Shown here piece after piece: positions 1 through 64,000 of a DNA stretch of 64,000 nt. The notes beneath the pieces were generated by a model. The model searched no databases. It had not been told where the DNA came from and saw nothing but the letters and a program-made list of their open reading frames with translations. The position numbers and the translations under genes were made by a program. The DNA comes from Prosthecomicrobium sp. N25 (GTDB lineage: Bacteria > Pseudomonadota > Alphaproteobacteria > Rhizobiales > Ancalomicrobiaceae), in assembly GCF_037203705.1 (NCBI RefSeq), contig NZ_JBBCAT010000001.1, positions 717,418-781,417 on the forward strand. Direction: 5' to 3'. The first letter of the stretch is position 1. Each line of letters begins with the position of its first letter.

Positions 1-38
1 TGGGCTACCGCCTCGGCACGGCGGGCCGGCGGGAATGA
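1..38 (+). CDS. OmpR-family response regulator, C-terminal tail only
   Basis: Only the last eleven residues (GYRLGTAGRRE) and the TGA stop are inside the window. GYRLG is the usual end of the winged-helix DNA-binding domain of OmpR/PhoB-type response regulators. The stop codon overlaps the ATG of the following histidine kinase (ATGA), as expected for a regulator-sensor pair translated together. The receiver domain lies outside the window. The assignment rests on the tail motif plus context. Confidence 0.7.
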   Translation, partial: GYRLGTAGRRE

Positions 39-1384
39 GACCGGTGGCCCGGGCGGCGGGAAGGAGCCTCCTGCGCCGGCTCGCCCTCGGGGTCGGCGTC
101 GGGATGGCCGTGCTTTGGATCGGCGCCGCCACGGTGGCCGGCCTCGTCCTGCGCCGCGAGATCGACGAGGTTTTCGACAGCGCACTGCAGGAGGTGGCCC
201 AGCGCGTGCTGCCCCTGGCCTACGCGGAGGTGCTCGCGCGCGAAACGAACGAGCCGCAACGGCTGCCCCCGGTCGGCGGGCACCGCGAATACATCACATA
301 CGTGGTCCGGGACGCCGCCGGCACGGTCCTCCTGCAATCGAGCGACGCGGACCGGGTCGCCATTCCGCGGGATCTCGCACCGGGCTTCGCGACGAGCGCG
401 GACCTGCGCACCTACACCGAGGCGGCGGTCCAGGGAACCATCCTGGTCACCACGGCCGAGGATCTCGATCATCGCGCCGCCGCCGTCCGGGGCGCCGTGA
501 TGGCCCTCTTCTGGCCGCTCGTCGCCCTCGTGCCGGTCGCGCTCGCCGGCGTGTGGATCTCGGTCCGGCTTTCGCTGAAGCCCATGCTTCAGTTCAGCGC
601 GGCGATCGGCGAGCGCGGACGCGGCAATCTCTCCCTCGTCTCGACCGAGGGGCTGCCGGACGAGATCCTGCCGGTGGCGGCATCCGTCAACGCGCTGATC
701 ACCCGCCTCAGGAACGCGCTCGAGGCCGAGCGCGGCTTCACGGCCAACAGCGCGCACGAATTGCGGACACCCATCGCCGCTGCCCTCGCCCAGAGCCAGC
801 GGCTTCTCGCGGAGCTCGGCGAGGAGGCGCCGCGCGAAAGGGCCCGCGCCATCGAGCAGTCGCTGCGCCGGCTGTCGCGGCTGTCCGAAAAGCTCCTGCA
901 GCTCGCCAAGGCGGAGGGGGGCGGGCTCGTGGCGGAGCATGCCGCGCCGCTCGGGCCTGTTCTCCGCCTGGTGGTGGAGGAACTCGACCGGCAGCTCGAT
1001 GTCTCCGATCGGCTCGAGCTTTCGCTCCCGGCAGACGGCGGGCCGCCGCTCGACCTCGATCCCGATGCCTTCGCGGTGCTGGCGCGCAATCTGGTCGAGA
1101 ACGCGGTGCGGCACGGCGACCCCGAAGCGCCGATAACGGTCCTGCTCTCGGCGGACCGGCTGGAGGTGACCAACGGCGGCCCCCCCGTTCCGGCCGACCG
1201 GCTCGCCACCCTCACGCAACCCTTCCAACGGGGACCGACCCGGGTGGACGGCTCGGGGCTCGGCCTGGCGATCGCCGCGGCGATCTGCAAAGGCGCGGGT
1301 CTCGCCCTGGACCTCACCTCCCCGGTTCCGGGCCAGGCAGGCGGGTTCCGCGCGACGGTACACTTCGCCCCGACCCCTCCCTGA
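35..1384 (+). CDS. Two-component sensor histidine kinase
   Basis: An inner-membrane sensor kinase of 449 aa, normal for the EnvZ/QseC type. There is a transmembrane segment at about residues 15-38, a periplasmic sensor region of about 115 residues, a second transmembrane segment near 155-178 and a HAMP-like linker. The H-box HELRTPIAAAL follows at about 241, with the phospho-accepting His. The N-box NLVENAVRHG is near 351 and the G-box GSGLGLAIAAAI near 407. The start ATG overlaps the stop of the upstream regulator. The genes directly downstream encode exported redox proteins, so the stimulus may be a metal or redox condition; that is inference. The kinase assignment itself is secure. Confidence 0.95.
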   Translation: MRPVARAAGRSLLRRLALGVGVGMAVLWIGAATVAGLVLRREIDEVFDSALQEVAQRVLPLAYAEVLARETNEPQRLPPVGGHREYITYVVRDAAGTVLLQSSDADRVAIPRDLAPGFATSADLRTYTEAAVQGTILVTTAEDLDHRAAAVRGAVMALFWPLVALVPVALAGVWISVRLSLKPMLQFSAAIGERGRGNLSLVSTEGLPDEILPVAASVNALITRLRNALEAERGFTANSAHELRTPIAAALAQSQRLLAELGEEAPRERARAIEQSLRRLSRLSEKLLQLAKAEGGGLVAEHAAPLGPVLRLVVEELDRQLDVSDRLELSLPADGGPPLDLDPDAFAVLARNLVENAVRHGDPEAPITVLLSADRLEVTNGGPPVPADRLATLTQPFQRGPTRVDGSGLGLAIAAAICKGAGLALDLTSPVPGQAGGFRATVHFAPTPP

Positions 1385-1496
1385 CCCGCGCCCGATCCTG
1401 ACGCCAGGCTGAACGGCAAACCGCCTGTCTTTCAGGTGGGCGTCAGGTGCAGGCGGGATCCTGCCTCCAGGACGCAATGAGCCTGGAGACATGATC

Positions 1497-1883
1497 ATGA
1501 CCAAGCGCACCCTCCTCCTGACCGCCCTGCTGGCCTGCACCGCCGGCGGCGCCGTGCTCGCGGCCGGACACCCCGCCCGCCATGACGGCGAAGACCGATC
1601 CGCCGCCTCGGCCTCGGGCGAGGCGCCCGGCCGGATCGTCATCGCCTCCGGCGACGATCGCCCCGGCCACCGCCGCCACGAACGCGCCGAGCGGCACGGC
1701 CGCGACGAGCGCTCCGCGCACGAGCGTCGCCATCACGACGACGACGATGACGACGACGGCAGGGATCGCGGCGGCGCGCGCCGCGGCGACCTCTCCCCGA
1801 CCGGTCCCGCCGACCCGAACGCGCCCCTGCCGCAGAACGGCCTTTTCGGGGGCAAGAGCCGCCCGAAGGTCGAGGTCCAGTGA
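1497..1883 (+). CDS. Small exported His/Asp-rich protein
   Basis: About 128 aa. The N-terminus (MTKRTLLLTALLACTAGGAVLA) is a Sec signal peptide. The middle is extremely rich in His, Arg and Asp, including HHDDDDDDD near residue 80, and the C-terminus is PLPQNGLFGGKSRPKVEV. An ATG at 1491 is in frame, but GGAG at 1481-1484 is better spaced for 1497. The position between the sensor kinase and a DUF2271 gene suggests a periplasmic metal-binding or accessory role in the same operon. No named family is claimed. The acidic/His tract could bind divalent metal, which is inferred from composition only. Confidence 0.7.
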   Translation: MTKRTLLLTALLACTAGGAVLAAGHPARHDGEDRSAASASGEAPGRIVIASGDDRPGHRRHERAERHGRDERSAHERRHHDDDDDDDGRDRGGARRGDLSPTGPADPNAPLPQNGLFGGKSRPKVEVQ

Positions 1884-1908
1884 CGGCCAGCCCGGAAGGA
1901 GATCCATC

Positions 1909-2379
1909 ATGAGAGCCTATCTCGCCGCCCTCGCGGCCACCACCGCCCTGGTCGTGCCGAGCCTCGCCGAGGCCCGCCAGGTCACGTTCGAAACGCAGCT
2001 CAAGGCCCACGGCGGTCCAGGCGCCTATGTGGCCCTCTACGTCACCGACGCCGCGGGCAAGTACCAGGGCACGCTCTGGATCGCGGGGGGCGCCGCCAAA
2101 TACTACCGCCATCTGTCGGACTGGCAGCGCCTGTCCGGCGGCGGCGCGGCCGAGATCGACGGCATCACGGGCGCCAGCATCGGGTCCGGCAAGACGCTCA
2201 AGATCACGGTCGACCTCGCCGACACGCTGATCGATGCCGGCTACCGGGTCCAGGTCGACACCGCGGTGGAGGACGGCCGCGACAATCCTTCCGAGATCGT
2301 CGCGCCGCTCGCCGCCGAGTCCTCGGGCAAGCCCTTCGCGGGCAAGGGCTACGTCAAGTCGTTCAAGATCACCTTCTGA
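1909..2379 (+). CDS. Exported DUF2271 protein, probable flavinylation substrate
   Basis: 156 aa with a clear signal peptide (MRAYLAALAATTALVVPSLAEA, cleavage after AEA) and a DUF2271-type body. Residues 84-90 read DGITGAS, matching the D-x-x-[ST]-G-A-[ST] motif at which ApbE attaches FMN through a phosphoester to the last Ser/Thr; Ser90 would be the site. The ATG follows the Shine-Dalgarno GGAAGGAG. A longer in-frame start at 1582 would overlap the previous gene and lose the signal peptide. The next genes encode a PepSY flavoprotein and ApbE, so this is probably a periplasmic flavoprotein electron carrier. DUF2271 association with flavinylation is known from comparative genomics. The exact acceptor residue is inferred. 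Confidence 0.85.
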   Translation: MRAYLAALAATTALVVPSLAEARQVTFETQLKAHGGPGAYVALYVTDAAGKYQGTLWIAGGAAKYYRHLSDWQRLSGGGAAEIDGITGASIGSGKTLKITVDLADTLIDAGYRVQVDTAVEDGRDNPSEIVAPLAAESSGKPFAGKGYVKSFKITF

Positions 2380-2395
2380 AGGGGCAGCAACCATC

Positions 2396-4579
2396 ATGTT
2401 CCGTCGTATGCACTCGCTGCCCGGCATCGCGTTCGCCGTCGTCCTCAGCGTGACGGCGATGACGGGCGCCATCCTGTCGGTCGAACCCGTGATCGACCGC
2501 CTGTCCAGCCCTAGTCTTCCGACGACCGCCAGCGTCGCCGACCTCGCTGCGGCCGTGTCGACCCGCCACCAGACGGTCGAACGCATCACCGTCCGCCCGA
2601 CCGGCATCGTGACGGTCGCCTACACGGACCCCGAGGAGGCCGGCATCGAGCGCGTGGATCCTGCCACCGGCGCGTCGCTCGGGCCCTACCAGGCCTCGGG
2701 ATTCTTCCGCTTCGTCACCGAGCTGCACCGCTCCTTCCTGTTCGGCGACGCCGGGCGGATGGCGGCGGGCGCGACGGCCTTCGTCATGCTGGCCATGTCG
2801 GTGTCCGGCCTCGCCCTGCTGGTCCGAGCGCTCGGCGGCTGGCGGGGGCTCTTCGGGGCCGCGCGCGGTCCGGTTCCGCAGCGCTGGCATGTGAAGGTCG
2901 GCCGCCTGGCCGTCGCCGGCCTGACCGTGACCTCGCTGACCGGGCTCTGGATGACGGCCGACACGTTCGGCTTCGTGCCGGCGCCCTCGGCGCCGCAATC
3001 GGCCGCTCCCGCGTCCGGGGGCGCGCCGGCTCCGGTCGAAACGCTCGAGGCCCTGCGGGCGATCCCGCTCGCCACCCTGGAACGCCTCGACTTCCCGGCC
3101 GCGGATGATCCGAGCGACGTCTTCACGGTGAAGACGGGTGCCGGCGAGGTGGTGGTGGACCCCGCGACGGGTCTGTCGCTGGGCTTCGCGCCGGCGAGCC
3201 TCCTGGATCGGGCCCAGTCGGTGATCCGCATGCTGCACACCGGGCGCGGCCTGTGGGCGCTCGGCCTCATCCTCGGACTCTCGGCCGCCGCCGTTCCCGT
3301 GCTCGCCGCGACCGGACTGGCGGCATGGTGGCGCCGCCGAAGCGGCTCCGCTGCCGCCGTGCCGGTGCCGGCGGGCAGGCCCGACACCGTCGTCCTGGTC
3401 GGCAGCGAGGGCAATGCCACCTGGGGCTTCGCCGAGACCTTGCGGAGCGCTCTCGCCCGGTCGGGTCACGTCGTGCACGTCGCGGCCATGAATGCCGTCG
3501 GCCCCGAGCATCTCGACGCCGAACGGCTCTTGATCCTGACCTCGACCTACGGCGACGGTGACCCGCCGGCCTCGGCGAGCCGCTTTCTCGCCCGCCTCGA
3601 CAGGTTGGAGGGAGCCGTTCCGTACGCGGTGCTCGGCTTCGGCGACCGGCGCTTCCCGCAGTTCTGCGGCTACGCGTCCGCGGTCTCGGCCGCCATGGAG
3701 GCCAAGGGCTGGCCGTGCCTCATGGCGCTGAAGCGGGTCGACCGCCAGTCGGCGCAGGAATTCGCCCAGTGGGGCCACGATCTCGGACAGGTGCTGGGCA
3801 ACCCCCTCGGCCTCGAGCACGTGGCCACCACGCCGGCGACCTCGGCGCTGGAACTGGTCGACCGCGAGGACTACGGCAAGGCGGTCGGGGCGCCGGTCTG
3901 CATCCTCCGCTTCCGCGCCCCGTCGGGCGGCGCCAGGCCCGGCCGGCTGCCGGCGTTTGAAGCCGGCGACCTCGTCGGCATCGTCCCGCCCGGCAGCGGC
4001 ATGCCGCGCTTCTACTCGCTGGCCTCCTCGACCCGCGACGGCGTTCTGGAGATCTGCGTCCGGCTGCGCGAGGGCGGCCTCTGCTCGACCTTCCTGCATG
4101 GCCTGACCCCGGGCGACAGGGTCGAAGCCTTCATTCGCGACAACCCCGGCTTCCGGCCCGCCGTGGGCAGCGCGCCCCTGATCCTGATCGGCGCCGGCGC
4201 CGGGATCGGCCCGCTTGCGGGATTCGTGCGTGCAAACCGCCCGGGACGGCCGGTTCACCTCTATTGGGGCGGCCGCAGCCCGGCCTCGGACTTCCTTTAC
4301 GAGCACGAGCTGGCCCAGCACCTGGCCGAGCGGCGGCTCACCTCGCTGGTAACCGCCTTCTCGCGCGGGCCGGGCAGCCCGGCCTACATCCAGGACCGCA
4401 TCAGGGCCGACGCGCCGCGTCTGCGGGAGTTGATCCGCCACGGCGGCCAGGTCCTGGTCTGCGGCGGCCGCGACATGGCCCAGGCGGTCACCCAGGCGCT
4501 GGAGACCGTGGTTCGCCCGCTCGGCCTCGACCTCGCAACCCTGAAGTCCACGGGACGCTATGTGGAAGATGTCTACTGA
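2396..4579 (+). CDS. PepSY-transmembrane / flavodoxin / NADPH-reductase fusion protein
   Basis: A 727-aa membrane flavoprotein. Residues 1 to about 320 form a PepSY-associated transmembrane module with four hydrophobic segments (near 8-28, 120-145, 165-185 and 280-310) and PepSY-like loops such as EVVVDPATG. Residues about 331-470 are a flavodoxin-like FMN domain (LVGSEGNATWGFAE; LTSTYGDGDPP). The C-terminal third is a ferredoxin-NADP-reductase-type module with RFYSLASS for FAD, LILIGAGAGIGPLAGF for NADPH, and a terminal aromatic in YVEDVY. It should move electrons from cytosolic NAD(P)H through FMN/FAD across the membrane, plausibly to the DUF2271 protein encoded 16 bases upstream. ATG at 2396 was chosen because it starts the first membrane segment. 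Family assignment is firm; the partner is inferred. Confidence 0.92.
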   Translation: MFRRMHSLPGIAFAVVLSVTAMTGAILSVEPVIDRLSSPSLPTTASVADLAAAVSTRHQTVERITVRPTGIVTVAYTDPEEAGIERVDPATGASLGPYQASGFFRFVTELHRSFLFGDAGRMAAGATAFVMLAMSVSGLALLVRALGGWRGLFGAARGPVPQRWHVKVGRLAVAGLTVTSLTGLWMTADTFGFVPAPSAPQSAAPASGGAPAPVETLEALRAIPLATLERLDFPAADDPSDVFTVKTGAGEVVVDPATGLSLGFAPASLLDRAQSVIRMLHTGRGLWALGLILGLSAAAVPVLAATGLAAWWRRRSGSAAAVPVPAGRPDTVVLVGSEGNATWGFAETLRSALARSGHVVHVAAMNAVGPEHLDAERLLILTSTYGDGDPPASASRFLARLDRLEGAVPYAVLGFGDRRFPQFCGYASAVSAAMEAKGWPCLMALKRVDRQSAQEFAQWGHDLGQVLGNPLGLEHVATTPATSALELVDREDYGKAVGAPVCILRFRAPSGGARPGRLPAFEAGDLVGIVPPGSGMPRFYSLASSTRDGVLEICVRLREGGLCSTFLHGLTPGDRVEAFIRDNPGFRPAVGSAPLILIGAGAGIGPLAGFVRANRPGRPVHLYWGGRSPASDFLYEHELAQHLAERRLTSLVTAFSRGPGSPAYIQDRIRADAPRLRELIRHGGQVLVCGGRDMAQAVTQALETVVRPLGLDLATLKSTGRYVEDVY

Positions 4580-5558
4580 CCTCGCCGACCCGCCGGAGGT
4601 GCTCGTCCGGCACGCCCTCAACGGCCCCACCATGGGCGCACGCTGGACCGCCGTCCTGTATGCGCCGACTAACCTCGAGACCACGGGCCTGCGGGCCGCC
4701 CTGCAGGCCGCGGTCGACCGGGTGGACGACCAGATGTCGACCTGGAAGCCCCGCTCCGACCTTAGCCGGCTCAACGCCGCGCCGGTCGGGCGTTGGATCG
4801 ACCTGCCGCAGGAGCTGGCGACCGTGCTCGATGCCGCCCTGGCGGTCGGGACCGCCTCGCAGGGGGCCTTCGACATCGGCGTCGGCGACCTCGTGAGGGC
4901 TTGGGGCTTCGGCGCCGGGGCCGGCGATCCGGACCCGATCGCCGCCGCGGAGGTCGCCCGCCGCCGCCCTGTCGCGGCCCCGCAGACGCTCGAGATCGAC
5001 CGCACCCGTCGCCGCGCACGCAAGCATGCCCCGCTGCGGCTCGACCTGTCCGGCATCGCCAAGGGGTTCGGGGTCGACGAACTGGGGCGGGTCATGGCCG
5101 CGTCCGGCGCCGGTTCCTGGCTCGTCGGCATCGACGGCGAGATGCTGGCCCGCGGCACCAAGCCGAACGGGCGGCCCTGGGCCATCGCGCACGAAAGACC
5201 GCGCGAGGGCATCCGCGAGATCGCCGGCGTGCTCGATCTCGCCGACTGCGCGGTCGCGACGTCCGGCTCCTACCGGCACCTGCGCGAGACCGCAGCGGGC
5301 CGGATCGGACACACCATGGACCCGCGCAGCAACGCTCCGGCGGCATCCGACCTCGTTTCCGTGACCGTCCTCGCCCCCCGCTGCATGGACGCGGACGCCT
5401 GGGCCACGGCCATCCTCGTCTCCGGCAGCGCGGCCGGCGCCGCCCTCGTCCGGCGGCTCGGCCTCCGCGTCCTGGCCGTCGGCCGGGATGGCCAGGTGTC
5501 CTGGCTCGGGGAGCCCGAACACGGGGACGATGGACAGGCCCCAAGCAGCGGCCGTTAG
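4560..5558 (+). CDS. apbE: FAD:protein FMN transferase (ApbE family)
   Basis: 332 aa. ApbE transfers FMN from FAD to Ser/Thr of target proteins using Mg2+. Family motifs in order are MGARW near 20, STWKPRSDLSRLN near 60, GAFDIGVGDLVRAWGFG near 101, LDLSGIAKGFGVDELG near 162, VATSGSY near 235, HTMDPR near 255 and the metal-binding MDADAWATA near 277. It overlaps the end of the PepSY flavoprotein by 20 bases, so they are co-translated. A second possible start is 4569. Unusually, there is no signal peptide or lipobox, whereas ApbE of Gram-negative bacteria is normally exported. The likely substrate is the DUF2271 protein of the same operon. Confidence 0.93.
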   Translation: MWKMSTDLADPPEVLVRHALNGPTMGARWTAVLYAPTNLETTGLRAALQAAVDRVDDQMSTWKPRSDLSRLNAAPVGRWIDLPQELATVLDAALAVGTASQGAFDIGVGDLVRAWGFGAGAGDPDPIAAAEVARRRPVAAPQTLEIDRTRRRARKHAPLRLDLSGIAKGFGVDELGRVMAASGAGSWLVGIDGEMLARGTKPNGRPWAIAHERPREGIREIAGVLDLADCAVATSGSYRHLRETAAGRIGHTMDPRSNAPAASDLVSVTVLAPRCMDADAWATAILVSGSAAGAALVRRLGLRVLAVGRDGQVSWLGEPEHGDDGQAPSSGR

Positions 5559-5850
5559 GCCGGCCACGCCCCGGGGAACTCCGCCCCGACCGCGAGGCGG
5601 CCTGGGTCCGGATCTTCGCGGCTTCCCCGTGAAACAGGCGAGCCGCCGCGGGAGATCGGTCTCATGCTGATCCGAGATGCCATCCACCGCGGCCCGAAGG
5701 TCGCGCCGAACCGCTTCCGCACGGCGATCATCTCTCGCGCAGGCGTCGAGCGCAGCCTGGTTGCCTCGCGCCGGATGATGGCCGCTAAAGCCTGTACCCA
5801 GTAAAGGGGCGACATCGAGTTCGATCATGTATGAAGCTTGCAACGCCACT

Positions 5851-7398
5851 TTACTCTGGAAGACCACCGGCTCGTAAGGCATCGCCCAGAACTTGGGCAA
5901 GCTCCGGGGCACAATTTACGCCCGCGAATTGACGGCTGAACCGGAATGCGGGGTGGAGGTCCAGCACGCGCCTCGCGGCGATCTTCGCCTCCTGCAGTCG
6001 CCCCAGCTTGGCCAGCGCAGCAGTCAGTTGGACATAGGTGATGCTGTGTACCGGATTGGCCTGGACCGCCCTGCAGGCGGCACGACACGCGTCCTCGTAT
6101 CGTCCGAGCAACAGATGGCTCATCGCCTGCGCATCGTAGGCTGCAAAGGCCCAGGGGTCGAAAGGACTGAGCCGCAGCCCTCGAGAACTCCATTCGATAG
6201 CCCGCTCCGCCTGCCCGCCCCAGCCGAGAAGCACGCTGCCAAGAATATGGGTCAGGGCCGACGATGGACTGAGCGCAAGCGCGGAATCCATCGCCGCAAA
6301 GGCCGCGTCCCTGTCGTGCCCGTCCATACCCAGTGAGAACCCCGCCAGCGTCAGGGCCGTGGCGTCGTCCGAGCCTTGCTGGATCGCACACCGCGCGTGG
6401 TGGATCGAAGCGACGCGGTTCTCCTCCCGCAGGCCGGCCCGCAGGAACAGGCAGTGATGGCACATGGCGGCATTGCCATGGGCCAGGGCGTAGGACGGGT
6501 CGAGAGCGATCGCGCGCTCGAGCAAGGACAAGGCGCGCGTGACCTGATCCGGCATTCCGGAGTCCACATCCGGTTGGGCGCGAAGCACGAGGTCATAGGC
6601 GTCCAGGTTTTCCGGGCGCTTGCGCTTCACGCGATCGATTTCAGCACGCCGAATGTTTGGCGCCATGGACCCGACGACCGACAGCGCGATCTCGTCCTGC
6701 AAACCGAAGAGATCGTCGGAGCTTCGGTCGTAGCGGTCGGCCCAGATCTGCGCCCGGGTCGACGCATCGACGAGCGAGACGGTCACCCGAACACGCCCGG
6801 CCTCCCTCCGCACGGCGCCTTCGAGCAGGTAGCGCACCCCGAGCTCGTGACCCACGCGTCTAAGGTCATCCACGCCGCTCCGATAGGTGAAGCTGGAGCC
6901 GCGCGCCGTCACGAACACCGAACGGATGCGGGACAGGCCGTTGATGATGTCGTCCACCATTCCATCCGCGAAATACCGATTCTCCGGGCTTCCACTCAGA
7001 TCGGCGAACGGCAGGACCGCGACGGACGCCCTCTCGGGCAGAGGGGGACCTGCCTGTGCCTTGTCGGGGCTGCCGCGCGTCACAGCGGGACCGATGTAGC
7101 GATAGCCCCGGCGCGGCAGCGTTTCGATCCAGCTCTGATGGTCCGGACCCGTCACCAGGACGCGTCGAAGAGCGGCGATCTGGACGGTGAGGTTGTTTTC
7201 GGCAACGGCCAGCGAGCCCCAGCCGGCCTCGACGAGCGCGGCCTTCGAGACCGGCGCCCCGGCACTGTCGAGCAGTGCCTGCAGCAGCGCGACGGCCCGC
7301 CGGCCCAGCATGGTGGGCTCACCGGCGCGGAGCAGGATGCCTGTCTCCGGATGGAGGCAAAAGGGGCCGAAGAGATAGTTGAAGTCACCAGACGCCAT
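5851..7398 (-). CDS. CadC-like transcriptional regulator with TolB-like and TPR domains
   Basis: 515 aa. Residues about 5-100 are an OmpR-type winged helix (FNYLFGPFCLHPETGILL; LTVQIAALRRVL; RGYRYIGP). A TolB/FlgO-like domain follows at about 125-250 (VAVLPFADLSGSPENRYFADGM; ARGSSFTYR; IWADRYDR), then TPR-like helical repeats to the end. This architecture is widespread in rhizobia and is often mis-annotated as adenylate cyclase, but no cyclase domain is visible. There is no transmembrane segment, so it differs from true membrane-bound CadC. It is divergently transcribed from the cupin gene at 7503 across a 104-base interval and may regulate it, which is inference. The Shine-Dalgarno before the ATG is poor. 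Confidence 0.88.
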   Translation of the reverse strand: MASGDFNYLFGPFCLHPETGILLRAGEPTMLGRRAVALLQALLDSAGAPVSKAALVEAGWGSLAVAENNLTVQIAALRRVLVTGPDHQSWIETLPRRGYRYIGPAVTRGSPDKAQAGPPLPERASVAVLPFADLSGSPENRYFADGMVDDIINGLSRIRSVFVTARGSSFTYRSGVDDLRRVGHELGVRYLLEGAVRREAGRVRVTVSLVDASTRAQIWADRYDRSSDDLFGLQDEIALSVVGSMAPNIRRAEIDRVKRKRPENLDAYDLVLRAQPDVDSGMPDQVTRALSLLERAIALDPSYALAHGNAAMCHHCLFLRAGLREENRVASIHHARCAIQQGSDDATALTLAGFSLGMDGHDRDAAFAAMDSALALSPSSALTHILGSVLLGWGGQAERAIEWSSRGLRLSPFDPWAFAAYDAQAMSHLLLGRYEDACRAACRAVQANPVHSITYVQLTAALAKLGRLQEAKIAARRVLDLHPAFRFSRQFAGVNCAPELAQVLGDALRAGGLPE

Positions 7399-7502
7399 GG
7401 GGAAATTTTAGCAAACTTTTGGCAGCGCTTTCAGGACTCGCGAGACCGTGAGGCTCATCGTCGTCCGAGTGCCGCGACACGCCGCGGCCAAGGAGGACGG
7501 CG

Positions 7503-7964
7503 ATGAACTCCAAATCCGTGATCCGGATGGCGAACCAGGCCCCAGGCGTCGTGTTGCACGGCTACCCGATGGCCTTCCTCGTGACCGGCGAGAAAACCCG
7601 CTACACCAGCATGTTCGATTGGACGATCCCCGCGGGGTTCGCCACGGGGCTGCATATTCACCGAGTGCAGGAAGAAACCTTTTACGTCCTCGAGGGCGAG
7701 TGTGTCTGGCACGTGGGCGAAGACATAGTCCGGGCCACCCGCGGGACGTTCGTGTTCATTCCGCCGGGCGTCCCCCACAACATCACCAACGTGAGCGACA
7801 CGCCCGCCCGGGTCCTGATGACGGTTTCCCCGCCCGGGCACGAGCACTATTTCGAAGAGCTGGCCGAGCTCGCCACCCATGGGGCGCCGGATCAGGACGC
7901 ACTCTCCGCGCTACGCGACCGATACGATACCGACCAACTATCGACCTTGACGACACGGAGCTGA
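7503..7964 (+). CDS. Cupin domain protein
   Basis: 153 aa, a single conserved β-barrel cupin. Motif 1 reads GLHIHRVQEETFYVLEGE and supplies two His and a Glu for metal; motif 2 reads PPGVPHNITN with the third His. It is preceded by a strong AAGGAGG Shine-Dalgarno. There is no signal peptide, so it should be cytoplasmic. Small stand-alone cupins include dioxygenases, isomerases and sugar- or quercetin-active enzymes, and the sequence alone does not tell which. The divergent CadC-like gene may control it. Confidence 0.88.
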   Translation: MNSKSVIRMANQAPGVVLHGYPMAFLVTGEKTRYTSMFDWTIPAGFATGLHIHRVQEETFYVLEGECVWHVGEDIVRATRGTFVFIPPGVPHNITNVSDTPARVLMTVSPPGHEHYFEELAELATHGAPDQDALSALRDRYDTDQLSTLTTRS

Positions 7965-8241
7965 TCTCTGCGCACCTTGCCCGCAGGGGGCAAGCGGCCG
8001 TGGCGTCGCGCGAGGGGCCGGGTGGTTTGCGGGCGTCATGCCCCTGAGTCCGGCCGCGTCGTCGCCGCGATCGGCACCGTCCCGACACGCCGGCCGCAAC
8101 ACTCGCTGAGCGCTCCACTGGACGGGCGGGGGATGGCCCCTTCCTGTGGCTGCGCCTTCAGAAGCGACCCAGGTCGAGGCCACGCCATGGAACCGACCCG
8201 AGACAGCCAAGTTCACTTGGCCAGGTCGAGACTTTCACGAC

Positions 8242-10749
8242 ATGGCGAATCTGCGGGTCATTCAATCGGACGAAAAGGCCGGGCCAGAGGCCCGGACCGG
8301 AGAAGGAGCGCCTGCGGCCCCGATCGAAATGAGGCCGGGGGCGCGAACGGGTGAGAACTCGATCGCTGCGAAACCGGCCGCGCCGCCCATGCCGGGGCCG
8401 ATCCGCTTCACCGTCACACTGCCCCGCCCTCGCATTCCGCCCGGCACGGGCGACAAGGTCCGGTCGGCCTTCGCGACAGCAGGAGCTTGGCTGGCCAGCG
8501 GCGGCCGCTCGATATTGGTACCGCTGAAGCAGGTCCGGTTGTCCCCCATCCGCGTCCTCGTCGGCCTCGGCGCCGTCGCGGTCCTGACCCTCGTCGGTTT
8601 CCTGGTCTTCTGCCTCGCCACGCTGCCCCATGACGGCGGCCTGCGCGGCCAGTCGGCCGGATCGGCGGTCTTCGTTGCCGACGATGGCCGCGCCTTCGCG
8701 ATGCGCGGGCAGATCAGGGGCGGCGTCGCTTCGCTGGCCGACTTGGGGCCGCATCTTCCGCGGGCGATCGTGGCCATCGAGGACCGTCGCTTCTACGAGC
8801 ACCCGGGCTTCGACATCCGCGGCATGGCGCGCGCGCTGTGGCGCAACCTGTCGAGCGGCGGGACGGTCGAGGGCGCCAGCACGCTGACCCAGCAGCTCGC
8901 GCGCCTGCTCTACCTGTCGCCGGACCGCACCCTCCGGCGAAAGGTGCAGGAGGTCATGCTGGCGGTCTGGCTCGAACACCAGCTCGGGAAGGACGAGATC
9001 CTCGTTCGCTACCTGAACACGGCCTATTTCGGCGCCGGCACCTACGGGGTCGACGCCGCCGCCCGGCGCTATTTCGAGAAGGCCCCGAAGGACCTTTCCC
9101 TCGGCGAGGCGGCCATGCTGGCCGGCCTCGTGCGCGCCCCGACCCAACTCGCGCCGCACCGCAACCTCGACTCCGCCCGCGCCCGCGCCAGGACGGTCCT
9201 CGCCGCCATGCGGGACGCCGACATGATCACCGCCGCCGATGTCGAAGCCGCAGGGCTCGACCGCGTGGCGATCCGTTCATTGCATTTCCCAGCCTCGGAC
9301 GGGGCGGGCTATTTCGTCGACATGGCCGCCGCGGAGCTGCGTGCCCTGTTCGGCGAGATGCCCGCCGATTTCATGGTCCGCACGACTCTCGATCCTGCCC
9401 TGCAGGCCCTCGCCGAGGAGGTGATCGAGGCCCGGCTCTCTGCCGAGGGAGGTGCCAAGCGTATCGGACAAGCCGCCCTGGTCGCGATCGGTCCCGATGG
9501 CGCCGTCAAGGCCGCGGTGGGCGGGCGCGACTATGCGGCCAGCCAGTTCAACCGGGTGACCCAGGCGCGCCGCCAACCCGGCTCGCTGTTCAAGCTGTTC
9601 GTCTATCTCGCGGCGCTGGAGCACGGGGCGGACCCGGATACCCGTGTGGTGGACCGACCGGTCAGGATCGGCGACTGGGAGCCGCAGAATTACGGCGGCG
9701 GCCATGCCGGCACGATGGACCTGCGCCAGGCCTTCGCCAAGTCGATCAACACGGTAGCGGTGCAGCTGTCCGAGGAGGTCGGCCGGGACCGGGTGATCGC
9801 GACGGCGCGACGCCTGGGCATTCGGTCCGAAATCCCGTCCGTGCCCAGCATAGCGCTCGGCACCGCCGAGGTGAGCCTCATGGAGATCACCGGTGCCTAC
9901 GGCAGCATCGCGACCGGCCGCGAGCCCTTCGAGCCGTTCCTGGTGCAGACCGTCGAAGGCCCCGATCGTCGGCTCTATGACCGTGCTAGGGCGGCCCCCG
10001 CTGCCGCTCCCCCGTCCAATCCGGACCGCGCCGGCGCGCGCGAGGCCATGCGGGATCTCCTCGCCTCGGTGGTGCGGAGCGGGACCGGCCACGGCGCCGC
10101 CGTCGCCGGGACGGCCGTCGCCGGCAAGACCGGGACCACGCAGGACAACCGCGACGCCTGGTTCGTCGGCTACACGGACGCGTTGATCGTGGGCGTTTGG
10201 GTCGGCAACGACGACAATACGCCGATGCAGGGCGTCACCGGCGGGGATGTCCCGGCGGCGATCTGGCACGACTTCGTCGCCAAGGCGGTCGCGACCCGTC
10301 CGTCGCCCCCGCCCGCCATCCGTCGACCCGCCGACGGGGTCGCCGCGATGACCGGCGATCCCGATGCGAGAGCCGCACCCGGCCCGACCGGATCGGCGCC
10401 CGCTGACGCCGAAGTATCGGCGGATCAGGACCGCGAGGCCGTCAGCGGTCGTGCCAAGGTAATCGATACCGCAACCCTCGAGATCGACGGAACCGTGGTG
10501 CGCCTGAAGGGGATCGAACCCTCGCGCGGACGACCAGCCCGCTCGCTCGCCCGATTCATCCGCCGCAAGCCCCTGGACTGCCAGCGGATCGCAGACGGCT
10601 GGCACCGCTGCGAGGTCGGCGGACGCGACCTCGCCTGGATCATCCTCAGCGCCGGCGGCAGTTCCGCGAGCCCGGACGCCGACGATGCCCAACGGGAGGC
10701 CGAAGCCATCGCCCGCGAGCGGCGTCTTGGGATCTGGCGCCGTCGCTGA
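8242..10749 (+). CDS. Class A penicillin-binding protein (PBP1A type) with degenerate SNase-like C-terminus
   Basis: 835 aa from the ATG at 8242; a GTG at 8146 is a longer alternative, and neither has a strong Shine-Dalgarno. A Pro/Ala-rich cytoplasmic N-terminus leads to one membrane anchor near 115-137. The GT51 glycosyltransferase domain follows (AIEDRRFYEHPGFD; EGASTLTQQLARLLY). The transpeptidase has its SxxK Ser in PGSLFKLF, SxN in KSINTVAVQ and KTG in GKTGTTQDN. It polymerises and cross-links peptidoglycan in the periplasm. Oddly, the last ~100 residues resemble a staphylococcal-nuclease fold (VIDTATLEIDGTVVRLKGIE ... RDLAWIILSAG ... RERRLGIW) but lack the catalytic Asp and Glu, so a binding role is more likely than catalysis. 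Confidence 0.9.
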   Translation: MANLRVIQSDEKAGPEARTGEGAPAAPIEMRPGARTGENSIAAKPAAPPMPGPIRFTVTLPRPRIPPGTGDKVRSAFATAGAWLASGGRSILVPLKQVRLSPIRVLVGLGAVAVLTLVGFLVFCLATLPHDGGLRGQSAGSAVFVADDGRAFAMRGQIRGGVASLADLGPHLPRAIVAIEDRRFYEHPGFDIRGMARALWRNLSSGGTVEGASTLTQQLARLLYLSPDRTLRRKVQEVMLAVWLEHQLGKDEILVRYLNTAYFGAGTYGVDAAARRYFEKAPKDLSLGEAAMLAGLVRAPTQLAPHRNLDSARARARTVLAAMRDADMITAADVEAAGLDRVAIRSLHFPASDGAGYFVDMAAAELRALFGEMPADFMVRTTLDPALQALAEEVIEARLSAEGGAKRIGQAALVAIGPDGAVKAAVGGRDYAASQFNRVTQARRQPGSLFKLFVYLAALEHGADPDTRVVDRPVRIGDWEPQNYGGGHAGTMDLRQAFAKSINTVAVQLSEEVGRDRVIATARRLGIRSEIPSVPSIALGTAEVSLMEITGAYGSIATGREPFEPFLVQTVEGPDRRLYDRARAAPAAAPPSNPDRAGAREAMRDLLASVVRSGTGHGAAVAGTAVAGKTGTTQDNRDAWFVGYTDALIVGVWVGNDDNTPMQGVTGGDVPAAIWHDFVAKAVATRPSPPPAIRRPADGVAAMTGDPDARAAPGPTGSAPADAEVSADQDREAVSGRAKVIDTATLEIDGTVVRLKGIEPSRGRPARSLARFIRRKPLDCQRIADGWHRCEVGGRDLAWIILSAGGSSASPDADDAQREAEAIARERRLGIWRRR

Positions 10750-10807
10750 CCGGTCGGTCTTCGAAACGCCTCCTTGCGGTTACGGCTGGTCGACGCAGGT
10801 GCGCGGC

Positions 10808-11842
10808 TCAGGCCCTTCCCGAGGAAGGCTTGTCTCGCTGCGGGCCCCAAGCCATGGCCCGTACGGCCTCGTCGATCAGGTTCGTGACCGTCTCCGACGC
10901 CGGCCGCACCTCTCTTACCAGACCAACCGACTGTCCTGCATAGACGGGAAAGTCATCGAGATCGCCTTGGGCGCCACTGAGCAGACTGGCGATCGAGTAC
11001 CGCCGGATCGGCTGGCCCTCGGCTGTGCGGCCGATCTCATCACCTTCTCCGGGTCGAGATCCGGACCCTGGGCGGCCCGCCGCTTCCCAGGCCTCGACCG
11101 TACGGTTGCGCAACACGCGACTCGGTGCGTCCGGCCAACCGCCGTCGAAGAGCGTGGTCTCGATCGTATCGGTCGCAGCCGCTTCGACCAGACGGCGCTT
11201 GTAATCCGGGTGGCAGGCCGCTTCGGTCGAGGCGAGAAATCGCGTGCCCAGCCAGACACCCGAAGCTCCCAGCATCAGAGCCGCTGCGAGGCCGCGTCCA
11301 TCGGCGATGCCGCCGGCGGCGAGGACCGGGACTCTCCCCGCAACGTCCGCCACAAGCGGCACCAGAACCATGGTGGAGAGCCGCCCCCACACGTGACCGC
11401 CGGCCTCGTTGCCCTGGGCGACCAAAACGTCCACCCCGAGATCGACGGCTCTTCGCGCCTCCTCGGGTGTCCCGACGGTGTGCAGGACCAGAGCCCCTGC
11501 GGCTTTTGCGCGATCCACATAGGGCGCGGGATCACCCCAGAAGAAGGACAAGATCCGGGCGCCGGCCGACAGCGCCGCCTCCATCCTCTCGTGCTGATCC
11601 CACTCGAGCGAGAAGTTGGCGACAAAGGGACCGTCGCGGGTGAGTTGCCGCATGGCCCTGACCAACTGTTCGACGTGATGCGGGCTGTCCCAACTGAAAC
11701 CGATCGCCCCAACGCCACCGGCGTTGGTCACGGCTGCGGCAAGGTCCGGTCGGGAGAGACGCCCCATCGGCGCCGACACGATGGGATGGCGCGCTCCAAC
11801 GAGGCGGGTGAACGGAGTCACGATAACCCCCGCGGCATCCAT
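10808..11842 (-). CDS. Nitronate monooxygenase (NPD/2-nitropropane dioxygenase family)
   Basis: 344 aa, standard length. It is an FMN-dependent TIM barrel that oxidises alkyl nitronates; some relatives are enoyl-ACP reductases. Motifs are PIVSAPMGRLSRPDLAAAVTNAGG near the N-terminus for FMN, then AQGNEAGGHVWG with the conserved His, AAGGIADGRGLAAALMLGASGVWLGTRF for phosphate binding, and a C-terminal FPVYAGQSVGLV. It is convergent with the PBP gene 58 bases away and co-directional with the downstream-lying deaminase gene, although 125 bases separate them. The substrate cannot be assigned from sequence. Confidence 0.93.
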   Translation of the reverse strand: MDAAGVIVTPFTRLVGARHPIVSAPMGRLSRPDLAAAVTNAGGVGAIGFSWDSPHHVEQLVRAMRQLTRDGPFVANFSLEWDQHERMEAALSAGARILSFFWGDPAPYVDRAKAAGALVLHTVGTPEEARRAVDLGVDVLVAQGNEAGGHVWGRLSTMVLVPLVADVAGRVPVLAAGGIADGRGLAAALMLGASGVWLGTRFLASTEAACHPDYKRRLVEAAATDTIETTLFDGGWPDAPSRVLRNRTVEAWEAAGRPGSGSRPGEGDEIGRTAEGQPIRRYSIASLLSGAQGDLDDFPVYAGQSVGLVREVRPASETVTNLIDEAVRAMAWGPQRDKPSSGRA

Positions 11843-11967
11843 GAAGGTCTTTCCTTCTCTGCACGCTCCACATTCCGAACTCTAGCACATCGCTGGAATG
11901 CCGTGCCTTCGGTTTCGGCGGCTGCGGCGTCGGCATTCCACGCGCGCGACCGGTTGCGTGAACGCGA

Positions 11968-12477
11968 TCAGGCGCTCTGAGGCTTGTCGGCAGTCCAGAA
12001 CCCGGCATGAAGCGAAGAGGCCTCCTCCGCCAGGAGCGGTCCTTTGACGACGACCACGCGTTGGCCGTGCGCGAAGACCGTCCGGCAGGGCAGGTCGAGG
12101 GTGGGGTTCTCGGGATGGTCCCCGGTCACGGCCTTGACGTCCGTCTCGGCCTGACCGTAGACGACCCGGCCGATACCGGCCCAGTAGATCGCGCCCGAGC
12201 ACATCGCGCAGGGTTCGGCCGAGCTGAACATGGTGCAACTGGCGAGGAAGTCCGGCGGCCAGCGCTTCGATGCCCGCGTGGCCAGCATGCGTTCGGCATG
12301 CGCCGTCATGTCCTGCCCTTCCGCGTTGTAGGCATTCGGCTGCTCCATGAGCACGGCCCCGTCGGGGCCGACCAGGATCGCGCCGAACGGGTGCTCGCCG
12401 CCCTCCCGTGCGGCACGGGCGACCGCAAAGGCGCGGCGAAGCATCGTCTCGTCGTTGGACTCGTCGAACACGGTCAT
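11968..12477 (-). CDS. Cytidine/guanine deaminase-like zinc enzyme
   Basis: 169 aa from MTVFDESN. The longer frame up to 12561 has no good start, and GAGAGG sits ahead of the chosen ATG. The zinc site is complete: His60-Ala-Glu62 in MTAHAERM and Cys90-x-x-Cys93 in EPCAMC, with Glu62 as the proton shuttle. The length and the PCAMCSGAIYWAGIGRVVYG segment fit the nucleoside/nucleobase deaminase branch that includes guanine deaminase and TadA-like proteins. A role in purine salvage is plausible. True TadA is less likely, because the sequence lacks a recognisable tRNA-binding C-terminal helix. Confidence 0.88.
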   Translation of the reverse strand: MTVFDESNDETMLRRAFAVARAAREGGEHPFGAILVGPDGAVLMEQPNAYNAEGQDMTAHAERMLATRASKRWPPDFLASCTMFSSAEPCAMCSGAIYWAGIGRVVYGQAETDVKAVTGDHPENPTLDLPCRTVFAHGQRVVVVKGPLLAEEASSLHAGFWTADKPQSA

Positions 12478-12881
12478 GAGCTTACCTCTCGTCTGCCGGC
12501 ATCGAACGACAAATGGGCATCCCCGCAGTCTCGCGGGCGGGTGCCACGGCCGGCGCCGCAAGGCCCAGAGGGCGGACGCCAGGGGAACCCGCCAGCCCTA
12601 AGCGTGTCTGCCCGCGCGCTCGCCGTGCGGTATCGGCGACTGGTTCTGCCCATGGCGCCACGGACGAGATCGGAAGGCCTCCCCGGACACAACCCTTCGC
12701 CATGTCGGCCCCCATGCGGAACCAGAGCGGCCCCGAACGCTACGCCGGATTCAATGACTTTGCGACCAGGGCCACGGCGTGCCGTCCGTTCGGTGTCGCC
12801 GAACTCCGGCGCGCTCCCCGCCGCGGACACTCTGCCTCCGAGCGCAACGCCGGAACCTGTGCGCCTGTGCTAAAGTCAGGC
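12478..12881 (+). other. Intergenic region without a convincing gene
   Basis: 404 bases between the deaminase start and the small secreted protein. It is GC-rich and open in several frames, but no translation shows a recognisable motif, signal peptide or good ribosome-binding site. It should contain the promoters of both divergent neighbours. Confidence 0.5.
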
Positions 12882-13181
12882 ATGCGGAACCTGACCTACG
12901 CGGTGGCGCTTGGGATAGGGGTGCTGGCTCGGGCCGCTCCGGCGCACGAGGCCCCGTCCGGCTGGACGTATCCGCGCGCCTGCTGCTCCGGGCAGGACTG
13001 TTACGTGATTGACGCGCGCGACGTCGAAGTGTCCCCGTACGGCTACAGGATCCTGGCAACCGGGGAGGTGATCGCGTTCGACCGCGCGCGGTCCTCCCCT
13101 GATGGGCAGTTCCATCGCTGCTCGTTGGGCGGCAAACCGACGGCACCGACGACCTGCCTGTTCGTCCCGGCCGGAGCGTGA
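12882..13181 (+). CDS. Small secreted Cys-containing protein of unknown function
   Basis: 99 aa. A signal peptide (MRNLTYAVALGIGVLARAAPAHE) is followed by WTYPRACCSGQDCYVI, RILATGEVIAFDRAR, SPDGQFHRCS and TCLFVPAGA. The five Cys and the WxYPxxCCSGxDC pattern match a family of uncharacterised exported proteins common in rhizobia and methylobacteria, from memory of similar sequences. The internal start was chosen because the signal peptide begins there; the upstream frame extension has no homology-like character. Function unknown; paired disulphides in the periplasm are likely. Confidence 0.75.
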   Translation: MRNLTYAVALGIGVLARAAPAHEAPSGWTYPRACCSGQDCYVIDARDVEVSPYGYRILATGEVIAFDRARSSPDGQFHRCSLGGKPTAPTTCLFVPAGA

Positions 13182-13194
13182 GCGAGGCACCTTG

Positions 13195-13650
13195 ATGGGC
13201 GTGGCCGACTTCGAAGCGGACCCGGCGCGACGGGCGGCAGACGATCGAGACATCTGGGCGGAGGCGGGCGTGGCGCCGTTCTCCGACTCGATGCTGGCCG
13301 GCGACTTCGGACCGGCGATCACGGTGGCGATCGGAGATCGGGCGGGTGCCGTCGTGGCGACGGCGCACGCCAATCTGCCCCACAATGCCTAAAGGCCCCA
13401 CCGCCGTCACGACTGGGTCGGACCGGTGGCGGTTGCGACATCCCGACGGGGTTGCGGGCTCGGCACCCTCGTGAATGCCATCCCGGTCGGCGGCGCGTGC
13501 CGGGACCTCGGGGCGACCCATATGTACGAACACGTCTCCACGACGAACCGGCCATCACGCCGCATGATCGCGGCTTGCGGGCTCGATCACGACGAGACGC
13601 GTGTCCGCGGGATCGCGACGAGGAACGAAAGCGCGGCGTTCACCCGTCGA
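13195..13650 (+). pseudogene. GNAT acetyltransferase pseudogene, in-frame nonsense codon
   Basis: The translation aligns without gaps to residues ~122-264 of the intact GNAT at 62219-63013: PAIT and VVATAH are shared before the break, and after it SRRG-GLGTL-NA, LGATH, PSRRM and NESA-FTR. A TAA at 13390-13392 interrupts the reading frame exactly at the position equivalent to Glu179 of the intact protein. The original stop appears mutated to CGA (13648-13650), and the first ~120 codons are absent. No frameshift is needed. The acetyl-CoA loop lies after the stop, so the first fragment cannot be a working enzyme. It is an old duplication or horizontally acquired paralogue under decay. Confidence 0.85.
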
Positions 13651-13758
13651 GCCTTCCGAAGCCGGACCCTTGGAGGATCGGCCGCCCAACCGAAGGCCCG
13701 TTCGACGTGGCAGGCGAGGGGCCACCGGACGGCTTGGTCCCCGAGGCCTGAGACCGCC

Positions 13759-15861
13759 TCACACTCGCATTTGGCCGACCTGGTCGGGGGTCGGCGGCAG
13801 GGGGCGGTCCGGGGGCGCGTGGACGGTGTTGTCGAGCACGCCCTTGGCGGTGTCGATCGCCCCGGCATCGCCGCCTATGATGGCCAGGAGCAGGCCGCGA
13901 GCCGCATCGCTGCCGACGCCCGGACGTGTGAAGATCGGGTCGCCGATCGCGGTGGAGAGCTGCGGGCGGGCGCTCGGCACGGGATCGAGCAGGCTGTTCA
14001 GGAAGGCGTCGACGTCGTCGTCGCCGGTCGACTTCATGAGCGCGCCGCTCGGCAGATTGCCGTACATGTCCGGCTTGTCGACCGCGCGGTTGAAGGGATT
14101 CTTGCCGAAGGCCGCAAGGTCGTTCTCGACTTCGGACATGAATGAGGTCTCCTTGCCGAAATAGGTGCCGCGGAACAGGTCCATGGCGGCCTGCCCGAGG
14201 CTGAACGTATCGGCTCGCGCATCCAGGGTGTCGATGCCTTCGCGCTGCGCCTTCGCGCCCGCGCTCAACTCCGCCGAGCGCGCCTTCATGATGTCCCGGC
14301 CGAGCGCGGTGATGTCGCTCTTGCTGGCGGTTGGAAACAGCGCCTTCAGGTTCGACTCGACATACTTGGTCTCGTTGGTCTGGACCTTTCGCGCATCTTC
14401 GGTAATCGCCGCGAGCTTGCCTTTGGCGATGATGACTTCAGGGGCGAGCCAGGCCGGGTTGGCCGGCAGCTGGGCGGTTTCGGCGACGATCCCGGCGCCC
14501 GCCTCGGCATTGCCGAAGTCGGCCACCTTGACCCGGCCCTCCTCGTCGATGAGGCAGTTCGGCGACTTGAAGTCGAGATGCGCCATGCCCTGGGCATCCT
14601 GGAGATGCGCCAGGCCAGCCGCCATGTCTTGGATCAGGGTGAGGCGCAGCACGTTGGCCTGTTCCCCGGAAATCTTGCCCGGGCCGGTGCCGATCATGGC
14701 GTCCAGCTTCGCGGCGAAGTCGAACACCGTCCCGTTCGGCGCGGTCTCCATGGCGATGCCGAGGCGGCCGTCTGGCGTGCGGAGCATGCCCTTGAAGCCG
14801 ATGATGTTCTCGTGGCCGGCGCCCTCGATGTCCATGTGATTGACGATCTCGCGGCCCTGCTCGGCCGTGATCTTGTCGCGCGCCTCGAGCTTGGCCCCCT
14901 CGGCGGGCGGGTTCATGATCTTGAAGGCGATGCGCTCCTCCGGGTTCTCCACGGACTGGTAGCCGTAGACCTTGGCGAAGCCGCCCTCGCCCAGGAAGCG
15001 CTCCGGCTTGTATTCCTTGCCGCCGATGGTGATGTGGGGGAGGTCGACTGGCTTGCCGCCCTGGCCCAGGATCGACGAGGTGGTCGCCAATTCGGCGTTC
15101 TGGGGCAGCATCTTCGATGCGGCGCGGTTGAACGCGGCGGCGAGCATGTCGTCGGTCCTCGGATCGTCCAGCCGGGCCTTGCCGTCGGGGCCGAGCGCCT
15201 GCTCCATCGCGGTCCGGAGTTCGGTCCGGAGCGTCTTGCCGTTGTCGGTGGCGAAGGCGAGGCGATCTTCGTCGGTGGCGTGGCCCGCGAGATAGCCCGT
15301 CGCGATGGTATCGCCGAGCCCGTCCGCGATGGCGTCCATGTCGCCATGGCCGGCAAACGCGCTGACGAGGGCGTCCGCCGCCTGTTTCACGGCCGTGCCG
15401 AGGGGGCCGAGATCGGCGAGCTTCGGCCCCTCGCCGGTCGCTTGCGGCTTCGGCGCCGAGATCGCCTTGGCGGCGGACAGGTAGGCGGAGGCGAGAGCGC
15501 CGAACTGGCTCGTCGTCATGCCGTGCTGGCCGGTCGAGGCGCGCAGTTTGGCGATGTCGGAGAGCAGCTTGTCGATCTGTTCGGCCTTGGCCTTGCTGAG
15601 CCCGTCCTTGGCGCCCGTGGCGGTTTGGGCGAGCGCCTGCTCGAAGGCGTTCTTGGCGTTCTCCTTGCGCTGCTGCGCCTTGCCGGTGACGGCGTCCTTC
15701 AGGGACGTCTTTCCGCCGACGTAGAGGATCGTGTTGCCGGTCGCCTTGTCGAGCTTGCCGAGGATCTTGTCGCCCGCTTTGGTGTTCTGGGCGAGGAAGT
15801 CGTCGATTTGCTTGAGCGTGGTCCCGTGGGTGACGGTGAACTGCGGTCCATGGATCGCCAT
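13759..15861 (-). CDS. Eukaryotic-type protein kinase, probable type III effector
   Basis: 700 aa. The first ~270 residues are Ala/Lys-rich and helical with no signal peptide. The kinase domain spans roughly 275-640: glycine loop FLGEGGFAKVYG near 288, AIK-like Lys in IAFKIMN near 315, catalytic loop HLDFKSPNCLID near 428 (HRD changed to HLD but with catalytic Asp, Lys and Asn), DFG in VADFGNAEA near 447, and APE in AWLAPEVI near 472. A long insert follows before the C-lobe end. It should be an active Ser/Thr kinase. Ten bases upstream ends a CesT-like chaperone gene, the typical chaperone-effector arrangement. No PASTA, TPR or membrane segment is present, unlike bacterial housekeeping kinases. 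The kinase fold is sure; effector status is inferred. Confidence 0.88.
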   Translation of the reverse strand: MAIHGPQFTVTHGTTLKQIDDFLAQNTKAGDKILGKLDKATGNTILYVGGKTSLKDAVTGKAQQRKENAKNAFEQALAQTATGAKDGLSKAKAEQIDKLLSDIAKLRASTGQHGMTTSQFGALASAYLSAAKAISAPKPQATGEGPKLADLGPLGTAVKQAADALVSAFAGHGDMDAIADGLGDTIATGYLAGHATDEDRLAFATDNGKTLRTELRTAMEQALGPDGKARLDDPRTDDMLAAAFNRAASKMLPQNAELATTSSILGQGGKPVDLPHITIGGKEYKPERFLGEGGFAKVYGYQSVENPEERIAFKIMNPPAEGAKLEARDKITAEQGREIVNHMDIEGAGHENIIGFKGMLRTPDGRLGIAMETAPNGTVFDFAAKLDAMIGTGPGKISGEQANVLRLTLIQDMAAGLAHLQDAQGMAHLDFKSPNCLIDEEGRVKVADFGNAEAGAGIVAETAQLPANPAWLAPEVIIAKGKLAAITEDARKVQTNETKYVESNLKALFPTASKSDITALGRDIMKARSAELSAGAKAQREGIDTLDARADTFSLGQAAMDLFRGTYFGKETSFMSEVENDLAAFGKNPFNRAVDKPDMYGNLPSGALMKSTGDDDVDAFLNSLLDPVPSARPQLSTAIGDPIFTRPGVGSDAARGLLLAIIGGDAGAIDTAKGVLDNTVHAPPDRPLPPTPDQVGQMRV

Positions 15862-15871
15862 CGGTGCCCCC

Positions 15872-16330
15872 TCAGATGCGGATCATCATGCCCGGCACGT
15901 CGACCGGTTCGGCCGCGCCGAGCCCCATCGCGGAGGCGAACATGGCGCGCCAGATCCGTGTGTTCTCGGCCATGTTGGTCACGACCGTGACGAGCCGGTC
16001 GACGCCCGCGCCCTCGCCCGGGACGGCGGCCATCTGGACGGCCTCGCCGCCCGGCGCGGTCATCGCCATGTGAACCCCGCCGGTCTCGCGCGCCAGGAAC
16101 GAATAGGCGAGCAGCGCCTCCAGGATCTCCTCCCGCTTCTGCTGCGGGACCGGACCGATCACCGAGGCGAAGACCAGGCGGTCGCCGGCGGAGTCGTACT
16201 CGATCTCGACGTCGACATCCTCGAAACGGACCAGCCACGCGTTTGCGGCCGTCCGGAGCACGCCCGCGATGGCGTCGTCGCGTGCGCCGGCCTCGGCCAG
16301 CACACGCGTCAGGGTCTCAACGTCTGCCAT
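15872..16330 (-). CDS. CesT-family type III secretion chaperone-like protein
   Basis: 152 aa, small and acidic, with alternating α and β segments typical of class I type III chaperones: an N-terminal helix (VETLTRVLAEAG), central strands (VDVEIEYDSAGDRLVFASVIG), a dimerisation helix (KREEILEALLAYSFL), strands (GGVHMAMTAPGGEAVQMAAVP) and a C-terminal helix (VDRLVTVVTNMAENTRIWRAMF). It would act in the cytoplasm as a homodimer binding the N-terminal region of the kinase encoded 10 bases downstream. An upstream in-frame ATG at 16342 is possible; the GGGGGG run better suits 16330. No secretion apparatus gene is in the window. Confidence 0.72.
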   Translation of the reverse strand: MADVETLTRVLAEAGARDDAIAGVLRTAANAWLVRFEDVDVEIEYDSAGDRLVFASVIGPVPQQKREEILEALLAYSFLARETGGVHMAMTAPGGEAVQMAAVPGEGAGVDRLVTVVTNMAENTRIWRAMFASAMGLGAAEPVDVPGMMIRI

Positions 16331-16575
16331 GCCGCCCCCCATGAACCGCCGACGCGATCGCCCAGACGGGCGGCGCCGGGCTCGTCCCCAAGGCCCTCAT
16401 ACGCGATGGCGAGGAATGACGAAGTGACGTTCGTGACAAATGGAACGCGCGCTCCAACGGGCTATCAGCCCGTGTATGATCCCGTGAACCGGGACCGGAA
16501 AAGTGACGGTCGCCTCGATGCTGCGTTCCTCCGCGTTGCGGACGATACGCCGGGTGGAAACCAGCGCTAGAGCGC

Positions 16576-16698
16576 CTACGATGCGCACGTCATAGCGGGT
16601 TGAGACGAGCGGGCCGACGCCCCGCTGCCGGCGACGTAGGCGCCGGCGGTCCAGGCGGCGAAAGGGTCGGCGGACCTGACGGCTTCATCAATCACCAT
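16576..16698 (-). CDS. Possible 40-aa protein overlapping the MerR gene end
   Basis: A short frame beginning with an ATG that overlaps the last codons of the MerR-like gene by 11 bases, translating to MVIDEAVRSADPFAAW and ending in a Ser/Ala-rich tail. The overlap would fit translational coupling, and the N-terminus looks coding-like. The product is short and shows no motif, so it may be the truncated start of a lost downstream gene or not a gene at all. Confidence 0.3.
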   Translation of the reverse strand: MVIDEAVRSADPFAAWTAGAYVAGSGASARSSQPAMTCAS

Positions 16699-17107
16699 GG
16701 CCTCGATCCTTCTCCAAAACGGTCCGCAGGACCTCGGCGAGGCGCGGCACGAGGGGCTCGACATCGGCCCCGCTGCCGATCACCCGAGGCTCGACCATGA
16801 GGGTCAGTCCCGGCGCCAACGAGAACGGCACGGCCGTTCCCTCTTCGAGGAGCACCTTGATCGCGGACGGCGGCAGGCCTTTCGCACGCAGGTCGGTGTG
16901 GCGCCGGATGACCGCCACATGATCGTCGCCATAGTCGGCTCTCGCCCGGCCACCGCGCGGCGGGACAAAGCCCTCGGCGATCATGTAGCGGATCTGACGC
17001 TCGACGACCCGAGTTGCCGCTGCGAGCTCGCGAAATGTTAACGGCGCGCTCCTATCGACGGTTGTACTGTCGAAAGCGAGTGGCGGCGTCAATCTGTTTC
17101 GACACAA
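16688..17107 (-). CDS. MerR-like helix-turn-helix regulator
   Basis: 139 aa. The segment LTFRELAAATRVVERQIRYMIAEGFVPPRGG followed by DYGDDHVAVIRRHTDLRAKGLPPSAIKVLL is a MerR-type winged helix with the recognition helix at about 30-50. The C-terminal effector region is short and has no metal-binding Cys, so the inducer is unknown. The ATG at 17107 has no strong Shine-Dalgarno, and an internal start near residue 24 is possible. It probably acts as a cytoplasmic dimeric regulator. Nothing nearby clearly marks its target. Confidence 0.75.
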   Translation of the reverse strand: MCRNRLTPPLAFDSTTVDRSAPLTFRELAAATRVVERQIRYMIAEGFVPPRGGRARADYGDDHVAVIRRHTDLRAKGLPPSAIKVLLEEGTAVPFSLAPGLTLMVEPRVIGSGADVEPLVPRLAEVLRTVLEKDRGHGD

Positions 17108-17244
17108 ATTCTGTCAATGCCGGTGCCATGGCGGGTTACGGGGCGACTAGCCATGTACCCGATACAGGCTGCGTTGACCCGAAACCGTCGCTCAAGGTTG
17201 TCATCAGCACCAGCGCTACATCTTCGAGCGCTAGAAGAGTTCGG

Positions 17245-17511
17245 TCAAATTCTCATCCGGCCCAGCCTCGGGGCCGCCGTGATCACTTGCCCGTCATCCC
17301 CCACCACCAGATACGTCCCCAGCCGATCCGACAGGCGAGCGTAAGTCTTCCGCCCGAGGTCGCGTTCGGCGCGGCGGTGGGCGTCGCGATCCATGAAGCA
17401 GACGTCGGCGCCATGCCGGCGCTCGCGGCGGCCGTAGGCGAGCAGGGTGGCGACGACCTCGGGACGGATGCCTCGCTGCTGGCAGCGGATCTCGGCATGG
17501 CGGGTGAGCAT
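17245..17511 (-). CDS. Small DUF4258-like protein
   Basis: 88 aa from MLTRHAEIRCQQRGI, preceded by a strong GGAAGGAG Shine-Dalgarno at the right distance; the longer open frame to 17718 has no support. The order HAEIRCQQRGIRPEVVATLLAYGRR, then VCFMDRDA and LGTYLVVGDDGQVITAA resembles the DUF4258 group of small proteins, some of which have a RelE-like mRNA-interferase fold. There is no antitoxin-like partner beside it, so a toxin role is not supported. It sits 88 bases downstream of the nuclease-helicase gene in the same direction. Confidence 0.7.
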   Translation of the reverse strand: MLTRHAEIRCQQRGIRPEVVATLLAYGRRERRHGADVCFMDRDAHRRAERDLGRKTYARLSDRLGTYLVVGDDGQVITAAPRLGRMRI

Positions 17512-17599
17512 GACGGTCTCCTTCCAATTCGGTAGAAGGAGAATGGCAGGCCGGGGTGACCGAACCGGACATCTGAACGAAACGTAAACGCGAGCGATC

Positions 17600-20500
17600 T
17601 TACGGCCACCCTTTTCGAGCGTAGGCGCGGACTGCGCAGAGGGCATTGACGAGACGCATTTCGTCGAGGCTCGCGCATGGCACGTCGAGGAGGCGTGGCG
17701 AGGCAACCACAACGGCAAGGGCCTGGGCGCGCGACAGGGCGACGTTGAGCCGCTCCAGGCTGAACAGGAAGCCGACGTCGCGCGGCATCTCCTCCGCGCT
17801 CGATGTTGCCATCGAGATCAGGCTGGCGGGTGCCTCCTGGCCCTGGAAGCGGTCGACCGTGCCGACGCGTGCCCCGTCCGGCAGGCGCTCCGTCAGGAGG
17901 TTCACCTGCGCATTGTAGGGGCTGACGACGAGGACGTCCTCGACGCCGAGCCGGCGCGTCCGGCCGTCCCGGTCGGTGAAGGAGGAGCCGAGGAGGGCTG
18001 CGTGAAGAGCGACGATCCGGTCGGCCTCCTCCTCGCTGGTCTGGGCGTTGCCGGCGTGGTCGATCTCCTCGAAGAGAACGCCGAAAGGCGGCAATCCCGG
18101 CGCGCCGTCGATCCGTTGGCGGGCGGCGCCATTGTCGCTCGACAGGCGCCCCTCGTAGACGAGCTCGCCGACGAGGCGGCAGACGGCCGGGTGCATGCGC
18201 CGGGAAACGGGAAGGAAGAGACCGCGGTCGGCCGCGATCGTGCACCGACCCTCCATCAGATAATCGAGCGTGGAGAGCCCGCTCCCGCCGGGGTGGATGC
18301 CCTGCACCGGCTGCGGCAACTGCATCTGGTCGCCGACGATGACGATGTTCTCGGCCGCACCGGCCATCGCCAGGAGGCTGGCGATCGAGACCTGGCCCGC
18401 CTCGTCGACGACAAGGTGGTCGAACATGCCGGCCATCTCCGGGCGGGCGAACAGGAAGGCGGTGCCGCCGACCACGTCCGCCTCGCTGAGGAGGGGGGCG
18501 TTGTTGTCCCTCGTCACGACGATCATCGGGTCGTCCGGTGCCTCGGAGGCGTCGGAGACCTTCTTGACGATGGCGACCGGCCGACCAGTGGCCCGCGCTT
18601 CGCCTGCCACGGCGAGAAGTAGATTGTCGATCGCCTTGTGGGCGTTGGAGGAGACCGCGACGCGGCGGCCGGACCGGACCAACGCGACGATCGCCTTCGC
18701 GCTGACATAGGTCTTGCCGGTACCTGGCGGCCCCTGAATCGGGAGATAGCTCTGGTGGAGGGCGCCGACAGCGGCGACTGCCGCCTCCACCACGTCGCCC
18801 GTCCGGGCGATCGCCTCGCCGGGTCGTAGGCCCAAGAGCCGTGGCGGCCGCCGATCGAGGAAGTCGCGGATTGCGCGAAGGCCGCCGCCGCCGTCGGCCA
18901 GGGCCGCCGCGTTCCGGGCGACCGCGGTGCGGAGCACGCCATTGTCGAGCGGCTTTGCCGGCAGGAGATCGAGCCGGTCAGGGAGCGGGCCGGTCGCTCT
19001 GGTGCCGGCGAGCGTCACCCGTCGCTGGCGGCGGTCGAGCGCGGCGATCGTCACGGCCTTGCCGAGCTCGCGGACGATGGGCTTGGCCTTCTCCCGCATC
19101 TTCGTCTCTTGGTGCGGATAGGTGTAGGTGCGGCTCGCACCATCAGACGGGCCGATCGCCCTCAGGTCGGCGAGACATTCGAGATCCTCGATCAGGTCCT
19201 CGGCGTCGCGGCCGAGCCGGTCGAAATGCGCCCACCAGGCGGGCTTGTCGGCGCGGCGGTGGAAGGATCCGAGTTCGAGGAGGAGGTCTGCCAGGGGATC
19301 GCCAAGCTGGGCCCGTGCGGCGTCGAGCCGGCGGCGGAGCGCGTCCCGCTCGGCGTCGACAAACTCCTCGGGCACAGTCGGATCCGCGGCGTGTTCGAAC
19401 CACCCCATATCCGTCGGTCGGACGGAGAGGAGCCAGTCGCGCAGGCCCTTCGTCGAACGGCAGTCGACCTCGTTGTAGCGCTCGATCCCGTCGAGGATCG
19501 CCTGTTCGCCGGTCTCCAACCAGGTCTCGTAGGCGACGATGCTGTCCCCGGCGGTGGCGACCTCGCCGTCGCGCTTGGGGAGGTAGAAGGTTTCGAGATC
19601 CTTCAACGAATAGCCGGCCTCTGAGGCCTGCAGGCCCTGCTGGACGACGCGGTAGAGATCGACGAAGCGCTGGCTGCGAAGGAGGTGGTCGAGGACGGCT
19701 TCTCCGGTCCCATAGCGCTGGGTCAACCGCTTCAGCGCCGTCACCTCGTACTCGGCGTAGTGGTAGATGTGCGCCGCCGGGTCGGCTGCGAGGCGCTCGA
19801 CGAAGAAGCCGAGGACGGCTCCGAGCGCCGCCTTCTCTGCGGGTTCGTCGTGCGCCCACCAGGCGTGGAAGCCGCCCTCTTCGTGGAAGACCCCGAAGAG
19901 GTATTCCCGCCCGCCTTCCACCAGCGGATCGCCTTCCATGTCGAAGAAGAGGTCACCCGGGGACGGCCGCGGAAGGCGCGCGAAGCCGCGGCCGGGTTCG
20001 AGGGCCTTGAGTTCCAGCGTGGGTGGACCGCCCGCGCGCCGGCCGAGTTGGAGCCTCGCCTGAGTTCGCAGTTTGCTCAGCGTCTCCGGTGCCATCCGGG
20101 GCACCGGCTCCGCCGACGAAGCGAGGGCGGTGAGCGTCGCGATCTCCGTCGTCTCCAGCCGCCGGCGTTGTTGCCGTGTGATGCCGGCCACCCGGACGAG
20201 GCTGTCTGTGGTATCGTAGTGGCTGTCGCAGTGCTCGCGCCAGCGGCAGAGCCTGCAGGACGGCGTCGGTTCCGGAACCGTCGCGTGGGGTGCGGCGACG
20301 AAAGCGACGAGGCGCTCGGCGAGCCGATCGACGGAGTGGCGCACGTCGGCGAGGTCGATGGTGATCCGCTCTCCCGATCCGATGACGACGTGCGCGCGGG
20401 AGGGCAGGCGGCCCTGGATCGCCGCGACGGCCTTCGAGTAGATCGCCAGCTGGATGGCGTGTTTCGGGTCGGCGCGGCGCTTCAGCTTGGTGTCGGCCAC

Positions 20501-20902
20501 CTCGTAGGACCACGGGCCAAGGTCCGAGGGCTCCTCGACGCGCTCGATGAAGTCGGACCAGCCCTGCCAGGGGCCGAAGCCGAGCGCACCTTGGTAGATC
20601 ACGGGTACACCTCGCCGCATCGCCGCGGTGGTCTCGGCCGCCGCCGTTGCGAAGTCGTCAGTCCGCGCGATCTCAACCAGTTCGGCAGCAGCCAGCCGTG
20701 CGAGATAGGCTGCCTCGTGGGCGTGACCCTTCTTCTGTAGCAGCGCGGCTTCTGCCCCGTCGTCGGCCGGTACAAGCGGCTCTCCCAGCGCCAAGCGGAG
20801 GTCGAGCGCCGTCGCGTGCCTGCAGCCCTGGAACCGCATGAGGTCGGATGGCGAGAGAATGATCGTGCCCTGGTCGTTTCGCATGTGCCCGCGACGCTCC
20901 AT
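17600..20902 (-). CDS. TM0106-family RecB-like nuclease fused to a superfamily 1 helicase
   Basis: 1100 aa. The N-terminal ~450 residues are the TM0106 RecB-like nuclease module: LSPSDLMRFQGCRHATALDLR, YEVADTKLKRRADPKHAIQLAIYS near 175 with the Asp and Lys of PD-(D/E)XK, and a CRLCRWREHCDSHY cysteine patch near 230. An RNase H-like region follows (LFFDMEGDPL near 315; HYAEYEV; YNEVDCRSTKGL). The helicase has Walker A GPPGTGKT near 723, DEAG near 832, VVGDQMQLPQP and a C-terminal VDRFQGQEA. It is a DNA/RNA processing enzyme, probably for repair or defence. ATG at 20884 is an alternative start. RmuC lies 77 bases upstream on the same strand. Confidence 0.9.
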   Translation of the reverse strand: MERRGHMRNDQGTIILSPSDLMRFQGCRHATALDLRLALGEPLVPADDGAEAALLQKKGHAHEAAYLARLAAAELVEIARTDDFATAAAETTAAMRRGVPVIYQGALGFGPWQGWSDFIERVEEPSDLGPWSYEVADTKLKRRADPKHAIQLAIYSKAVAAIQGRLPSRAHVVIGSGERITIDLADVRHSVDRLAERLVAFVAAPHATVPEPTPSCRLCRWREHCDSHYDTTDSLVRVAGITRQQRRRLETTEIATLTALASSAEPVPRMAPETLSKLRTQARLQLGRRAGGPPTLELKALEPGRGFARLPRPSPGDLFFDMEGDPLVEGGREYLFGVFHEEGGFHAWWAHDEPAEKAALGAVLGFFVERLAADPAAHIYHYAEYEVTALKRLTQRYGTGEAVLDHLLRSQRFVDLYRVVQQGLQASEAGYSLKDLETFYLPKRDGEVATAGDSIVAYETWLETGEQAILDGIERYNEVDCRSTKGLRDWLLSVRPTDMGWFEHAADPTVPEEFVDAERDALRRRLDAARAQLGDPLADLLLELGSFHRRADKPAWWAHFDRLGRDAEDLIEDLECLADLRAIGPSDGASRTYTYPHQETKMREKAKPIVRELGKAVTIAALDRRQRRVTLAGTRATGPLPDRLDLLPAKPLDNGVLRTAVARNAAALADGGGGLRAIRDFLDRRPPRLLGLRPGEAIARTGDVVEAAVAAVGALHQSYLPIQGPPGTGKTYVSAKAIVALVRSGRRVAVSSNAHKAIDNLLLAVAGEARATGRPVAIVKKVSDASEAPDDPMIVVTRDNNAPLLSEADVVGGTAFLFARPEMAGMFDHLVVDEAGQVSIASLLAMAGAAENIVIVGDQMQLPQPVQGIHPGGSGLSTLDYLMEGRCTIAADRGLFLPVSRRMHPAVCRLVGELVYEGRLSSDNGAARQRIDGAPGLPPFGVLFEEIDHAGNAQTSEEEADRIVALHAALLGSSFTDRDGRTRRLGVEDVLVVSPYNAQVNLLTERLPDGARVGTVDRFQGQEAPASLISMATSSAEEMPRDVGFLFSLERLNVALSRAQALAVVVASPRLLDVPCASLDEMRLVNALCAVRAYARKGWP

Positions 20903-20979
20903 CGTCCACCGGCAAAGGCTCCCGGCGGGTCTCGATCAGTGGGCGCAGCACCGGTTCGGTCCCGCGCCCCAGGACCTGT

Positions 20980-22770
20980 TCAAATCGTGACGCGCTCCGA
21001 GCCCCCGTCCTCGTCCTCGTCCGGCGCGGCGATGAGGTCGCCGAAGAAGCCGTCCGGCACTTCTATCGTCTCGACGCTGCGGAGCTTGCGTTCGATAGCA
21101 CGGGTCCGGCGGCCGGCCAGGGAGACGGTGTTCTGCGCTGTCTCCAGTTGCTTGCCGAGCTTGTCCCAGACCTCGCCGTACTTCTTGAACTCGGTTTTCG
21201 CCGCTGCCAGCACCTGCCAGACCTCGCTGGAGCGCTTCTCGATGGCGAGCGTTCGGAAGCCCATCTGCAGGCTGGTCAGGAGCGCCGACAACGTGGTCGG
21301 GCCGGTCAGCAGAATGCGGTGCGTGCTCTGGATGTCCGCGCAGAGGCCCGGCCGTCGGATGACCTCGGCGTATAGCCCTTCCGTCGGTAGGTACATGATC
21401 GCGAAGTCGGTCGAATGGGGCGGGTGGACGTACTTCTCGCAAATCGTGCGTGCCTGCAACCGGATCGCCCGTTCCAGGGCCGCGCCGGCCTTCTCCACCT
21501 CGTCCGCGAGACCGCCTTCCTGGGCGGCGAGGAGGCGTTCGTAGCCGTCCTGCGGGAACTTTGCGTCGATCGGCAGGAAGACCGGCTTGTCGTCCTCCTT
21601 GCCCGGAAGGCGGACTGCGAACTCCACGAGTTCCCCGCTCTCGGGCCGGATGCGGACGTTCCGGGCATACTGGTCCGGCGTCAGCATGTCCTCCAGCAGG
21701 ACGCCCAGCTGGACCTCGCCCCAACCGCCGCGCGATTTCACATTGGTGAGCACGCGCTTGAGGTCCCCGACGCCGTTGGCGAGGGTCTGCATCTCGCCAA
21801 GGCCCTTGTGGACCTGCTCCAATCGTTCGCTCACCTGCTTGAAGGACTCGCCTAGTCTCGCTTCCAGCGTCCCTTGCAGCTTCTCGTCGACGGTGAGGCG
21901 CATCTGCTCCAGCTTGCCCTCGTTCTCCTTGCGGAGCTGGTCGAGACCGGCCGTCAATGCCGCGCGGAGCGCTTCCTGCTTGGCCTCGTTCTGCTCGATG
22001 AGGCCCTTCAGCTGGACGACCATGTCGGCGAGGCCGAGGCGCACCTGCTCGCGCGAGGCGGCAAGATCCTTGGTCGTCCGCTCCTCGAACTCCTTGATGG
22101 TCCGGCTGGCATCGGCGAGCCGCTGCGACTGCACCTCCGCAAAGCCGTCGGTCGCGAGTTTGATGCCGGCCTGAAGCGCGACGCCGCTCGCGGTCGCCTC
22201 CTGGCGCATCTGCCCGAGCTGGTCGGCGAGAACTTTGCCCGAGGTCGCGAGTCGCTCCTCGACCGTGCGCACCAGCATCTCGATCGCCGTCCGCTGAACC
22301 TCGCGAGCTTCCGCCTGCGCCTTCTCCAGGCGCTCGCCGTGCTCCCTCATCGTGAGGCGCATGTCATCGAGCCGGCGCGCCAAGCTGTCCGCGAAACCAT
22401 CCGTTGCCGTCTTGAGGAAGGCTTGCAGATCCGTCCGGCCCTGGCCGGATTCGATGCGGAATTTGGAGAGCTGGTCCGCCTGCGACTGGCTAGCGGTCCC
22501 GAGGCGCGCCTCGAGCGCTTGCTGGTGCGCCGCGAGATTGTGGCGCTGCTCCTCGCGACCGATCCGCGACTCGCCCCGGAAGAGATCCGGCAGGCCCCGC
22601 AGCGTGGCGTTCGCCTCATCGAGCAGGCCAGCCAGGCCGCTCATGCTGACCAGGAGTGCCTTTTGTCTTCGGCTCTGCCCAGCAATCAGGAGAACGGCCA
22701 GGAGGGCCACGGCCGTCGCGGCGAGCGCGGCATAGGTGGCCGCCACAGGATACTGAAGGTAGATGTCCAT
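20980..22770 (-). CDS. rmuC: DNA recombination protein RmuC
   Basis: 596 aa from MDIYLQYPVAATYAALAATAVALLAVLL, which is the characteristic N-terminal membrane anchor; the upstream extension to 23163 has no such character. A long coiled coil runs over about residues 60-320. The RmuC core follows (VGDLKRVLTNVKSRGGWGEVQLGVLLEDML near 330; VFLPIDAKFPQDGYERLL; CEKYVHPPHSTDFAIMYLPTEGLY). RmuC limits recombination at inverted repeats and resembles restriction-endonuclease-fold proteins. It precedes the TM0106-type nuclease-helicase in the same direction, suggesting a shared DNA-maintenance operon. The C-terminal tail is very acidic (DEDEDGG). Confidence 0.93.
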   Translation of the reverse strand: MDIYLQYPVAATYAALAATAVALLAVLLIAGQSRRQKALLVSMSGLAGLLDEANATLRGLPDLFRGESRIGREEQRHNLAAHQQALEARLGTASQSQADQLSKFRIESGQGRTDLQAFLKTATDGFADSLARRLDDMRLTMREHGERLEKAQAEAREVQRTAIEMLVRTVEERLATSGKVLADQLGQMRQEATASGVALQAGIKLATDGFAEVQSQRLADASRTIKEFEERTTKDLAASREQVRLGLADMVVQLKGLIEQNEAKQEALRAALTAGLDQLRKENEGKLEQMRLTVDEKLQGTLEARLGESFKQVSERLEQVHKGLGEMQTLANGVGDLKRVLTNVKSRGGWGEVQLGVLLEDMLTPDQYARNVRIRPESGELVEFAVRLPGKEDDKPVFLPIDAKFPQDGYERLLAAQEGGLADEVEKAGAALERAIRLQARTICEKYVHPPHSTDFAIMYLPTEGLYAEVIRRPGLCADIQSTHRILLTGPTTLSALLTSLQMGFRTLAIEKRSSEVWQVLAAAKTEFKKYGEVWDKLGKQLETAQNTVSLAGRRTRAIERKLRSVETIEVPDGFFGDLIAAPDEDEDGGSERVTI

Positions 22771-23106
22771 GCTCAGCTCATTCAACTCAATTGTGACGAG
22801 GTCGATCGTCGCGACGAGTCGAGACCGAAGTCGGCTCGACGTTGTCGCAATGACCGGAATCTCGCCTAAGTGGATGACAAAGCGCGTCATCTGAACGAAA
22901 ACAGAACAACCTTTGCCTGTAGCCGAGCTGACGCATAGATGGTTCGAATTTCCACCGCCGTGCGGCTGCGCATTATCTAACCTTCTGCAACCAAAGGAAA
23001 CTTTCTCGGTTGCAGTTGAGGAGATCGTTCCATACACGCTGGACTCCCCCCTATCAATCGTTGCATAGGTTGTAGCGGGTGACAGATTCTGTCTTGGGGT
23101 GCTGCC
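22771..23106 (+). promoter_or_regulatory. Divergent intergenic region between rmuC and the WYL regulator
   Basis: 336 bases between two divergent gene starts, less GC-rich than the flanking genes. It must hold both promoters and probably the operator of the WYL regulator. No strong palindrome was identified by eye, so the operator is not placed. Confidence 0.4.
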
Positions 23107-24102
23107 ATGTCGTTCGCGAAGGCGGATCAGTTGCTGGAGCTTGCGCGCATGGTCGGGGCCCACCGGATGGGCGTAACGCTCGACGATGTCATCGAGCGGT
23201 TCGGCTGCGTTCTCAGGACGGCGCAGCGGATGATGAGTGCCCTCGAAGCGGTATTCCCGGAGGTCGTGGCCTCCTTCGACGAGGATGGCCGAAAGCGCTG
23301 GCGCTTCGAGGGCGGGCAGGTCCGCGAGCTGATGTCACTGACGCCGGAGGAACTCGCCGCGCTGGACCTCGCCATCGCCGAACTGCGCCGGTCCGGATCG
23401 CCGATCGAAGCGCGCGTGCTGGTGCGCCTTCAGGACAAGATCCTGGCGCTCGTGCCGCCGAAGACCATGGCGCGGCTGGAGACCGACCACGAGGCACTTC
23501 TCGAAGCGCAGGGAATCATAGCGCGGCCGGGCCCTCGGCCGAGGATTGACGACGACGTCGCTGCCGCTGTGCTGGAGGCAGTGAAGCGCTGCGTCGTGCT
23601 GGAGATCGACTACCGCTCCCACGGCGATTCCTGGGCCAAGCCGCGCCGCGTCGTGCCCTACGGGATCCTCTCTGGCGCGCGCCGCTACCTCGTCGCGCGG
23701 CCGGTCGACGACCCTGACGGCCCGATCCGCACCTACCGTCTTGACGCCGTCGCGGTCGCGCGTGTCGGGGACGTCCCTTTCACGCGGCCCGAAGGCTTCG
23801 ATCTCCAGGCCTTCGCCAACCGGGCCTTTGGCGTGTACCAGAACGAGGCCGAATACGGCCCTGTCGCCTGGCGCTTCCGGCCGGAAGCCGCCGACCAGGC
23901 CCGCGGCTATCTCTTTCACCCCGAGCAGGTCCTTGAGGACGAGCCTGACGGCTCCCTCGTCGTCCGCTTCCACGCGTCGGGGCATCTGGAGATGTGCTGG
24001 CACCTCTACGCCTGGGGCGACCGGGTCGAGGTGCTCGAACCCGCGGCCCTCCGCCGGATGGTGGATGGCTACCGACGCAGCGATTTTGCCGCAATGCCGT
24101 AA
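23107..24102 (+). CDS. WYL-domain transcriptional regulator
   Basis: 331 aa. An N-terminal helix-turn-helix (residues ~5-65, MSFAKADQLLELARMVGAHRMGVTLDDVIERFG; TAQRMMSALEA) is followed by a WYL ligand-sensing domain at about 160-215 (VLEIDYRSHGDSWAKPRRVVPYGILSGARRYLVAR) and a WCX-type C-terminal domain. WYL regulators often repress phage-defence or DNA-damage genes and may bind nucleic-acid ligands. It is divergent from rmuC and the nuclease-helicase, which are therefore its likely targets, and is followed 12 bases later by a small gene with its own strong Shine-Dalgarno. Confidence 0.92.
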   Translation: MSFAKADQLLELARMVGAHRMGVTLDDVIERFGCVLRTAQRMMSALEAVFPEVVASFDEDGRKRWRFEGGQVRELMSLTPEELAALDLAIAELRRSGSPIEARVLVRLQDKILALVPPKTMARLETDHEALLEAQGIIARPGPRPRIDDDVAAAVLEAVKRCVVLEIDYRSHGDSWAKPRRVVPYGILSGARRYLVARPVDDPDGPIRTYRLDAVAVARVGDVPFTRPEGFDLQAFANRAFGVYQNEAEYGPVAWRFRPEAADQARGYLFHPEQVLEDEPDGSLVVRFHASGHLEMCWHLYAWGDRVEVLEPAALRRMVDGYRRSDFAAMP

Positions 24103-24114
24103 AGGAGGATCAAC

Positions 24115-24459
24115 ATGACCATTGGTTCCCGTCTCGATCGCCGCTTCTGGCTCGTCTCCGAGGATGGCGTGAAGCTCTATCCGGTGCGCATCCGGAACCG
24201 ACTCACCGGCCGGTCGGCCTTCCGCATCTGCCCGGCTTCGACGAACATCACCTCGGAGCAGATAGAGGTCGACAACATCGATGAGGTCGAGCGCGCTGTC
24301 GTCGTGGAGGGGCACGGTATTCGGGTGGCACCGAACGAAGATGCCGCGGCCAATGTCCGTGCGCTCGGCGGCAGGATCCAGGGGGTCGGATACGTGGCAG
24401 ATTGGTCGGGACCACGCCACGCGCGAGCCGAACGCGAAACGGCGGCCGAAGAAGGATGA
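24115..24459 (+). CDS. Hypothetical partner of the WYL regulator
   Basis: 114 aa. The ATG follows AAAGGAGG at good spacing, 12 bases after the WYL stop, so the two are co-transcribed. The sequence (FWLVSEDGVKLYPVRIRNRLTGRSAFRI; EQIEVDNIDEVERAVVVEGHGIRV) looks like a compact β-rich cytoplasmic domain with no signal peptide or membrane segment and a charged C-terminal tail. No family recognised. The conserved-looking pairing suggests it modulates the regulator or belongs to the same DNA-maintenance or defence function. Confidence 0.75.
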   Translation: MTIGSRLDRRFWLVSEDGVKLYPVRIRNRLTGRSAFRICPASTNITSEQIEVDNIDEVERAVVVEGHGIRVAPNEDAAANVRALGGRIQGVGYVADWSGPRHARAERETAAEEG

Positions 24460-25050
24460 TAAATAGCTAATCCACCCGGCTAGGATCAAGACTTCATTCG
24501 AGGAATGCTTCGCGAGTGCAAGACTTATGATGATGGGCTGACTGTAAGCTGAAGGAGACTGACGGGAGAATTGATCACTATTCCCGATTGCTGGCTCCCG
24601 GCACCTCATGGCGGCTTCCGAGCCCGCCCGCCCGCCCGCCGGCGGCGAGGCCACCGATTCCCGTCGGACCCGGTCTGGGTCGCCGATATCGATGCGCGGG
24701 TGTTGCGAGCTGCGCAGACCCGGCGAACGGTCGGGCCATGGCGCACTTGCAAGCGAAATACCGAAAATCAAGTAAATCCTCCGGCGATCCGCCCTCTTGG
24801 CAGTCTCAATATCTCGCTGGTTGATCGAGCTGGCTGTCGACATAATCCGCAGGTTTTTCAGATCGACTTGGATCTGTCTTCCAATGCCGGTATGTTCTTG
24901 GTTGATGATTCTGGAGACGGGTAGAATTCTACAATCCAACCTTGTGCATCACGGCCCGGTCCATTCCCCCACACCGGCGCGTGTTCATTGGGGGAACTGG
25001 GTGGCCGGGCGCGCGGCGGCCTTTGCGGGGCCGTTCGGGCGCCCGGGAGT
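24460..25050 (+). other. Intergenic region, nothing recognised
   Basis: 591 bases between convergent genes. It holds a short GCCC tandem run near 24624-24643 and several short open frames without motif or Shine-Dalgarno. No terminator with a clear U-tract was seen. Confidence 0.5.
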
Positions 25051-25521
25051 TCAGCAGGGCCTGCCTGGATCGCAGCGGATCGCCAGGGAGGCGTTGACGT
25101 CATCGCGGGCGTCGTAGTCGGGTCGGGCGTCGTAGGCGGGTTCGCCGCAGCAGGCGAAGGCGCGACGGCTGTGGACGATCCAGTAGTGCCCGAGAGTGCC
25201 GCTGGCGAGCTGCGTCTTGGCGATCCGCTCATCGTCCTCCGTCCAGGCGACCGACTGCTTATCGCCGTTCTTCTGGACGAGCACCAGCGAGAAGCCGTCC
25301 GGCCCGCGTTCGATGCGCGCTACGCATTGCGTGCCGCGATCGAGAAGCGCGACCAGTCGGGCGGGATACTCCTTCGCCAGGGCGGCCTTCTTGGCCCTCA
25401 AGGCGGCAGGAATGCGCGGATCGTCGGTACAAAAGTCGGGACCGCAACTGCATGCGGCCGCAACCGGTTGCATCGATGCGACCAGCAGCATGAGACTTGC
25501 CAAGGACCTGATCATGGTCAT
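25051..25521 (-). CDS. Secreted Cys-rich hypothetical protein
   Basis: 156 aa. A signal peptide (MTMIRSLASLMLLVASMQPVAAA) leads into CSCGPDFCTDDPRIPAALRAKK; later come KQSVAWTEDDERIAKTQLASGTLGHYWIV and RRAFACCGEP, with about eight Cys in the mature part. No family recognised. A GGAGG-type Shine-Dalgarno precedes the start. It lies 9 bases downstream of another small secreted protein, so the two are probably one transcript, and both follow the giant gene pair at 26-40 kb in the same direction. Confidence 0.72.
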   Translation of the reverse strand: MTMIRSLASLMLLVASMQPVAAACSCGPDFCTDDPRIPAALRAKKAALAKEYPARLVALLDRGTQCVARIERGPDGFSLVLVQKNGDKQSVAWTEDDERIAKTQLASGTLGHYWIVHSRRAFACCGEPAYDARPDYDARDDVNASLAIRCDPGRPC

Positions 25522-25530
25522 ACCTCCTGT

Positions 25531-25908
25531 TCAGACCACCTTTTTACAGAGTTCGTTGCCGACCTGGACCGGGCCGGCGAACAATTTGAAGCAAACCGTC
25601 GTCGGATCGGCGATCCGGACGTCCAGCGTTATCTCGATGCTGCCGATCTTCTGCTTGAAGCTTGTATTTTGGAGCGTCTTGAACGGCGTTGCCAGAGGGA
25701 CTTCGAAGAGCCCGGTGTCGATCGTGGCGACCAGCGTGCCGCTGACCCACCCCTGATCTATCTTGACGTCCGTGATGTCGAACCGGCTCTCCACGCGCGT
25801 CACCCGCCCGTCCTCCTGCCAGGGGCGGAGCGGCAGGGGCAAGGCGGTCGCCTGCGCGATAAGAAGGGCGAGCATGGCAATCGTAGCGGTTAATCGGCGT
25901 ACCATCAT
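25531..25908 (-). CDS. Small secreted hypothetical protein
   Basis: 125 aa from MMVRRLTATIAMLALLIAQATALPLPL, a clear signal peptide preceded by GGGAGG; the longer open frame to 26073 is not supported. The mature part (VTRVESRFDITDVKIDQGWVSGTLVATIDT; GSIEITLDVRIADPTTVCFKLF) alternates hydrophobic and polar residues as in a β-sandwich and has two Cys. No known family. It begins 118 bases after the stop of the 1808-aa gene on the same strand and could be an accessory part of that system. Confidence 0.75.
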   Translation of the reverse strand: MMVRRLTATIAMLALLIAQATALPLPLRPWQEDGRVTRVESRFDITDVKIDQGWVSGTLVATIDTGLFEVPLATPFKTLQNTSFKQKIGSIEITLDVRIADPTTVCFKLFAGPVQVGNELCKKVV

Positions 25909-26026
25909 GAAATCCTCCCAATCGATAATGGCCGGAGCGCACGCGTCCGGTTTCGCCCCCTTCGGGGTGCGAACGGAAAATCTGGCGGGCCGCTTGCGGC
26001 CCCTCATTGGCCCCTCGCCGCCACCC

Positions 26027-29000
26027 CTATCGGGGCGGCCCCGGGGGGACTGCAATCTCCAGCTCCGCCACAAAGCGCGGACCGGCTTCGCGGCGCAGAT
26101 CGAGTTCGGGCGGTGGGGCGCCGCCGCCGGTGTCGGGCACGGGCTCGACGGGGTAGCGGGCGGGGCGCCAGCTCTCGTGTTCGTCGGCCTGCACGAAGTA
26201 GCGGGCGCCGGGTCGCGCGGGCTCGGGGGGCAGCGTCAGGGTCGCCGTCCAGACACCGGTCTGGTCACCCGCACCGTCGCACTCGATGAGCGTGTCGATC
26301 ATCGGCAGTCCGGCCGGGGAGGTCTCACGCCGCACCAAGCGAAACCGGGCTGTGGGGCGCGGGCGGTCGTCCACGGCGCCGAAAGCGGGGGCGCGGCCGC
26401 CGAATGAGGCCTTGACGGCGCGCACGCCCGCGCACTCGGTCAGTTCGGCCGCCAAGATCCGCTCCGGCGCCACGATGCCCCAGGCGACGGCGGGCTCGGA
26501 GACGCGGAGATCCTTCGGCAGGGCCGGGTTGTAGCGGACGACGCCGAAGCGCACGAACGGATCGGCCATCGGCTGGCGGGCCAGCGTCACGTCCACGTAC
26601 CAATGCTCCTCGGCCACATCGAAGCGCGGCTCGTGGAGCACAAGCGCGGCGCGGAAGGCGGCGTCGCGCGGCGCGGCTTTGGGGCCTTTCGGCAACGGTA
26701 TGTCGACGCTGCGCACAATCCGGCTCTCGTCCACCCGGCCGCCCAGAAGGAGGTCGGGGAAGTCGGCCGGGGTCGGCAGGATGGCGCGCACCGCTGAGGC
26801 AGGGGGCCGGACCGGATCGGCGCCGATGCGGGTCACGAAAGCGCCGCCCGGTCCGATGTCGGCGTCGAAAAGTTCGGCGAGCGCCACCCGCTCGTCCAGG
26901 TGGCGGCGCGGCACCGTGTCCGCCGGCGGCAGCGGGGCGCCCGCGGCGGCGCCGAACAGGTCTGGCGGCCACACGACGATGCCGATCCGCTCGTGGGTGC
27001 CCGAGACCTTGAACGGCCGGGCGAGCGGGATGCGGATCGAGGCGCGGCGGCCCGTCGACCAGCGGCCGAGCAGCCGTGTGCCCGCCGGCCGCGGCCCATG
27101 CGCCGCCGGGGCATCCCCCTCGCCCGCTGTCCAGCCGAACACAGGGTAGCTCGATTGCGGGGCCGGCGCCGGCGGGCGCTCCAGGCCGGGCAGATCGAGG
27201 TCGACCACGAACGCGGCCGGCTTGTCGAAAACGTCGCGTAGGCCCGGGTCGGGCGCGCTTTGCAGGCGGTCGGGCAGCGGCGTCTCGGCGACGAACCGGC
27301 CGTTCACCAGCCTGGGCCGCGTGCGCATCAGGGGCGCGTGGCGGGAGATCGCGAGAGCCACGAGCCGCACCTCGCGGGACGCGAGGTCGGGGAACCGGTG
27401 CGGCAGGGCCACCCGCGCCGGACGCAGCACCTCCGGCAGATCGCACAGATCGAAGCGGGCCGCGGCCGCGATCGCCTCCGTGGTGGGGGCATCCGGGGCC
27501 CCTCCGGCAACGATGGCCTTCAGGTGGGCGGCATGCAGGTCGATGCGGGTCAGCCCGCTGACCTGGGACACGAACGCCGGCAGCTCCGAGATGCGCATCA
27601 GCGTCACCCACGAGCGTGGAAGGCTCACGCGATCGTAGCGATCCACCTCGAAGCCGAAGAGCTTGGAGGCCTTCAGGGGTTTCGGCTCGTGCCGCTCCGC
27701 CGGGAACGCCTCGTCGAACAGGCCGACGCGCTCCCCCGGCAGGCTCGGCCACGCCCCGTCGATGCGGTCGGCCCGCTCGCGCCGGCGGGCGGGATCGTCG
27801 AACTTGCCCGAATGGGGCGAGGCGCAGTACGCGCGGATCTCCAGCGAGGCCGTGGTGGCGAGGTCCACCTCCACCGAGCCGCCGAGCAGGTAGGTGGCGC
27901 TGGTCGGGTCCTCGAGCGGTCGGGTCACGAAGCCGTTCCGGTAGGCCTGCAAGGCCGCCTCGGGCGGCTCGCTCTCCGCGGTGGCGCGCACCAGCTTCAA
28001 GAGTTCTTCACAGGTGAGCGCGGCGCGGATCAGCCGCACCGGCAGGCGCCGGGCGGCGGGCTCGATCGGCTCCCGGGCGATCTTCGGTGCGGCCAGCGGG
28101 CGGTTCACCGCATGCGTGAGGCGCAGCCGGGCGGAGGAGACGAGGTCGGCCAACGGGCGATCGAGGAGCCCGGCGCGGATCGCCTCGGCGGTGCGCAGGC
28201 GGGCGGCCTGGTCGGGCAGCAGGGCCCCCGTGAAGCCCGCCAGCATCGGGCCGGTGCCGGGCTTCGCGGACGTGCGCTCCGCCTCCAGCACGGCGACGCT
28301 CTCCACCGCGGCGAACCAGCTTTCCAGCATGCCGGCGGTCGGCACGCACCAGGCGACCAACTCCACGTCCTCGCCGGGGGCGAGCGCCACCGTGACGGCC
28401 CGCACGGCCGCGGCCGCTCCAACCGGGCGGCGATCACGCAGGCGTTCGCGCTCGTCCAGCCAGACGGTCGGCCACGCGCCGACGCGGTCGAGCGGATAGG
28501 TCGGCCGCAACAGGCGGGCCTCCTCCCCGCAGGCGCAGGGGTCGCGCTGCTCCACGTCGACCACCACCGGCAGAACGTCCGGGTAGGTCACCGAAACCTT
28601 GCCCCGGTAGAGCGGCACGACGAGCGGCGGCGCCAGCCACGTCGCATCGGGCCCCGGCCGCTTCAGGGCGATCACCATCGCGTGGGCCGCGGGATCCGGG
28701 TAGTAGGGGCCGAGCTTATGGTCGGCGCCGGCCATGACATCGAACACCGCGTCTCCGGACGGGTCGACCGGATTGCCGGGCTCGATGCGTCCTTTCGGGT
28801 CGACCACCTTCACGCGTTCGACCACCTGCGCCCCGGCGACCTCGCGCATCAGCCGGCGGGCGACCGGGAAGCCGCCGCCTTGCACAGAATAGCGCACTCC
28901 GTCGAGGCCATCGGGGGCGCGGTCGCGGTCGTGGTGGCGGTCGAGCACGCCGTGCAGCAGGGCCTGGGTCAGCGGCACGGCGGGGGCGACGAGCACGCGG

Positions 29001-31453
29001 CGCGCCCGCACCGGCACCGCGATGTCGTCGCGGCCCATGTCCTTCGGCAGGCCGTCGGTGGTATCGAGACTGCGCAGCACCACGTCACGCGCGGTTTGCA
29101 GCTCCATCTGCCCGCTCGGGCCCCCCTCGACCGTCTCGATCGCGGCGGGCGGCATGGTGATCGTCGGTGCCGCGATGCGCTCGTGGCGCAGGAAACGGCG
29201 CGCCGGCAGGCTCTTCGGGCTTGGCTTTGTGCTCCCGGCAGGCTGCGGCACTGTGAGGCGGCCGCCGAAGGCCGTCTCGTAGCGCCTGGCCGCCTCGGCG
29301 GTCGCCATCGCGATACCGCCCACATAGACGGCCCGCATGCCGAACCGGTAGGCAGCCCCGAACCGGAGCCGCGGCGGGCGTGGATCGGACGGGGAGGATG
29401 GCAGATCATAGCGGCGGCTGATCGGCACCTGCCCGTCCAGGTCTGGCGACCGGCAGGCCGCCGCCCCCTCGAGCGCCGCCGGCACGGTGCCGTCCTGGCA
29501 TTCGAGCCCGATCGGATCGCCCGACCACAGCGCCACGAGTTCCTCGCAGAACAGGTTCACTTCCTGATTGTCGCCGGCTTTGCGGGTGACCTCCCGGGCC
29601 GCCATGGAGAGAATGGCGGCGTCCAGCTCCGAGCGGGACAGGTCCGGCGCGTTCGGGACGATCCTGGACAGCGCGGCTTCCAGCCAGCCGGGCCGGAGGG
29701 CGTTCCAGGGATCGATGTAGTCGACCTTGCGGTTCATCAGACTGCGCCACTGCGGCAGCGCCCCGCCGGACCCATAGGCGCCCACGTCGACGCGGTAGCC
29801 GATGGTCAGCTCGTCCGCATCGAAGCGCAGATCGCACGGGTTGGACGGCTGCCGGTCCGCGGCGGCGAGCTGGTCGACGACATGGACGTGGCGCATGCGG
29901 TCGATCAGGGCGAGGCCGGCGGTGCGCATCTCCGGCCCCGCCTCGTCGTCGAAGCCGGATCCCGGGGGAAGGGCGCAGCCGGCGGCTACGGCGGCGAGGT
30001 CGGGCTGGGTCGCCTTTCCGTGCTGAAGGTCGTCTTCGGCGCGCACCGCCTTGGCTAGCTCCTGGTGTATGCCGGCCTGCATCGCCGAGACCACGTCGAG
30101 CGAGGAGACCGCGTAGCGCGCGCCCTCGAAGCCGGGTGCCGCCCCGGGGTCGAGCGCCTGCCCGAGCACCACGCAGCCTTCGAACTGCGATACCTCGGTG
30201 AGCGCATCGCCGGCACAGACGGCCTCGAATTCCTCGCGTTGCGCCGGCAGGAAGACGCCGTCGCCGATCGCGTCAGGGCCCGTGTCGAGCCGCAGTTTCG
30301 AGAGCGTCCACAGTCGGGGCGTCAGAGACGAACCATCGAGCGACGACACGCAGACGTCGACGAACTGGTCCGCGCCGCTTACCAGATCCGCCGGCACCTC
30401 GAACTCGACATCGACCACGAGGCCGAACAGGCGCGCCAGGACGGGCATGGTCTGCAGCCCGTAGAGCCGCGCCCCGGCGGCCTGGCGCGCCGCATCGGAA
30501 GAAGGCACATCTGTCGAGCGCGTGGAAGCGGCGATCTCGGTTTCGTGCGCCCGCGCGATCATCTCTTCGGTCGACGGCTTCGGGGGCACGCTCTTGCCGG
30601 CGCCGTCCGCTGCCGGCGGCCGGCACCCGGGGTCGGCCTTGCCGGGTGGGCTCGACTTCGCGGCATAGCGCTCGGCCGCGTAGGTCTGGATGTCCGGCAG
30701 CACAGCGGCGACGCCCGCCGCTCCCCCGTTTGCCAAGTCGCCGAATGTCTTGCCCTTGAGTTGATCGAGGCCCGGGCGCTTCAACTCGGCGGCATCGGGC
30801 GACGCGGCATCCCGCTGAGCGGCCGTGAGACGGGCAGCGGCGGCGATCCGGTCGGCACGCCGGCGCTCGTACACATAGGCGGCGGCGTTGCGGCCGCTCG
30901 GATAGACACCGGTCACCACGCGTGGACGCGGCGCTTCCGGAGCCGCCGGTGCGGCGCCGGTCGGGTCCGGCTGGCCGGTGCAGGTGATCCGGGTGGTCTG
31001 GTCGGCGGACTGCCTCGGCAGGGCCTCGACGATCTTGTCCCAGCCGAGGCCCCCGTGCCCCATCACGGCGCGCCAGAGATGATCGATGTCGGGGCTGTAC
31101 GGATTGGCACCGCGCTTCAGCTCGATCGTGACGTGGTGGCCACCGTCCGCTCCGCAGCCCACGCGGAACTCGTCGTCGTTCGGGCTCGGCGAGGGGAGCA
31201 GGGACAGCGTCAGCTTGCGCAGGGAGCGGATCGCGTCCGGCCAGCGGGCGATCTCCACCTTGCCCCGTCCCGCTTGCGCCTCCGCAACCGGCGTGAGCAC
31301 CAGCGCGGCGCGCAGCCAGCTCTTGCCGTTCTTCTTCCGGAAGAGGCCGGCCGGGACCACCTTGGCGAGGATGTCGACCCGGGGGGAGGGGGGCAGGATG
31401 GCTTCGAGGGTGGTGACCTCGCCGCTCTTGGGCGGTTCGACGAGCTTGTTCAT
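26027..31453 (-). CDS. Giant protein of unknown function (1808 aa), second gene of the giant pair
   Basis: Starts at MNKLVEPPKSGEV; its ATG overlaps the stop of the preceding giant gene (TGATG), so translation is coupled. There is no signal peptide or membrane segment. The sequence is rich in Pro, Arg, Ala and Asp, and predicted largely β with loops. Recognisable landmarks, none diagnostic, are GGHHVTIELKRGANPYSPDIDHLWRAV-like text near 105, QRDPCACGEEARLLRP near 970, LVAWCVPTAGMLESWF near 1035, and HWYVDVTLARQPMADPFVRFGVVRYNP near 1630, which reads like a repeat-free β-domain. No enzyme motif was found. It may be a cytoplasmic or partner-exported structural protein that assembles with the Tat-signal protein. 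It is certainly coding: 5.4 kb uninterrupted, with coding-like composition and an operon overlap. Confidence 0.8.
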   Translation of the reverse strand: MNKLVEPPKSGEVTTLEAILPPSPRVDILAKVVPAGLFRKKNGKSWLRAALVLTPVAEAQAGRGKVEIARWPDAIRSLRKLTLSLLPSPSPNDDEFRVGCGADGGHHVTIELKRGANPYSPDIDHLWRAVMGHGGLGWDKIVEALPRQSADQTTRITCTGQPDPTGAAPAAPEAPRPRVVTGVYPSGRNAAAYVYERRRADRIAAAARLTAAQRDAASPDAAELKRPGLDQLKGKTFGDLANGGAAGVAAVLPDIQTYAAERYAAKSSPPGKADPGCRPPAADGAGKSVPPKPSTEEMIARAHETEIAASTRSTDVPSSDAARQAAGARLYGLQTMPVLARLFGLVVDVEFEVPADLVSGADQFVDVCVSSLDGSSLTPRLWTLSKLRLDTGPDAIGDGVFLPAQREEFEAVCAGDALTEVSQFEGCVVLGQALDPGAAPGFEGARYAVSSLDVVSAMQAGIHQELAKAVRAEDDLQHGKATQPDLAAVAAGCALPPGSGFDDEAGPEMRTAGLALIDRMRHVHVVDQLAAADRQPSNPCDLRFDADELTIGYRVDVGAYGSGGALPQWRSLMNRKVDYIDPWNALRPGWLEAALSRIVPNAPDLSRSELDAAILSMAAREVTRKAGDNQEVNLFCEELVALWSGDPIGLECQDGTVPAALEGAAACRSPDLDGQVPISRRYDLPSSPSDPRPPRLRFGAAYRFGMRAVYVGGIAMATAEAARRYETAFGGRLTVPQPAGSTKPSPKSLPARRFLRHERIAAPTITMPPAAIETVEGGPSGQMELQTARDVVLRSLDTTDGLPKDMGRDDIAVPVRARRVLVAPAVPLTQALLHGVLDRHHDRDRAPDGLDGVRYSVQGGGFPVARRLMREVAGAQVVERVKVVDPKGRIEPGNPVDPSGDAVFDVMAGADHKLGPYYPDPAAHAMVIALKRPGPDATWLAPPLVVPLYRGKVSVTYPDVLPVVVDVEQRDPCACGEEARLLRPTYPLDRVGAWPTVWLDERERLRDRRPVGAAAAVRAVTVALAPGEDVELVAWCVPTAGMLESWFAAVESVAVLEAERTSAKPGTGPMLAGFTGALLPDQAARLRTAEAIRAGLLDRPLADLVSSARLRLTHAVNRPLAAPKIAREPIEPAARRLPVRLIRAALTCEELLKLVRATAESEPPEAALQAYRNGFVTRPLEDPTSATYLLGGSVEVDLATTASLEIRAYCASPHSGKFDDPARRRERADRIDGAWPSLPGERVGLFDEAFPAERHEPKPLKASKLFGFEVDRYDRVSLPRSWVTLMRISELPAFVSQVSGLTRIDLHAAHLKAIVAGGAPDAPTTEAIAAAARFDLCDLPEVLRPARVALPHRFPDLASREVRLVALAISRHAPLMRTRPRLVNGRFVAETPLPDRLQSAPDPGLRDVFDKPAAFVVDLDLPGLERPPAPAPQSSYPVFGWTAGEGDAPAAHGPRPAGTRLLGRWSTGRRASIRIPLARPFKVSGTHERIGIVVWPPDLFGAAAGAPLPPADTVPRRHLDERVALAELFDADIGPGGAFVTRIGADPVRPPASAVRAILPTPADFPDLLLGGRVDESRIVRSVDIPLPKGPKAAPRDAAFRAALVLHEPRFDVAEEHWYVDVTLARQPMADPFVRFGVVRYNPALPKDLRVSEPAVAWGIVAPERILAAELTECAGVRAVKASFGGRAPAFGAVDDRPRPTARFRLVRRETSPAGLPMIDTLIECDGAGDQTGVWTATLTLPPEPARPGARYFVQADEHESWRPARYPVEPVPDTGGGAPPPELDLRREAGPRFVAELEIAVPPGPPR

Positions 31454-34400
31454 CAGTCGATCGTCCCGATGGGTTGGCCGAGAGAGGCATCGAAGTAGCG
31501 GGCGTAGGTCGCGAAGTTCTTGGCGGGCGAGACGGCGGCGTTGACGAGCCGGCACCGGGCCGTCGTCGTCTCGCCTCGCGGCATCGGACCGGCCAGCTGG
31601 ATTTGGTCGCCGGCGGGCAAACTGGCCCTATCGCCGCCGCCGCTGAAGTTCTGGCCCTCGGAGCGTTCCACCGAGACCGAGAACTTGAACTTGGCGAAGC
31701 CGATCGAGAACGCGTACGAGAAGGTGGCGATGCCGAACATGCCCTGGCCCCGGCTGCCGATCATGACCGACAGGGCCGCCGCCACGGAGAAGATCCACAC
31801 CGAGGCCGAGCCGCCACAGAAGAACGTGCCGTAAATCTCGGTCTGGTTGACGTACTGGTCCGGATTATTTGCGCTCGGCACTCTGTATTTGCGGATGTAG
31901 AAGCCCGACATGACCCGGCCGACGCCGGTCAGCGGCCCGTACGTGTAGGCTGCCATGCCGCCGAATTCGAAAGCGGCTTCGAATTCGACGATCCGGCTCG
32001 AGTCCGCCGTGAGGCTGAAGAAGCCGCCGCCGCCGTAGGGCGCGTAGCTGATCAGGAATGGATCCCGGCGGGTGCCGAGCGAGATCTTGAACAGGGCCTC
32101 GCGGTTCGAGAACGGCAGCTCGATCGAGGTGTAGAGATTGATGTTGAGGAACGTGACGTTGCCGAGCGAGAAGCCGCCGAGATCGAGCTTGTAGCCGGCT
32201 TCGATGCCGGGCGCGCCGGACAGCGGCCTGAGGAAGAAGCCCGACCCCGCCTTGGGTGTCAGGATCGACTGCAAGCCTTGCAGAAAGGCGAGCTTGTCGC
32301 CGATCTCGAAGTCGCGATAGCGCACCTTGAACTCGGGCGATGCGCCGCGGTCCACCGTGCAGGTGGCGCCGTCAAACATGAGCCGCACCGCGTTGAAATC
32401 CGGCAAGAGTAGAATATCGAACGCCCCGACCTTCGCCTCCGCACTGGCATTCGAGCGGCTCGGCTCGAGCAGGTCCACGACGGTGCGCGTCCGGATCGTC
32501 AGCCGCGCACCCTTGGCGGGCTGGAAGACATTGACCTCCTTCATCGGCACGTCGAAGTCGTACGAAAGCGTCGCGCTGGTCGGCACCAGATACTTGATCT
32601 GCTCTTCGATCCTCTGCTTCAGCCCCTGCAGATCCACCAGCCCCGAGATATCACCCCGCAACAACCGCGATGCCGTGTCGAAGACCCGCTTCAGCAGCGT
32701 CACCGGCTTCGACAATTGAAGGTAGGGCGTCACATCCTCCGCCGGGGTGGCGGCCAGCACGGCGAGCACGTCCGCGCCCGGCTTGGAGAGGTCGTCCCAG
32801 AACTTGGTCTCGGCCGCAAGCTTGTCTTCCTTGAGGGATTTGGAGGGCTCCGGTGGGTCTACGAGAAGCTGATCGGTTTGCAGTGCTACGCGCAGATACG
32901 GATCGGACACGATCCTGTCGTAGGCGATGTTCCGCTTGGCCAATATGGCGTCATGGGCCGCTGCAATGGGCCCTGCGATGGCACGGAGGGCGGCGGCGGC
33001 CGGGGTGGAAACCGACGCCGGCACGAGCAGATGCGACAGTGTCTTCGCCAATGCGTCGGTTTGGGTGCTAACCGCCATGGCGAGCTTGCCGGGCGCCGAT
33101 CCGAGGCCGTCGAAGGCGTCGGAGAGTTGCTGCAGCCGTTCCTTGTAGCCCTTCGCGGGCTTCTCTAAGGCCAGGATGGCGGCCGTGATCTGCGGGGCCG
33201 GGTTCACTGAACGGACGGCCGCCACCCACGCATTGAGATCAGTCACCAAAGCCGCGATGTCGGGCCGCGCCGCAGCCTCCATGCTACCGAGGGCGGCGTT
33301 AAGGTCGGCGATCGCTTCGTCCACATGGCGGATCGCCTCGTCCCGGAGGGCCAGCACAGCGACCTGCTGGGCATCTCGGAGCAGACCCAGGAACTCGGCC
33401 ACGCAGGCTTCCACGAAGACGAGTGGGTCCGGCGCCAGGACGAGGCCCCTCCATTGTTCGAACAGTCCCCTCGCCGTCGCGGCGATCTCGGCGAACCGGT
33501 CGAGTGCGGAGCGGGCACGCGGCAGGATGCGCGCCATCGCGTCGACCAGCGTCAAGAGGTCGCCAGGCCCCGTGCAGCCGACGTTCGACAGGGTCTTGGC
33601 CAGGCGCGTTGCGTCGGCGAGGTCGGCGGCGAGCGCCGCCCCGGTCGTCTGGACCAGCTCGGCATAGGCGTTGAGCACCGGTATGGCGGGGGTGCCGGCG
33701 AGATCCACCTTGGCGGTGTCGATCGCCTTGAGGACCCGGTGGACCGCCGCGGCAAGCCGCGGGCCGGCCGTCTCGTCCGGGCGGATCAGGGCCGCGAGCG
33801 CCAGGCGAAGCTTGTCGATGGCCGGGCAGGCTTTGGCGACGAGCCCGCTGACGGCCCTGTCGGCATAGGCGCCCACCAACAGCCGGGCCCTTTCCTCCGC
33901 GAACGCACCCAACACCTTCACGACGCCGTCGGGCGTCAGCTTGCCGGCGAGATCCTGGATCTTCTCTGCGAGCTGGATGACCTCGCCGAGCGCCGGATCG
34001 GCCAGCAGGCCCTGCAAGGTCTCCTGCGTGATCTCCGCGGCGGCCTTCGTATAGGCCCTCAATTCGCGCTCGAAGCGCCGCCTTTCGTCCCCGACCGCTT
34101 TCTTCCCCAGCGCCTCGAGGTCCTTCACGTTGATCGGCAGCGAGTCGCGATAGGCCTTGACCATTCCCGCCAGGGTGCCTTCGCTGCGGGCCGCCTTGAC
34201 CGCCGTGGCGTGCGCCTGCTCGAGCAACGTGCGCAAGTCCCGATCGATATCGGTATAGATGGCCGCAAAGGCCGGCAGGGGCGCCACGAAGCGCTCGGGC
34301 ACCGTGTCGGCCACCGTCCGCAGGGCACCGATGAGCGCCGCGGTCACCTGCGTGCCGAGCGCCTTGAGGGCCTCCTTGACCTCCTTCACCAGATTGGCCG

Positions 34401-37400
34401 TGAACGTGTTCAGGGTTTGCGTGAGGTCCGCGAGGAGCGTCCCCGATACCTGGCGTGCGGCCCGGTCGAGGGCGGCCAGCGGATCGTCCGCAAAGGACTC
34501 GATCGTGGCGAGCAGGCCGCGTGCGGCATCGTGGACCGCCGACACAGCGGCGGCGACGCGGATCACGTCCGCTGCGGCAATCGCCTGTGCGAGTGCCAGA
34601 GACAGCCGTTCCAGCGCCGTGCCGACTTCCGGATAGAGCTCTGAGATCGAGATCGAATTGCGCGGCCCGCTCCCGGCGCCGACGTCGAGTTCGGCCGACT
34701 TCCAGGTCCGTTCGGCCTCGGCCACGACCTGCTGCAGCGGCACCAGCACGCCCCGGCGCAACACCTCGAGGGCGTTCTCGGCTTCGGACGCCACGCCGAA
34801 GCCGAGCGTCTCGACGAGCCGCGGGACCTGGTCTCCTGCGGGGTCCAGCAGGCCGGCAATCAGCTTCTTCAGCGAGACCAGGCCGAGCAGCTTGTAGTCG
34901 TCGCCGAAAATGAGGTCGTGCACGCTGTCCGCCGAGGGAGCGGCCGGGACGGCGGCGACGTCGGAGGCGCCCGCCTGGGCGAAGCGCACCGGCCGGCGGG
35001 CCGTGGGCATTCGGGCGTTCGTGTAGCGCCGGGCGAGCGCCGGAATGGTGCGGATGTGCGGCTCCTGGGCCAGGCCGAAGACCGCATCCTTCAGGTAGCC
35101 GCGGTTCGGATCACTGCCGCCCATCGGCCCGTTCAGCCGCGACAGAACGAAAACATACGAGTCCGGCCGGGCCAGGGCGCCGGCCCGGTCGCCCTGGTCG
35201 CCCATGGCGAGGCGGAACGTCTCCGCCACGTCGAGATAGATTTCGGGCGTCCCGGACCCGCCGGGGGGAGTCTTCGGGAAGCCGTCGCGCAGATAGTCCC
35301 CGTCGAAGCGCACGGTGGCGGCAGGGGCGGGGCGACCTGTGAAGCGCTCGACCTGAGAGATCTGGATCTGGGCTTCCACGAGCCGCGGATAGAAGGGCGG
35401 CTGGTCGGCACCCACCATCAGCGACGTGGGAGCGTAGAGATCGTTGACGCCCACGAAGCCGTCGTCGGTGAGCGCTTCGTCCGTGACCTTGGCGACCACC
35501 TGTTCCGGCGTCTGCCGCACGGTCCCGTGGACGCCGAGGAGCCAGTAGTTGGTCTTGAAGCTGGTGTCCCCGGACTTGCGCGCCTCGGCGTAGCGCCGGA
35601 CCGCGCCACCGTGCTGGACGCGGCGGAAATCCTTGGGGCCGCCGAAGCGGTCCGGCAGGACTTTGGCAGCGTTCTCGTAGAAATGCGCCACCGCCGCCAT
35701 GACGACCGGGTCGCCGGCCGCCACGTTGTCGACGAACAGGAGCGGCACCGACACCCGCCCGGCCTCGCCGGGCACGTCCAGCTCGAAGGCGAACGGTGCC
35801 TCCAGGATGCCCGTCTTCGGCCAGAACACCAGGCCGGTGCTGAGCTTGCCCCTGGCGAAGATCCGGGCGCGCTCGTTGAGTATCCACGGCGGTACGGGAG
35901 TGACGTCGGGCCGCTCGAGCGGGACGTCGGACGCGCTCATCATCGGGTCGATGATGTCCGGTGTGCGGGTTGTCAGGATGCGGAGCGCGCTCGGCGGCCA
36001 CTGGCGCCCGCCGATCGGCTGTCCGACCGCCGGATAGCGCTTTTCCGGCACGCTCACCTTGATGAACATGCGCTGGATCAGCACGGCCGAAACCGGCCCG
36101 CCCGGCCGCGGCGTGACGAACTGGCGCTCGGTCAGCTTGACCAGGCTCGCCCGGTGGCCGAGCGGGAACAGGAAGCCCTTGTAGACCACTTCGACCGTGA
36201 TATCCCGCCCGAGCAGCGTGGTCTGCCGCCAGCGCTCGATACTGAAGCTGTCGAACAGCGGCCGCTGGCCGTCACGGCTGTCGAGGAGCCGGGCCGCGTA
36301 GGGAGGCGAAAAGCTGGTGTCGAGCACGATCGAGCCGCCGAGCGCCGAAAGGCTTAGTTCCGACCAGTCCAGCGCACGCGGGCGGTAGATGGCGCTTTCG
36401 GCCTCGACGTCGTTCAGCTCGAAGCCGGGTGGCGGCTCGAACTGGTCGCCGGCCGGATCCAGCTTGCCGTCCTCACCGCGCCGGCCGATCACCGGCAGGC
36501 CGTATACGGAACTCGCTGCGACCAGTTCGTGACGGTCATACGCATCGAGCGGCAGGCGGTACGGTGGCGGCTCCGCCGCTCTGCCCCACACTTGCAGAAA
36601 CCGCTTCCAGAACGGGATCTTGATTGGCTGGGCGCTGTCCGGCCTCCAGTGCCGTCCGTCGGAATCGAGCGGCCCGAGCGTCCACGGCGGCACCGGCCCA
36701 CGCGGCGGCGACGTCAGCCCGGGCAGGCGCTCGCCATTCTGCGGCACCAGATCGCGCGATGCGGCAAGGAACACGCCGGGGCGGAAATCCGGCGAGGCCA
36801 CCGCGCGCAGCCGCGCATCCGGGCCGGTGCGATCGAGCCGAGCGCGCCACAGCGGCACCGGCCGGGGCGACTCGCACGGCCCCCTGGCCTCGTCGTAGAT
36901 CGCCTCGGGCACCCGCTCCGGGGTGATAAAGGTTGCGTCTTGGGCGGGCGACAGCTCGAGCCGGCTCGGCAGTTCGATGGCGGTTTCCAGGTCGTTCGGC
37001 GCCAGCCCGGCCAGCCGGTAGATGTCCGCGAGCCGTTGATGAGCCGAGCCGAAGCCGTCGCCGCCGAGCCCCTGGAAGCGCAGGATCTCGCCGACATCCT
37101 GCACCTCCCGCCGGTCGTGTCGACCCGGCTTGCGGCCGTCGTCGTAGCGCTCGAACAGCTTCTCGGCCCGGCGCACCACCGACAGGTCGAACCGCTGCCA
37201 GTCCGTCAGGGCGTCGAAATCGAACGCGACGGCGGCCTCCCCGTGACGGCGCTCCATCTCGGCCATGTCGACCCGGAAGGCCAGCCGGGTGCGCCCGGAC
37301 AGCCGCGCCGGCGCCGGCAGATCGATCTGTTCGCCGCCCTCCGCCAGGAGCTTGCCGAACGAGGTGATCGCGGCCTCGATCGCCGCCGTGTACCCCGCCG

Positions 37401-39822
37401 CGTCGAGTTTCACCTTCGCCGCGTAGTTGGACGCGTCCGGGGCGGGTGACACGAACTCCTGGCTCGCGAACAGCGTCGCGGCCGTCCCGGTCGCGCCGCC
37501 GCCGCCGCTGGCGCGGAAATGCTCGCGCAACATGCCGTACATCGGATCCCGGGTCGCCTTGGCGCGCTCGCGGGCGATCACCTTTGCGAGGAATTCCGGA
37601 TCGTTGACGTTGTCGGGCTCGTGTGCACCGAGTGCCTCAATGCGCTCGCGCAAGAGCTTGGTGGCGCGGTCGGCCCCGATCGCCTTCTGGGTGAGGCGCG
37701 CCACCACGGCCTCGTCGGGATCCATTTCCTCCGGGCCGATATAGACGGCGAGTTCCGGCGACAAGAGTCGCGGCCCCAGCGCCGGGGCGGCGATCTCGCC
37801 GAAGCGCTTCGCGAACTCCGCGAAGGTCGTGAGGCCGTCCAGCCTTTCGGTGTCGATCTTGAGCACCTGGCGCGCCAGGCGCGCGCACCGGCGCGCCTCG
37901 GGCGTCTCCGGCCGGATCTTGTCCAGGAATGCGCCGTCCGCGCCGCTCTGCTCCCCCTCGATCAGTACCTGAGGCAACTCGACATCCTGCCGAAAATAGG
38001 CGCGCTCGGCCAGATGCTGGGGCGGGAACTCCACCACCAGGATCGGCTTGGTCCCGTCGGCGGCCTCCGCGAAGCGGCGCGGCGCGGGCGGGCCGTCCGG
38101 CGTCCGCCCGTCCGCCTTCCCCTCGGCCTTGTTGCGCACCCAGTCGGCATGGGTCTTCTGGAAGGCGAGGTCTTCGGGCGAAACCTGCGGCCGGCGGTCG
38201 GCGATGCGGCCGGGCGACTGCACCACGCGTGTCCGCCCCTCTCCCGCCACGATATCGAGCGCGTGAAAACGGAATACCAGCGCGGCCAGGTCCGAGGCCC
38301 GCGAGGCCCGCAGGCGCGCCGTATCGAGCGGCAGGCGCAACCGATGAGATGCGAGCTTGGGTGGCACGCCCCCGGCGTCGTCGAGCCGCACCCACCCGGC
38401 CGTGCCCAGGTCGCGCGGGTCCGCCGCGCCGTAGACGAAGCGGCAGGGTTCGCCGTCGAAATCGAGGCGCGAATAGGTGGCGTTGGCGAGCGCGATCGAC
38501 GCCGATGTCACCAGGAACGGCGCATCGAAAAGCTCCAGCCGGTCGTCCAGCGCGCGCGCCACCATGGGCGGGCGGAGCCGCGGGCGATCCTCCGTGGCAC
38601 GGCCGACCGCGTAATGCGGGCGGATCGAGAACCGGCCGAGCGCGGTCTGAAGGCGCCGATCGGAGTCCCGATCCTCGGCCGCCCGCCCGCCGACCGTCGG
38701 GCGCCAGCCGGGCACGGCCATGAAGGTGGTGGCCAGCCCCTTGGCGCTGCGCCGCCGTTCGACCACGCCGTAGGCCGCGCCGAAATGGCTCTCGACCCCG
38801 CCGGCCTCGAAGGTTGTGCGCTCCAGGCCGGCCAGCAGGGCCGCGGGCGGCCGATTGTCCGTGTAGCTTTCGGCCGCGAACCAGACGGACCCGCCCGAGG
38901 CGATCACGCGCGCGCCGCGCGGGCCCCCGAGCCGCACCTCGGCCGGTCCGACGTCCGGGGTTTCGGCCACCACGGCGGCGAAGATCGGGCTCGTCCGCCC
39001 CGCATCGGCCCGCGCCGCCCCGACCTGATCGCCCGGCCGCGGCTCGATCACCGGCCCCGGCACCGTGCTCTCGGCCTGCGCGCCGTAGATCCGGCGAAGT
39101 TGCTCGGACGGGGCGGTTTCCGGGCGCACCCAGGCCATGCGGAGCGCGCCGAGCTTCATCTCGCCGAAGGCGGCGAACCGGTCGTTCTTGTGCTTCGGCC
39201 GAACCGTCCACGTGCCATCCTTGTCGATGGCGATGCAGGCGCGCCCGGCGGGCCTGATCACGCCGTCGAACACGCGATCGAAGAACCGCCCGAGTTCCGC
39301 TGCGCTCGCCTCGAATTCGAAGTTTGGGAAAGTCTCCGGCTTCAGTGCGGCGCGCCCGCGCTCCGCGAAAGTCGAGCAGGAGAACTCGGCCGTCCATCCT
39401 TGCTTGGCACGATAGAGCTCGACTGCGACGCGCTGGTCGTCGAGCCGGCCGAACGCCGCGGGCACGACCTCCAGCCGGTGGGCCGCCCCGTTGAGGCTGT
39501 AGACGATCCCGGCCCGCGGCCCGAACGCGCGCGCCTCCAGGGTGAGCACCGGGAAGACGCGGGTGGTGCGCACCTCCGCGCCGTTCTTCGTCGAGATCTC
39601 GACCCAACGCAGCGACGCGATCGCTACCGTCGGACTCTGGCGGTTCGGGAAAAATTCCACAGTCAGCTCGGCCTTGTCGGGCGCGATGATGGGCGCGGCG
39701 GCTGCCGCGATGGTCAGCCCCGGGGCGGCGACCGAGCCACCGAGGCCAGCCAGCAGGCTGCGGCGATCCAGCACCGCGGCGCGGGCAATTGCGCCGATCG
39801 GGTCGAAGCGAAAGAAAGTCAT
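31453..39822 (-). CDS. Giant Tat-signal protein of unknown function (2789 aa)
   Basis: From MTFFRFDPIGAIARAAV. Residues 18-45 read LDRRSLLAGLGGSVAAPGLT followed by an Ala-rich stretch, a good twin-arginine signal, implying export of a folded protein. Residues ~50-1640 are mixed β/loop regions without a known motif. About 1640-2405 is a long Ala/Leu-rich helical region resembling a coiled or tape-measure-like segment (VIRVAAAVSAVHDAARGLL; LTQTLNTFTANLVKEVKEAL). About 2410-2789 is a Gly/Phe/Ser-rich β domain (LGGFSLGNVTFLNINLYTSIEL; YAPYGGGGFFSLTADSS; FKFSVSVERSEG). No family recognised. It overlaps the 1808-aa gene by TGATG. Few bacterial Tat substrates approach this size. Coding status is secure; function unknown. 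Confidence 0.83.
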   Translation of the reverse strand: MTFFRFDPIGAIARAAVLDRRSLLAGLGGSVAAPGLTIAAAAAPIIAPDKAELTVEFFPNRQSPTVAIASLRWVEISTKNGAEVRTTRVFPVLTLEARAFGPRAGIVYSLNGAAHRLEVVPAAFGRLDDQRVAVELYRAKQGWTAEFSCSTFAERGRAALKPETFPNFEFEASAAELGRFFDRVFDGVIRPAGRACIAIDKDGTWTVRPKHKNDRFAAFGEMKLGALRMAWVRPETAPSEQLRRIYGAQAESTVPGPVIEPRPGDQVGAARADAGRTSPIFAAVVAETPDVGPAEVRLGGPRGARVIASGGSVWFAAESYTDNRPPAALLAGLERTTFEAGGVESHFGAAYGVVERRRSAKGLATTFMAVPGWRPTVGGRAAEDRDSDRRLQTALGRFSIRPHYAVGRATEDRPRLRPPMVARALDDRLELFDAPFLVTSASIALANATYSRLDFDGEPCRFVYGAADPRDLGTAGWVRLDDAGGVPPKLASHRLRLPLDTARLRASRASDLAALVFRFHALDIVAGEGRTRVVQSPGRIADRRPQVSPEDLAFQKTHADWVRNKAEGKADGRTPDGPPAPRRFAEAADGTKPILVVEFPPQHLAERAYFRQDVELPQVLIEGEQSGADGAFLDKIRPETPEARRCARLARQVLKIDTERLDGLTTFAEFAKRFGEIAAPALGPRLLSPELAVYIGPEEMDPDEAVVARLTQKAIGADRATKLLRERIEALGAHEPDNVNDPEFLAKVIARERAKATRDPMYGMLREHFRASGGGGATGTAATLFASQEFVSPAPDASNYAAKVKLDAAGYTAAIEAAITSFGKLLAEGGEQIDLPAPARLSGRTRLAFRVDMAEMERRHGEAAVAFDFDALTDWQRFDLSVVRRAEKLFERYDDGRKPGRHDRREVQDVGEILRFQGLGGDGFGSAHQRLADIYRLAGLAPNDLETAIELPSRLELSPAQDATFITPERVPEAIYDEARGPCESPRPVPLWRARLDRTGPDARLRAVASPDFRPGVFLAASRDLVPQNGERLPGLTSPPRGPVPPWTLGPLDSDGRHWRPDSAQPIKIPFWKRFLQVWGRAAEPPPYRLPLDAYDRHELVAASSVYGLPVIGRRGEDGKLDPAGDQFEPPPGFELNDVEAESAIYRPRALDWSELSLSALGGSIVLDTSFSPPYAARLLDSRDGQRPLFDSFSIERWRQTTLLGRDITVEVVYKGFLFPLGHRASLVKLTERQFVTPRPGGPVSAVLIQRMFIKVSVPEKRYPAVGQPIGGRQWPPSALRILTTRTPDIIDPMMSASDVPLERPDVTPVPPWILNERARIFARGKLSTGLVFWPKTGILEAPFAFELDVPGEAGRVSVPLLFVDNVAAGDPVVMAAVAHFYENAAKVLPDRFGGPKDFRRVQHGGAVRRYAEARKSGDTSFKTNYWLLGVHGTVRQTPEQVVAKVTDEALTDDGFVGVNDLYAPTSLMVGADQPPFYPRLVEAQIQISQVERFTGRPAPAATVRFDGDYLRDGFPKTPPGGSGTPEIYLDVAETFRLAMGDQGDRAGALARPDSYVFVLSRLNGPMGGSDPNRGYLKDAVFGLAQEPHIRTIPALARRYTNARMPTARRPVRFAQAGASDVAAVPAAPSADSVHDLIFGDDYKLLGLVSLKKLIAGLLDPAGDQVPRLVETLGFGVASEAENALEVLRRGVLVPLQQVVAEAERTWKSAELDVGAGSGPRNSISISELYPEVGTALERLSLALAQAIAAADVIRVAAAVSAVHDAARGLLATIESFADDPLAALDRAARQVSGTLLADLTQTLNTFTANLVKEVKEALKALGTQVTAALIGALRTVADTVPERFVAPLPAFAAIYTDIDRDLRTLLEQAHATAVKAARSEGTLAGMVKAYRDSLPINVKDLEALGKKAVGDERRRFERELRAYTKAAAEITQETLQGLLADPALGEVIQLAEKIQDLAGKLTPDGVVKVLGAFAEERARLLVGAYADRAVSGLVAKACPAIDKLRLALAALIRPDETAGPRLAAAVHRVLKAIDTAKVDLAGTPAIPVLNAYAELVQTTGAALAADLADATRLAKTLSNVGCTGPGDLLTLVDAMARILPRARSALDRFAEIAATARGLFEQWRGLVLAPDPLVFVEACVAEFLGLLRDAQQVAVLALRDEAIRHVDEAIADLNAALGSMEAAARPDIAALVTDLNAWVAAVRSVNPAPQITAAILALEKPAKGYKERLQQLSDAFDGLGSAPGKLAMAVSTQTDALAKTLSHLLVPASVSTPAAAALRAIAGPIAAAHDAILAKRNIAYDRIVSDPYLRVALQTDQLLVDPPEPSKSLKEDKLAAETKFWDDLSKPGADVLAVLAATPAEDVTPYLQLSKPVTLLKRVFDTASRLLRGDISGLVDLQGLKQRIEEQIKYLVPTSATLSYDFDVPMKEVNVFQPAKGARLTIRTRTVVDLLEPSRSNASAEAKVGAFDILLLPDFNAVRLMFDGATCTVDRGASPEFKVRYRDFEIGDKLAFLQGLQSILTPKAGSGFFLRPLSGAPGIEAGYKLDLGGFSLGNVTFLNINLYTSIELPFSNREALFKISLGTRRDPFLISYAPYGGGGFFSLTADSSRIVEFEAAFEFGGMAAYTYGPLTGVGRVMSGFYIRKYRVPSANNPDQYVNQTEIYGTFFCGGSASVWIFSVAAALSVMIGSRGQGMFGIATFSYAFSIGFAKFKFSVSVERSEGQNFSGGGDRASLPAGDQIQLAGPMPRGETTTARCRLVNAAVSPAKNFATYARYFDASLGQPIGTID

Positions 39823-40501
39823 GGCATGACACTCCCGGCCCAACGTCGAGCGCAGGGGCAGTGAGGATACGGACGAATATCGCGCAAGACGAGACGCACC
39901 CTGCAGCGCAAAATGATCACACGCGCGGCGGTTTCGTCAGTATTCGCGGCGACTCTAGTCGTGGAGGGTGAGGAGGTAGGTGGATCGCGTCAAATCGAAT
40001 GATGAAAATATAATCATAGCGCTCCTCCATACTTAACAAAAAAGTTCCACCGAACCGACAGCATCGGCCCTCAAGGGGTGGTCTATTCAATGTGTCGGGC
40101 AATCTCGCGATGACGATTTCGGCTCTATTGGCTGCACTTTCTCATCGGAGAAGGCCTGAGAACTTCTTTAATATCAATGTGCCGAGGATACACGAGCTCC
40201 TGCACTTGGCAAGGTCTTTTTTGCGACCCTGCGCACCCATTCTCCCCCGGCACAACTGCCGTGCTGGACCTTCTTCTCTCAACGGCCAAAGCCGGCACGG
40301 GTCGGCTCAATCCGAGTTATATAGTTTAAAAGCTCTTCAGAAAAAAAATTCCATTGGCGAGGTTAGTGCTGGCGCTGAGTTGAGTTACGTTCCTGACTAT
40401 GGGTTGCTGCGTGAGTAACGCCCAATGACATGCGCCATGAACACGGCCTTGGCAACGATGACTTCGTGCGTCCCCGCAACCTTCCCAATCGCGCACGAGT
40501 A
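39823..40501 (+). other. Intergenic region upstream of the giant operon, nothing recognised
   Basis: 679 bases, markedly more AT-rich from about 39990 onward. It should contain the promoter of the giant gene pair on the minus strand. A 108-codon open frame on + (40092-40418) has no Shine-Dalgarno, signal or motif and is not called. Confidence 0.5.
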
Positions 40502-41115
40502 TTCACAAAGCCTGTGCTTCGAAGAAGAGCTTCAGGACGAAGGACGACCGCGGGCCGGACGATCCGCCGACGCCTCGGGGCCGCAATGCGGAGGTCGACC
40601 ATCGCAGCGAGAAGCGCTCGCACGGGACGCATTGCTCGACAACCAATCCCGATGCCCCGGCTTTACGACCCGGTCCTGGTCAGGAGGCCAAGGTCAGCTA
40701 TCTCGGCCGCGGTTGATGGTGAACCGCTCCGGGTTGCTGGTCGACGCCTGGGTTGCGCGTGTCTCAGGCCATGCCGAGCGCGTCGCCGCTGGCCACGTCG
40801 AGGCCCATGCCGACCGACCTCGCTCCTCGGCGCCGACCGTGGTTACCATGCGGCCGACATCGTGAACGGACTCAGGTCCATGAACGTTCGGCCGCTGCCG
40901 CCCAGAACCTCACCGCCGCATGGGTCGCTGGCGATAGACGGCCGCACCACGCGCCACGTCGGCTGTGCCGTCAACCAGCGGATCCGTAGGCCCAATGAGG
41001 ACAGCTTCGCCTGGAAATAAGATCATAGCCAGACTGGAACGACCCATGGTCCGCGGCGTCGGTAGGGCTTCCACCTTCGCCGCCGCGGCCTACAACTTGG
41101 TCCGGTTGCAATAAT
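40502..41115 (+). pseudogene. Degraded IS5-type transposase remnant
   Basis: Three reading frames together rebuild the C-terminal two thirds of an IS5/IS1182-like DDE transposase: KKSFRTKDDRGPDDPP, then RNAEVDHRSEKRSHGTHCSTT and GPGQEAKVSYLG in one frame; LMVNRSGLLVDAW and SGHAERVAAGHVEAHADRP in a second; LGADRGYHAADIVNGLRSMNV, AIDGRTTRHVGCAVNQRIRR and FAAAAYNLVRLQ in the others. At least two frameshifts and internal stops separate them, and the N-terminus is missing. Terminal inverted repeats could not be placed. It lies just outside the island's left direct repeat. Confidence 0.8.
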
Positions 41116-41493
41116 TCAACGCGGAGACGGCAAAGCGGACGTCTGCCGCCACGTCGCGGCAGTTGCAAACCGTTCTACTGGGGCCCCACGCCAGTCGGAT
41201 CGGGACCAAGCGCACGCGGCCGAGTCCGGAACCTTTATCCCGTTGCCCGCGAACAGCAATCGGGAAATCGTTGGTGCCCAGGAGAGGACTGGCACGACCC
41301 TACTGTGATCTATTGAAAAATATAGGCTTTTCGAGCGTCTCTGAGCCGCATGTGTACCAGTTCGGTGCCCCGGTCGCAACCAAGATGGATTCGGCTCCGA
41401 GTGTGGGAATCATAGTGCCCAGCGTGATTTGTACTTCTTGTGCAATCCGAACACCTCTCGGAGGATGATCTCCGCCCATGAAGGAGGACCATC
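41116..41493 (+). other. Non-coding stretch containing the left attachment repeat
   Basis: 378 bases between the transposase remnant and the RidA-like pseudogene. The only supported element is the 19-bp repeat at 41272-41290. Composition changes here from the GC-rich chromosome to the less GC-rich island. Confidence 0.5.
41272..41290. repeat. Left 19-bp direct repeat (att-like), tRNA-Leu 3' end
   Basis: TGGTGCCCAGGAGAGGACT is identical to 55593-55611. Read on the minus strand it is AGTCCTCTCCTGGGCACCA, the T-arm edge, acceptor stem and CCA of an alphaproteobacterial tRNA-Leu. It marks the end of the island opposite the integrase. The rest of the tRNA is absent here. Confidence 0.85.
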
Positions 41494-41800
41494 ATGAAAC
41501 GGTCTATCGTCGAAGTGGACGGCGTCCCGCCATTAGCGTCACCGACAAGCAACGCAGTGGTGGTCGGCAATCAATGCTGGATCAGCGGGCAACTGTCCAT
41601 CGGTGACGATCGGGTCATTTGGCAGGTGCAGTGAGAGCGGAAGCTGAGCGCGCATTCCGACACGTATCTAGGATCGCGCAAGCGGCCGGATTCTCGCAAT
41701 CGACATTGTATATGTCGACCAAACGATTTGCGAATCCCTCCCGATTCCATCAGGTCGGGTTCCGCTCCAAATAGCGCTGGCCGGCCCGCGCCGGAGACGT
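41494..41800 (+). pseudogene. Broken RidA (YjgF)-family gene
   Basis: A strong AAGGAGG precedes the ATG at 41494. The first frame reads PPLASPTSNAVVVGNQCWIS and then GQLSIGDDR, the start of a RidA-type imine deaminase, but stops at 41632-41634. The family continues in another frame with RAEAERAFRHVSRIAQAAGF and in a third with IDIVYVDQTI and GRPAPETSSQT-like text, so at least two frameshifts disrupt it. The first fragment of 46 codons could still be translated but would not fold as RidA. The right-hand end is approximate. Confidence 0.7.
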
Positions 41801-41854
41801 CCTCGCAAACGTGCCACCGCGTCCTACCACGGGTTTCACAACTCAGGCAGATCC

Positions 41855-41889
41855 CGGAAGGCGTCGATCAGGGGACCAGGCGCCTTCCG
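41855..41889 (-). terminator. Hairpin downstream of the RTX gene
   Basis: A perfect 9-bp inverted repeat, CGGAAGGCG and CGCCTTCCG, with a 17-base loop lies 13 bases after the RTX stop codon. No T-run follows on the minus strand, so intrinsic termination is uncertain; it may instead protect the 3' end of the transcript. Confidence 0.4.
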
Positions 41890-41902
41890 TATCCAATTCC
41901 AA

Positions 41903-44128
41903 TCAAAGAATAAAATCACTCGCGGTGAATGCGAAAGAACCGCTTACCTTGATTTCAAAATCCGCCTGTCCGTCGCCATTGGTATCCGCCTCGACATGGC
42001 TCCAGCCAAAGACGGCGGCGTCGTATCTAAGTTCGCCCGCGGTGCCCGTGAAACCATTGGTCCCGATAAATGAGAAGGACTGATTTCCTTGTGTCCCAGC
42101 GTTCGCGTCGATGAGGGCCAGGTCGAAAACATCTCCCACTTCGTAATCAAAAATTTGGTCACCGCCGTCTGAGACCGCCATGTACCTGAAAATGTCCTCA
42201 CCTGATCCACCCTTGAGTTGATCACTGCCGCCACCACCAATTATGAGATCTCGACCAGCATCGCCGTTGATGTTATCTCCACCGCCGCCTCCCAGGAGTG
42301 TATCCTTTCCTGCACCGCCATTGATAGTATCGTCGTAGATTGATCCCGTAACGCGGTCATCCCCCGAACTGGTGGTGATTGAAATCTGCTCTACATTCAC
42401 AATTTTACTGTCGTAAGGTAGACGGACAGTCACATTCGGATTGCTGAAGTCAAGAGTAAGACCGCGCGGCTTGGTAGTCGCCTCGAGATTCCATCGACTG
42501 AAGTCCATCTCGGCGTAATCGATACCGGTGCCGCCGTCAATTACGCATCCCTTACGATCATCCGGGCCGTTGAAGAGGCGATCATCGCCGCTACCGCCCA
42601 AAAGCGTGTCCCGCCCATCGTCCCCGATGAGGGCGTCGCTTCCGGCTCCGCCGGATAGCAAATCCTTTCCCGCACCGCCCCACACGGCGTCGTCGTACGA
42701 TCCTCCGGTGATGATGTCGTCTCCAGAGCCAGAAACGAAATAGATCGTTTCGACGTTCACGATACTGGTTCCATAAGCCAACGTCTGAACGGCGGTCGAA
42801 TCGGTAAAATCAGCTTTGATCGAAGTGTTAGCGTCATTGAAATAAATCTCTACCTTATCTACACCCTCACCTCCGTCGATATAGTCGCGAACACCGTCGT
42901 CGGACCCGATATTCGTTCCTACCGACGCATCCGGCTTCAGGTAGTCGTCCCCGGCACCTCCCAAGAGCGTATCTGAGCCGGTATTACCGTCTATAAAGTC
43001 ATCACCCGAGTCCCCGTTGAGCCAATCGTTGTCTTCCAATCCCAGCAGGGTATCAATTCCTTCTCCGCCTCTAATGCTGTCGTTTCCTGCGTTCCCAAAT
43101 ATCAAGTTACCTGCTTCTGCACCAAAAATCGTGTCATCGCCGGAACCCGACGCCAGTACGAGATATTCAATCCCGCGGACTCGCGTTCCATCCGGTAGCA
43201 CGGTTGTCACCGTTGGCTTACCGAAGTCGGCATCAATAGCATCGCTGCACGCACTGTAGTTGAGGTAAGCAGTATCGTCCCCGGAGCCGCCTTCTACGGT
43301 GTCCGCCAAGTTGTCATAGTTAAGATAAAATTGATCGTTGCCACTTCCACCACTAAGGGAATCTCGCCCGCTACCAGCGCCCAGGACGTCGTCGAAATCG
43401 CCCCCGATTACAGTGTCGTTACCTGCCCCGCCATTGAATGTAATCTGTTCCACATGGACAAGGAAACTGCCATCAGCCAGAGTTTGAAAAACATCGGGGT
43501 CGGAAATGTCGATATGAAAATCGATATCGGAGAACTGCCGGTCAATGTAAGCAGTATCGAGTCCGTCCATGCCATCAATCAAATCAGCATCGATGCTTTC
43601 GAAATAGTCGTCACCCGAACCGCCTACCATCCCGTCGAATCCTGCACCTCCAATCAGCGCGTCGTTGCCGTCATCTCCCTGCAGCCAGTCACCACCATCG
43701 TCTCCGGACAGATAATCGTCCCCGCCGTTACCTCGCAGAATATCATCACTACCATTACCAATAAGTTCATCGTTAAAATCCCCGCCAGTAACAATATCTT
43801 CGTCAGCGCCACCGTAAAAGCTCAACCGTTCAACGTTGACAATCTCCGTGCCATCCATTAAAATGTTCAGTATAGTAGAGTCAAAAATGTTCAGATTATA
43901 CGCGAAAGTTGATCCAGTTCGGTCTATGAGCGCGTAGTCGACACCGTTTCCCCCATCAATACTGTCAGCATCGTAGCTGTAAAGACTATCTTCGCCATCG
44001 CCACCCAGCAGTGTGTCGTATCCAAGCCGACCGTCGATAATATCATTACCAGCATAGCCGCTAATAAGGTCGGGGTCCGCAGTGCCGAAAAGAAAATCGT
44101 CCAGGTTCGAGCCATTGATGATAGCCAT
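41903..44128 (-). CDS. RTX (haemolysin-type calcium-binding repeat) secreted protein
   Basis: 741 aa made of arrays of GGxGxDxUx nonapeptides (GGAGNDTVIGG, GGSGDDTAYLN, GGAGKDTLLGG and others) separated by repeated linker units ending in phrases such as IVNVERLSF, LVHVEQITF and IVNVETIYF. The C-terminus is FAFTASDFIL, typical of a type I secretion signal, and there is no N-terminal signal. It should be exported by a type I system and fold in external calcium. No enzymatic domain is visible, so it may be a surface or matrix protein. The ATG at 44128 is favoured over 44134 by the spacing of GGGGGG. Composition is far less GC-rich than the chromosome, consistent with transfer. No secretion genes are nearby. 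Confidence 0.92.
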   Translation of the reverse strand: MAIINGSNLDDFLFGTADPDLISGYAGNDIIDGRLGYDTLLGGDGEDSLYSYDADSIDGGNGVDYALIDRTGSTFAYNLNIFDSTILNILMDGTEIVNVERLSFYGGADEDIVTGGDFNDELIGNGSDDILRGNGGDDYLSGDDGGDWLQGDDGNDALIGGAGFDGMVGGSGDDYFESIDADLIDGMDGLDTAYIDRQFSDIDFHIDISDPDVFQTLADGSFLVHVEQITFNGGAGNDTVIGGDFDDVLGAGSGRDSLSGGSGNDQFYLNYDNLADTVEGGSGDDTAYLNYSACSDAIDADFGKPTVTTVLPDGTRVRGIEYLVLASGSGDDTIFGAEAGNLIFGNAGNDSIRGGEGIDTLLGLEDNDWLNGDSGDDFIDGNTGSDTLLGGAGDDYLKPDASVGTNIGSDDGVRDYIDGGEGVDKVEIYFNDANTSIKADFTDSTAVQTLAYGTSIVNVETIYFVSGSGDDIITGGSYDDAVWGGAGKDLLSGGAGSDALIGDDGRDTLLGGSGDDRLFNGPDDRKGCVIDGGTGIDYAEMDFSRWNLEATTKPRGLTLDFSNPNVTVRLPYDSKIVNVEQISITTSSGDDRVTGSIYDDTINGGAGKDTLLGGGGGDNINGDAGRDLIIGGGGSDQLKGGSGEDIFRYMAVSDGGDQIFDYEVGDVFDLALIDANAGTQGNQSFSFIGTNGFTGTAGELRYDAAVFGWSHVEADTNGDGQADFEIKVSGSFAFTASDFIL

Positions 44129-44292
44129 GATCATCCCCCCGCTTACTGCATAGCGTCAGAGTTCATCCTAGAGATCTCATTTATAGTTAATTTTAGCTGA
44201 TCCTTAACAATTTCATATTGGGCGAAACACTTATGAGATTACTGGCTAGCCTGGTATACCCAAACGACTCGCGTCGGCGAGACACTTTCCGC

Positions 44293-44358
44293 GTCTCATA
44301 TAGGTAGGACTGCGGAATCCGAGACGGCAATCTCTGAGGGTCGTAACCCATATGAGAC
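44293..44358. promoter_or_regulatory. Inverted repeat upstream of the resolvase gene, res-like site
   Basis: GTCTCATATAGG at 44293-44304 and CCCATATGAGAC at 44347-44358 are inverted copies differing at one position, with their centres 54 bases apart. They end 14 bases before the resolvase ATG. Serine resolvases bind paired half-sites in res sites located next to their gene, and this arrangement would also allow autorepression. Confidence 0.5.
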
Positions 44359-44372
44359 AGCCGGAGCGGATC

Positions 44373-44951
44373 ATGACCATGTTTGGGTATGCGAGGGTCA
44401 GTACCACCGATCAGGATCTCTCGGTGCAGCGTGCCGCATTGTCCAGTGTCGGTTGCTTGATCATCCGGGAAGAGAAGCGGAGCGGTGCGAGCCGGGAAGG
44501 CCGGACGGAATTGCAGACTGTGTTGGATTTCATTCGAGACGGAGACACCCTGGTGGTTACGCGAGTGGACCGCTTGGCCCGCTCTCTTGGTGACCTTCAG
44601 GACATTGTTCGTCTCCTGAAAGCGCGTGGCGCATTCCTTAAAGCGACCGAGCAGCCGATCGACACCGGGACCGCTGCGGGTAAGGCATTTCTCGACATGT
44701 TAGGGGTCTTCGCCGAGTTCGAAACCAATCTGCGCCGCGAAAGGCAGATGGAGGGGATCGCACGGGCGAAAGCCGCGGGCGTATATAAAGGCCGACCGGC
44801 CAAGATCAGTGCCGATCAGATCCGCTCGATGAAGGCGGATGGTATTTCACCGACCGTGATTGCCACGATGTTGAGCATCGGGCGAGCGACAGTATATCGA
44901 GCTCTCGCCGGCGCTCCCGCATCACGAGCCGCACCAAGCCCTGATCCGTGA
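44373..44951 (+). CDS. Serine recombinase (resolvase/invertase family)
   Basis: 192 aa, the usual size of Tn3-type resolvases and Hin/Pin invertases. The catalytic Ser10 lies in MFGYARVSTTDQ; VVTRVDRLARSLGDL carries the conserved Arg pair; GKAFLDMLGVFAEFETNLRRERQMEGIARAKAAGVYKGRP is the E-helix linker; and the C-terminal IRSMKADGISPTVIATMLSIGRATVYRAL is the DNA-binding helix-turn-helix. GGAGCGGATC before the ATG at 44373 supports that start over 44352, which would sit on the repeat described separately. It converges with the nuclease gene, overlapping by 30 bases. Confidence 0.93.
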   Translation: MTMFGYARVSTTDQDLSVQRAALSSVGCLIIREEKRSGASREGRTELQTVLDFIRDGDTLVVTRVDRLARSLGDLQDIVRLLKARGAFLKATEQPIDTGTAAGKAFLDMLGVFAEFETNLRRERQMEGIARAKAAGVYKGRPAKISADQIRSMKADGISPTVIATMLSIGRATVYRALAGAPASRAAPSPDP

Positions 44952-45419
44952 TTGCTTGGCGGCTGCGCCTGGCGCCCATGGCAGGGCGTGACCTTCCTGT
45001 ATGAGTTGAAGGCCCACATCGTTCCCAGCGATGCGAACGCGGGCAAGTGTTCGGCCGAACCGATCTTTGCCTTCGCGGTCGATGTCGATCGGATACCCTC
45101 GGGCAATCTCAGCCAGCCGTCTTTTCGCAGCAAAGCCCTTCACCTGCTCAGCGGGACAATTGGGGCTGCTGATTTCGGGCGTGTCTATGTTGCTGATCCG
45201 GATCCGCTCGCCCGCAACCTCAATTGTGTCACCATCGATGACCGTTGCACCGCTGGAATGCAAAACGGGCTTCACGGCCTCCCAGTTGCGCCATACGAGC
45301 AGTCCGGAGCCTATCGTGACTCCAACTACCGCCGCGAACACGCAATCCCGCACCATTGCGGAATTGTGCCTCGTTTGCTTTGGGCGAATGGGGTTCGCAC
45401 GCGCCTTCAGGCTCCTCAT
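44922..45419 (-). CDS. Membrane-anchored thermonuclease-like protein (SNase fold)
   Basis: 165 aa from the ATG at 45419; a TTG at 45455 is a weaker alternative. A basic N-terminus and a hydrophobic anchor (VFAAVVGVTIGSGLLVW, near 27-45) precede the nuclease domain: VIDGDTIEVAGERIRISNIDTPE supplies the catalytic Asp, Arg and Glu, and KDRFGRTLARV supplies the second catalytic Arg. QEGHALPWAPG closes the fold. It would be a Ca-dependent nuclease on the outer face of the inner membrane. The intact catalytic set contrasts with the degenerate SNase-like tail of the PBP in this window. Its 3' end overlaps the convergent resolvase gene. Confidence 0.88.
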   Translation of the reverse strand: MRSLKARANPIRPKQTRHNSAMVRDCVFAAVVGVTIGSGLLVWRNWEAVKPVLHSSGATVIDGDTIEVAGERIRISNIDTPEISSPNCPAEQVKGFAAKRRLAEIARGYPIDIDREGKDRFGRTLARVRIAGNDVGLQLIQEGHALPWAPGAAAKQSRIRAWCGS

Positions 45420-45967
45420 TTCAATAGATTGATAGAGCGCCGGGTTGCGAGTCAATCACGGCTCAGATTGAGGTGGAATCCGGCTTGGCGCATTTCAGGT
45501 CCGAAAGGTCTACCTTCAGAATCCTCGCGACAGTCGGCCCGCCTTGTGCCCCGCGTTCTGACCTATGGGGCAACCCCGAACTGGCTCCCGAGGAAGCGGG
45601 CTGACTCATTATAAATAAAATGCCGGGTCAGCCATGGAAACACAACCTTTGATTGACAAAATGGCCGGAATGGTGTACTCTTCACCTCTTCCATGATCCC
45701 ACATGCGGCGTTGAGGGGACGGCTTCGGCCGGGGCCCTGGGGCTAACCGACAAGATCCCGACGAGGCACTCGACCTCGATGACACCTGGGCGCCGCGCGC
45801 GACCCGGGAAGTATCATTGTTGCCAAATGAGAAAGTCGATGTCGAACACGGAACGATCCGTGACCGATATCGTGTCCATCAGTCGCGATACCGATCGCCA
45901 ATTGCGGCGACATGGAAATCAATGCCGGTCAACCGGCGATTACAAGAAACCAATTCATGAGGTGATT
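45420..45967 (+). other. Stretch upstream of the HFH protein, start uncertain
   Basis: 548 bases. The reading frame of the next gene is open from 45653, with further possible starts at 45827 and 45839, but the upstream codons look non-coding. A promoter for that gene is expected here. Nothing else recognised. Confidence 0.4.
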
Positions 45968-46837
45968 ATGACTTTTCAATTCCGAAATTTCTTCGCCCCC
46001 TCCGAACGCGCGGCAGCGCGCGATACCGTCAACATGTACGTCCGCGCGTTCACGGCGGGTCTGAAAGCCACCCAGTTCGACTTCGTATGGGGAACTTGTC
46101 ACATCCAACTCGACACAAAAGACGGACTGGATTTCCGCGATCGATCCCGAATGTCCGATGCCGCTATCGGCCGACACAAAGCGATGATGCACGCATTTGA
46201 GTCCATCGTCGCGCGAACTCGGGCCATCGTCGATCGAACCCATAGCGGATACGAGATCCGAATCGCCGTCTTCATCGACGACAAGCCCGGTTCAGCGCCG
46301 CACTTCCATTATGTCTCCGCGGTGCCACTCGGGACGGCAGCGGCGATCATGGCGGCGAGATGGGAGAGGCAGATCGGCGGCGCGCGCATGTACGACTTCA
46401 ATTTGGTGGACCTTCGCGTCGAGGCCGACCAAAGGCGCAAGCGAAATGACATCTGCTACCGAACCGGCCAGCCAATTCGTCTCCGCGATGTGATCATCGA
46501 GAAGCTCGAATACGCGGCCGGGTTCGTCGAGACAGCAGTGAAGGCGGGACACCGACACGACCACCTAGTCCGCTTCTTTCCGCGACAGCTCTCGCCACTG
46601 GCAACGCCACATCGCCGTGCAAGGGGTCGAGATATTGCGAGACAGATTGAACCGACGGCGCGTATCGAACCGGTCGTGAAAACGATCAAGCTCGAAGGGC
46701 TCTCAAACCGCCAATTACGGGCCTACATCGAGAACTTGGAGCGAGACGGAAAAGACCACGGCGCGGAGATATCAGCGGCCCAGGCGCAACTGAGGGCGAA
46801 CCGCCGCGCTGCTCTTCTGAACTCGCGAATGCCTTGA
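45968..46837 (+). CDS. Unknown protein with an HFH motif
   Basis: 289 aa from MTFQFRNFFAPSERAAA. The centre reads EIRIAVFIDDKPGSAPHFHYVSAVPLG near residues 98-124, which has the strand-His-x-His-strand shape of HUH endonucleases (Rep, relaxase, RAYT); ARMYDFNLVDLRV downstream offers a Tyr. Other HUH motifs are not clear, so this remains a suggestion. The C-terminus is charged and helical (LSNRQLRAYIENLERDGKDHGAEISAAQAQLRANRRAAL). GGTGATT is a weak Shine-Dalgarno, and an upstream start at 45839 is possible. A good intrinsic terminator follows at 46850. No firm family. Confidence 0.6.
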   Translation: MTFQFRNFFAPSERAAARDTVNMYVRAFTAGLKATQFDFVWGTCHIQLDTKDGLDFRDRSRMSDAAIGRHKAMMHAFESIVARTRAIVDRTHSGYEIRIAVFIDDKPGSAPHFHYVSAVPLGTAAAIMAARWERQIGGARMYDFNLVDLRVEADQRRKRNDICYRTGQPIRLRDVIIEKLEYAAGFVETAVKAGHRHDHLVRFFPRQLSPLATPHRRARGRDIARQIEPTARIEPVVKTIKLEGLSNRQLRAYIENLERDGKDHGAEISAAQAQLRANRRAALLNSRMP

Positions 46838-46849
46838 ACCATTCCATCG

Positions 46850-46878
46850 GCCGCTGTCCTCCGGGCAGCGGCTTTTTT
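46850..46878 (+). terminator. Rho-independent terminator
   Basis: A 7-bp perfect stem (GCCGCTG / CAGCGGC) with a 9-base loop is followed by six T. It lies 12 bases after the stop of the HFH-protein gene and should end that transcript. Confidence 0.85.
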
Positions 46879-47007
46879 CATGTGCGCTCCGAACTGTGAT
46901 GAGCTTTCGCTTCCTGGTCTGCCATTCTCCCTATGACCGGAACCGCCGCGTTGACGATATCCCGCCACGTGGCATGCTTACTGGGTTCAGTTTCAGGAGG
47001 GCTTTCG

Positions 47008-47211
47008 ATGTCACTGGAACGCGCAATTCTTCTGGTGGTCGGTGTCGTGGTTGTCGGCTCCGTGCTTCTCGCCGTCTACGTCGACCTTCGGTGGCTCTGG
47101 CTGACAGGCATCATGGGTGCACACCTGATTCAAGCGTCTTTCACAGGTATGTGCCCGGTGGTTCGTGTCCTGAAAAGGATGGGAGTGCCGAGTCGAGCGG
47201 GTTTCGCCTGA
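47008..47211 (+). CDS. DUF2892 (YgaP-type) small membrane protein
   Basis: 67 aa from MSLERAILLVVG, with AGGAGG at ideal spacing; an upstream in-frame ATG at 46933 is not supported. Two membrane helices (AILLVVGVVVVGSVLLAVYV and WLWLTGIMGAHLIQASF) are followed by TGMCPVVRVLKRMGV, the typical DUF2892 end with its Cys-Pro. These proteins occur alone or fused to rhodanese domains (YgaP) and are linked with sulfur or persulfide handling. No rhodanese is adjacent; the YeeE/YedE genes lie 9 kb away outside the island. Confidence 0.85.
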   Translation: MSLERAILLVVGVVVVGSVLLAVYVDLRWLWLTGIMGAHLIQASFTGMCPVVRVLKRMGVPSRAGFA

Positions 47212-47280
47212 AGCCCGCATGCAATAGAGGGCCACTCGTCGGACCCGATCCCCGCGCGAGGGGAATGGATGTAGCTAATC

Positions 47281-47742
47281 ATGAGAAGAAGACGAATTTT
47301 ACCTTTCGACCGGCAAGGTGCTGCGCTTTTGGTACTTTGCGTACTTGCGCTCACGATGGGCCAGACCCAATTCGCCAAAGGCGCGGACGAAGTCGAGACC
47401 ACTCGCCGTGAAATTGCCGAGGCGTGTGCAGGTGAGCCAGGCACGATCGACCCGCAGTCGATCATTTCTCGGGATCTTACAGCGGACGGCACAGCTGACT
47501 TACTAATCCATCATGAGGGGATAAAATGTGGGGGCGGCCGCAGGAGCCTATACTGCGGAATGCAGGAATGCTCTCTACAAATCTACGTCCGTCGAAATGG
47601 CAATCTATTCTTGTCGGGCAGCTTTATGGGTGCAGCAAGTGTGAATGTCAGCAACGAACGCGTGCCGATCATTCACAGCTTCGCACACGGAGGGCGGCCA
47701 ATCCAAATACGTTGGAATGGGACCGAGTTTAAAAACCAGTAG
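47281..47742 (+). CDS. Secreted hypothetical protein
   Basis: 153 aa. A long basic N-terminus (MRRRRILPFDRQ) and hydrophobic stretch ALLVLCVLALTMG form a signal peptide. The mature part contains DLTADGTADLLIHHEGIKCGGGRRSLYCGMQECSLQIYV, reminiscent of FG-GAP/VCBS-like short calcium loops (DLTADGTADL), and ends in IRWNGTEFKN. Three clustered Cys suggest a disulphide. It lies six bases from the convergent Sel1 gene. Function not recognised; periplasmic location inferred. Confidence 0.72.
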   Translation: MRRRRILPFDRQGAALLVLCVLALTMGQTQFAKGADEVETTRREIAEACAGEPGTIDPQSIISRDLTADGTADLLIHHEGIKCGGGRRSLYCGMQECSLQIYVRRNGNLFLSGSFMGAASVNVSNERVPIIHSFAHGGRPIQIRWNGTEFKNQ

Positions 47743-47748
47743 CACAAT

Positions 47749-48828
47749 TCAATTTACGACCAGCACATCTCCCGTTTCGGTGTTCTTGCACATATTGTCC
47801 GTGATGTGGAACCACGGATAACTACACTCTGTCCTTCGATTGTTGTATTTTTTCGCAACCTCCGGATCATCTGGTAACAAGATCATCAATCCAAGCGTAA
47901 GCAATCCCGCAGCCATAAGGGCGTGACTGATCTCGCCTTTCGGTTCCGTTGCCTTCAACCGATGCACTGCAATCTGATTTCCCGCTTCCGCGGATTTTTT
48001 GTACCACTGCCGGGCAAGCTGCCGATTGGGCGGCATACCCACGCCCTGCATGATCAAATCCCCGAGCAAAACCTGTGAATCTGCGTAGCCCATGCGAGCT
48101 GCTTTGGCGACATATTCGAGGGCTTTCTTGCCGTCCTTTTCCACGCCCTTTCCATTCTTATGAAGCAGCCCGATCCGGGAGTAAGCCGGAGCGAAATCCT
48201 GGGCAGCTGCGAGTCGATACCACTTCACTGCCTCATCATGTTGATTGCGCGACTCGAGAAGCGAACCGTAGGCAATCTGGGCAGGGGCATATCCGGAAGT
48301 AGCCGCCTTCTTCATCCAGGTATCGGCAAGAGCCGGATCATGAACTTGAAATCGTGTATCAAGGTAAAGGTATGCCAAGCTCATTTGTGAGATCACATGC
48401 CCGGATTCGGCAGCCGCTTGGTAGTGGGAGGGTGTCAGAGATTTCTGGGCCATCGCCCGGTACCATTCAGCCCGGTCTGGCCCCAATTGGTCCTGGGCTC
48501 GTTTCGCCGTTCCCCAAACTTGCCGATACAATTGGAGAGCGTAGCCCACGTCCTGTTTCGGGCCGTCCGCCGTATAGGCTCGTGCCAGGCGATAGGTCGG
48601 GATCGGGTTCCATGGATCCTTCCGCGCAGCCTCCTCACAGACTGCGATGGCTGCCGAGGATAGCGATGCATCAATCTCAACCACGCCTTGGGTGGGCTTG
48701 TTTGGTTCGTCAGGTGAAGCGGCGAGTTTGCCGCACTCCATCTCGACGTTCACAGTGGTAGTGGCTGCCCCAGCGGAGCTGATCTGAAAGGCCAGAACTA
48801 CGGCGCCCAAACGCGCAAGCGAGAACAT
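47749..48828 (-). CDS. Secreted Sel1-repeat protein
   Basis: 359 aa with an N-terminal signal peptide (MFSLARLGAVVLAFQISSAGAA). At least four Sel1/TPR-like repeats follow, for example ESGHVISQMSLAYLYLD, SGYAPAQIAYGSLLE, AQDFAPAYSRIGLLHKNGKGV and RMGYADSQVLLGDLIMQGVGM. A hydrophobic segment (ISHALMAAGLLTLGLMILLP, near 305-325) suggests a C-terminal anchor. Sel1 proteins act as protein-binding scaffolds and sometimes as immunity proteins for secreted toxins. The toxin-like gene at 49043 lies upstream on the same strand, 214 bases away, but a periplasmic Sel1 protein would not neutralise a cytoplasmic nuclease. Confidence 0.85.
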   Translation of the reverse strand: MFSLARLGAVVLAFQISSAGAATTTVNVEMECGKLAASPDEPNKPTQGVVEIDASLSSAAIAVCEEAARKDPWNPIPTYRLARAYTADGPKQDVGYALQLYRQVWGTAKRAQDQLGPDRAEWYRAMAQKSLTPSHYQAAAESGHVISQMSLAYLYLDTRFQVHDPALADTWMKKAATSGYAPAQIAYGSLLESRNQHDEAVKWYRLAAAQDFAPAYSRIGLLHKNGKGVEKDGKKALEYVAKAARMGYADSQVLLGDLIMQGVGMPPNRQLARQWYKKSAEAGNQIAVHRLKATEPKGEISHALMAAGLLTLGLMILLPDDPEVAKKYNNRRTECSYPWFHITDNMCKNTETGDVLVVN

Positions 48829-49042
48829 GCAGAACCCCAGATAGCTTACATTGAGCTGACAAACAGGGATCCACTGTGATCAGAACGCAACTGAAAAATC
48901 CGTGAACGAGCCGGGACAATGTCTCATTTCGCGATGTGGATGATTGTTCTGATAAAATCTAAGCCCAGCACGGTGCCATGTAAGTACAAAATACGTTGTT
49001 CTCGTCTCTGCGAGATAGGTTCAACGCACGCTGACTACGCCT

Positions 49043-50572
49043 CTATCTAACCTCAAGATCCAAAACCGCCCGCCGGGCACCTCCCGCGTTCCTGATCACG
49101 ACTACCCTGCGCAATCGTGGGAACTGCTGCGAAAAGTGCTCAAGCTTCCAGGCGCGAATTGCCTCATCCGTTATCGTTGCGCTCTCGCCTGCGCCGACCT
49201 CTATAAAGATTACCTTTGCCTGGCTTCCTGATTTGGATCCCACGTTATTTGAGATGATATTGTCTATATTTTTGCTGTTCGCAATGACGGCGTCCCCGGT
49301 CAGGTCTTCAATGGTATTAATGTTGTTCAGCTGCGCATTTGGCGTCTCAGACGTAAAGAGATGATAATCGGGATTGCGGACTCCTGGCCCGCCCGACTCC
49401 GGCATACCTCTTACGCGTTTGATCAGCCCCATTCGCCCCAACTGCGCTTCTTGGTCGAGCCAAGCTCCAAGTCCATTTTCAGCAGCTGTCGCCCCGGGGT
49501 TCAAATTCACATATGGCTCCGTGAGCCGGACTGGAACTCTGGTCGGTGCTGGCGGGGGCTTGTCGTAGTGTTGCTGTATTCTCTGGGGAAGCTTGTTCTT
49601 CGGAGTGGGACGTACTTGGGCCGGTTGTACGGGGGCCACGAGCGGATTGATTGTGAGTATGAAGAATATGCCGTCTCTCGCAACCTCCAGGAAGTCAGCA
49701 TAGGCAACTGCCATGGCTTGAATTGCTTTCTGCTTCGCGGAATAGATACGCGGCGTCGACAGCGGATCCATTCGTGGAGGAAAGCGGCGGCCACCATCTC
49801 CTAGTGTCCCTTCTCCTGCGTTCGGCTTTGAAGGAGTGTCTGCGATATCATCGATATTAATGTCGATTGTCACGCTGTCTTTGTATTCCAGCGTGATAAA
49901 CTTAGAGTAATTTCCTCCGACGGCTCTATGGCTCAATGAGTAGTAGGATCCAGCCCAATCGTCAACATAGACGGCACCAGAAATATTCGAGCCGACATGG
50001 ACTTGAATAGATGTTGCTAGCGATCCACCCTTTTTCGCAATGAGTTCAGCGTTCCCTGGCTTCTGTGGCACTATATCGACGTACAAAAGATCTCTCGCAT
50101 ACCACCATGTAACTAATTTCGCTATTGTGTGATCATCAAGCTCGACCGTGCATCCTTCCGCGTTCTTCAAAGTGACGGTTGCACTGCTACCCAATTCGAT
50201 ATCCTGCCTCCATAGGTCGCCGGTGAACGTCAAGCCGGCCCCGGCCATTCCTGCGTCCGGGTCCTTGTAGAACTGAGGGTTTGCAGACTCAGCGACCTTG
50301 GTCGCAAGGAGTTGGCCTTTGCCGTATGTAGCGTCGACCCATCCTGGACTGTCCTTCGTTTTGACCGGGAACGTCCAGCTTTCCTTCGTTGTGGAGTTGA
50401 ACCAGGAAAGGTGTACGAAGTTTCCTTGCACCTTCCATCGGCCTTGTCCGGTCATGCCATTCAGCGGGTCTTTCCATGTGACCTCACCCGTGGCTTTGAA
50501 TACGTACAGCCACTTCCATTTCATGAAAGTAACTGTCCAGCGGCCAACCAAATCGTCAACATTGCCGGTCAT
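49043..50572 (-). CDS. Candidate polymorphic toxin with CdiA-CT-like C-terminus
   Basis: 509 aa from MTGNVDDLVGRWTV; GGGGAG precedes this ATG, and the longer frame begins with TTG at 50617. Residues 1-90 form a lipocalin-like β domain (LVGRWTVTFMKWKWLYVFKA; GQGRWKVQGNFVHLSWF). An Ig/BID-like region follows to about 240, then a Pro-rich linker. The C-terminal ~130 residues (MGLIKRVRGMPESG, RNPDYHLFTSET, AKVIFIEVGAGESATI, RLRRVVVIRN) resemble the nuclease-type CdiA C-terminal toxins of the PD-(D/E)XK-like group, where pDYhhh and xxVxhEhG strands form the core. There is no signal peptide or VENN-type pretoxin motif. No immunity gene is recognised directly downstream. Toxin status is a suggestion from pattern only. 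Confidence 0.6.
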   Translation of the reverse strand: MTGNVDDLVGRWTVTFMKWKWLYVFKATGEVTWKDPLNGMTGQGRWKVQGNFVHLSWFNSTTKESWTFPVKTKDSPGWVDATYGKGQLLATKVAESANPQFYKDPDAGMAGAGLTFTGDLWRQDIELGSSATVTLKNAEGCTVELDDHTIAKLVTWWYARDLLYVDIVPQKPGNAELIAKKGGSLATSIQVHVGSNISGAVYVDDWAGSYYSLSHRAVGGNYSKFITLEYKDSVTIDINIDDIADTPSKPNAGEGTLGDGGRRFPPRMDPLSTPRIYSAKQKAIQAMAVAYADFLEVARDGIFFILTINPLVAPVQPAQVRPTPKNKLPQRIQQHYDKPPPAPTRVPVRLTEPYVNLNPGATAAENGLGAWLDQEAQLGRMGLIKRVRGMPESGGPGVRNPDYHLFTSETPNAQLNNINTIEDLTGDAVIANSKNIDNIISNNVGSKSGSQAKVIFIEVGAGESATITDEAIRAWKLEHFSQQFPRLRRVVVIRNAGGARRAVLDLEVR

Positions 50573-51376
50573 GCCTGAGCTCCCCAGCAGGTTCAAAGAT
50601 ATGAACGAACATAACAAGCGAGAAGGATGACGTCACACGTCGTGCGCTTCAATCAGCAGAACATCAATTCATCGAGATCGCGACCGAAAGCTAGCCATCT
50701 GGACTTGCATTGCGAAGTTTGCGGACACATTTGCTGATTCAATGCCGAACATAATTCAGTGCTGGAAATCAGCGATAGATCAAACTTCAAGAGCGTCCTC
50801 GATACTCAACTGCTACGCAGGCGAGACCTTTCGGTCCCGATCGCCAGTTTCATATCCACTGTTCTCGTCCACTCACGAATGTTCGGAACACACTTCGGGC
50901 CGGCACTGGCCCAAAGCGTGTTTCGGTGTCTCACGACTGTCCCGTCGCACATTGGATCTCGATTAACCCGCCGGCGGGGAAGGGGCGGTTCTGCGGTCTC
51001 CCTTTTACAATCGGCTTCTCGATAGAGCGCCAGTCGCACGGGCCGATCCAACAACCTCGTGCTATCTCCGGGTCGTAAGTGTAAGCGTTGCCCGGTCGTG
51101 CCGGCGGCGATGCGCGCCGGCTTGAAATCATGATGTACTGCTTACCGCGTCCAAGGCGCCCTCGAGCACTCCTCTGAACCGCGGTGCCGCCCTCGCCCAT
51201 GTTCGAAGGTGGGATCGGAATCCCGTCTTGTACGTACCTCCTGTGTTGGCACGCCCGGGCTATTCAATGACGCTGCCCGTTGCGTTCCGCGCGAAGCGGC
51301 ATAAGTTTCAATTCCATGAATATTTATGTTCGCGCGAACGCACGTCGGACCTTTTCCGGACAAAGTTGTCGAGCCG
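50573..51376 (-). other. Long intergenic stretch, no supported gene
   Basis: 804 bases. Open frames on both strands (for example 50931-51200 and 51142-51363 on minus) lack a Shine-Dalgarno, signal peptide or recognisable motif. It may contain decayed genes typical of islands. Confidence 0.45.
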
Positions 51377-51775
51377 TCATTTCGGACATCGCCGGAACTC
51401 CATGCGATGACCGCCCGGGAAGGTTCTCACATATCGATCCGGTCCCGACCACACGATCTGATCCGAGTACGATTTTCCTCGGACGACTTCCGTCAGACGA
51501 TTGCCTTCGAGTCGCCAACGTCCCGTGGCGCCCGGTCCCGCATAAGTACCGTTTGCGGAGTACTGAACTGTTTCTCCGCTGTCGCAGCCTAATGGGAACT
51601 CGACACCGGGCTGGATGCCCAACCATCGACCTACAAGTGGGCTACCGGTTGCGCTCTGAATCAACATGATGGACGGCTGCGCGCCAAAAGAGTTTTCCTT
51701 AAACGGGGCATTCGCGGACGAATCCGGGAAGAGGGCAAATGTGAGCGTCACAATGCCCTGAGCTGCACTCATCAT
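51377..51775 (-). CDS. Small VGRW-domain hypothetical protein
   Basis: 132 aa. The ATG at 51775 has GGGAGG at good distance. A short hydrophobic N-terminus (GIVTLTFALF) may be a weak signal peptide. The body begins PLVGRWLGIQPGVEFPLGCDSG and continues GATGRWRLEGNRLTEVV and PGGHRMEFRRCP, the shape of a small β-barrel (lipocalin-like) domain with two Cys. The VGRW start and GxGRWxLxGN strand recall the N-terminal domain of the toxin candidate at 49043. No named family. Confidence 0.6.
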   Translation of the reverse strand: MMSAAQGIVTLTFALFPDSSANAPFKENSFGAQPSIMLIQSATGSPLVGRWLGIQPGVEFPLGCDSGETVQYSANGTYAGPGATGRWRLEGNRLTEVVRGKSYSDQIVWSGPDRYVRTFPGGHRMEFRRCPK

Positions 51776-52010
51776 TGCTTGCCTCCCTGAATTGATAGGT
51801 AACGCCAGCTTCGCAGCTATAGGGCCGTGAAGGCCTGCCCCGCCTTCAGCTCCGTCAATGGTGATCCGATCAATCATCCGGTGTCGCGAACCACGGCCCG
51901 GTTACCGTCTTTCGTCAACTGGCGCATTGGTCTGCGCATCACATGACAAACTCGTCAGGAATGATACGCTGCCTTCGCGCTATTATCATTATCGCAAACG
52001 GAGGGCTCTC

Positions 52011-52379
52011 ATGCGACGCTGGCACTTGGTCGTCTCGATTGCCGTCGTGCTCGCAAGCAACTCTGAAGCAACGGCCCAGGCCAAATCCGCGCAACCCGAG
52101 TACGTGGGGCGTTGGGCTCACAAGCCCGCATGGTGCAAAAACCGTCGAGGCACCTCGGATGAAATTCCACTGGCGTTTTCCCTCGGTGGATACCAGGGTC
52201 TGGACGAGGCCTGCCGGTTTGAAAAGATCGTGGGCGGATCCGGACGCTGGCAGATCTTCCAAGTTTGCTCGGGCGAGGGGGATAGCCACAGTGACCGGGT
52301 AGAGTTGGCCGTGAAGGGAAATAAGCTTACAATGAGCTATCAGAACGGGCAGAAGTTCCAGTTCACTCGGTGCCCGTGA
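52011..52379 (+). CDS. Small secreted VGRW-domain protein
   Basis: 122 aa. GGAGGG precedes the ATG; the longer frame from 51858 is unsupported. A signal peptide (MRRWHLVVSIAVVLASNSEATAQ) leads to EYVGRWAHKPAWCKNRRG, GSGRWQIFQVCSGEG, KGNKLTMSYQNGQKFQFTRC, with four Cys. It appears to be a small exported β-barrel domain. The VGRW/GRW pattern is shared with two neighbours on the opposite strand. Function unknown. Confidence 0.72.
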   Translation: MRRWHLVVSIAVVLASNSEATAQAKSAQPEYVGRWAHKPAWCKNRRGTSDEIPLAFSLGGYQGLDEACRFEKIVGGSGRWQIFQVCSGEGDSHSDRVELAVKGNKLTMSYQNGQKFQFTRCP

Positions 52380-52541
52380 CCCCTTGATCGGAGAGCTGTC
52401 GAACACGCACCCGACACCTATGAGGCCATCCTAATAGGCGAGGTCCTCAGACGAAACTGTAGGCGGGATGGCTCATGCGGCCGAATCGGATTCAGGATTG
52501 CCCGATTACCCGTGTCATCGAATTCCGCGCACGCAACTTCG

Positions 52542-52808
52542 TTAACGAAGTTCCCTCTCGATATCAGCCAAAGCCAGCTCAGCTTCTCTGGCAAGGATAG
52601 CGGACTCTCTGCGACGATCCTTCACCGAATTCCGAGCGCTCTCCAAAAAGTCTGAGATGGTCTCGTCGTCGAGCTGGTTCTTATCAATGAGTCTCGTCAT
52701 AGCGAGAAACACGTCGGTCTGAATGCTGCGGCCACGAACCGAATAGAATTCGACTTGATCACGGCAGAAGCGTCTGATTTTCAGTATAAGAGTATTGTTT
52801 TGGTCCAT
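52542..52808 (-). CDS. Small helical hypothetical protein
   Basis: 88 aa with GGAG 11 bases before the ATG. The sequence (MDQNNTLILKIRRFCRDQVEFYSVRG; IQTDVFLAMTRLIDKNQLDDETISDFLESARNSVKDRRRESAILAREAELALADIERELR) is fully helical and charged, with no signal peptide. It lies downstream of the H-NS gene on the same strand, beyond an intrinsic terminator. No family recognised. Confidence 0.65.
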   Translation of the reverse strand: MDQNNTLILKIRRFCRDQVEFYSVRGRSIQTDVFLAMTRLIDKNQLDDETISDFLESARNSVKDRRRESAILAREAELALADIERELR

Positions 52809-52914
52809 TGTAAGTTCTCCATGAATAATACACTGTGTATTTATACCGCGCGCATGGCAGTCCTAACGGAATCTCACAACGTGAATGTACAAAGGGATAA
52901 GTGGTATCCTTCTC

Positions 52915-52941
52915 ATAAAAAACGGGGCCGTCTCCGGCCCC
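52915..52941 (-). terminator. Rho-independent terminator of the H-NS gene
   Basis: A 7-bp GC-rich stem (GGGGCCG / CGGCCCC) with a 4-base loop is followed, on the minus strand, by a T-rich run (six T then AT). It begins 15 bases after the H-NS stop codon. Confidence 0.85.
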
Positions 52942-52955
52942 AGTTTAGGTAGATA

Positions 52956-53291
52956 CTACTGCGTTGGCTCCGAAGGTACGAAGAGTTCTTCCCTGTCTCC
53001 GGCGTAGTTCTGGAGCCACTTCGGAGTCGGGCCTTTTTGCTTCCAAATCTTTGTCTCTTCCGGATCCGGATGCCGGTAGTGACCACTTCGTTTGGTTCTT
53101 TTCTCCGCGGTGGGTAACAACGCCTTTGGCTCGAGGTCAAGTTCAGCCGCCATTTCTGCCACCCTTCGTTTGTACTCCTCAATCTTTGTAGTCTGCTTGC
53201 GAGCGATCTCCATGTCGACGCGCTCGCGAATCTCTTTCAGCAGTGGGATATCGAGCATGGGGATGCGATCCAAGAACTGAGCTTGGTCCAT
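52956..53291 (-). CDS. H-NS family histone-like nucleoid protein
   Basis: 111 aa from MDQAQFLDRIPM; CGGAGAC precedes that ATG, while an upstream start at 53369 is less likely. The N-terminal half is a coiled-coil oligomerisation segment (LLKEIRERVDMEIARKQTTKIEEYKRRVAEMAAEL). The C-terminal half has the H-NS DNA-binding signature (YRHPDPEETKIWKQKGPTPKWLQNYAG). It should bind AT-rich DNA and silence horizontally acquired genes, such as the less GC-rich island that carries it. An intrinsic terminator follows. Confidence 0.88.
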   Translation of the reverse strand: MDQAQFLDRIPMLDIPLLKEIRERVDMEIARKQTTKIEEYKRRVAEMAAELDLEPKALLPTAEKRTKRSGHYRHPDPEETKIWKQKGPTPKWLQNYAGDREELFVPSEPTQ

Positions 53292-53473
53292 TATTGTCTC
53301 CGTGTCGTTCGATGCTTGATGTGGGCTCGCCGCGAGAGTTTTGTACGCCATTTGAACATGAGTCGTCAATGAAGAATTTTAGAACAACACACAAATACTT
53401 TGTCTAATCGGAAAACCGATGACATATGATTGGAAGGCTGGTAGGCGATTACGATCAAAGAGGGAGGCGTCTC

Positions 53474-53860
53474 ATGGGTTGGGTGATGAAGGGCTCTTCA
53501 ACAAAGCATGGGCAGTGGGAAGGTGACTGCAATCTCGTGAACCTACTCACTTTTGCAGCAGTAGTATCGACGCATAGTTGCTCAAAAGCAGGTCGCTCAG
53601 ATAATATTCAACAGCCAACAATCAGTACACGTATCTGGCAACTCGAAAATGCGACCGGACTTACACTGTTTCAAAAGGTAGGCAAGTCCGAGATGCATCT
53701 CACCGACGACGGGCGTGCTTATATTGAGCGAGCTTTGAATCTGTTGGATCAAGCAATGAACGAAATCGAGGATGCACGCCAAAAATTGCAATTGGCCCGC
53801 AACAATTCTGTTCAGCAACAAAAAGATCACAACATTGGCAAAATCGATGACCCGCAATGA
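53474..53860 (+). CDS. Lone LysR-type helix-turn-helix protein
   Basis: 128 aa from MGWVMKGSSTKHG (53426 and 53486 are alternatives). NLLTFAAVVSTHSCSKAGRSDNIQQPTISTRIWQLENATGLTLFQKVGKSEMHLTDDG is an N-terminal LysR DNA-binding domain, and the following helix (AYIERALNLLDQAMNEIEDARQKL) is the dimerisation linker. The whole C-terminal effector domain is missing, and the protein ends in a polar tail. It is either a truncated regulator or a small stand-alone DNA-binding protein. It converges with the integrase gene. Confidence 0.72.
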   Translation: MGWVMKGSSTKHGQWEGDCNLVNLLTFAAVVSTHSCSKAGRSDNIQQPTISTRIWQLENATGLTLFQKVGKSEMHLTDDGRAYIERALNLLDQAMNEIEDARQKLQLARNNSVQQQKDHNIGKIDDPQ

Positions 53861-53898
53861 ACGATAAGCATACGCCCTCAACTCTGGCCGGATGCGGA

Positions 53899-55518
53899 TC
53901 AGCTCTGCCCGGGAATGGGGATCTTTGATATCGCGTCAGCTTTCAGCGCCATGCTGATAGACCTGTACCTGCCTGCAACTCCCTTCGGCGAATGTCCTTG
54001 GATCGCATCGGCGATTGAGTCCGGGATGCCAAGCTCTGCGCACTTGGTCTTGAACCAGTGCCGGAGAGCGTGAGACGGCGCTTTGCGGGGATCAGTGAAC
54101 CCTTGCTCGCGAATCCACGTGGCGAGATGGTTTGTTACCCCTTTGGATGCATGACGAGCTTCCGGGCGTCCCGAAGTGTGCGTGTAGAACAAGGAGCCAT
54201 CGCCGCGTGCTCTAACGAATTCAATAAATCCAGCCTTGACCAGTGCCGGATGGATTGGGACTTCACGTTCTGATCCCGGGTTCTTCAAAGTGCCTCCGTC
54301 CTCGGCCGGAGTTATGAACATGGTCGAGTCGCTGATGTTTTTTCCATGGAGTTGGGCAAGCTCACCGATTCGAGCACCGGTGCATGCGGCGAGCAGCGGG
54401 AGCCAGCGGCGGGCGGCGTTGGTCTCGCGAGGACACATAGAAAGAAGTCGCGCGACCTCGTCGTCTGTGTAGCCAAGCATCTTTTCACCGGCTCGCTTTT
54501 TCACGACGATCCGGATGTCTTCGGCCGGGTTTCCGGCTAAAAGCCCGTTGTCTACCGCGAAGCGGAAAACCGCTTTTAATGCGGAGATCGGGCCGTCCAG
54601 CACTGCCTTTGCAGAGCGCCCGTTTGCAATCAAAGCGTCCTTAAAACGTATTACGTCGGCTCTCGTGACCCGCTTTGCATCATTGTGACCGATGTGCGCC
54701 TTGAGGGCACGAAACTCAGAACTCCACGTAGCGATCGTGCTTGCCGCCGGCTGTCGCTCTGCCTTCCACCGATCAAACAACTCGTCCAGAGTGAGGCTCG
54801 GCTTTGCCGCTTCGATCGGAGGGAACCGGTCAGCCTTGGGGTCGGGGGTGTAGTCGCCAGCGGCATTGCGCTTCAGTCGCCAAGCCGCGTCCGTGACTGC
54901 CTGATCGATCTGCACAATGAAGTTCGTCCGGCACTGCCGACTGATATGCAGTTGGTTGGCGTACAGCACCCAATCGGCGAGTTTGCCGTATCGAGCTTCG
55001 AGCACTTCGGGGCCCAGAGGCAGCGCGTTCAGTCCCGATGTTAGGTCGGGGCCAAATCGACCAACTGCAGACCGCTCGCGTTCGAGATTGTCGGGGTCTA
55101 ACAATGGGACGTCGTTGACCCGTCCTTCACGGGCTGCCCGGTTGTTGGCCTTCACGCATGCCCATATATCGCACGAGCCGGGGTCGTCTTGGTACCGCGC
55201 AACGAGGAGTCGGTAAGCCTCGCCGGAAAGCGCGACAAGTTGCTTGTGAGTGAGTTTATTCGGCCCCTCCCGCAAGTTTTTAAAGCGCAGTTCGATTTGC
55301 GCATTGGCAGCAGCCGTTCGCGCCTTCGCCTCCGCGGGGTCGCGCGTCCGAAGCGAGAATTTGATCTCATTCCCGATCGTGACGCCGATCGGCTCGTCGA
55401 TCCCGGGGATAGTTAGAATGAGCGCATCGCCGCGCGGAATGTTGTGCGGTACCCGCTTGCGAAACTGATGGTGGGAGCTGTCGGCGCGCTTCGTGGGTCT
55501 GGTCATGGCAAGCACCAT
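53899..55518 (-). CDS. Tyrosine site-specific integrase of the island
   Basis: 539 aa. The catalytic set is visible: Arg in TGARIGELAQL, Lys region in KNPGSEREVPIHP, His-x-x-Arg in HALRHWFKTKCAELG, and Tyr518 in GVAGRYRSISMAL, with GHSPKG just before it. An N-terminal ~230 residues carries the DUF6538-type arm region (PTKRADSSHHQFRKRVPHNIPRG) and a SAM-like core-binding domain. GGAGCGG supports the ATG at 55518; 55506 is an alternative. Its start lies 75 bases from the right 19-bp repeat, as expected for an integrase acting on a tRNA-gene att site. Confidence 0.93.
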   Translation of the reverse strand: MVLAMTRPTKRADSSHHQFRKRVPHNIPRGDALILTIPGIDEPIGVTIGNEIKFSLRTRDPAEAKARTAAANAQIELRFKNLREGPNKLTHKQLVALSGEAYRLLVARYQDDPGSCDIWACVKANNRAAREGRVNDVPLLDPDNLERERSAVGRFGPDLTSGLNALPLGPEVLEARYGKLADWVLYANQLHISRQCRTNFIVQIDQAVTDAAWRLKRNAAGDYTPDPKADRFPPIEAAKPSLTLDELFDRWKAERQPAASTIATWSSEFRALKAHIGHNDAKRVTRADVIRFKDALIANGRSAKAVLDGPISALKAVFRFAVDNGLLAGNPAEDIRIVVKKRAGEKMLGYTDDEVARLLSMCPRETNAARRWLPLLAACTGARIGELAQLHGKNISDSTMFITPAEDGGTLKNPGSEREVPIHPALVKAGFIEFVRARGDGSLFYTHTSGRPEARHASKGVTNHLATWIREQGFTDPRKAPSHALRHWFKTKCAELGIPDSIADAIQGHSPKGVAGRYRSISMALKADAISKIPIPGQS

Positions 55519-55592
55519 GTGTACCGCTCCTGTGTACCGGTGAGCGGCCCGAAAACCCTAAAATATCAATGGATCAACAGGTTGGGAAGTGC

Positions 55593-55611
55593 TGGTGCCC
55601 AGGAGAGGACT
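55593..55611. repeat. Right 19-bp direct repeat (att-like), next to the integrase
   Basis: Identical to 41272-41290 and to the 3' end of a tRNA-Leu read on the minus strand. The bases flanking the two copies differ on both sides, so the repeat is exactly 19 bp. No tRNA body adjoins it, so the intact tRNA-Leu must lie elsewhere or was separated by another insertion. Confidence 0.85.
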
Positions 55612-55882
55612 CACTCATTTCCAACAAGTTGCTTCCATAATTGAACATTCATAGCGTCATGAAAGTTGAATACCAATAAGCATACCAACAAAACCTCGGC
55701 GTTCAGAAGGTTTTTTCGGCCGCGACCAGATCGACTCTACCCTCTAGTAAGATCGTTCGACGCGCGGAGAACGTTGACTTGGTAGCGGTTCCCGCCCCAA
55801 GCAGCCAATCCGAATAGGCACGTTGTTTTGCGGCACTAGCGCGATGTCGACGAACGGCGCTCATTTTCGCGAGTTCCGCTTT

Positions 55883-56080
55883 TCAGATCCGCCCCGGCGC
55901 TTGGTACTCGCGCCAGTCGGGCATGAGATCGAGTTCGATGCCCTTTGCGCCGCATCCCGAGCACACGAGCTTCGGCTTGATTGAGGTGAAGATCATCTCG
56001 GGCGGGTAGTCTGCAAGTTTGATCGGCGCACGCCGGCCGCACCGTATGCAGCATTCCTTGGCGATCGGAATGTGCGGCAC
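55883..56080 (-). CDS. Small four-cysteine zinc-ribbon-like protein
   Basis: 65 aa starting with a GTG at 56080 (MPHIPIAKECC). Two CxxC pairs (CIRCGRRAPIKLADYPPEM and CSGCGAKGIELDLMPDW) form a probable zinc ribbon. Proteins with this layout (C-x2-C, RLADYPPEM, LVCSxCG, LMPDW) are common and uncharacterised in rhizobia and methylobacteria, from memory. No ATG is available nearby; the short GTG start with GGCGG upstream is the best choice. A wider open frame over the region is a shadow of the transporter genes. Confidence 0.65.
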   Translation of the reverse strand: MPHIPIAKECCIRCGRRAPIKLADYPPEMIFTSIKPKLVCSGCGAKGIELDLMPDWREYQAPGRI

Positions 56081-56280
56081 CCAGCCGCCGATCAGCAGGC
56101 CTGGATGAAGAACAGCAGGGCGACGCCGACGCGCGCCGAACGGGGCGCGGCCGCTTCGGCCATCGAGAGGGTTTCGGCAGGATCGGAGGTCATCCCCGAT
56201 CCTGTAGCCGATTCGGACCGAAGGCCAGCCGGCCACTCGTGCGGGACAGCCCCGCGGAAGCGACCAACGGGCGCGGTCGA

Positions 56281-56847
56281 TCAGCCCTGCGGGCTCCGAG
56301 CCGCGCCGCTCCGCTCGACGAGCGCGAAGGCGACGACGGCCACCAGCGCCAGCAGACCGAACAGGGTGAGATCGGAGAGGCCGGTGAGCTCCGGCAAGCG
56401 CATCTTGCCCCACTGGGCGACCGAGATGACGTTGTCGCGCAGCCACGGGAAGGACAGGCCGTACAGGATTCCGCCCGCGATCATGCCGACGAAGCCGACC
56501 GCGGCGTGCAGGCTGCCTCCGCCCATGGCGGCGATCGCGGTGCCCGGGCAGTAGCCGTAGACGACCATGCCGATGCCGAAGATCGCGCCGCCGAGGGCGA
56601 CGGCGAGCATGTTGGCGTCCTTGACATGGTACTTTGCCATGCCGACGTCGATGAGTGCGAGGACGCCGATGCCGCCGACCACGATCGCGGTCAGCATGAT
56701 CTTCAGGACCGTAAAGTCGCGCAGGCGGAACTGGTTGACGATCGTGTCGTAGTCGGCGACGCGGCCGCGGTGCAGGAGCCAGCCGAATGCGAAGCCGAAG
56801 ACGACCGCGAGCACGAAGGCGCCAGGGCCGGTGACGGGAAGGGTCAT
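56281..56847 (-). CDS. YeeE/YedE-type sulfur transporter, C-terminal half
   Basis: 188 aa, five or six membrane helices (GAFVLAVVFGFAFGWLLH; IMLTAIVVGGIGVLALI; NMLAVALGGAIFGIGMVVYGYCPGTAIAAMGGGSLHAAVGFVGMIAGGILYG; LTLFGLLALVAVVAFAL). The conserved GYCPGTA places a Cys in the transport pore as in YeeE (TsuA), which passes thiosulfate along cysteines. It begins 12 bases after the N-terminal half gene, giving a split two-subunit transporter as in the PmpA/PmpB type. The substrate is probably a reduced sulfur compound. Confidence 0.88.
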   Translation of the reverse strand: MTLPVTGPGAFVLAVVFGFAFGWLLHRGRVADYDTIVNQFRLRDFTVLKIMLTAIVVGGIGVLALIDVGMAKYHVKDANMLAVALGGAIFGIGMVVYGYCPGTAIAAMGGGSLHAAVGFVGMIAGGILYGLSFPWLRDNVISVAQWGKMRLPELTGLSDLTLFGLLALVAVVAFALVERSGAARSPQG

Positions 56848-56859
56848 GACGGGTCCTCC

Positions 56860-57411
56860 TCAGGCCTTGCGGAACAGGATGGCGGCGGTCGCGAGGCCGG
56901 TCGCGAACATGGCGACGAGGAACGTCCAGCCGGAGACCGCGAGCTGGAGACCGCCGGAGATGCCGTTGCCGCTGGTGCAGCCGTTGGCGAGGCGCGCGCC
57001 GTACATGGCGATCAGACCACCCAGGAACGCAGCGACCATGCGGCGACCAGTCGAGGGCCCGAAGCGCTCGCGCCAGACGGAGGGCACCGTCTCGAAACGG
57101 AAGCGGCCCGCCGCGACCGCGGAGGCCGCGCCGCCCAGGAAGACGCCGACCAGGAAGAGCGTGCCGTAGTCCAGCACGAAGGGGTTCTTGGCCCAGTAGG
57201 CATTCTTGGCGACCGCCTCGGCGCCGATCAGCGGAATGGCGGCCCCGCCCGAAACCTGGGAAAGCGCGGTGGTGATTCCGAGCGGAGCGTTGACGACGGC
57301 AAAGACGACCCAGCTCAGGACGCCGATGCCGATCCCCACCATATAGGGAGACCAATCGATCCCCCCGCGGACGGCGGGCCGATCCGCGGTCGAGAGACTC
57401 GTCGCAGACAT
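56860..57411 (-). CDS. YeeE/YedE-type sulfur transporter, N-terminal half
   Basis: 183 aa from MSATSLSTADRPAV, with AGAGGAGG just upstream; the frame from 57450 is not supported. Membrane segments include YMVGIGIGVLSWVVFAVV, TLFLVGVFLGGAASAVAA, MVAAFLGGLIAMYGARLANGCTSGNGISGG and WTFLVAMFATGLATAAILF. NGCTSGNGISGG holds the conserved pore Cys. It is co-translated with the C-terminal half. A third, frameshifted relative lies immediately upstream on the same strand. Confidence 0.88.
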   Translation of the reverse strand: MSATSLSTADRPAVRGGIDWSPYMVGIGIGVLSWVVFAVVNAPLGITTALSQVSGGAAIPLIGAEAVAKNAYWAKNPFVLDYGTLFLVGVFLGGAASAVAAGRFRFETVPSVWRERFGPSTGRRMVAAFLGGLIAMYGARLANGCTSGNGISGGLQLAVSGWTFLVAMFATGLATAAILFRKA

Positions 57412-57504
57412 GAGGTTGCCTCCTCTTGCAGTATGGCTCAACCATAACATTAGATATAACTAATTTAAAGTGGGACAGTGCGCACGGGACCGCGTCGTGC
57501 AGGC

Positions 57505-58019
57505 TCAGCCCGGGGTCGGTGCCGCGCCGGTCGGGGCTACCGTGTCGGGTGCCGCGCGGTCGACGAGCCAGTCCGCCAGGCCCGCGCCGGCCCACATGGC
57601 CACGAGCGTCATCCAGGCGACGGACGCGAAGACGGCCGCGCCCGAGACGCCGCCCCGACCGCGCAGCCGCCGGCGAGCATACCGCCGAAGCCCATCATGA
57701 CCGCGCCGGCGATGTAGCGGCGCATCGACTGGCCGTCCCGGAACCCCTCCAGCTTCAGGTCGCCACCGCGCCAGGCGCCCAGGAAGGCGCCGATGAAGAC
57801 GCCCGGCACGAGGGCGGTGTCGAAGTCCAGGCGCGCGGTTGCCGAGCTCAGGACGAGCATCAGGGTATTGGCCGAGGGCCCCGTAAAGGAGAGGCTGCGG
57901 ACCGGGGTGGGATCGAAGCTCGACGCAGCGAGCGCGTCGGTGAAGATCCAGCCGGCCGCGACCGCCGCGCCGACACCGAGGCCGCCGGCCCATTCGGTCG
58001 GGCGCATACGGCTTTTCAC
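57505..58019 (-). pseudogene. Frameshifted YeeE/YedE family gene
   Basis: The first part (MRPTEWAGGLGVGAAVAAGW; SLSFTGPSANTLMLVLSSATARLDFDTALVPGVFIGAFLGAW; LKLEGFRDGQSMRRYIAGAVMMGFGGMLAGGCAVGA) reads as a YeeE-type transporter with its Cys motif, then loses frame at about 57645-57660. The continuation (GVSGAAVFASVAWMTLVAMWAGAGLADWLVDR) is in a neighbouring frame up to the stop at 57505. A one- or two-base indel would restore one protein. It is either a pseudogene or a sequencing error; the left neighbours are the intact split pair. Confidence 0.75.
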
Positions 58020-58989
58020 CGCTTAGACGATCCCGGCGACGAGCCAGACGTGGCCGACCAGGACGGCGCCGTCGCGATCGAACCCCGCGGCGGCTGAGAT
58101 CGAGGAGCCGCGGGTCGTCCACAGTCCAGAGTGCGGCGAGCCGGTCGCGGACCGGCGAGAGGATCCCCCGGAGGGCGGCTTTTGAACGGATCATGAAGCA
58201 TCCGCCCCGTTGACAGCTTTGTTGACCAATCTCGTCGAGCGGTCCCGCGCCGGAACCCGCCGTGCACGCCCGGATCCGGCTCTGTCGTGATCGTTGGCAG
58301 TCGACAAGGTCAGCCGGCGCGAGGCGCGCGGCTGGCCGCGGCCCTTTCCGGCACCGGGCAGCTGAACACCTCGTGACGCCGGCCGTGGTCCGAGTGCCGA
58401 AGCGGACGTCGGCGATCAATCGACCAGTTCGCCCGGTTCGGGTGAGCGAACGCAGTCGCGTAGGCGTCCAGCGCCTCGATCACGGCGATGCTGCCGCTGC
58501 CGTCTTCAAGGTCTGGCTTTCGTTTCGAGGTAGCATCGGACGGCGCGACGACCAGGTCGTCCTCGAACAGGTCCGGGACTTCATCCAGAGGCACATCCGC
58601 CGCGGCATCGTCGACCTCGAGCAGACGCGACCCACCCAGGGAGCCGCTGCAGTCGTCGGCTACCAGAAGGGCGAGTACGTCTATCTCGCCGCGGCAGGTT
58701 GGAATGTGGCGAATTCCGGATGCGGGCGTGACCATGCCGTGGGCCTACTGGTCGGTCGCGGGCTTCTGCTGCAGGGGCCTGGCGGGAAGTCGTCGACCAC
58801 CCTCTCTCGTCGTGTCCGGTGACCGACGGGATCGTCCTGGCTCACGCCCGGATCACCGTCCGACCGTCCGAATTCCGTCCGAAACTAAGTTTGGCGGGGT
58901 CCGCCGACGCGCAGGACGGACCGCAAGTGATTGCATCAGCTGCTCCTAATGATTAAAGATTCAGGCAATGTAATCGGGATCAGGTCTCA
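58020..58989 (+). other. Region without a supported gene
   Basis: 970 bases. Open frames on both strands (58262-58822 on +, 58310-58735 on -) overlap each other and neither has a Shine-Dalgarno or a motif I recognise. The minus-strand frame has an acidic, protein-like stretch (EVDDAAADVPLDEVPDLFEDDLVV) and could be a small real protein. The last ~100 bases should contain the promoter of the exporter operon. Confidence 0.45.
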
Positions 58990-60129
58990 ATGAATCGGCG
59001 AGGTGCCGTCGTGATCGGGGTCGTGGGCGCGATCGCGGCTGCCGCGGCCATTGCCTATTGGAGTACGCGTCCCGCGCCGGTCACGGTCGTTGCCGCGGAG
59101 ACCGCGGTATCCGTCGAGGTATTCGGGGTCGGCAGCATCGAAGCGCAGGTGCTATCGCGAGTCGGCTTTGAGGCGGGCGGCGTCCTCTCGGAACTTCTCG
59201 CCGACCAGGGGGACATGGTTCTGAAGGGTCAGGTCCTGGCGCGGCTGCGCGACGACGAGCATCGCGCGCGATTGGCCAAGGCGGATGCGGCGATCCGCCA
59301 GGCGGAGGCGAGCCGGGAGAAAGCGAGGGCCCAGTTGGAGCGCGCCCGGGTAGTGCTCGCCCAGAAAGCTCAGAGCAACGAGCGCCGCCAGACCCTTGTC
59401 GAGCGCGGGGCCGTCTCGCGGGAGGTTGCCGAGGACACTCAGGCGGCGGCCGACATCGCCAAGTCCGACGCCCAAGTGAGCGCCGCCGATCTCGCGGTTT
59501 CGGAAGCCGCGCTTGCCGACGCGACGTCGCAGAAGAAGCTCGAGCAGGTTCTGCTCGACCAGCATGTCCTAGCGGCGCCCTTCGATGCCCGCGTGATCGC
59601 TCGGCACAAGGAACTGGGCGTGGTCGCCAACGTTGGGGAAGCCGTTTTCACGCTGGTGGACCCGGCGACAGTCTGGGTGCGCGCCTACGTGGATGAAAGC
59701 GTTGCAGGCGATTTGGCCGTCGGCCAGCCGGCCACCGTGCGGCTTCGCTCGCTGCCGGACCGGGTTTTCCAGGGCGAGATCATCCGCATCGATCTGGAGA
59801 GTGATCGCGTCACCGAGGAGCGTCGCATCTACGTCCGCTGCAAGGCCCATACGGAGGACCTTTTTCTCGGGGAGCAGGCGGAGGTGACTGTCCGCAAGCG
59901 GGTCGCCGAACGCGCCATCCCGGTACCGCTGACCATGGTGGAAGGCTACGACGGCAGGTCGGGCACGGTCTGGACGGTGGAGGACGGGAAGCTGGCGCGT
60001 CGGTCGGTGGACTTTGCCGACAGGCTCCTCGACGGCCGGCTTCTGCTGCGCACCGAACTGCCGACCGGCGTCGCCGTGGTCGCCTCCGGCGAACGCCTCG
60101 TCGTGGGACGGCCCGTACAGATCCGGTGA
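58990..60129 (+). CDS. HlyD-family periplasmic adaptor (DevB-like)
   Basis: 379 aa. One N-terminal membrane helix (VVIGVVGAIAAAAAIAYW) anchors a periplasmic adaptor: split lipoyl domain halves (GVGSIEAQVLSRVGFEAGGVLSELLADQGDMVLKGQVLARL near 50-85 and LAAPFDARVIARHKELGVVANVGEAVF near 195), a coiled-coil hairpin between them (about 90-185), then β-barrel and membrane-proximal domains. It links an ABC exporter to the outer membrane. The FtsX-type permease and ATPase genes follow at 7 bases and with an overlap, giving the DevB-DevC-DevA order of glycolipid-type exporters. The substrate is unknown. Confidence 0.92.
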   Translation: MNRRGAVVIGVVGAIAAAAAIAYWSTRPAPVTVVAAETAVSVEVFGVGSIEAQVLSRVGFEAGGVLSELLADQGDMVLKGQVLARLRDDEHRARLAKADAAIRQAEASREKARAQLERARVVLAQKAQSNERRQTLVERGAVSREVAEDTQAAADIAKSDAQVSAADLAVSEAALADATSQKKLEQVLLDQHVLAAPFDARVIARHKELGVVANVGEAVFTLVDPATVWVRAYVDESVAGDLAVGQPATVRLRSLPDRVFQGEIIRIDLESDRVTEERRIYVRCKAHTEDLFLGEQAEVTVRKRVAERAIPVPLTMVEGYDGRSGTVWTVEDGKLARRSVDFADRLLDGRLLLRTELPTGVAVVASGERLVVGRPVQIR

Positions 60130-60136
60130 GGCCGAC

Positions 60137-61270
60137 ATGAACCTGGCAGTCCGGGACATCCGCCACAATCTCGGCCGATTTCTGCTGACCTGCGTGGGGC
60201 TTTCGCTGCTCCTCGGCATCGTCCTGTCCATGATCGCCATCTATCGCGGACTGGTGGCCGAGGCATTGACCGTCTCGCGCGTGGCCGGTGCCGACGTATG
60301 GGTGGTCGAAGCGCGGACCCGGGGCCCCTTCGCCGAGTCCTCACGCCTGCCGGACGACACCCGCGCCGCGATCGCCTCCCTTTGGGGTGTCGCCGGCGCG
60401 GGCTCCGTCGTCTATCAAACGGTCGAAGCCACCCATGACGGCCGGACGCTGCGGCTGCAGGTCATCGGGATCGAGACCGACCGCCCGGGGCGCCCGCCCG
60501 CCGTCGTGGCCGGTCGGCCGATCATGCGTAGCCGCTATGAGGCCATCGCGGACCGGCGCACCGGCCTGGTGCTCGGAGAACGGATCACCCTCGGTCGCGA
60601 CGTCTTCAGGGTCGTCGGACTGACCGACGGGATCGTCGCCTCCGGAGGCGATCCCGTCATCTTCATCACCTTGCGCGACGCCCAGGTCCTGCAATCCGAA
60701 CTCGCCCCGCCGGCGGCGCGCCGCGAACTGGCCCGGGGAGCCGCAAGCGGCGCGACCGGGACCGTCAATGCCGTCGTGGTCGACCTCCAGGCCGGTGTAT
60801 CGCCGGAGGCCTTCGCTTCCGAGGTCAGACGGTGGAAGCACCTCTCCGCGCTAACGCAGGCCGAACAGGAAACCGTCTTGACCCGATCCGTCGTCGAGCG
60901 CGCGCGTCGGCAGATCGGGCTTTTCACGGCCCTCTTGATGGTGGTGTCCACCGTCATCATCACCCTGATCATCTACACGCTGACCATCGACAAGAAGAAA
61001 TCGATCGCCACCCTGAAGCTGATCGGTGCACCGGACACGACGATCGTGGGGCTCATCCTGCAGCAGGCGCTCGCCATGGGGGCGATCGGATTCGTTGCCG
61101 GCTCGCTTATGATTCACGCCGTCAAAGACTATTTCCCGAGACGGCTGGTGCTCGAGGCAGCCGACGCGGTGACACTGTTCGTGATCGTGATGCTCGCCTG
61201 CGTGCTCGCGAGCGGTCTCGGCATTCGGACCGCCCTGCGGATCGATCCTGCAACAGCGCTTGCCGGGTGA
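60137..61270 (+). CDS. FtsX/MacB-type ABC exporter permease (DevC-like)
   Basis: 377 aa from MNLAVRDIRHNLGRFLLTCVGLSLLLGIVLSMIAI; the frame from 60014 overlaps the adaptor and is not supported. One N-terminal helix, a periplasmic domain at about 40-265, then three C-terminal helices (QIGLFTALLMVVSTVIITLIIYTL; LQQALAMGAIGFVAGSLMI; VTLFVIVMLACVLASGLGI) give the standard FtsX fold. KKKSIATLKLIGA before helix 3 is the typical coupling loop. It acts with the adjacent ATPase and adaptor to export a substrate by a mechanotransmission mechanism. Confidence 0.9.
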   Translation: MNLAVRDIRHNLGRFLLTCVGLSLLLGIVLSMIAIYRGLVAEALTVSRVAGADVWVVEARTRGPFAESSRLPDDTRAAIASLWGVAGAGSVVYQTVEATHDGRTLRLQVIGIETDRPGRPPAVVAGRPIMRSRYEAIADRRTGLVLGERITLGRDVFRVVGLTDGIVASGGDPVIFITLRDAQVLQSELAPPAARRELARGAASGATGTVNAVVVDLQAGVSPEAFASEVRRWKHLSALTQAEQETVLTRSVVERARRQIGLFTALLMVVSTVIITLIIYTLTIDKKKSIATLKLIGAPDTTIVGLILQQALAMGAIGFVAGSLMIHAVKDYFPRRLVLEAADAVTLFVIVMLACVLASGLGIRTALRIDPATALAG

Positions 61271-61274
61271 TCCG

Positions 61275-61997
61275 ATGAGCCAGTCTGCGGAAGCCCTTAT
61301 CCAGGTCCAGGCCATCTCCAAGCACTTCGGAGAGGGCGAGGCGCGCGTCGACGCATTGCGCGCGGTGTCGATCGAGGTCATGCCTCGGTCCGTCGTCGGA
61401 CTGCTCGGGCCGAGTGGCTCCGGCAAGAGCACGCTCTTGAACGTCATCGGATGCATCCTGGAGCCAAGCGAGGGCCGACTGAGGCTCGCGGGCGAGCTCG
61501 TGTACGACAACCGCTGGCTTCGATCAGACTTGCGGCGGCTCCGGCTCGAGAAGATCGGCTTCATCTTCCAGTCCCACAACCTACTGCCCTTCCTGAGTGC
61601 GGTCGAGAACGTGGCGGTGGTGCTCACGCTCGCGGGTGCGGGCGCGGTCGAGGCCCGGCGACGCGCCCGGGACTTGCTCGACTACCTCCAGGTCGGCCGG
61701 CGCGCGGACGCCATGCCCGGGCAGCTCTCTGGCGGAGAGGCCCAGCGTGTGGCGATCGCACGCGCCCTCGCCAACAATCCTGCCATCATCCTCGCCGACG
61801 AGCCGACGGCCGCGCTCGATTCCGAACGGGCCGGCATCGTCATCGATCTTCTGAAGACGGTCGCCCGGGACCGCAACGCCGCCGTGGTGGTGGTCAGCCA
61901 CGATGAAAAGATCTACGGCCGTTTCGACCGGATTTTTTCGCTGCGCGACGGCTGCCTGGAACAGGTTCAGACCCCCGGCATCCACAACCCTGTATAG
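61275..61997 (+). CDS. ABC exporter ATPase (DevA/MacB/LolD-like)
   Basis: 240 aa from MSQSAEALIQ; 61260 is an upstream alternative overlapping the permease stop. All nucleotide-binding motifs are present: Walker A GPSGSGKSTLLN, Q-loop FIFQSHNLLPF, signature LSGGEAQRVAIARAL, Walker B IILADEPTAALD and the switch His in VVVVSHDEK. It powers the HlyD/FtsX exporter encoded just upstream. The last gene of the operon; a nested inverted-repeat structure follows at 62047. Confidence 0.94.
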   Translation: MSQSAEALIQVQAISKHFGEGEARVDALRAVSIEVMPRSVVGLLGPSGSGKSTLLNVIGCILEPSEGRLRLAGELVYDNRWLRSDLRRLRLEKIGFIFQSHNLLPFLSAVENVAVVLTLAGAGAVEARRRARDLLDYLQVGRRADAMPGQLSGGEAQRVAIARALANNPAIILADEPTAALDSERAGIVIDLLKTVARDRNAAVVVVSHDEKIYGRFDRIFSLRDGCLEQVQTPGIHNPV

Positions 61998-62046
61998 CAG
62001 TTTAGCAGACCGCCGCCTTCATTCGTGCAGATCAGATAGAGGCCGA

Positions 62047-62097
62047 CTACCGAAAACAAAACCGCCGACCACGAAGGCCGGCGGGAAAAGTCGGTAG
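62047..62097 (+). terminator. Nested hairpin after the ABC exporter operon
   Basis: An outer 7-bp repeat (CTACCGA / TCGGTAG, 62047-62053 and 62091-62097) encloses an inner 6-bp repeat (CCGCCG / CGGCGG, 62062-62067 and 62079-62084). It lies 50 bases after the ATPase stop. There is no clear T-run, so it may be a processed or factor-dependent terminator or another structured RNA. Confidence 0.4.
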
Positions 62098-62218
62098 CAA
62101 GCTACTCAGCAGTCTATTTCTACTGCATTCCTCTGCAAGGAAGGCAAGCTTGGCTTTAAGGGCATGAGATGGCCATGTTAGAATGCAAATGCGCAGTTAA
62201 GTCCAAAGGAGGGAGGGC

Positions 62219-63013
62219 ATGTCCGGGTACTTCGGAACAGAGGCGCAGCAGCGTCTACAGGCACTCGCGGAGCAGCGTAACGACATCATCAGCGCAACGC
62301 CCGGCGCTTGCCAGACCGCCCGCTTCATGAGTTGCGACGACTTGGACCGGTTCGGCTGGGACCGAATAGAAGCGTACCTCGACCAAGACGGCATCTGCGG
62401 GTTCCGCCTGCTCCCCGCCGATCGGGCCGAAGAGCTACGCTCACGGCTCGCCGCTCGCAATTTTCGCTTGGATACCTGGAACGTGTTTCTCGCCGACCGC
62501 GATGCCGCCCTGGCGGCCTCGGAGCCGATCGTCGCCCGCGGCCTGCCGGCGGGACTGGTCGACCTCGCGCGACCGACGGATCCTGAGGGCGAATACACGT
62601 CGCGCATCCAGGGCCTGATGGCCTCGGTGGGCGTCATGCCGTTCTCCGGCTCCTTCCTGGTCGGGGCGCTCGTCCCAGCGATAACGAGTGTCGTGGGTAC
62701 CGAGGACGGAGAGGTCGTGGCAACCGCGCACGGCAGCATGGGCCACAACGCCGAAAGTCGATACGCTCGCTATGCCTGGGGCGGGCTCGCCGCGGTGGAG
62801 CCGTCTCGCCGGGGCACCGGTCTGGGGACCCTGATCAACGCCCGGATGGTCCACAGCGTCTTTCACGAGCTCGGCGCCACCCATGTCCACGAGTTCGTCT
62901 CCGCCTCCAACATCCCGTCGCGGCGCATGGTCGAAGCCTGCGGCCTGCGGCACACCCCCGAGCTGGTCAGTGGGATCGCGGTGCCAAACGAGAGCGCCCG
63001 CTTCACGCGATGA
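62219..63013 (+). CDS. GNAT-family N-acetyltransferase
   Basis: 264 aa with a strong AAAGGAGG Shine-Dalgarno. The N-terminal ~120 residues (MSGYFGTEAQQRLQALAEQRND; FMSCDDLDRFGWDRIEAYL) form an extra domain. The GNAT fold spans about 125-260 with the acetyl-CoA pyrophosphate loop SRRGTGLGTLINA near 196-208 and a C-terminal GATHVHEFVSASNIPSRRMVEACGL. It should acetylate an unknown amine. A decayed paralogue lies at 13195-13650. Confidence 0.88.
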   Translation: MSGYFGTEAQQRLQALAEQRNDIISATPGACQTARFMSCDDLDRFGWDRIEAYLDQDGICGFRLLPADRAEELRSRLAARNFRLDTWNVFLADRDAALAASEPIVARGLPAGLVDLARPTDPEGEYTSRIQGLMASVGVMPFSGSFLVGALVPAITSVVGTEDGEVVATAHGSMGHNAESRYARYAWGGLAAVEPSRRGTGLGTLINARMVHSVFHELGATHVHEFVSASNIPSRRMVEACGLRHTPELVSGIAVPNESARFTR

Positions 63014-63165
63014 CCCGTGCGAACGCTTCGGCCCTCACAGACCGGGAAACGGATTGCCGGCGGCTCAGAACCAATCTCTCGGCGGCTGGGCCCCTCGCAC
63101 TGTCTCAGACAAGCTACGACTTGCCGCGCCTACGTGGGCCATCTTTATCCATCTCTTCTCACGCC

Positions 63166-63366
63166 CTACCCGTAAGCCTCCTCGTCCTCCGGCGCCCAGT
63201 TTTCCCGGTACCACTCCTCGTTCACCTACATGTACCATTCCGCGAGCTGCGGAAAGAACGCCGACGATGCCTTGGCAAAGTCGATCATCTCGGCCGGATC
63301 CGACCCGCCCTGCACATTGAGGTCGCGCCAGAAGCCGACAGGGCCGCCCGGGCACGACGCTGGCGA
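63166..63366 (-). pseudogene. Fragment of an unknown protein with an in-frame TAG
   Basis: The minus-strand frame reads GGPVGFWRDLNVQGGSDPAE, then MIDFAKASSAFFPQLAEWYM, a TAG stop, then NEEWYRENWAPEDEEAYG and a final stop. The text before and after the TAG looks like one continuous protein segment. No start codon or Shine-Dalgarno is present, since a TGA lies just before the fragment. It is probably a decayed gene tail. The family is not recognised. Confidence 0.45.
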
Positions 63367-63647
63367 TGAGGAGGATCAGCTACGGGAGAGGCGCGTCTTG
63401 ATGATCACAGAACTGGAACTCCGGACGTCGAAAAGAGCCGGGGTCGCAGAATTCGCTGCGCAACAGCCCCGATCGCGGCAAGCCCGGCTTGCGATCGCCC
63501 GCCCAACAGCTACAAACTAGACCTGACGAGGCGGTCATCTGGTGGATGTCGGATTAGCCACGTACCGATTGGCACCGCTAGTTGAGCCGTGACTTCCTCC
63601 TCGACGGCCTCATCAAATTGAGGCGACTTGACATAGGGGACTGCGGG
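63367..63647 (+). other. Intergenic stretch before the ABC substrate-binding gene
   Basis: 281 bases with no recognisable coding sequence. It presumably contains the promoter of the gene at 63648. The stretch 63014-63165 between the GNAT gene and the unknown fragment is likewise empty. Confidence 0.4.
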
Positions 63648-64000
63648 ATGCGGTTAGCCATTGCTTCTCTCTGCCTCTTCGTCTCGATGACGGGGCACGT
63701 AGCTGCCGACACATCGAACAAGAGCGCTCGAATAGGGATGCTGTGCCCTTCCAAGTGTGTCGGGGCTGGGTACGTGGTCTTTGACGAAGAATTACGCAAA
63801 TTGGGCTGGATCGAGGGCCGCAACCTAACAATCGAGCGAAGAGAAGCGGAAGGGCGGTACGAGCGTCTTCCGGGGCTAGCGGCAGAAATCGTCGGACTGA
63901 GACCGGACGTAATCGTAGGTCCGTCATCCACGGTAGCTCGGGCCGTGAAGGATGCGACATCAGAGATCCCGATCGTCTTTTCTTTCATCGCCGATCCTGT
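63648..64000 (+). CDS. ABC transporter substrate-binding protein (PF04392 type), partial
   Basis: Begins with MRLAIASLCLFVSMTGHVAA, a Sec signal peptide, and runs off the window end after about 117 codons. ARIGMLCPSKCVGAGYVVFDEELRKLGWIEGRNLTIERREAEGRYERLPGLAAEIVGLRPDVIVGPSS followed by AVKDATSEIPIVF is the standard start of the YnjB-unrelated PF04392 family of periplasmic binding proteins. These usually accompany an ABC permease and ATPase gene, expected beyond the window. The ligand is unknown; relatives are linked to amino acids, nucleosides or aromatic compounds. A Cys pair (CPSKC) near the N-terminus is unusual. Confidence 0.85.
   Translation, partial: MRLAIASLCLFVSMTGHVAADTSNKSARIGMLCPSKCVGAGYVVFDEELRKLGWIEGRNLTIERREAEGRYERLPGLAAEIVGLRPDVIVGPSSTVARAVKDATSEIPIVFSFIADP

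Follow-up and report, generated by a model that had tools for sequence, protein, structure and literature searches.

What is made by two giant, overlapping genes that resemble no catalogued protein family, and how would products of such size leave the cell? The question is raised by a 64,000-nucleotide stretch of DNA from Prosthecomicrobium sp. N25, referred to here as the window. Gene A (31453..39822, minus strand) encodes a protein of 2789 aa (300.5 kDa) with an N-terminal twin-arginine signal. Gene B (26027..31453, minus strand) encodes a giant partner of 1808 aa (193.3 kDa) in which no signal peptide is seen, and the combined mass of A plus B is ~494 kDa. The start of gene A is an ATG; a TTG further upstream would extend the protein to 2796 aa. 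An initial annotation had described two uninterrupted giant frames, coding-like throughout and overlapping as TGATG, and its positions, the overlap, in which the TGA stop of A and the ATG start of B have one base in common, and the codon bias are all confirmed. The codon-position G+C bias is strong (position 3 minus position 2: 0.38 for A and 0.35 for B), homologues of A and of B are carried by other genera, and three close pairs of relatives give dN/dS values of 0.11-0.20 for A and 0.14-0.31 for B. Codon bias, homologues in other genera and dN/dS of 0.11-0.31 together establish A and B as real, selected genes.

The family is rare. Forty distinct loci were analysed, from proteobacteria, an acidobacterium and Streptomyces, several of them on plasmids; A matches 15 plasmid records and 32 loci in named genomes. 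Counting the window's own genome each time, A is found in 3 of 289 genomes of a class sample, in 7 of 398 genomes of a phylum sample (one of the seven, G572, matches with E 2e-5 over 27 positions, too weak to rely on) and in 1 of 21 near relatives. It is not present in the two other genomes of the same genus, and the flanking genes tried in an empty-site comparison with same-genus genomes are not conserved there.

Where A occurs, B follows. The two genes had been proposed to form a unit, and a check for homologues in which they never co-occur leaves this pairing intact: in 31 of the 32 named-genome loci A is immediately followed by B on its own strand, with an overlap or gap of -70 to +142 bases, and at the 32nd (L019) the contig ends 218 bases past A. 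Among plasmid A loci, B is present in 10 of the 11 fetched (of 15 matches). One plasmid locus (L008) is a broken A remnant with no B found, and three B remnants (L052, L053, L074) have no A in the fetched stretch. Five later genomes were found through the profile of the A C-terminus alone; four of them have B directly after A and four have an RR signal. One of these, G560, is a near copy of L020, so the later genomes amount to three independent confirmations. In the fifth later genome, G591, and in G168, which was found earlier, the A-like end is divergent and the second giant frame, which overlaps it, does not match B; no RR signal is found in the very divergent pair of G591, and in G168 the contig begins inside A and the signal is unreadable. 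The distances of A and B are congruent (r 0.905 and 0.895, 0 of 5000 permutations, 22 loci), and the A tree departs from that of the species: a Ruegeria plasmid falls together with the gammaproteobacterium Mangrovimicrobium, and L003 from Rhizobium sits next to L029 from Mesorhizobium, with DNA identities of 94% in A and 92% in B. A and B are thus a rare, horizontally moving two-gene family. The mobility, the short forms of A that lack a signal, the linked tatA genes and the adjoining hydrolases, all described below, are additions to the initial annotation.

Both proteins had been placed outside known families, and searches of Pfam, PHROGs, PADLOC and NCBIfam, and of PDB sequences with A and with the family profiles, bear this out. 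Pfam gave no significant match for A or B (best E 0.63, for A), NCBIfam nothing significant, PADLOC no match, and PHROGs nothing significant, the closest being one family of unknown function for B at E 0.018. Neither A against PDB sequences nor profiles of the A and B families against the PDB produced a significant match. When 28 B pieces and 10 A relatives were scanned with Pfam, the sole matches were a weak one to Poly_export in one member and one Tat signal. Plug, Microvir_H and Poly_export were rejected as the identity of the family; their weak matches occur in one or two members and do not recur. A phage link was likewise rejected, A being unmatched in 50,697 phage records and A patterns in viral contigs (A alone was searched). 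A giant repeat adhesin, RTX protein or two-partner-secretion exoprotein is not indicated: no such Pfam domain and no internal repeat is found. No description of the family was recognised in the literature searched, most subscription journals lying outside its scope. At the level of sequence, the A–B pair is unlike any catalogued family, undescribed and new.

The anatomy of A can be outlined from the alignment of its homologues. The most conserved core (34843..37305, minus strand; residues ~840-1660) contains an EVVYKG[FY]LFPLGHRASLVK-type stretch. It is followed by an Ala/Leu-rich helical stretch (32653..34950, minus strand; residues ~1625-2390) and a C-terminal Gly/aromatic beta-like domain (31456..32652, minus strand; residues ~2391-2789), which ranks second in conservation within A. 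Ala and Leu make up 34% of residues 1625-2390, and the 100-residue blocks of 1701-2300 look helical by alignment-based periodicity, with 30-40% Ala+Leu per block. By the same measure, residues 2401-2789 show a strong periodicity of amphipathic strands, with Gly and aromatic residues. A long helical region followed by a Gly-rich beta C-terminus, as suggested at the outset, is therefore upheld at the level of composition and periodicity. In the alignment the helical stretch varies in length among homologues and is much shorter in the short forms of A, which fits the role of a spacer. Comparison of profiles of 400-residue pieces detected no internal repeats in A or B and no homology between A and B.

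The Tat-type signal peptide of A (39691..39822, minus strand; end point approximate) has the arginine pair at residues 20-21, an Ala-rich h-region and an A-x-A-like end. An N-terminal S/T-R-R-x-F-L-like motif followed by a hydrophobic stretch and an A-x-A-like end is found in 36 of 43 A N-termini, a set that includes near duplicates (L025/L026, L021/L038, L041-L043), and in 83 of 8600 shuffled A N-termini (1%). The window's N-terminus is among the 36, its motif beginning DRR, not S/T-RR. Five of the seven exceptions (L006, L010, L011, L012, L016) are short forms of A without such a motif; in the other two (L007, L040) the RR motif is visible but there is an arginine in the hydrophobic part. 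The signal is conserved inside an N-terminal region that is otherwise poorly conserved. The RR-containing Tat-type signal reported for A is accordingly a conserved feature of its homologues, and the lack of a signal reported for B also stands: none of 28 B relatives passes the same rule, and inspection by eye shows no signal at the N-terminus of B proteins. As a prediction from sequence the twin-arginine signal of A is well supported; export of A would be its expected consequence. Since the signal is absent from the five short forms and from G591, such export would not be universal.

Extra tatA genes are linked to the pair. In S. meliloti pC an annotated tatA lies just after B, and with this TatA as query, TatA-like genes were found in six further distinct loci: Ensifer, Rhizobium, two Mesorhizobium, a gammaproteobacterium and an acidobacterium, the last a weak match (E 0.27 for the S. 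meliloti query alone, 0.0003 when the other sequences were combined in a profile). A candidate in L010 (E 0.56) is by eye not TatA-like and was discarded. Thus 7 of 40 distinct loci carry a tatA, in all seven within 1.3 kb of the pair; beyond 2 kb there is none in 524 kb (p 3e-5, with a cut chosen afterwards). A TatA query from a complete tatABC operon recovered five of the seven loci (all but L030 and L033), and tblastn with TatB and TatC from this operon gave no match in the pair loci. In the remaining 33 loci, the window included, no tatA was found near the pair. The S. meliloti TatA matches 9 of 72,556 plasmid records. Two of the nine adjoin the A–B pair. Three, in annotated records, belong to other settings: one to a denitrification region, one to a set of nos genes and one to a tatABC operon. 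For one more, the surrounding 30-kb stretch also includes tatB and tatC, and three records carry no annotation.

What the DNA itself shows is two paired and co-inherited genes, a conserved signal on A, tatA genes linked to the pair and the identity of other neighbours; the evidence leans, by a modest degree, towards a mobile, Tat-exported giant A–B complex in which B hitchhikes and the exported partners are interchangeable. According to this model, the mobile accessory unit would encode A and B as the two subunits of a single very large complex, located in the envelope or outside the cell. A would fold in the cytoplasm and bind B there; the twin-arginine signal would target A to the Tat translocase, and B, lacking a signal, would hitchhike across. 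The unit of some carriers is accompanied by an additional tatA, presumably an aid for so large a cargo. Once in the periplasm or beyond it, the complex would work with a separately made partner that varies by locus, often a protease or other hydrolase. The filament, scaffold or injection-like particle suggested in the initial annotation is a conjecture that goes beyond these observations.

In Tat hitchhiking one subunit bears the RR signal and its partner is signal-less (PMC10924467; PMC4273604). The hitchhiker complexes described in these sources, formate dehydrogenases, Ni-Fe hydrogenases and PaoABC, share with A–B an RR subunit and a signal-less partner, and B is indeed encoded next to the signal-bearing A; unlike them, the A–B pair has no redox or cofactor domain that could be found, and it differs in size, with A alone at 300 kDa and A plus B at ~494 kDa. 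A review quotes Tat cargo of up to 150 kDa (PMC6708511), a quoted bound more than a strict definition, which the 300.5 kDa of A exceeds; if A–B really passes Tat, the cargo would be two to three times the size given in that review. Substrate-specific TatA paralogues are known (PMC4361764), and the same source describes an extra TatA tied to one cargo in the NosZ-specific TatE of P. stutzeri and the PhoD-specific TatAd of B. subtilis. The A–B loci resemble these in that 7 of the 40 have a tatA at most 1.3 kb from the pair; they differ in that the cargo would be an unrelated giant pair and that in most loci, the window's among them, no extra tatA was found. Should A–B pass Tat, the linked tatA genes would offer a natural system for how Tat adapts to size. 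A rare mobile family also gains a first outline of its parts, so that its job becomes testable in soil bacteria.

The genes around the pair bear on what the complex would do. Just downstream of B the window has two small genes, also read from the minus strand, with signals that look Sec-like by eye: gene D (25531..25908, minus strand; ATG at 25908 or 25905) and gene C (25051..25515, minus strand), the latter encoding a Cys-containing protein. The window has these two in place of the hydrolase gene seen at some other loci. The one relative of D lies downstream of B in Rhodopseudomonas (L023). Plasmids gave three matches to C: two adjoin an A–B pair (Ruegeria and S. meliloti plasmids) and the third a different giant pair in R. 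brockwellii. No third gene is constant beside the pair; C, D, M10, M35 and others occur in few loci each.

Among 20 hand-picked neighbour proteins scanned with Pfam, an M35 protease (L020), an M10 protease (L024) and a phage lysozyme (L021) are encoded within 0.1 kb of the pair and an astacin 0.45 kb from it (L047); apart from a patatin in L010, described below, the other scanned proteins have domains of unknown function or no Pfam match. M10 relatives are also near the pair in L025 and L031, exported HExxH proteins not assigned to a family in L032 and L039, and in L004 an annotated zinc-dependent phospholipase C-type gene and an M35 gene lie within 2 kb. Downstream of short-form pairs there are patatin-like frames: in R. 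ruizarguesonis (L010) a Pfam-matched patatin at 23969-26491, 0.8 kb away, and in Cupriavidus CH34 (L006) a patatin-like phospholipase recognised by eye from 27769 onward. In all, a hydrolase gene is within 2.5 kb in about 12 of the 40 distinct loci, counting an Ensifer M10, and many of the products have an export signal; the phage lysozyme of L021 and the patatin-like proteins have no clear one. Over 39 loci, and at the cut used first, four exported HExxH genes are within 1.5 kb of the pair (112 kb) and five beyond it (538 kb), and eight of the nine fall within 2.5 kb, a limit chosen afterwards. The plasmid distribution of these families is uneven. The M10 protein has a sole match in 72,556 plasmid records, beside a B remnant and tatA in Ensifer. 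Three of the plasmid regions inspected around M35 relatives lack a giant pair, and the lysozyme has relatives in 66 records, where the matches listed (15) are mostly from enterobacterial plasmids and one belongs to a type VI effector region; both observations speak against a dedicated link. For the families neighbouring the pair in L041 and L032, plasmids gave no match.

The neighbouring hydrolases favour antagonism or attack on polymers as the use of the complex, and this is the least certain step of the model. Its fullest form is doubtful: a mobile weapon or digestion machine, in which a half-megadalton complex folded in the cytoplasm would pass whole through Tat, with its own TatA in some carriers, and bring an interchangeable lytic partner (metalloproteases, lysozyme, others) to a target. 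The size and shape of A–B favour instead a surface structure, and the unit may make an adhesin, sheath or scaffold of the surface or matrix with the hydrolases as incidental residents of accessory regions. The long helical stretch and terminal beta domain of A would suit such a role, the partners vary, and at many loci a recognisable one is absent. Against it, A and B have no repeats and no adhesin or anchor domain that could be found, and on plasmids M10 (1 of 1 records) and C (3 of 3) occur only beside giant pairs or the B remnant. A structural unit of this kind is possible, on the less likely side.

The Tat-exported A–B complex has to be weighed next against an arrangement in which A alone is exported through Tat, with B staying in the cytoplasm to fold A beforehand as an assembly factor or proofreading chaperone, in the manner of the dedicated chaperones of redox Tat cargo. 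Known Tat-cargo chaperones are much smaller than B, which counts against such a role. B adjoins A, none of the 28 B N-termini has a Tat-type signal, and dedicated chaperones are described for Tat cargo (PMC6708511), all of which speak for this arrangement. B is kept, however, beside the signal-less short forms of A (L006, L010, L011, L012 and G113), so it is not needed for export alone, which argues against an export-only chaperone. The arrangement is unlikely.

That the RR motif is a chance occurrence or decoy, with A cytoplasmic or exported through Sec, is improbable. The short forms do lack the motif, and the NCBIfam Tat model TIGR01409, which at E up to 1 matches 9 of 39 A N-termini, does not match that of the window. 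The frequency of the motif among A N-termini compared with shuffles, in a region otherwise poorly conserved, and the linked tatA genes speak against chance. More improbable still is an anti-phage defence system of the envelope: the unit is mobile, sits in accessory regions, lies beside dpd genes in A. vitis (L005) and shares a stretch with restriction genes in L003, but no PADLOC model of a known defence system matched and no constant gene accompanies the pair.

Giant gene pairs of other kinds offer comparisons. Tc and eCIS toxin or injection systems also combine two giant polypeptides with smaller, varying neighbours, a likeness that is a lead only; no Tc toxin or contractile injection domain was found in A or B with Pfam, PHROGs, PADLOC and NCBIfam, a comparison made at the sequence level. 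In Apilactobacillus kunkeei, the giant extracellular proteins Giant1-5 are described as encoded one after another, their genes showing signs of exchange and of diverging together (PMC12863079). As described there they are lactobacillar, and Giant1-4 have beta-solenoids, whereas A and B are without repeats; the likeness is drawn from their description.

Several loci have features of their own. The R. brockwellii plasmid with the third relative of C (L054) carries at 3836-23331 an overlapping giant pair of 3953 and 2545 aa, dissimilar to A and B and divergent both to the C relative and to a membrane protein whose match to CHAP is below threshold. In G113 (L016/L017) a short-form pair without a Tat signal is beside type I exporter-like genes (HlyD-like, ABC) and a 966-aa repeat protein with RTX-like motifs, all recognised by eye. 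On the A. vitis plasmid (L005), B is split into two frames and the pair is located shortly before the dpd gene cluster.

In the window, a stretch of low G+C (52-59%) at 40000-56000 is beside the pair. It holds genes for an RTX protein with nine calcium-binding stretches (41903-44134), a resolvase (44352-44951), a Sel1-repeat protein (47749-48828) and an integrase (53899-55518). At 17600-23163 a helicase with RNase H-like and PD-(D/E)XK-like domains adjoins a 727-aa RmuC-like protein, for which two same-genus genomes gave just a 26% identical partial RmuC match. Two adjacent frames at 56281-57450 each match a different half of the sulphur-transport family PF04143.
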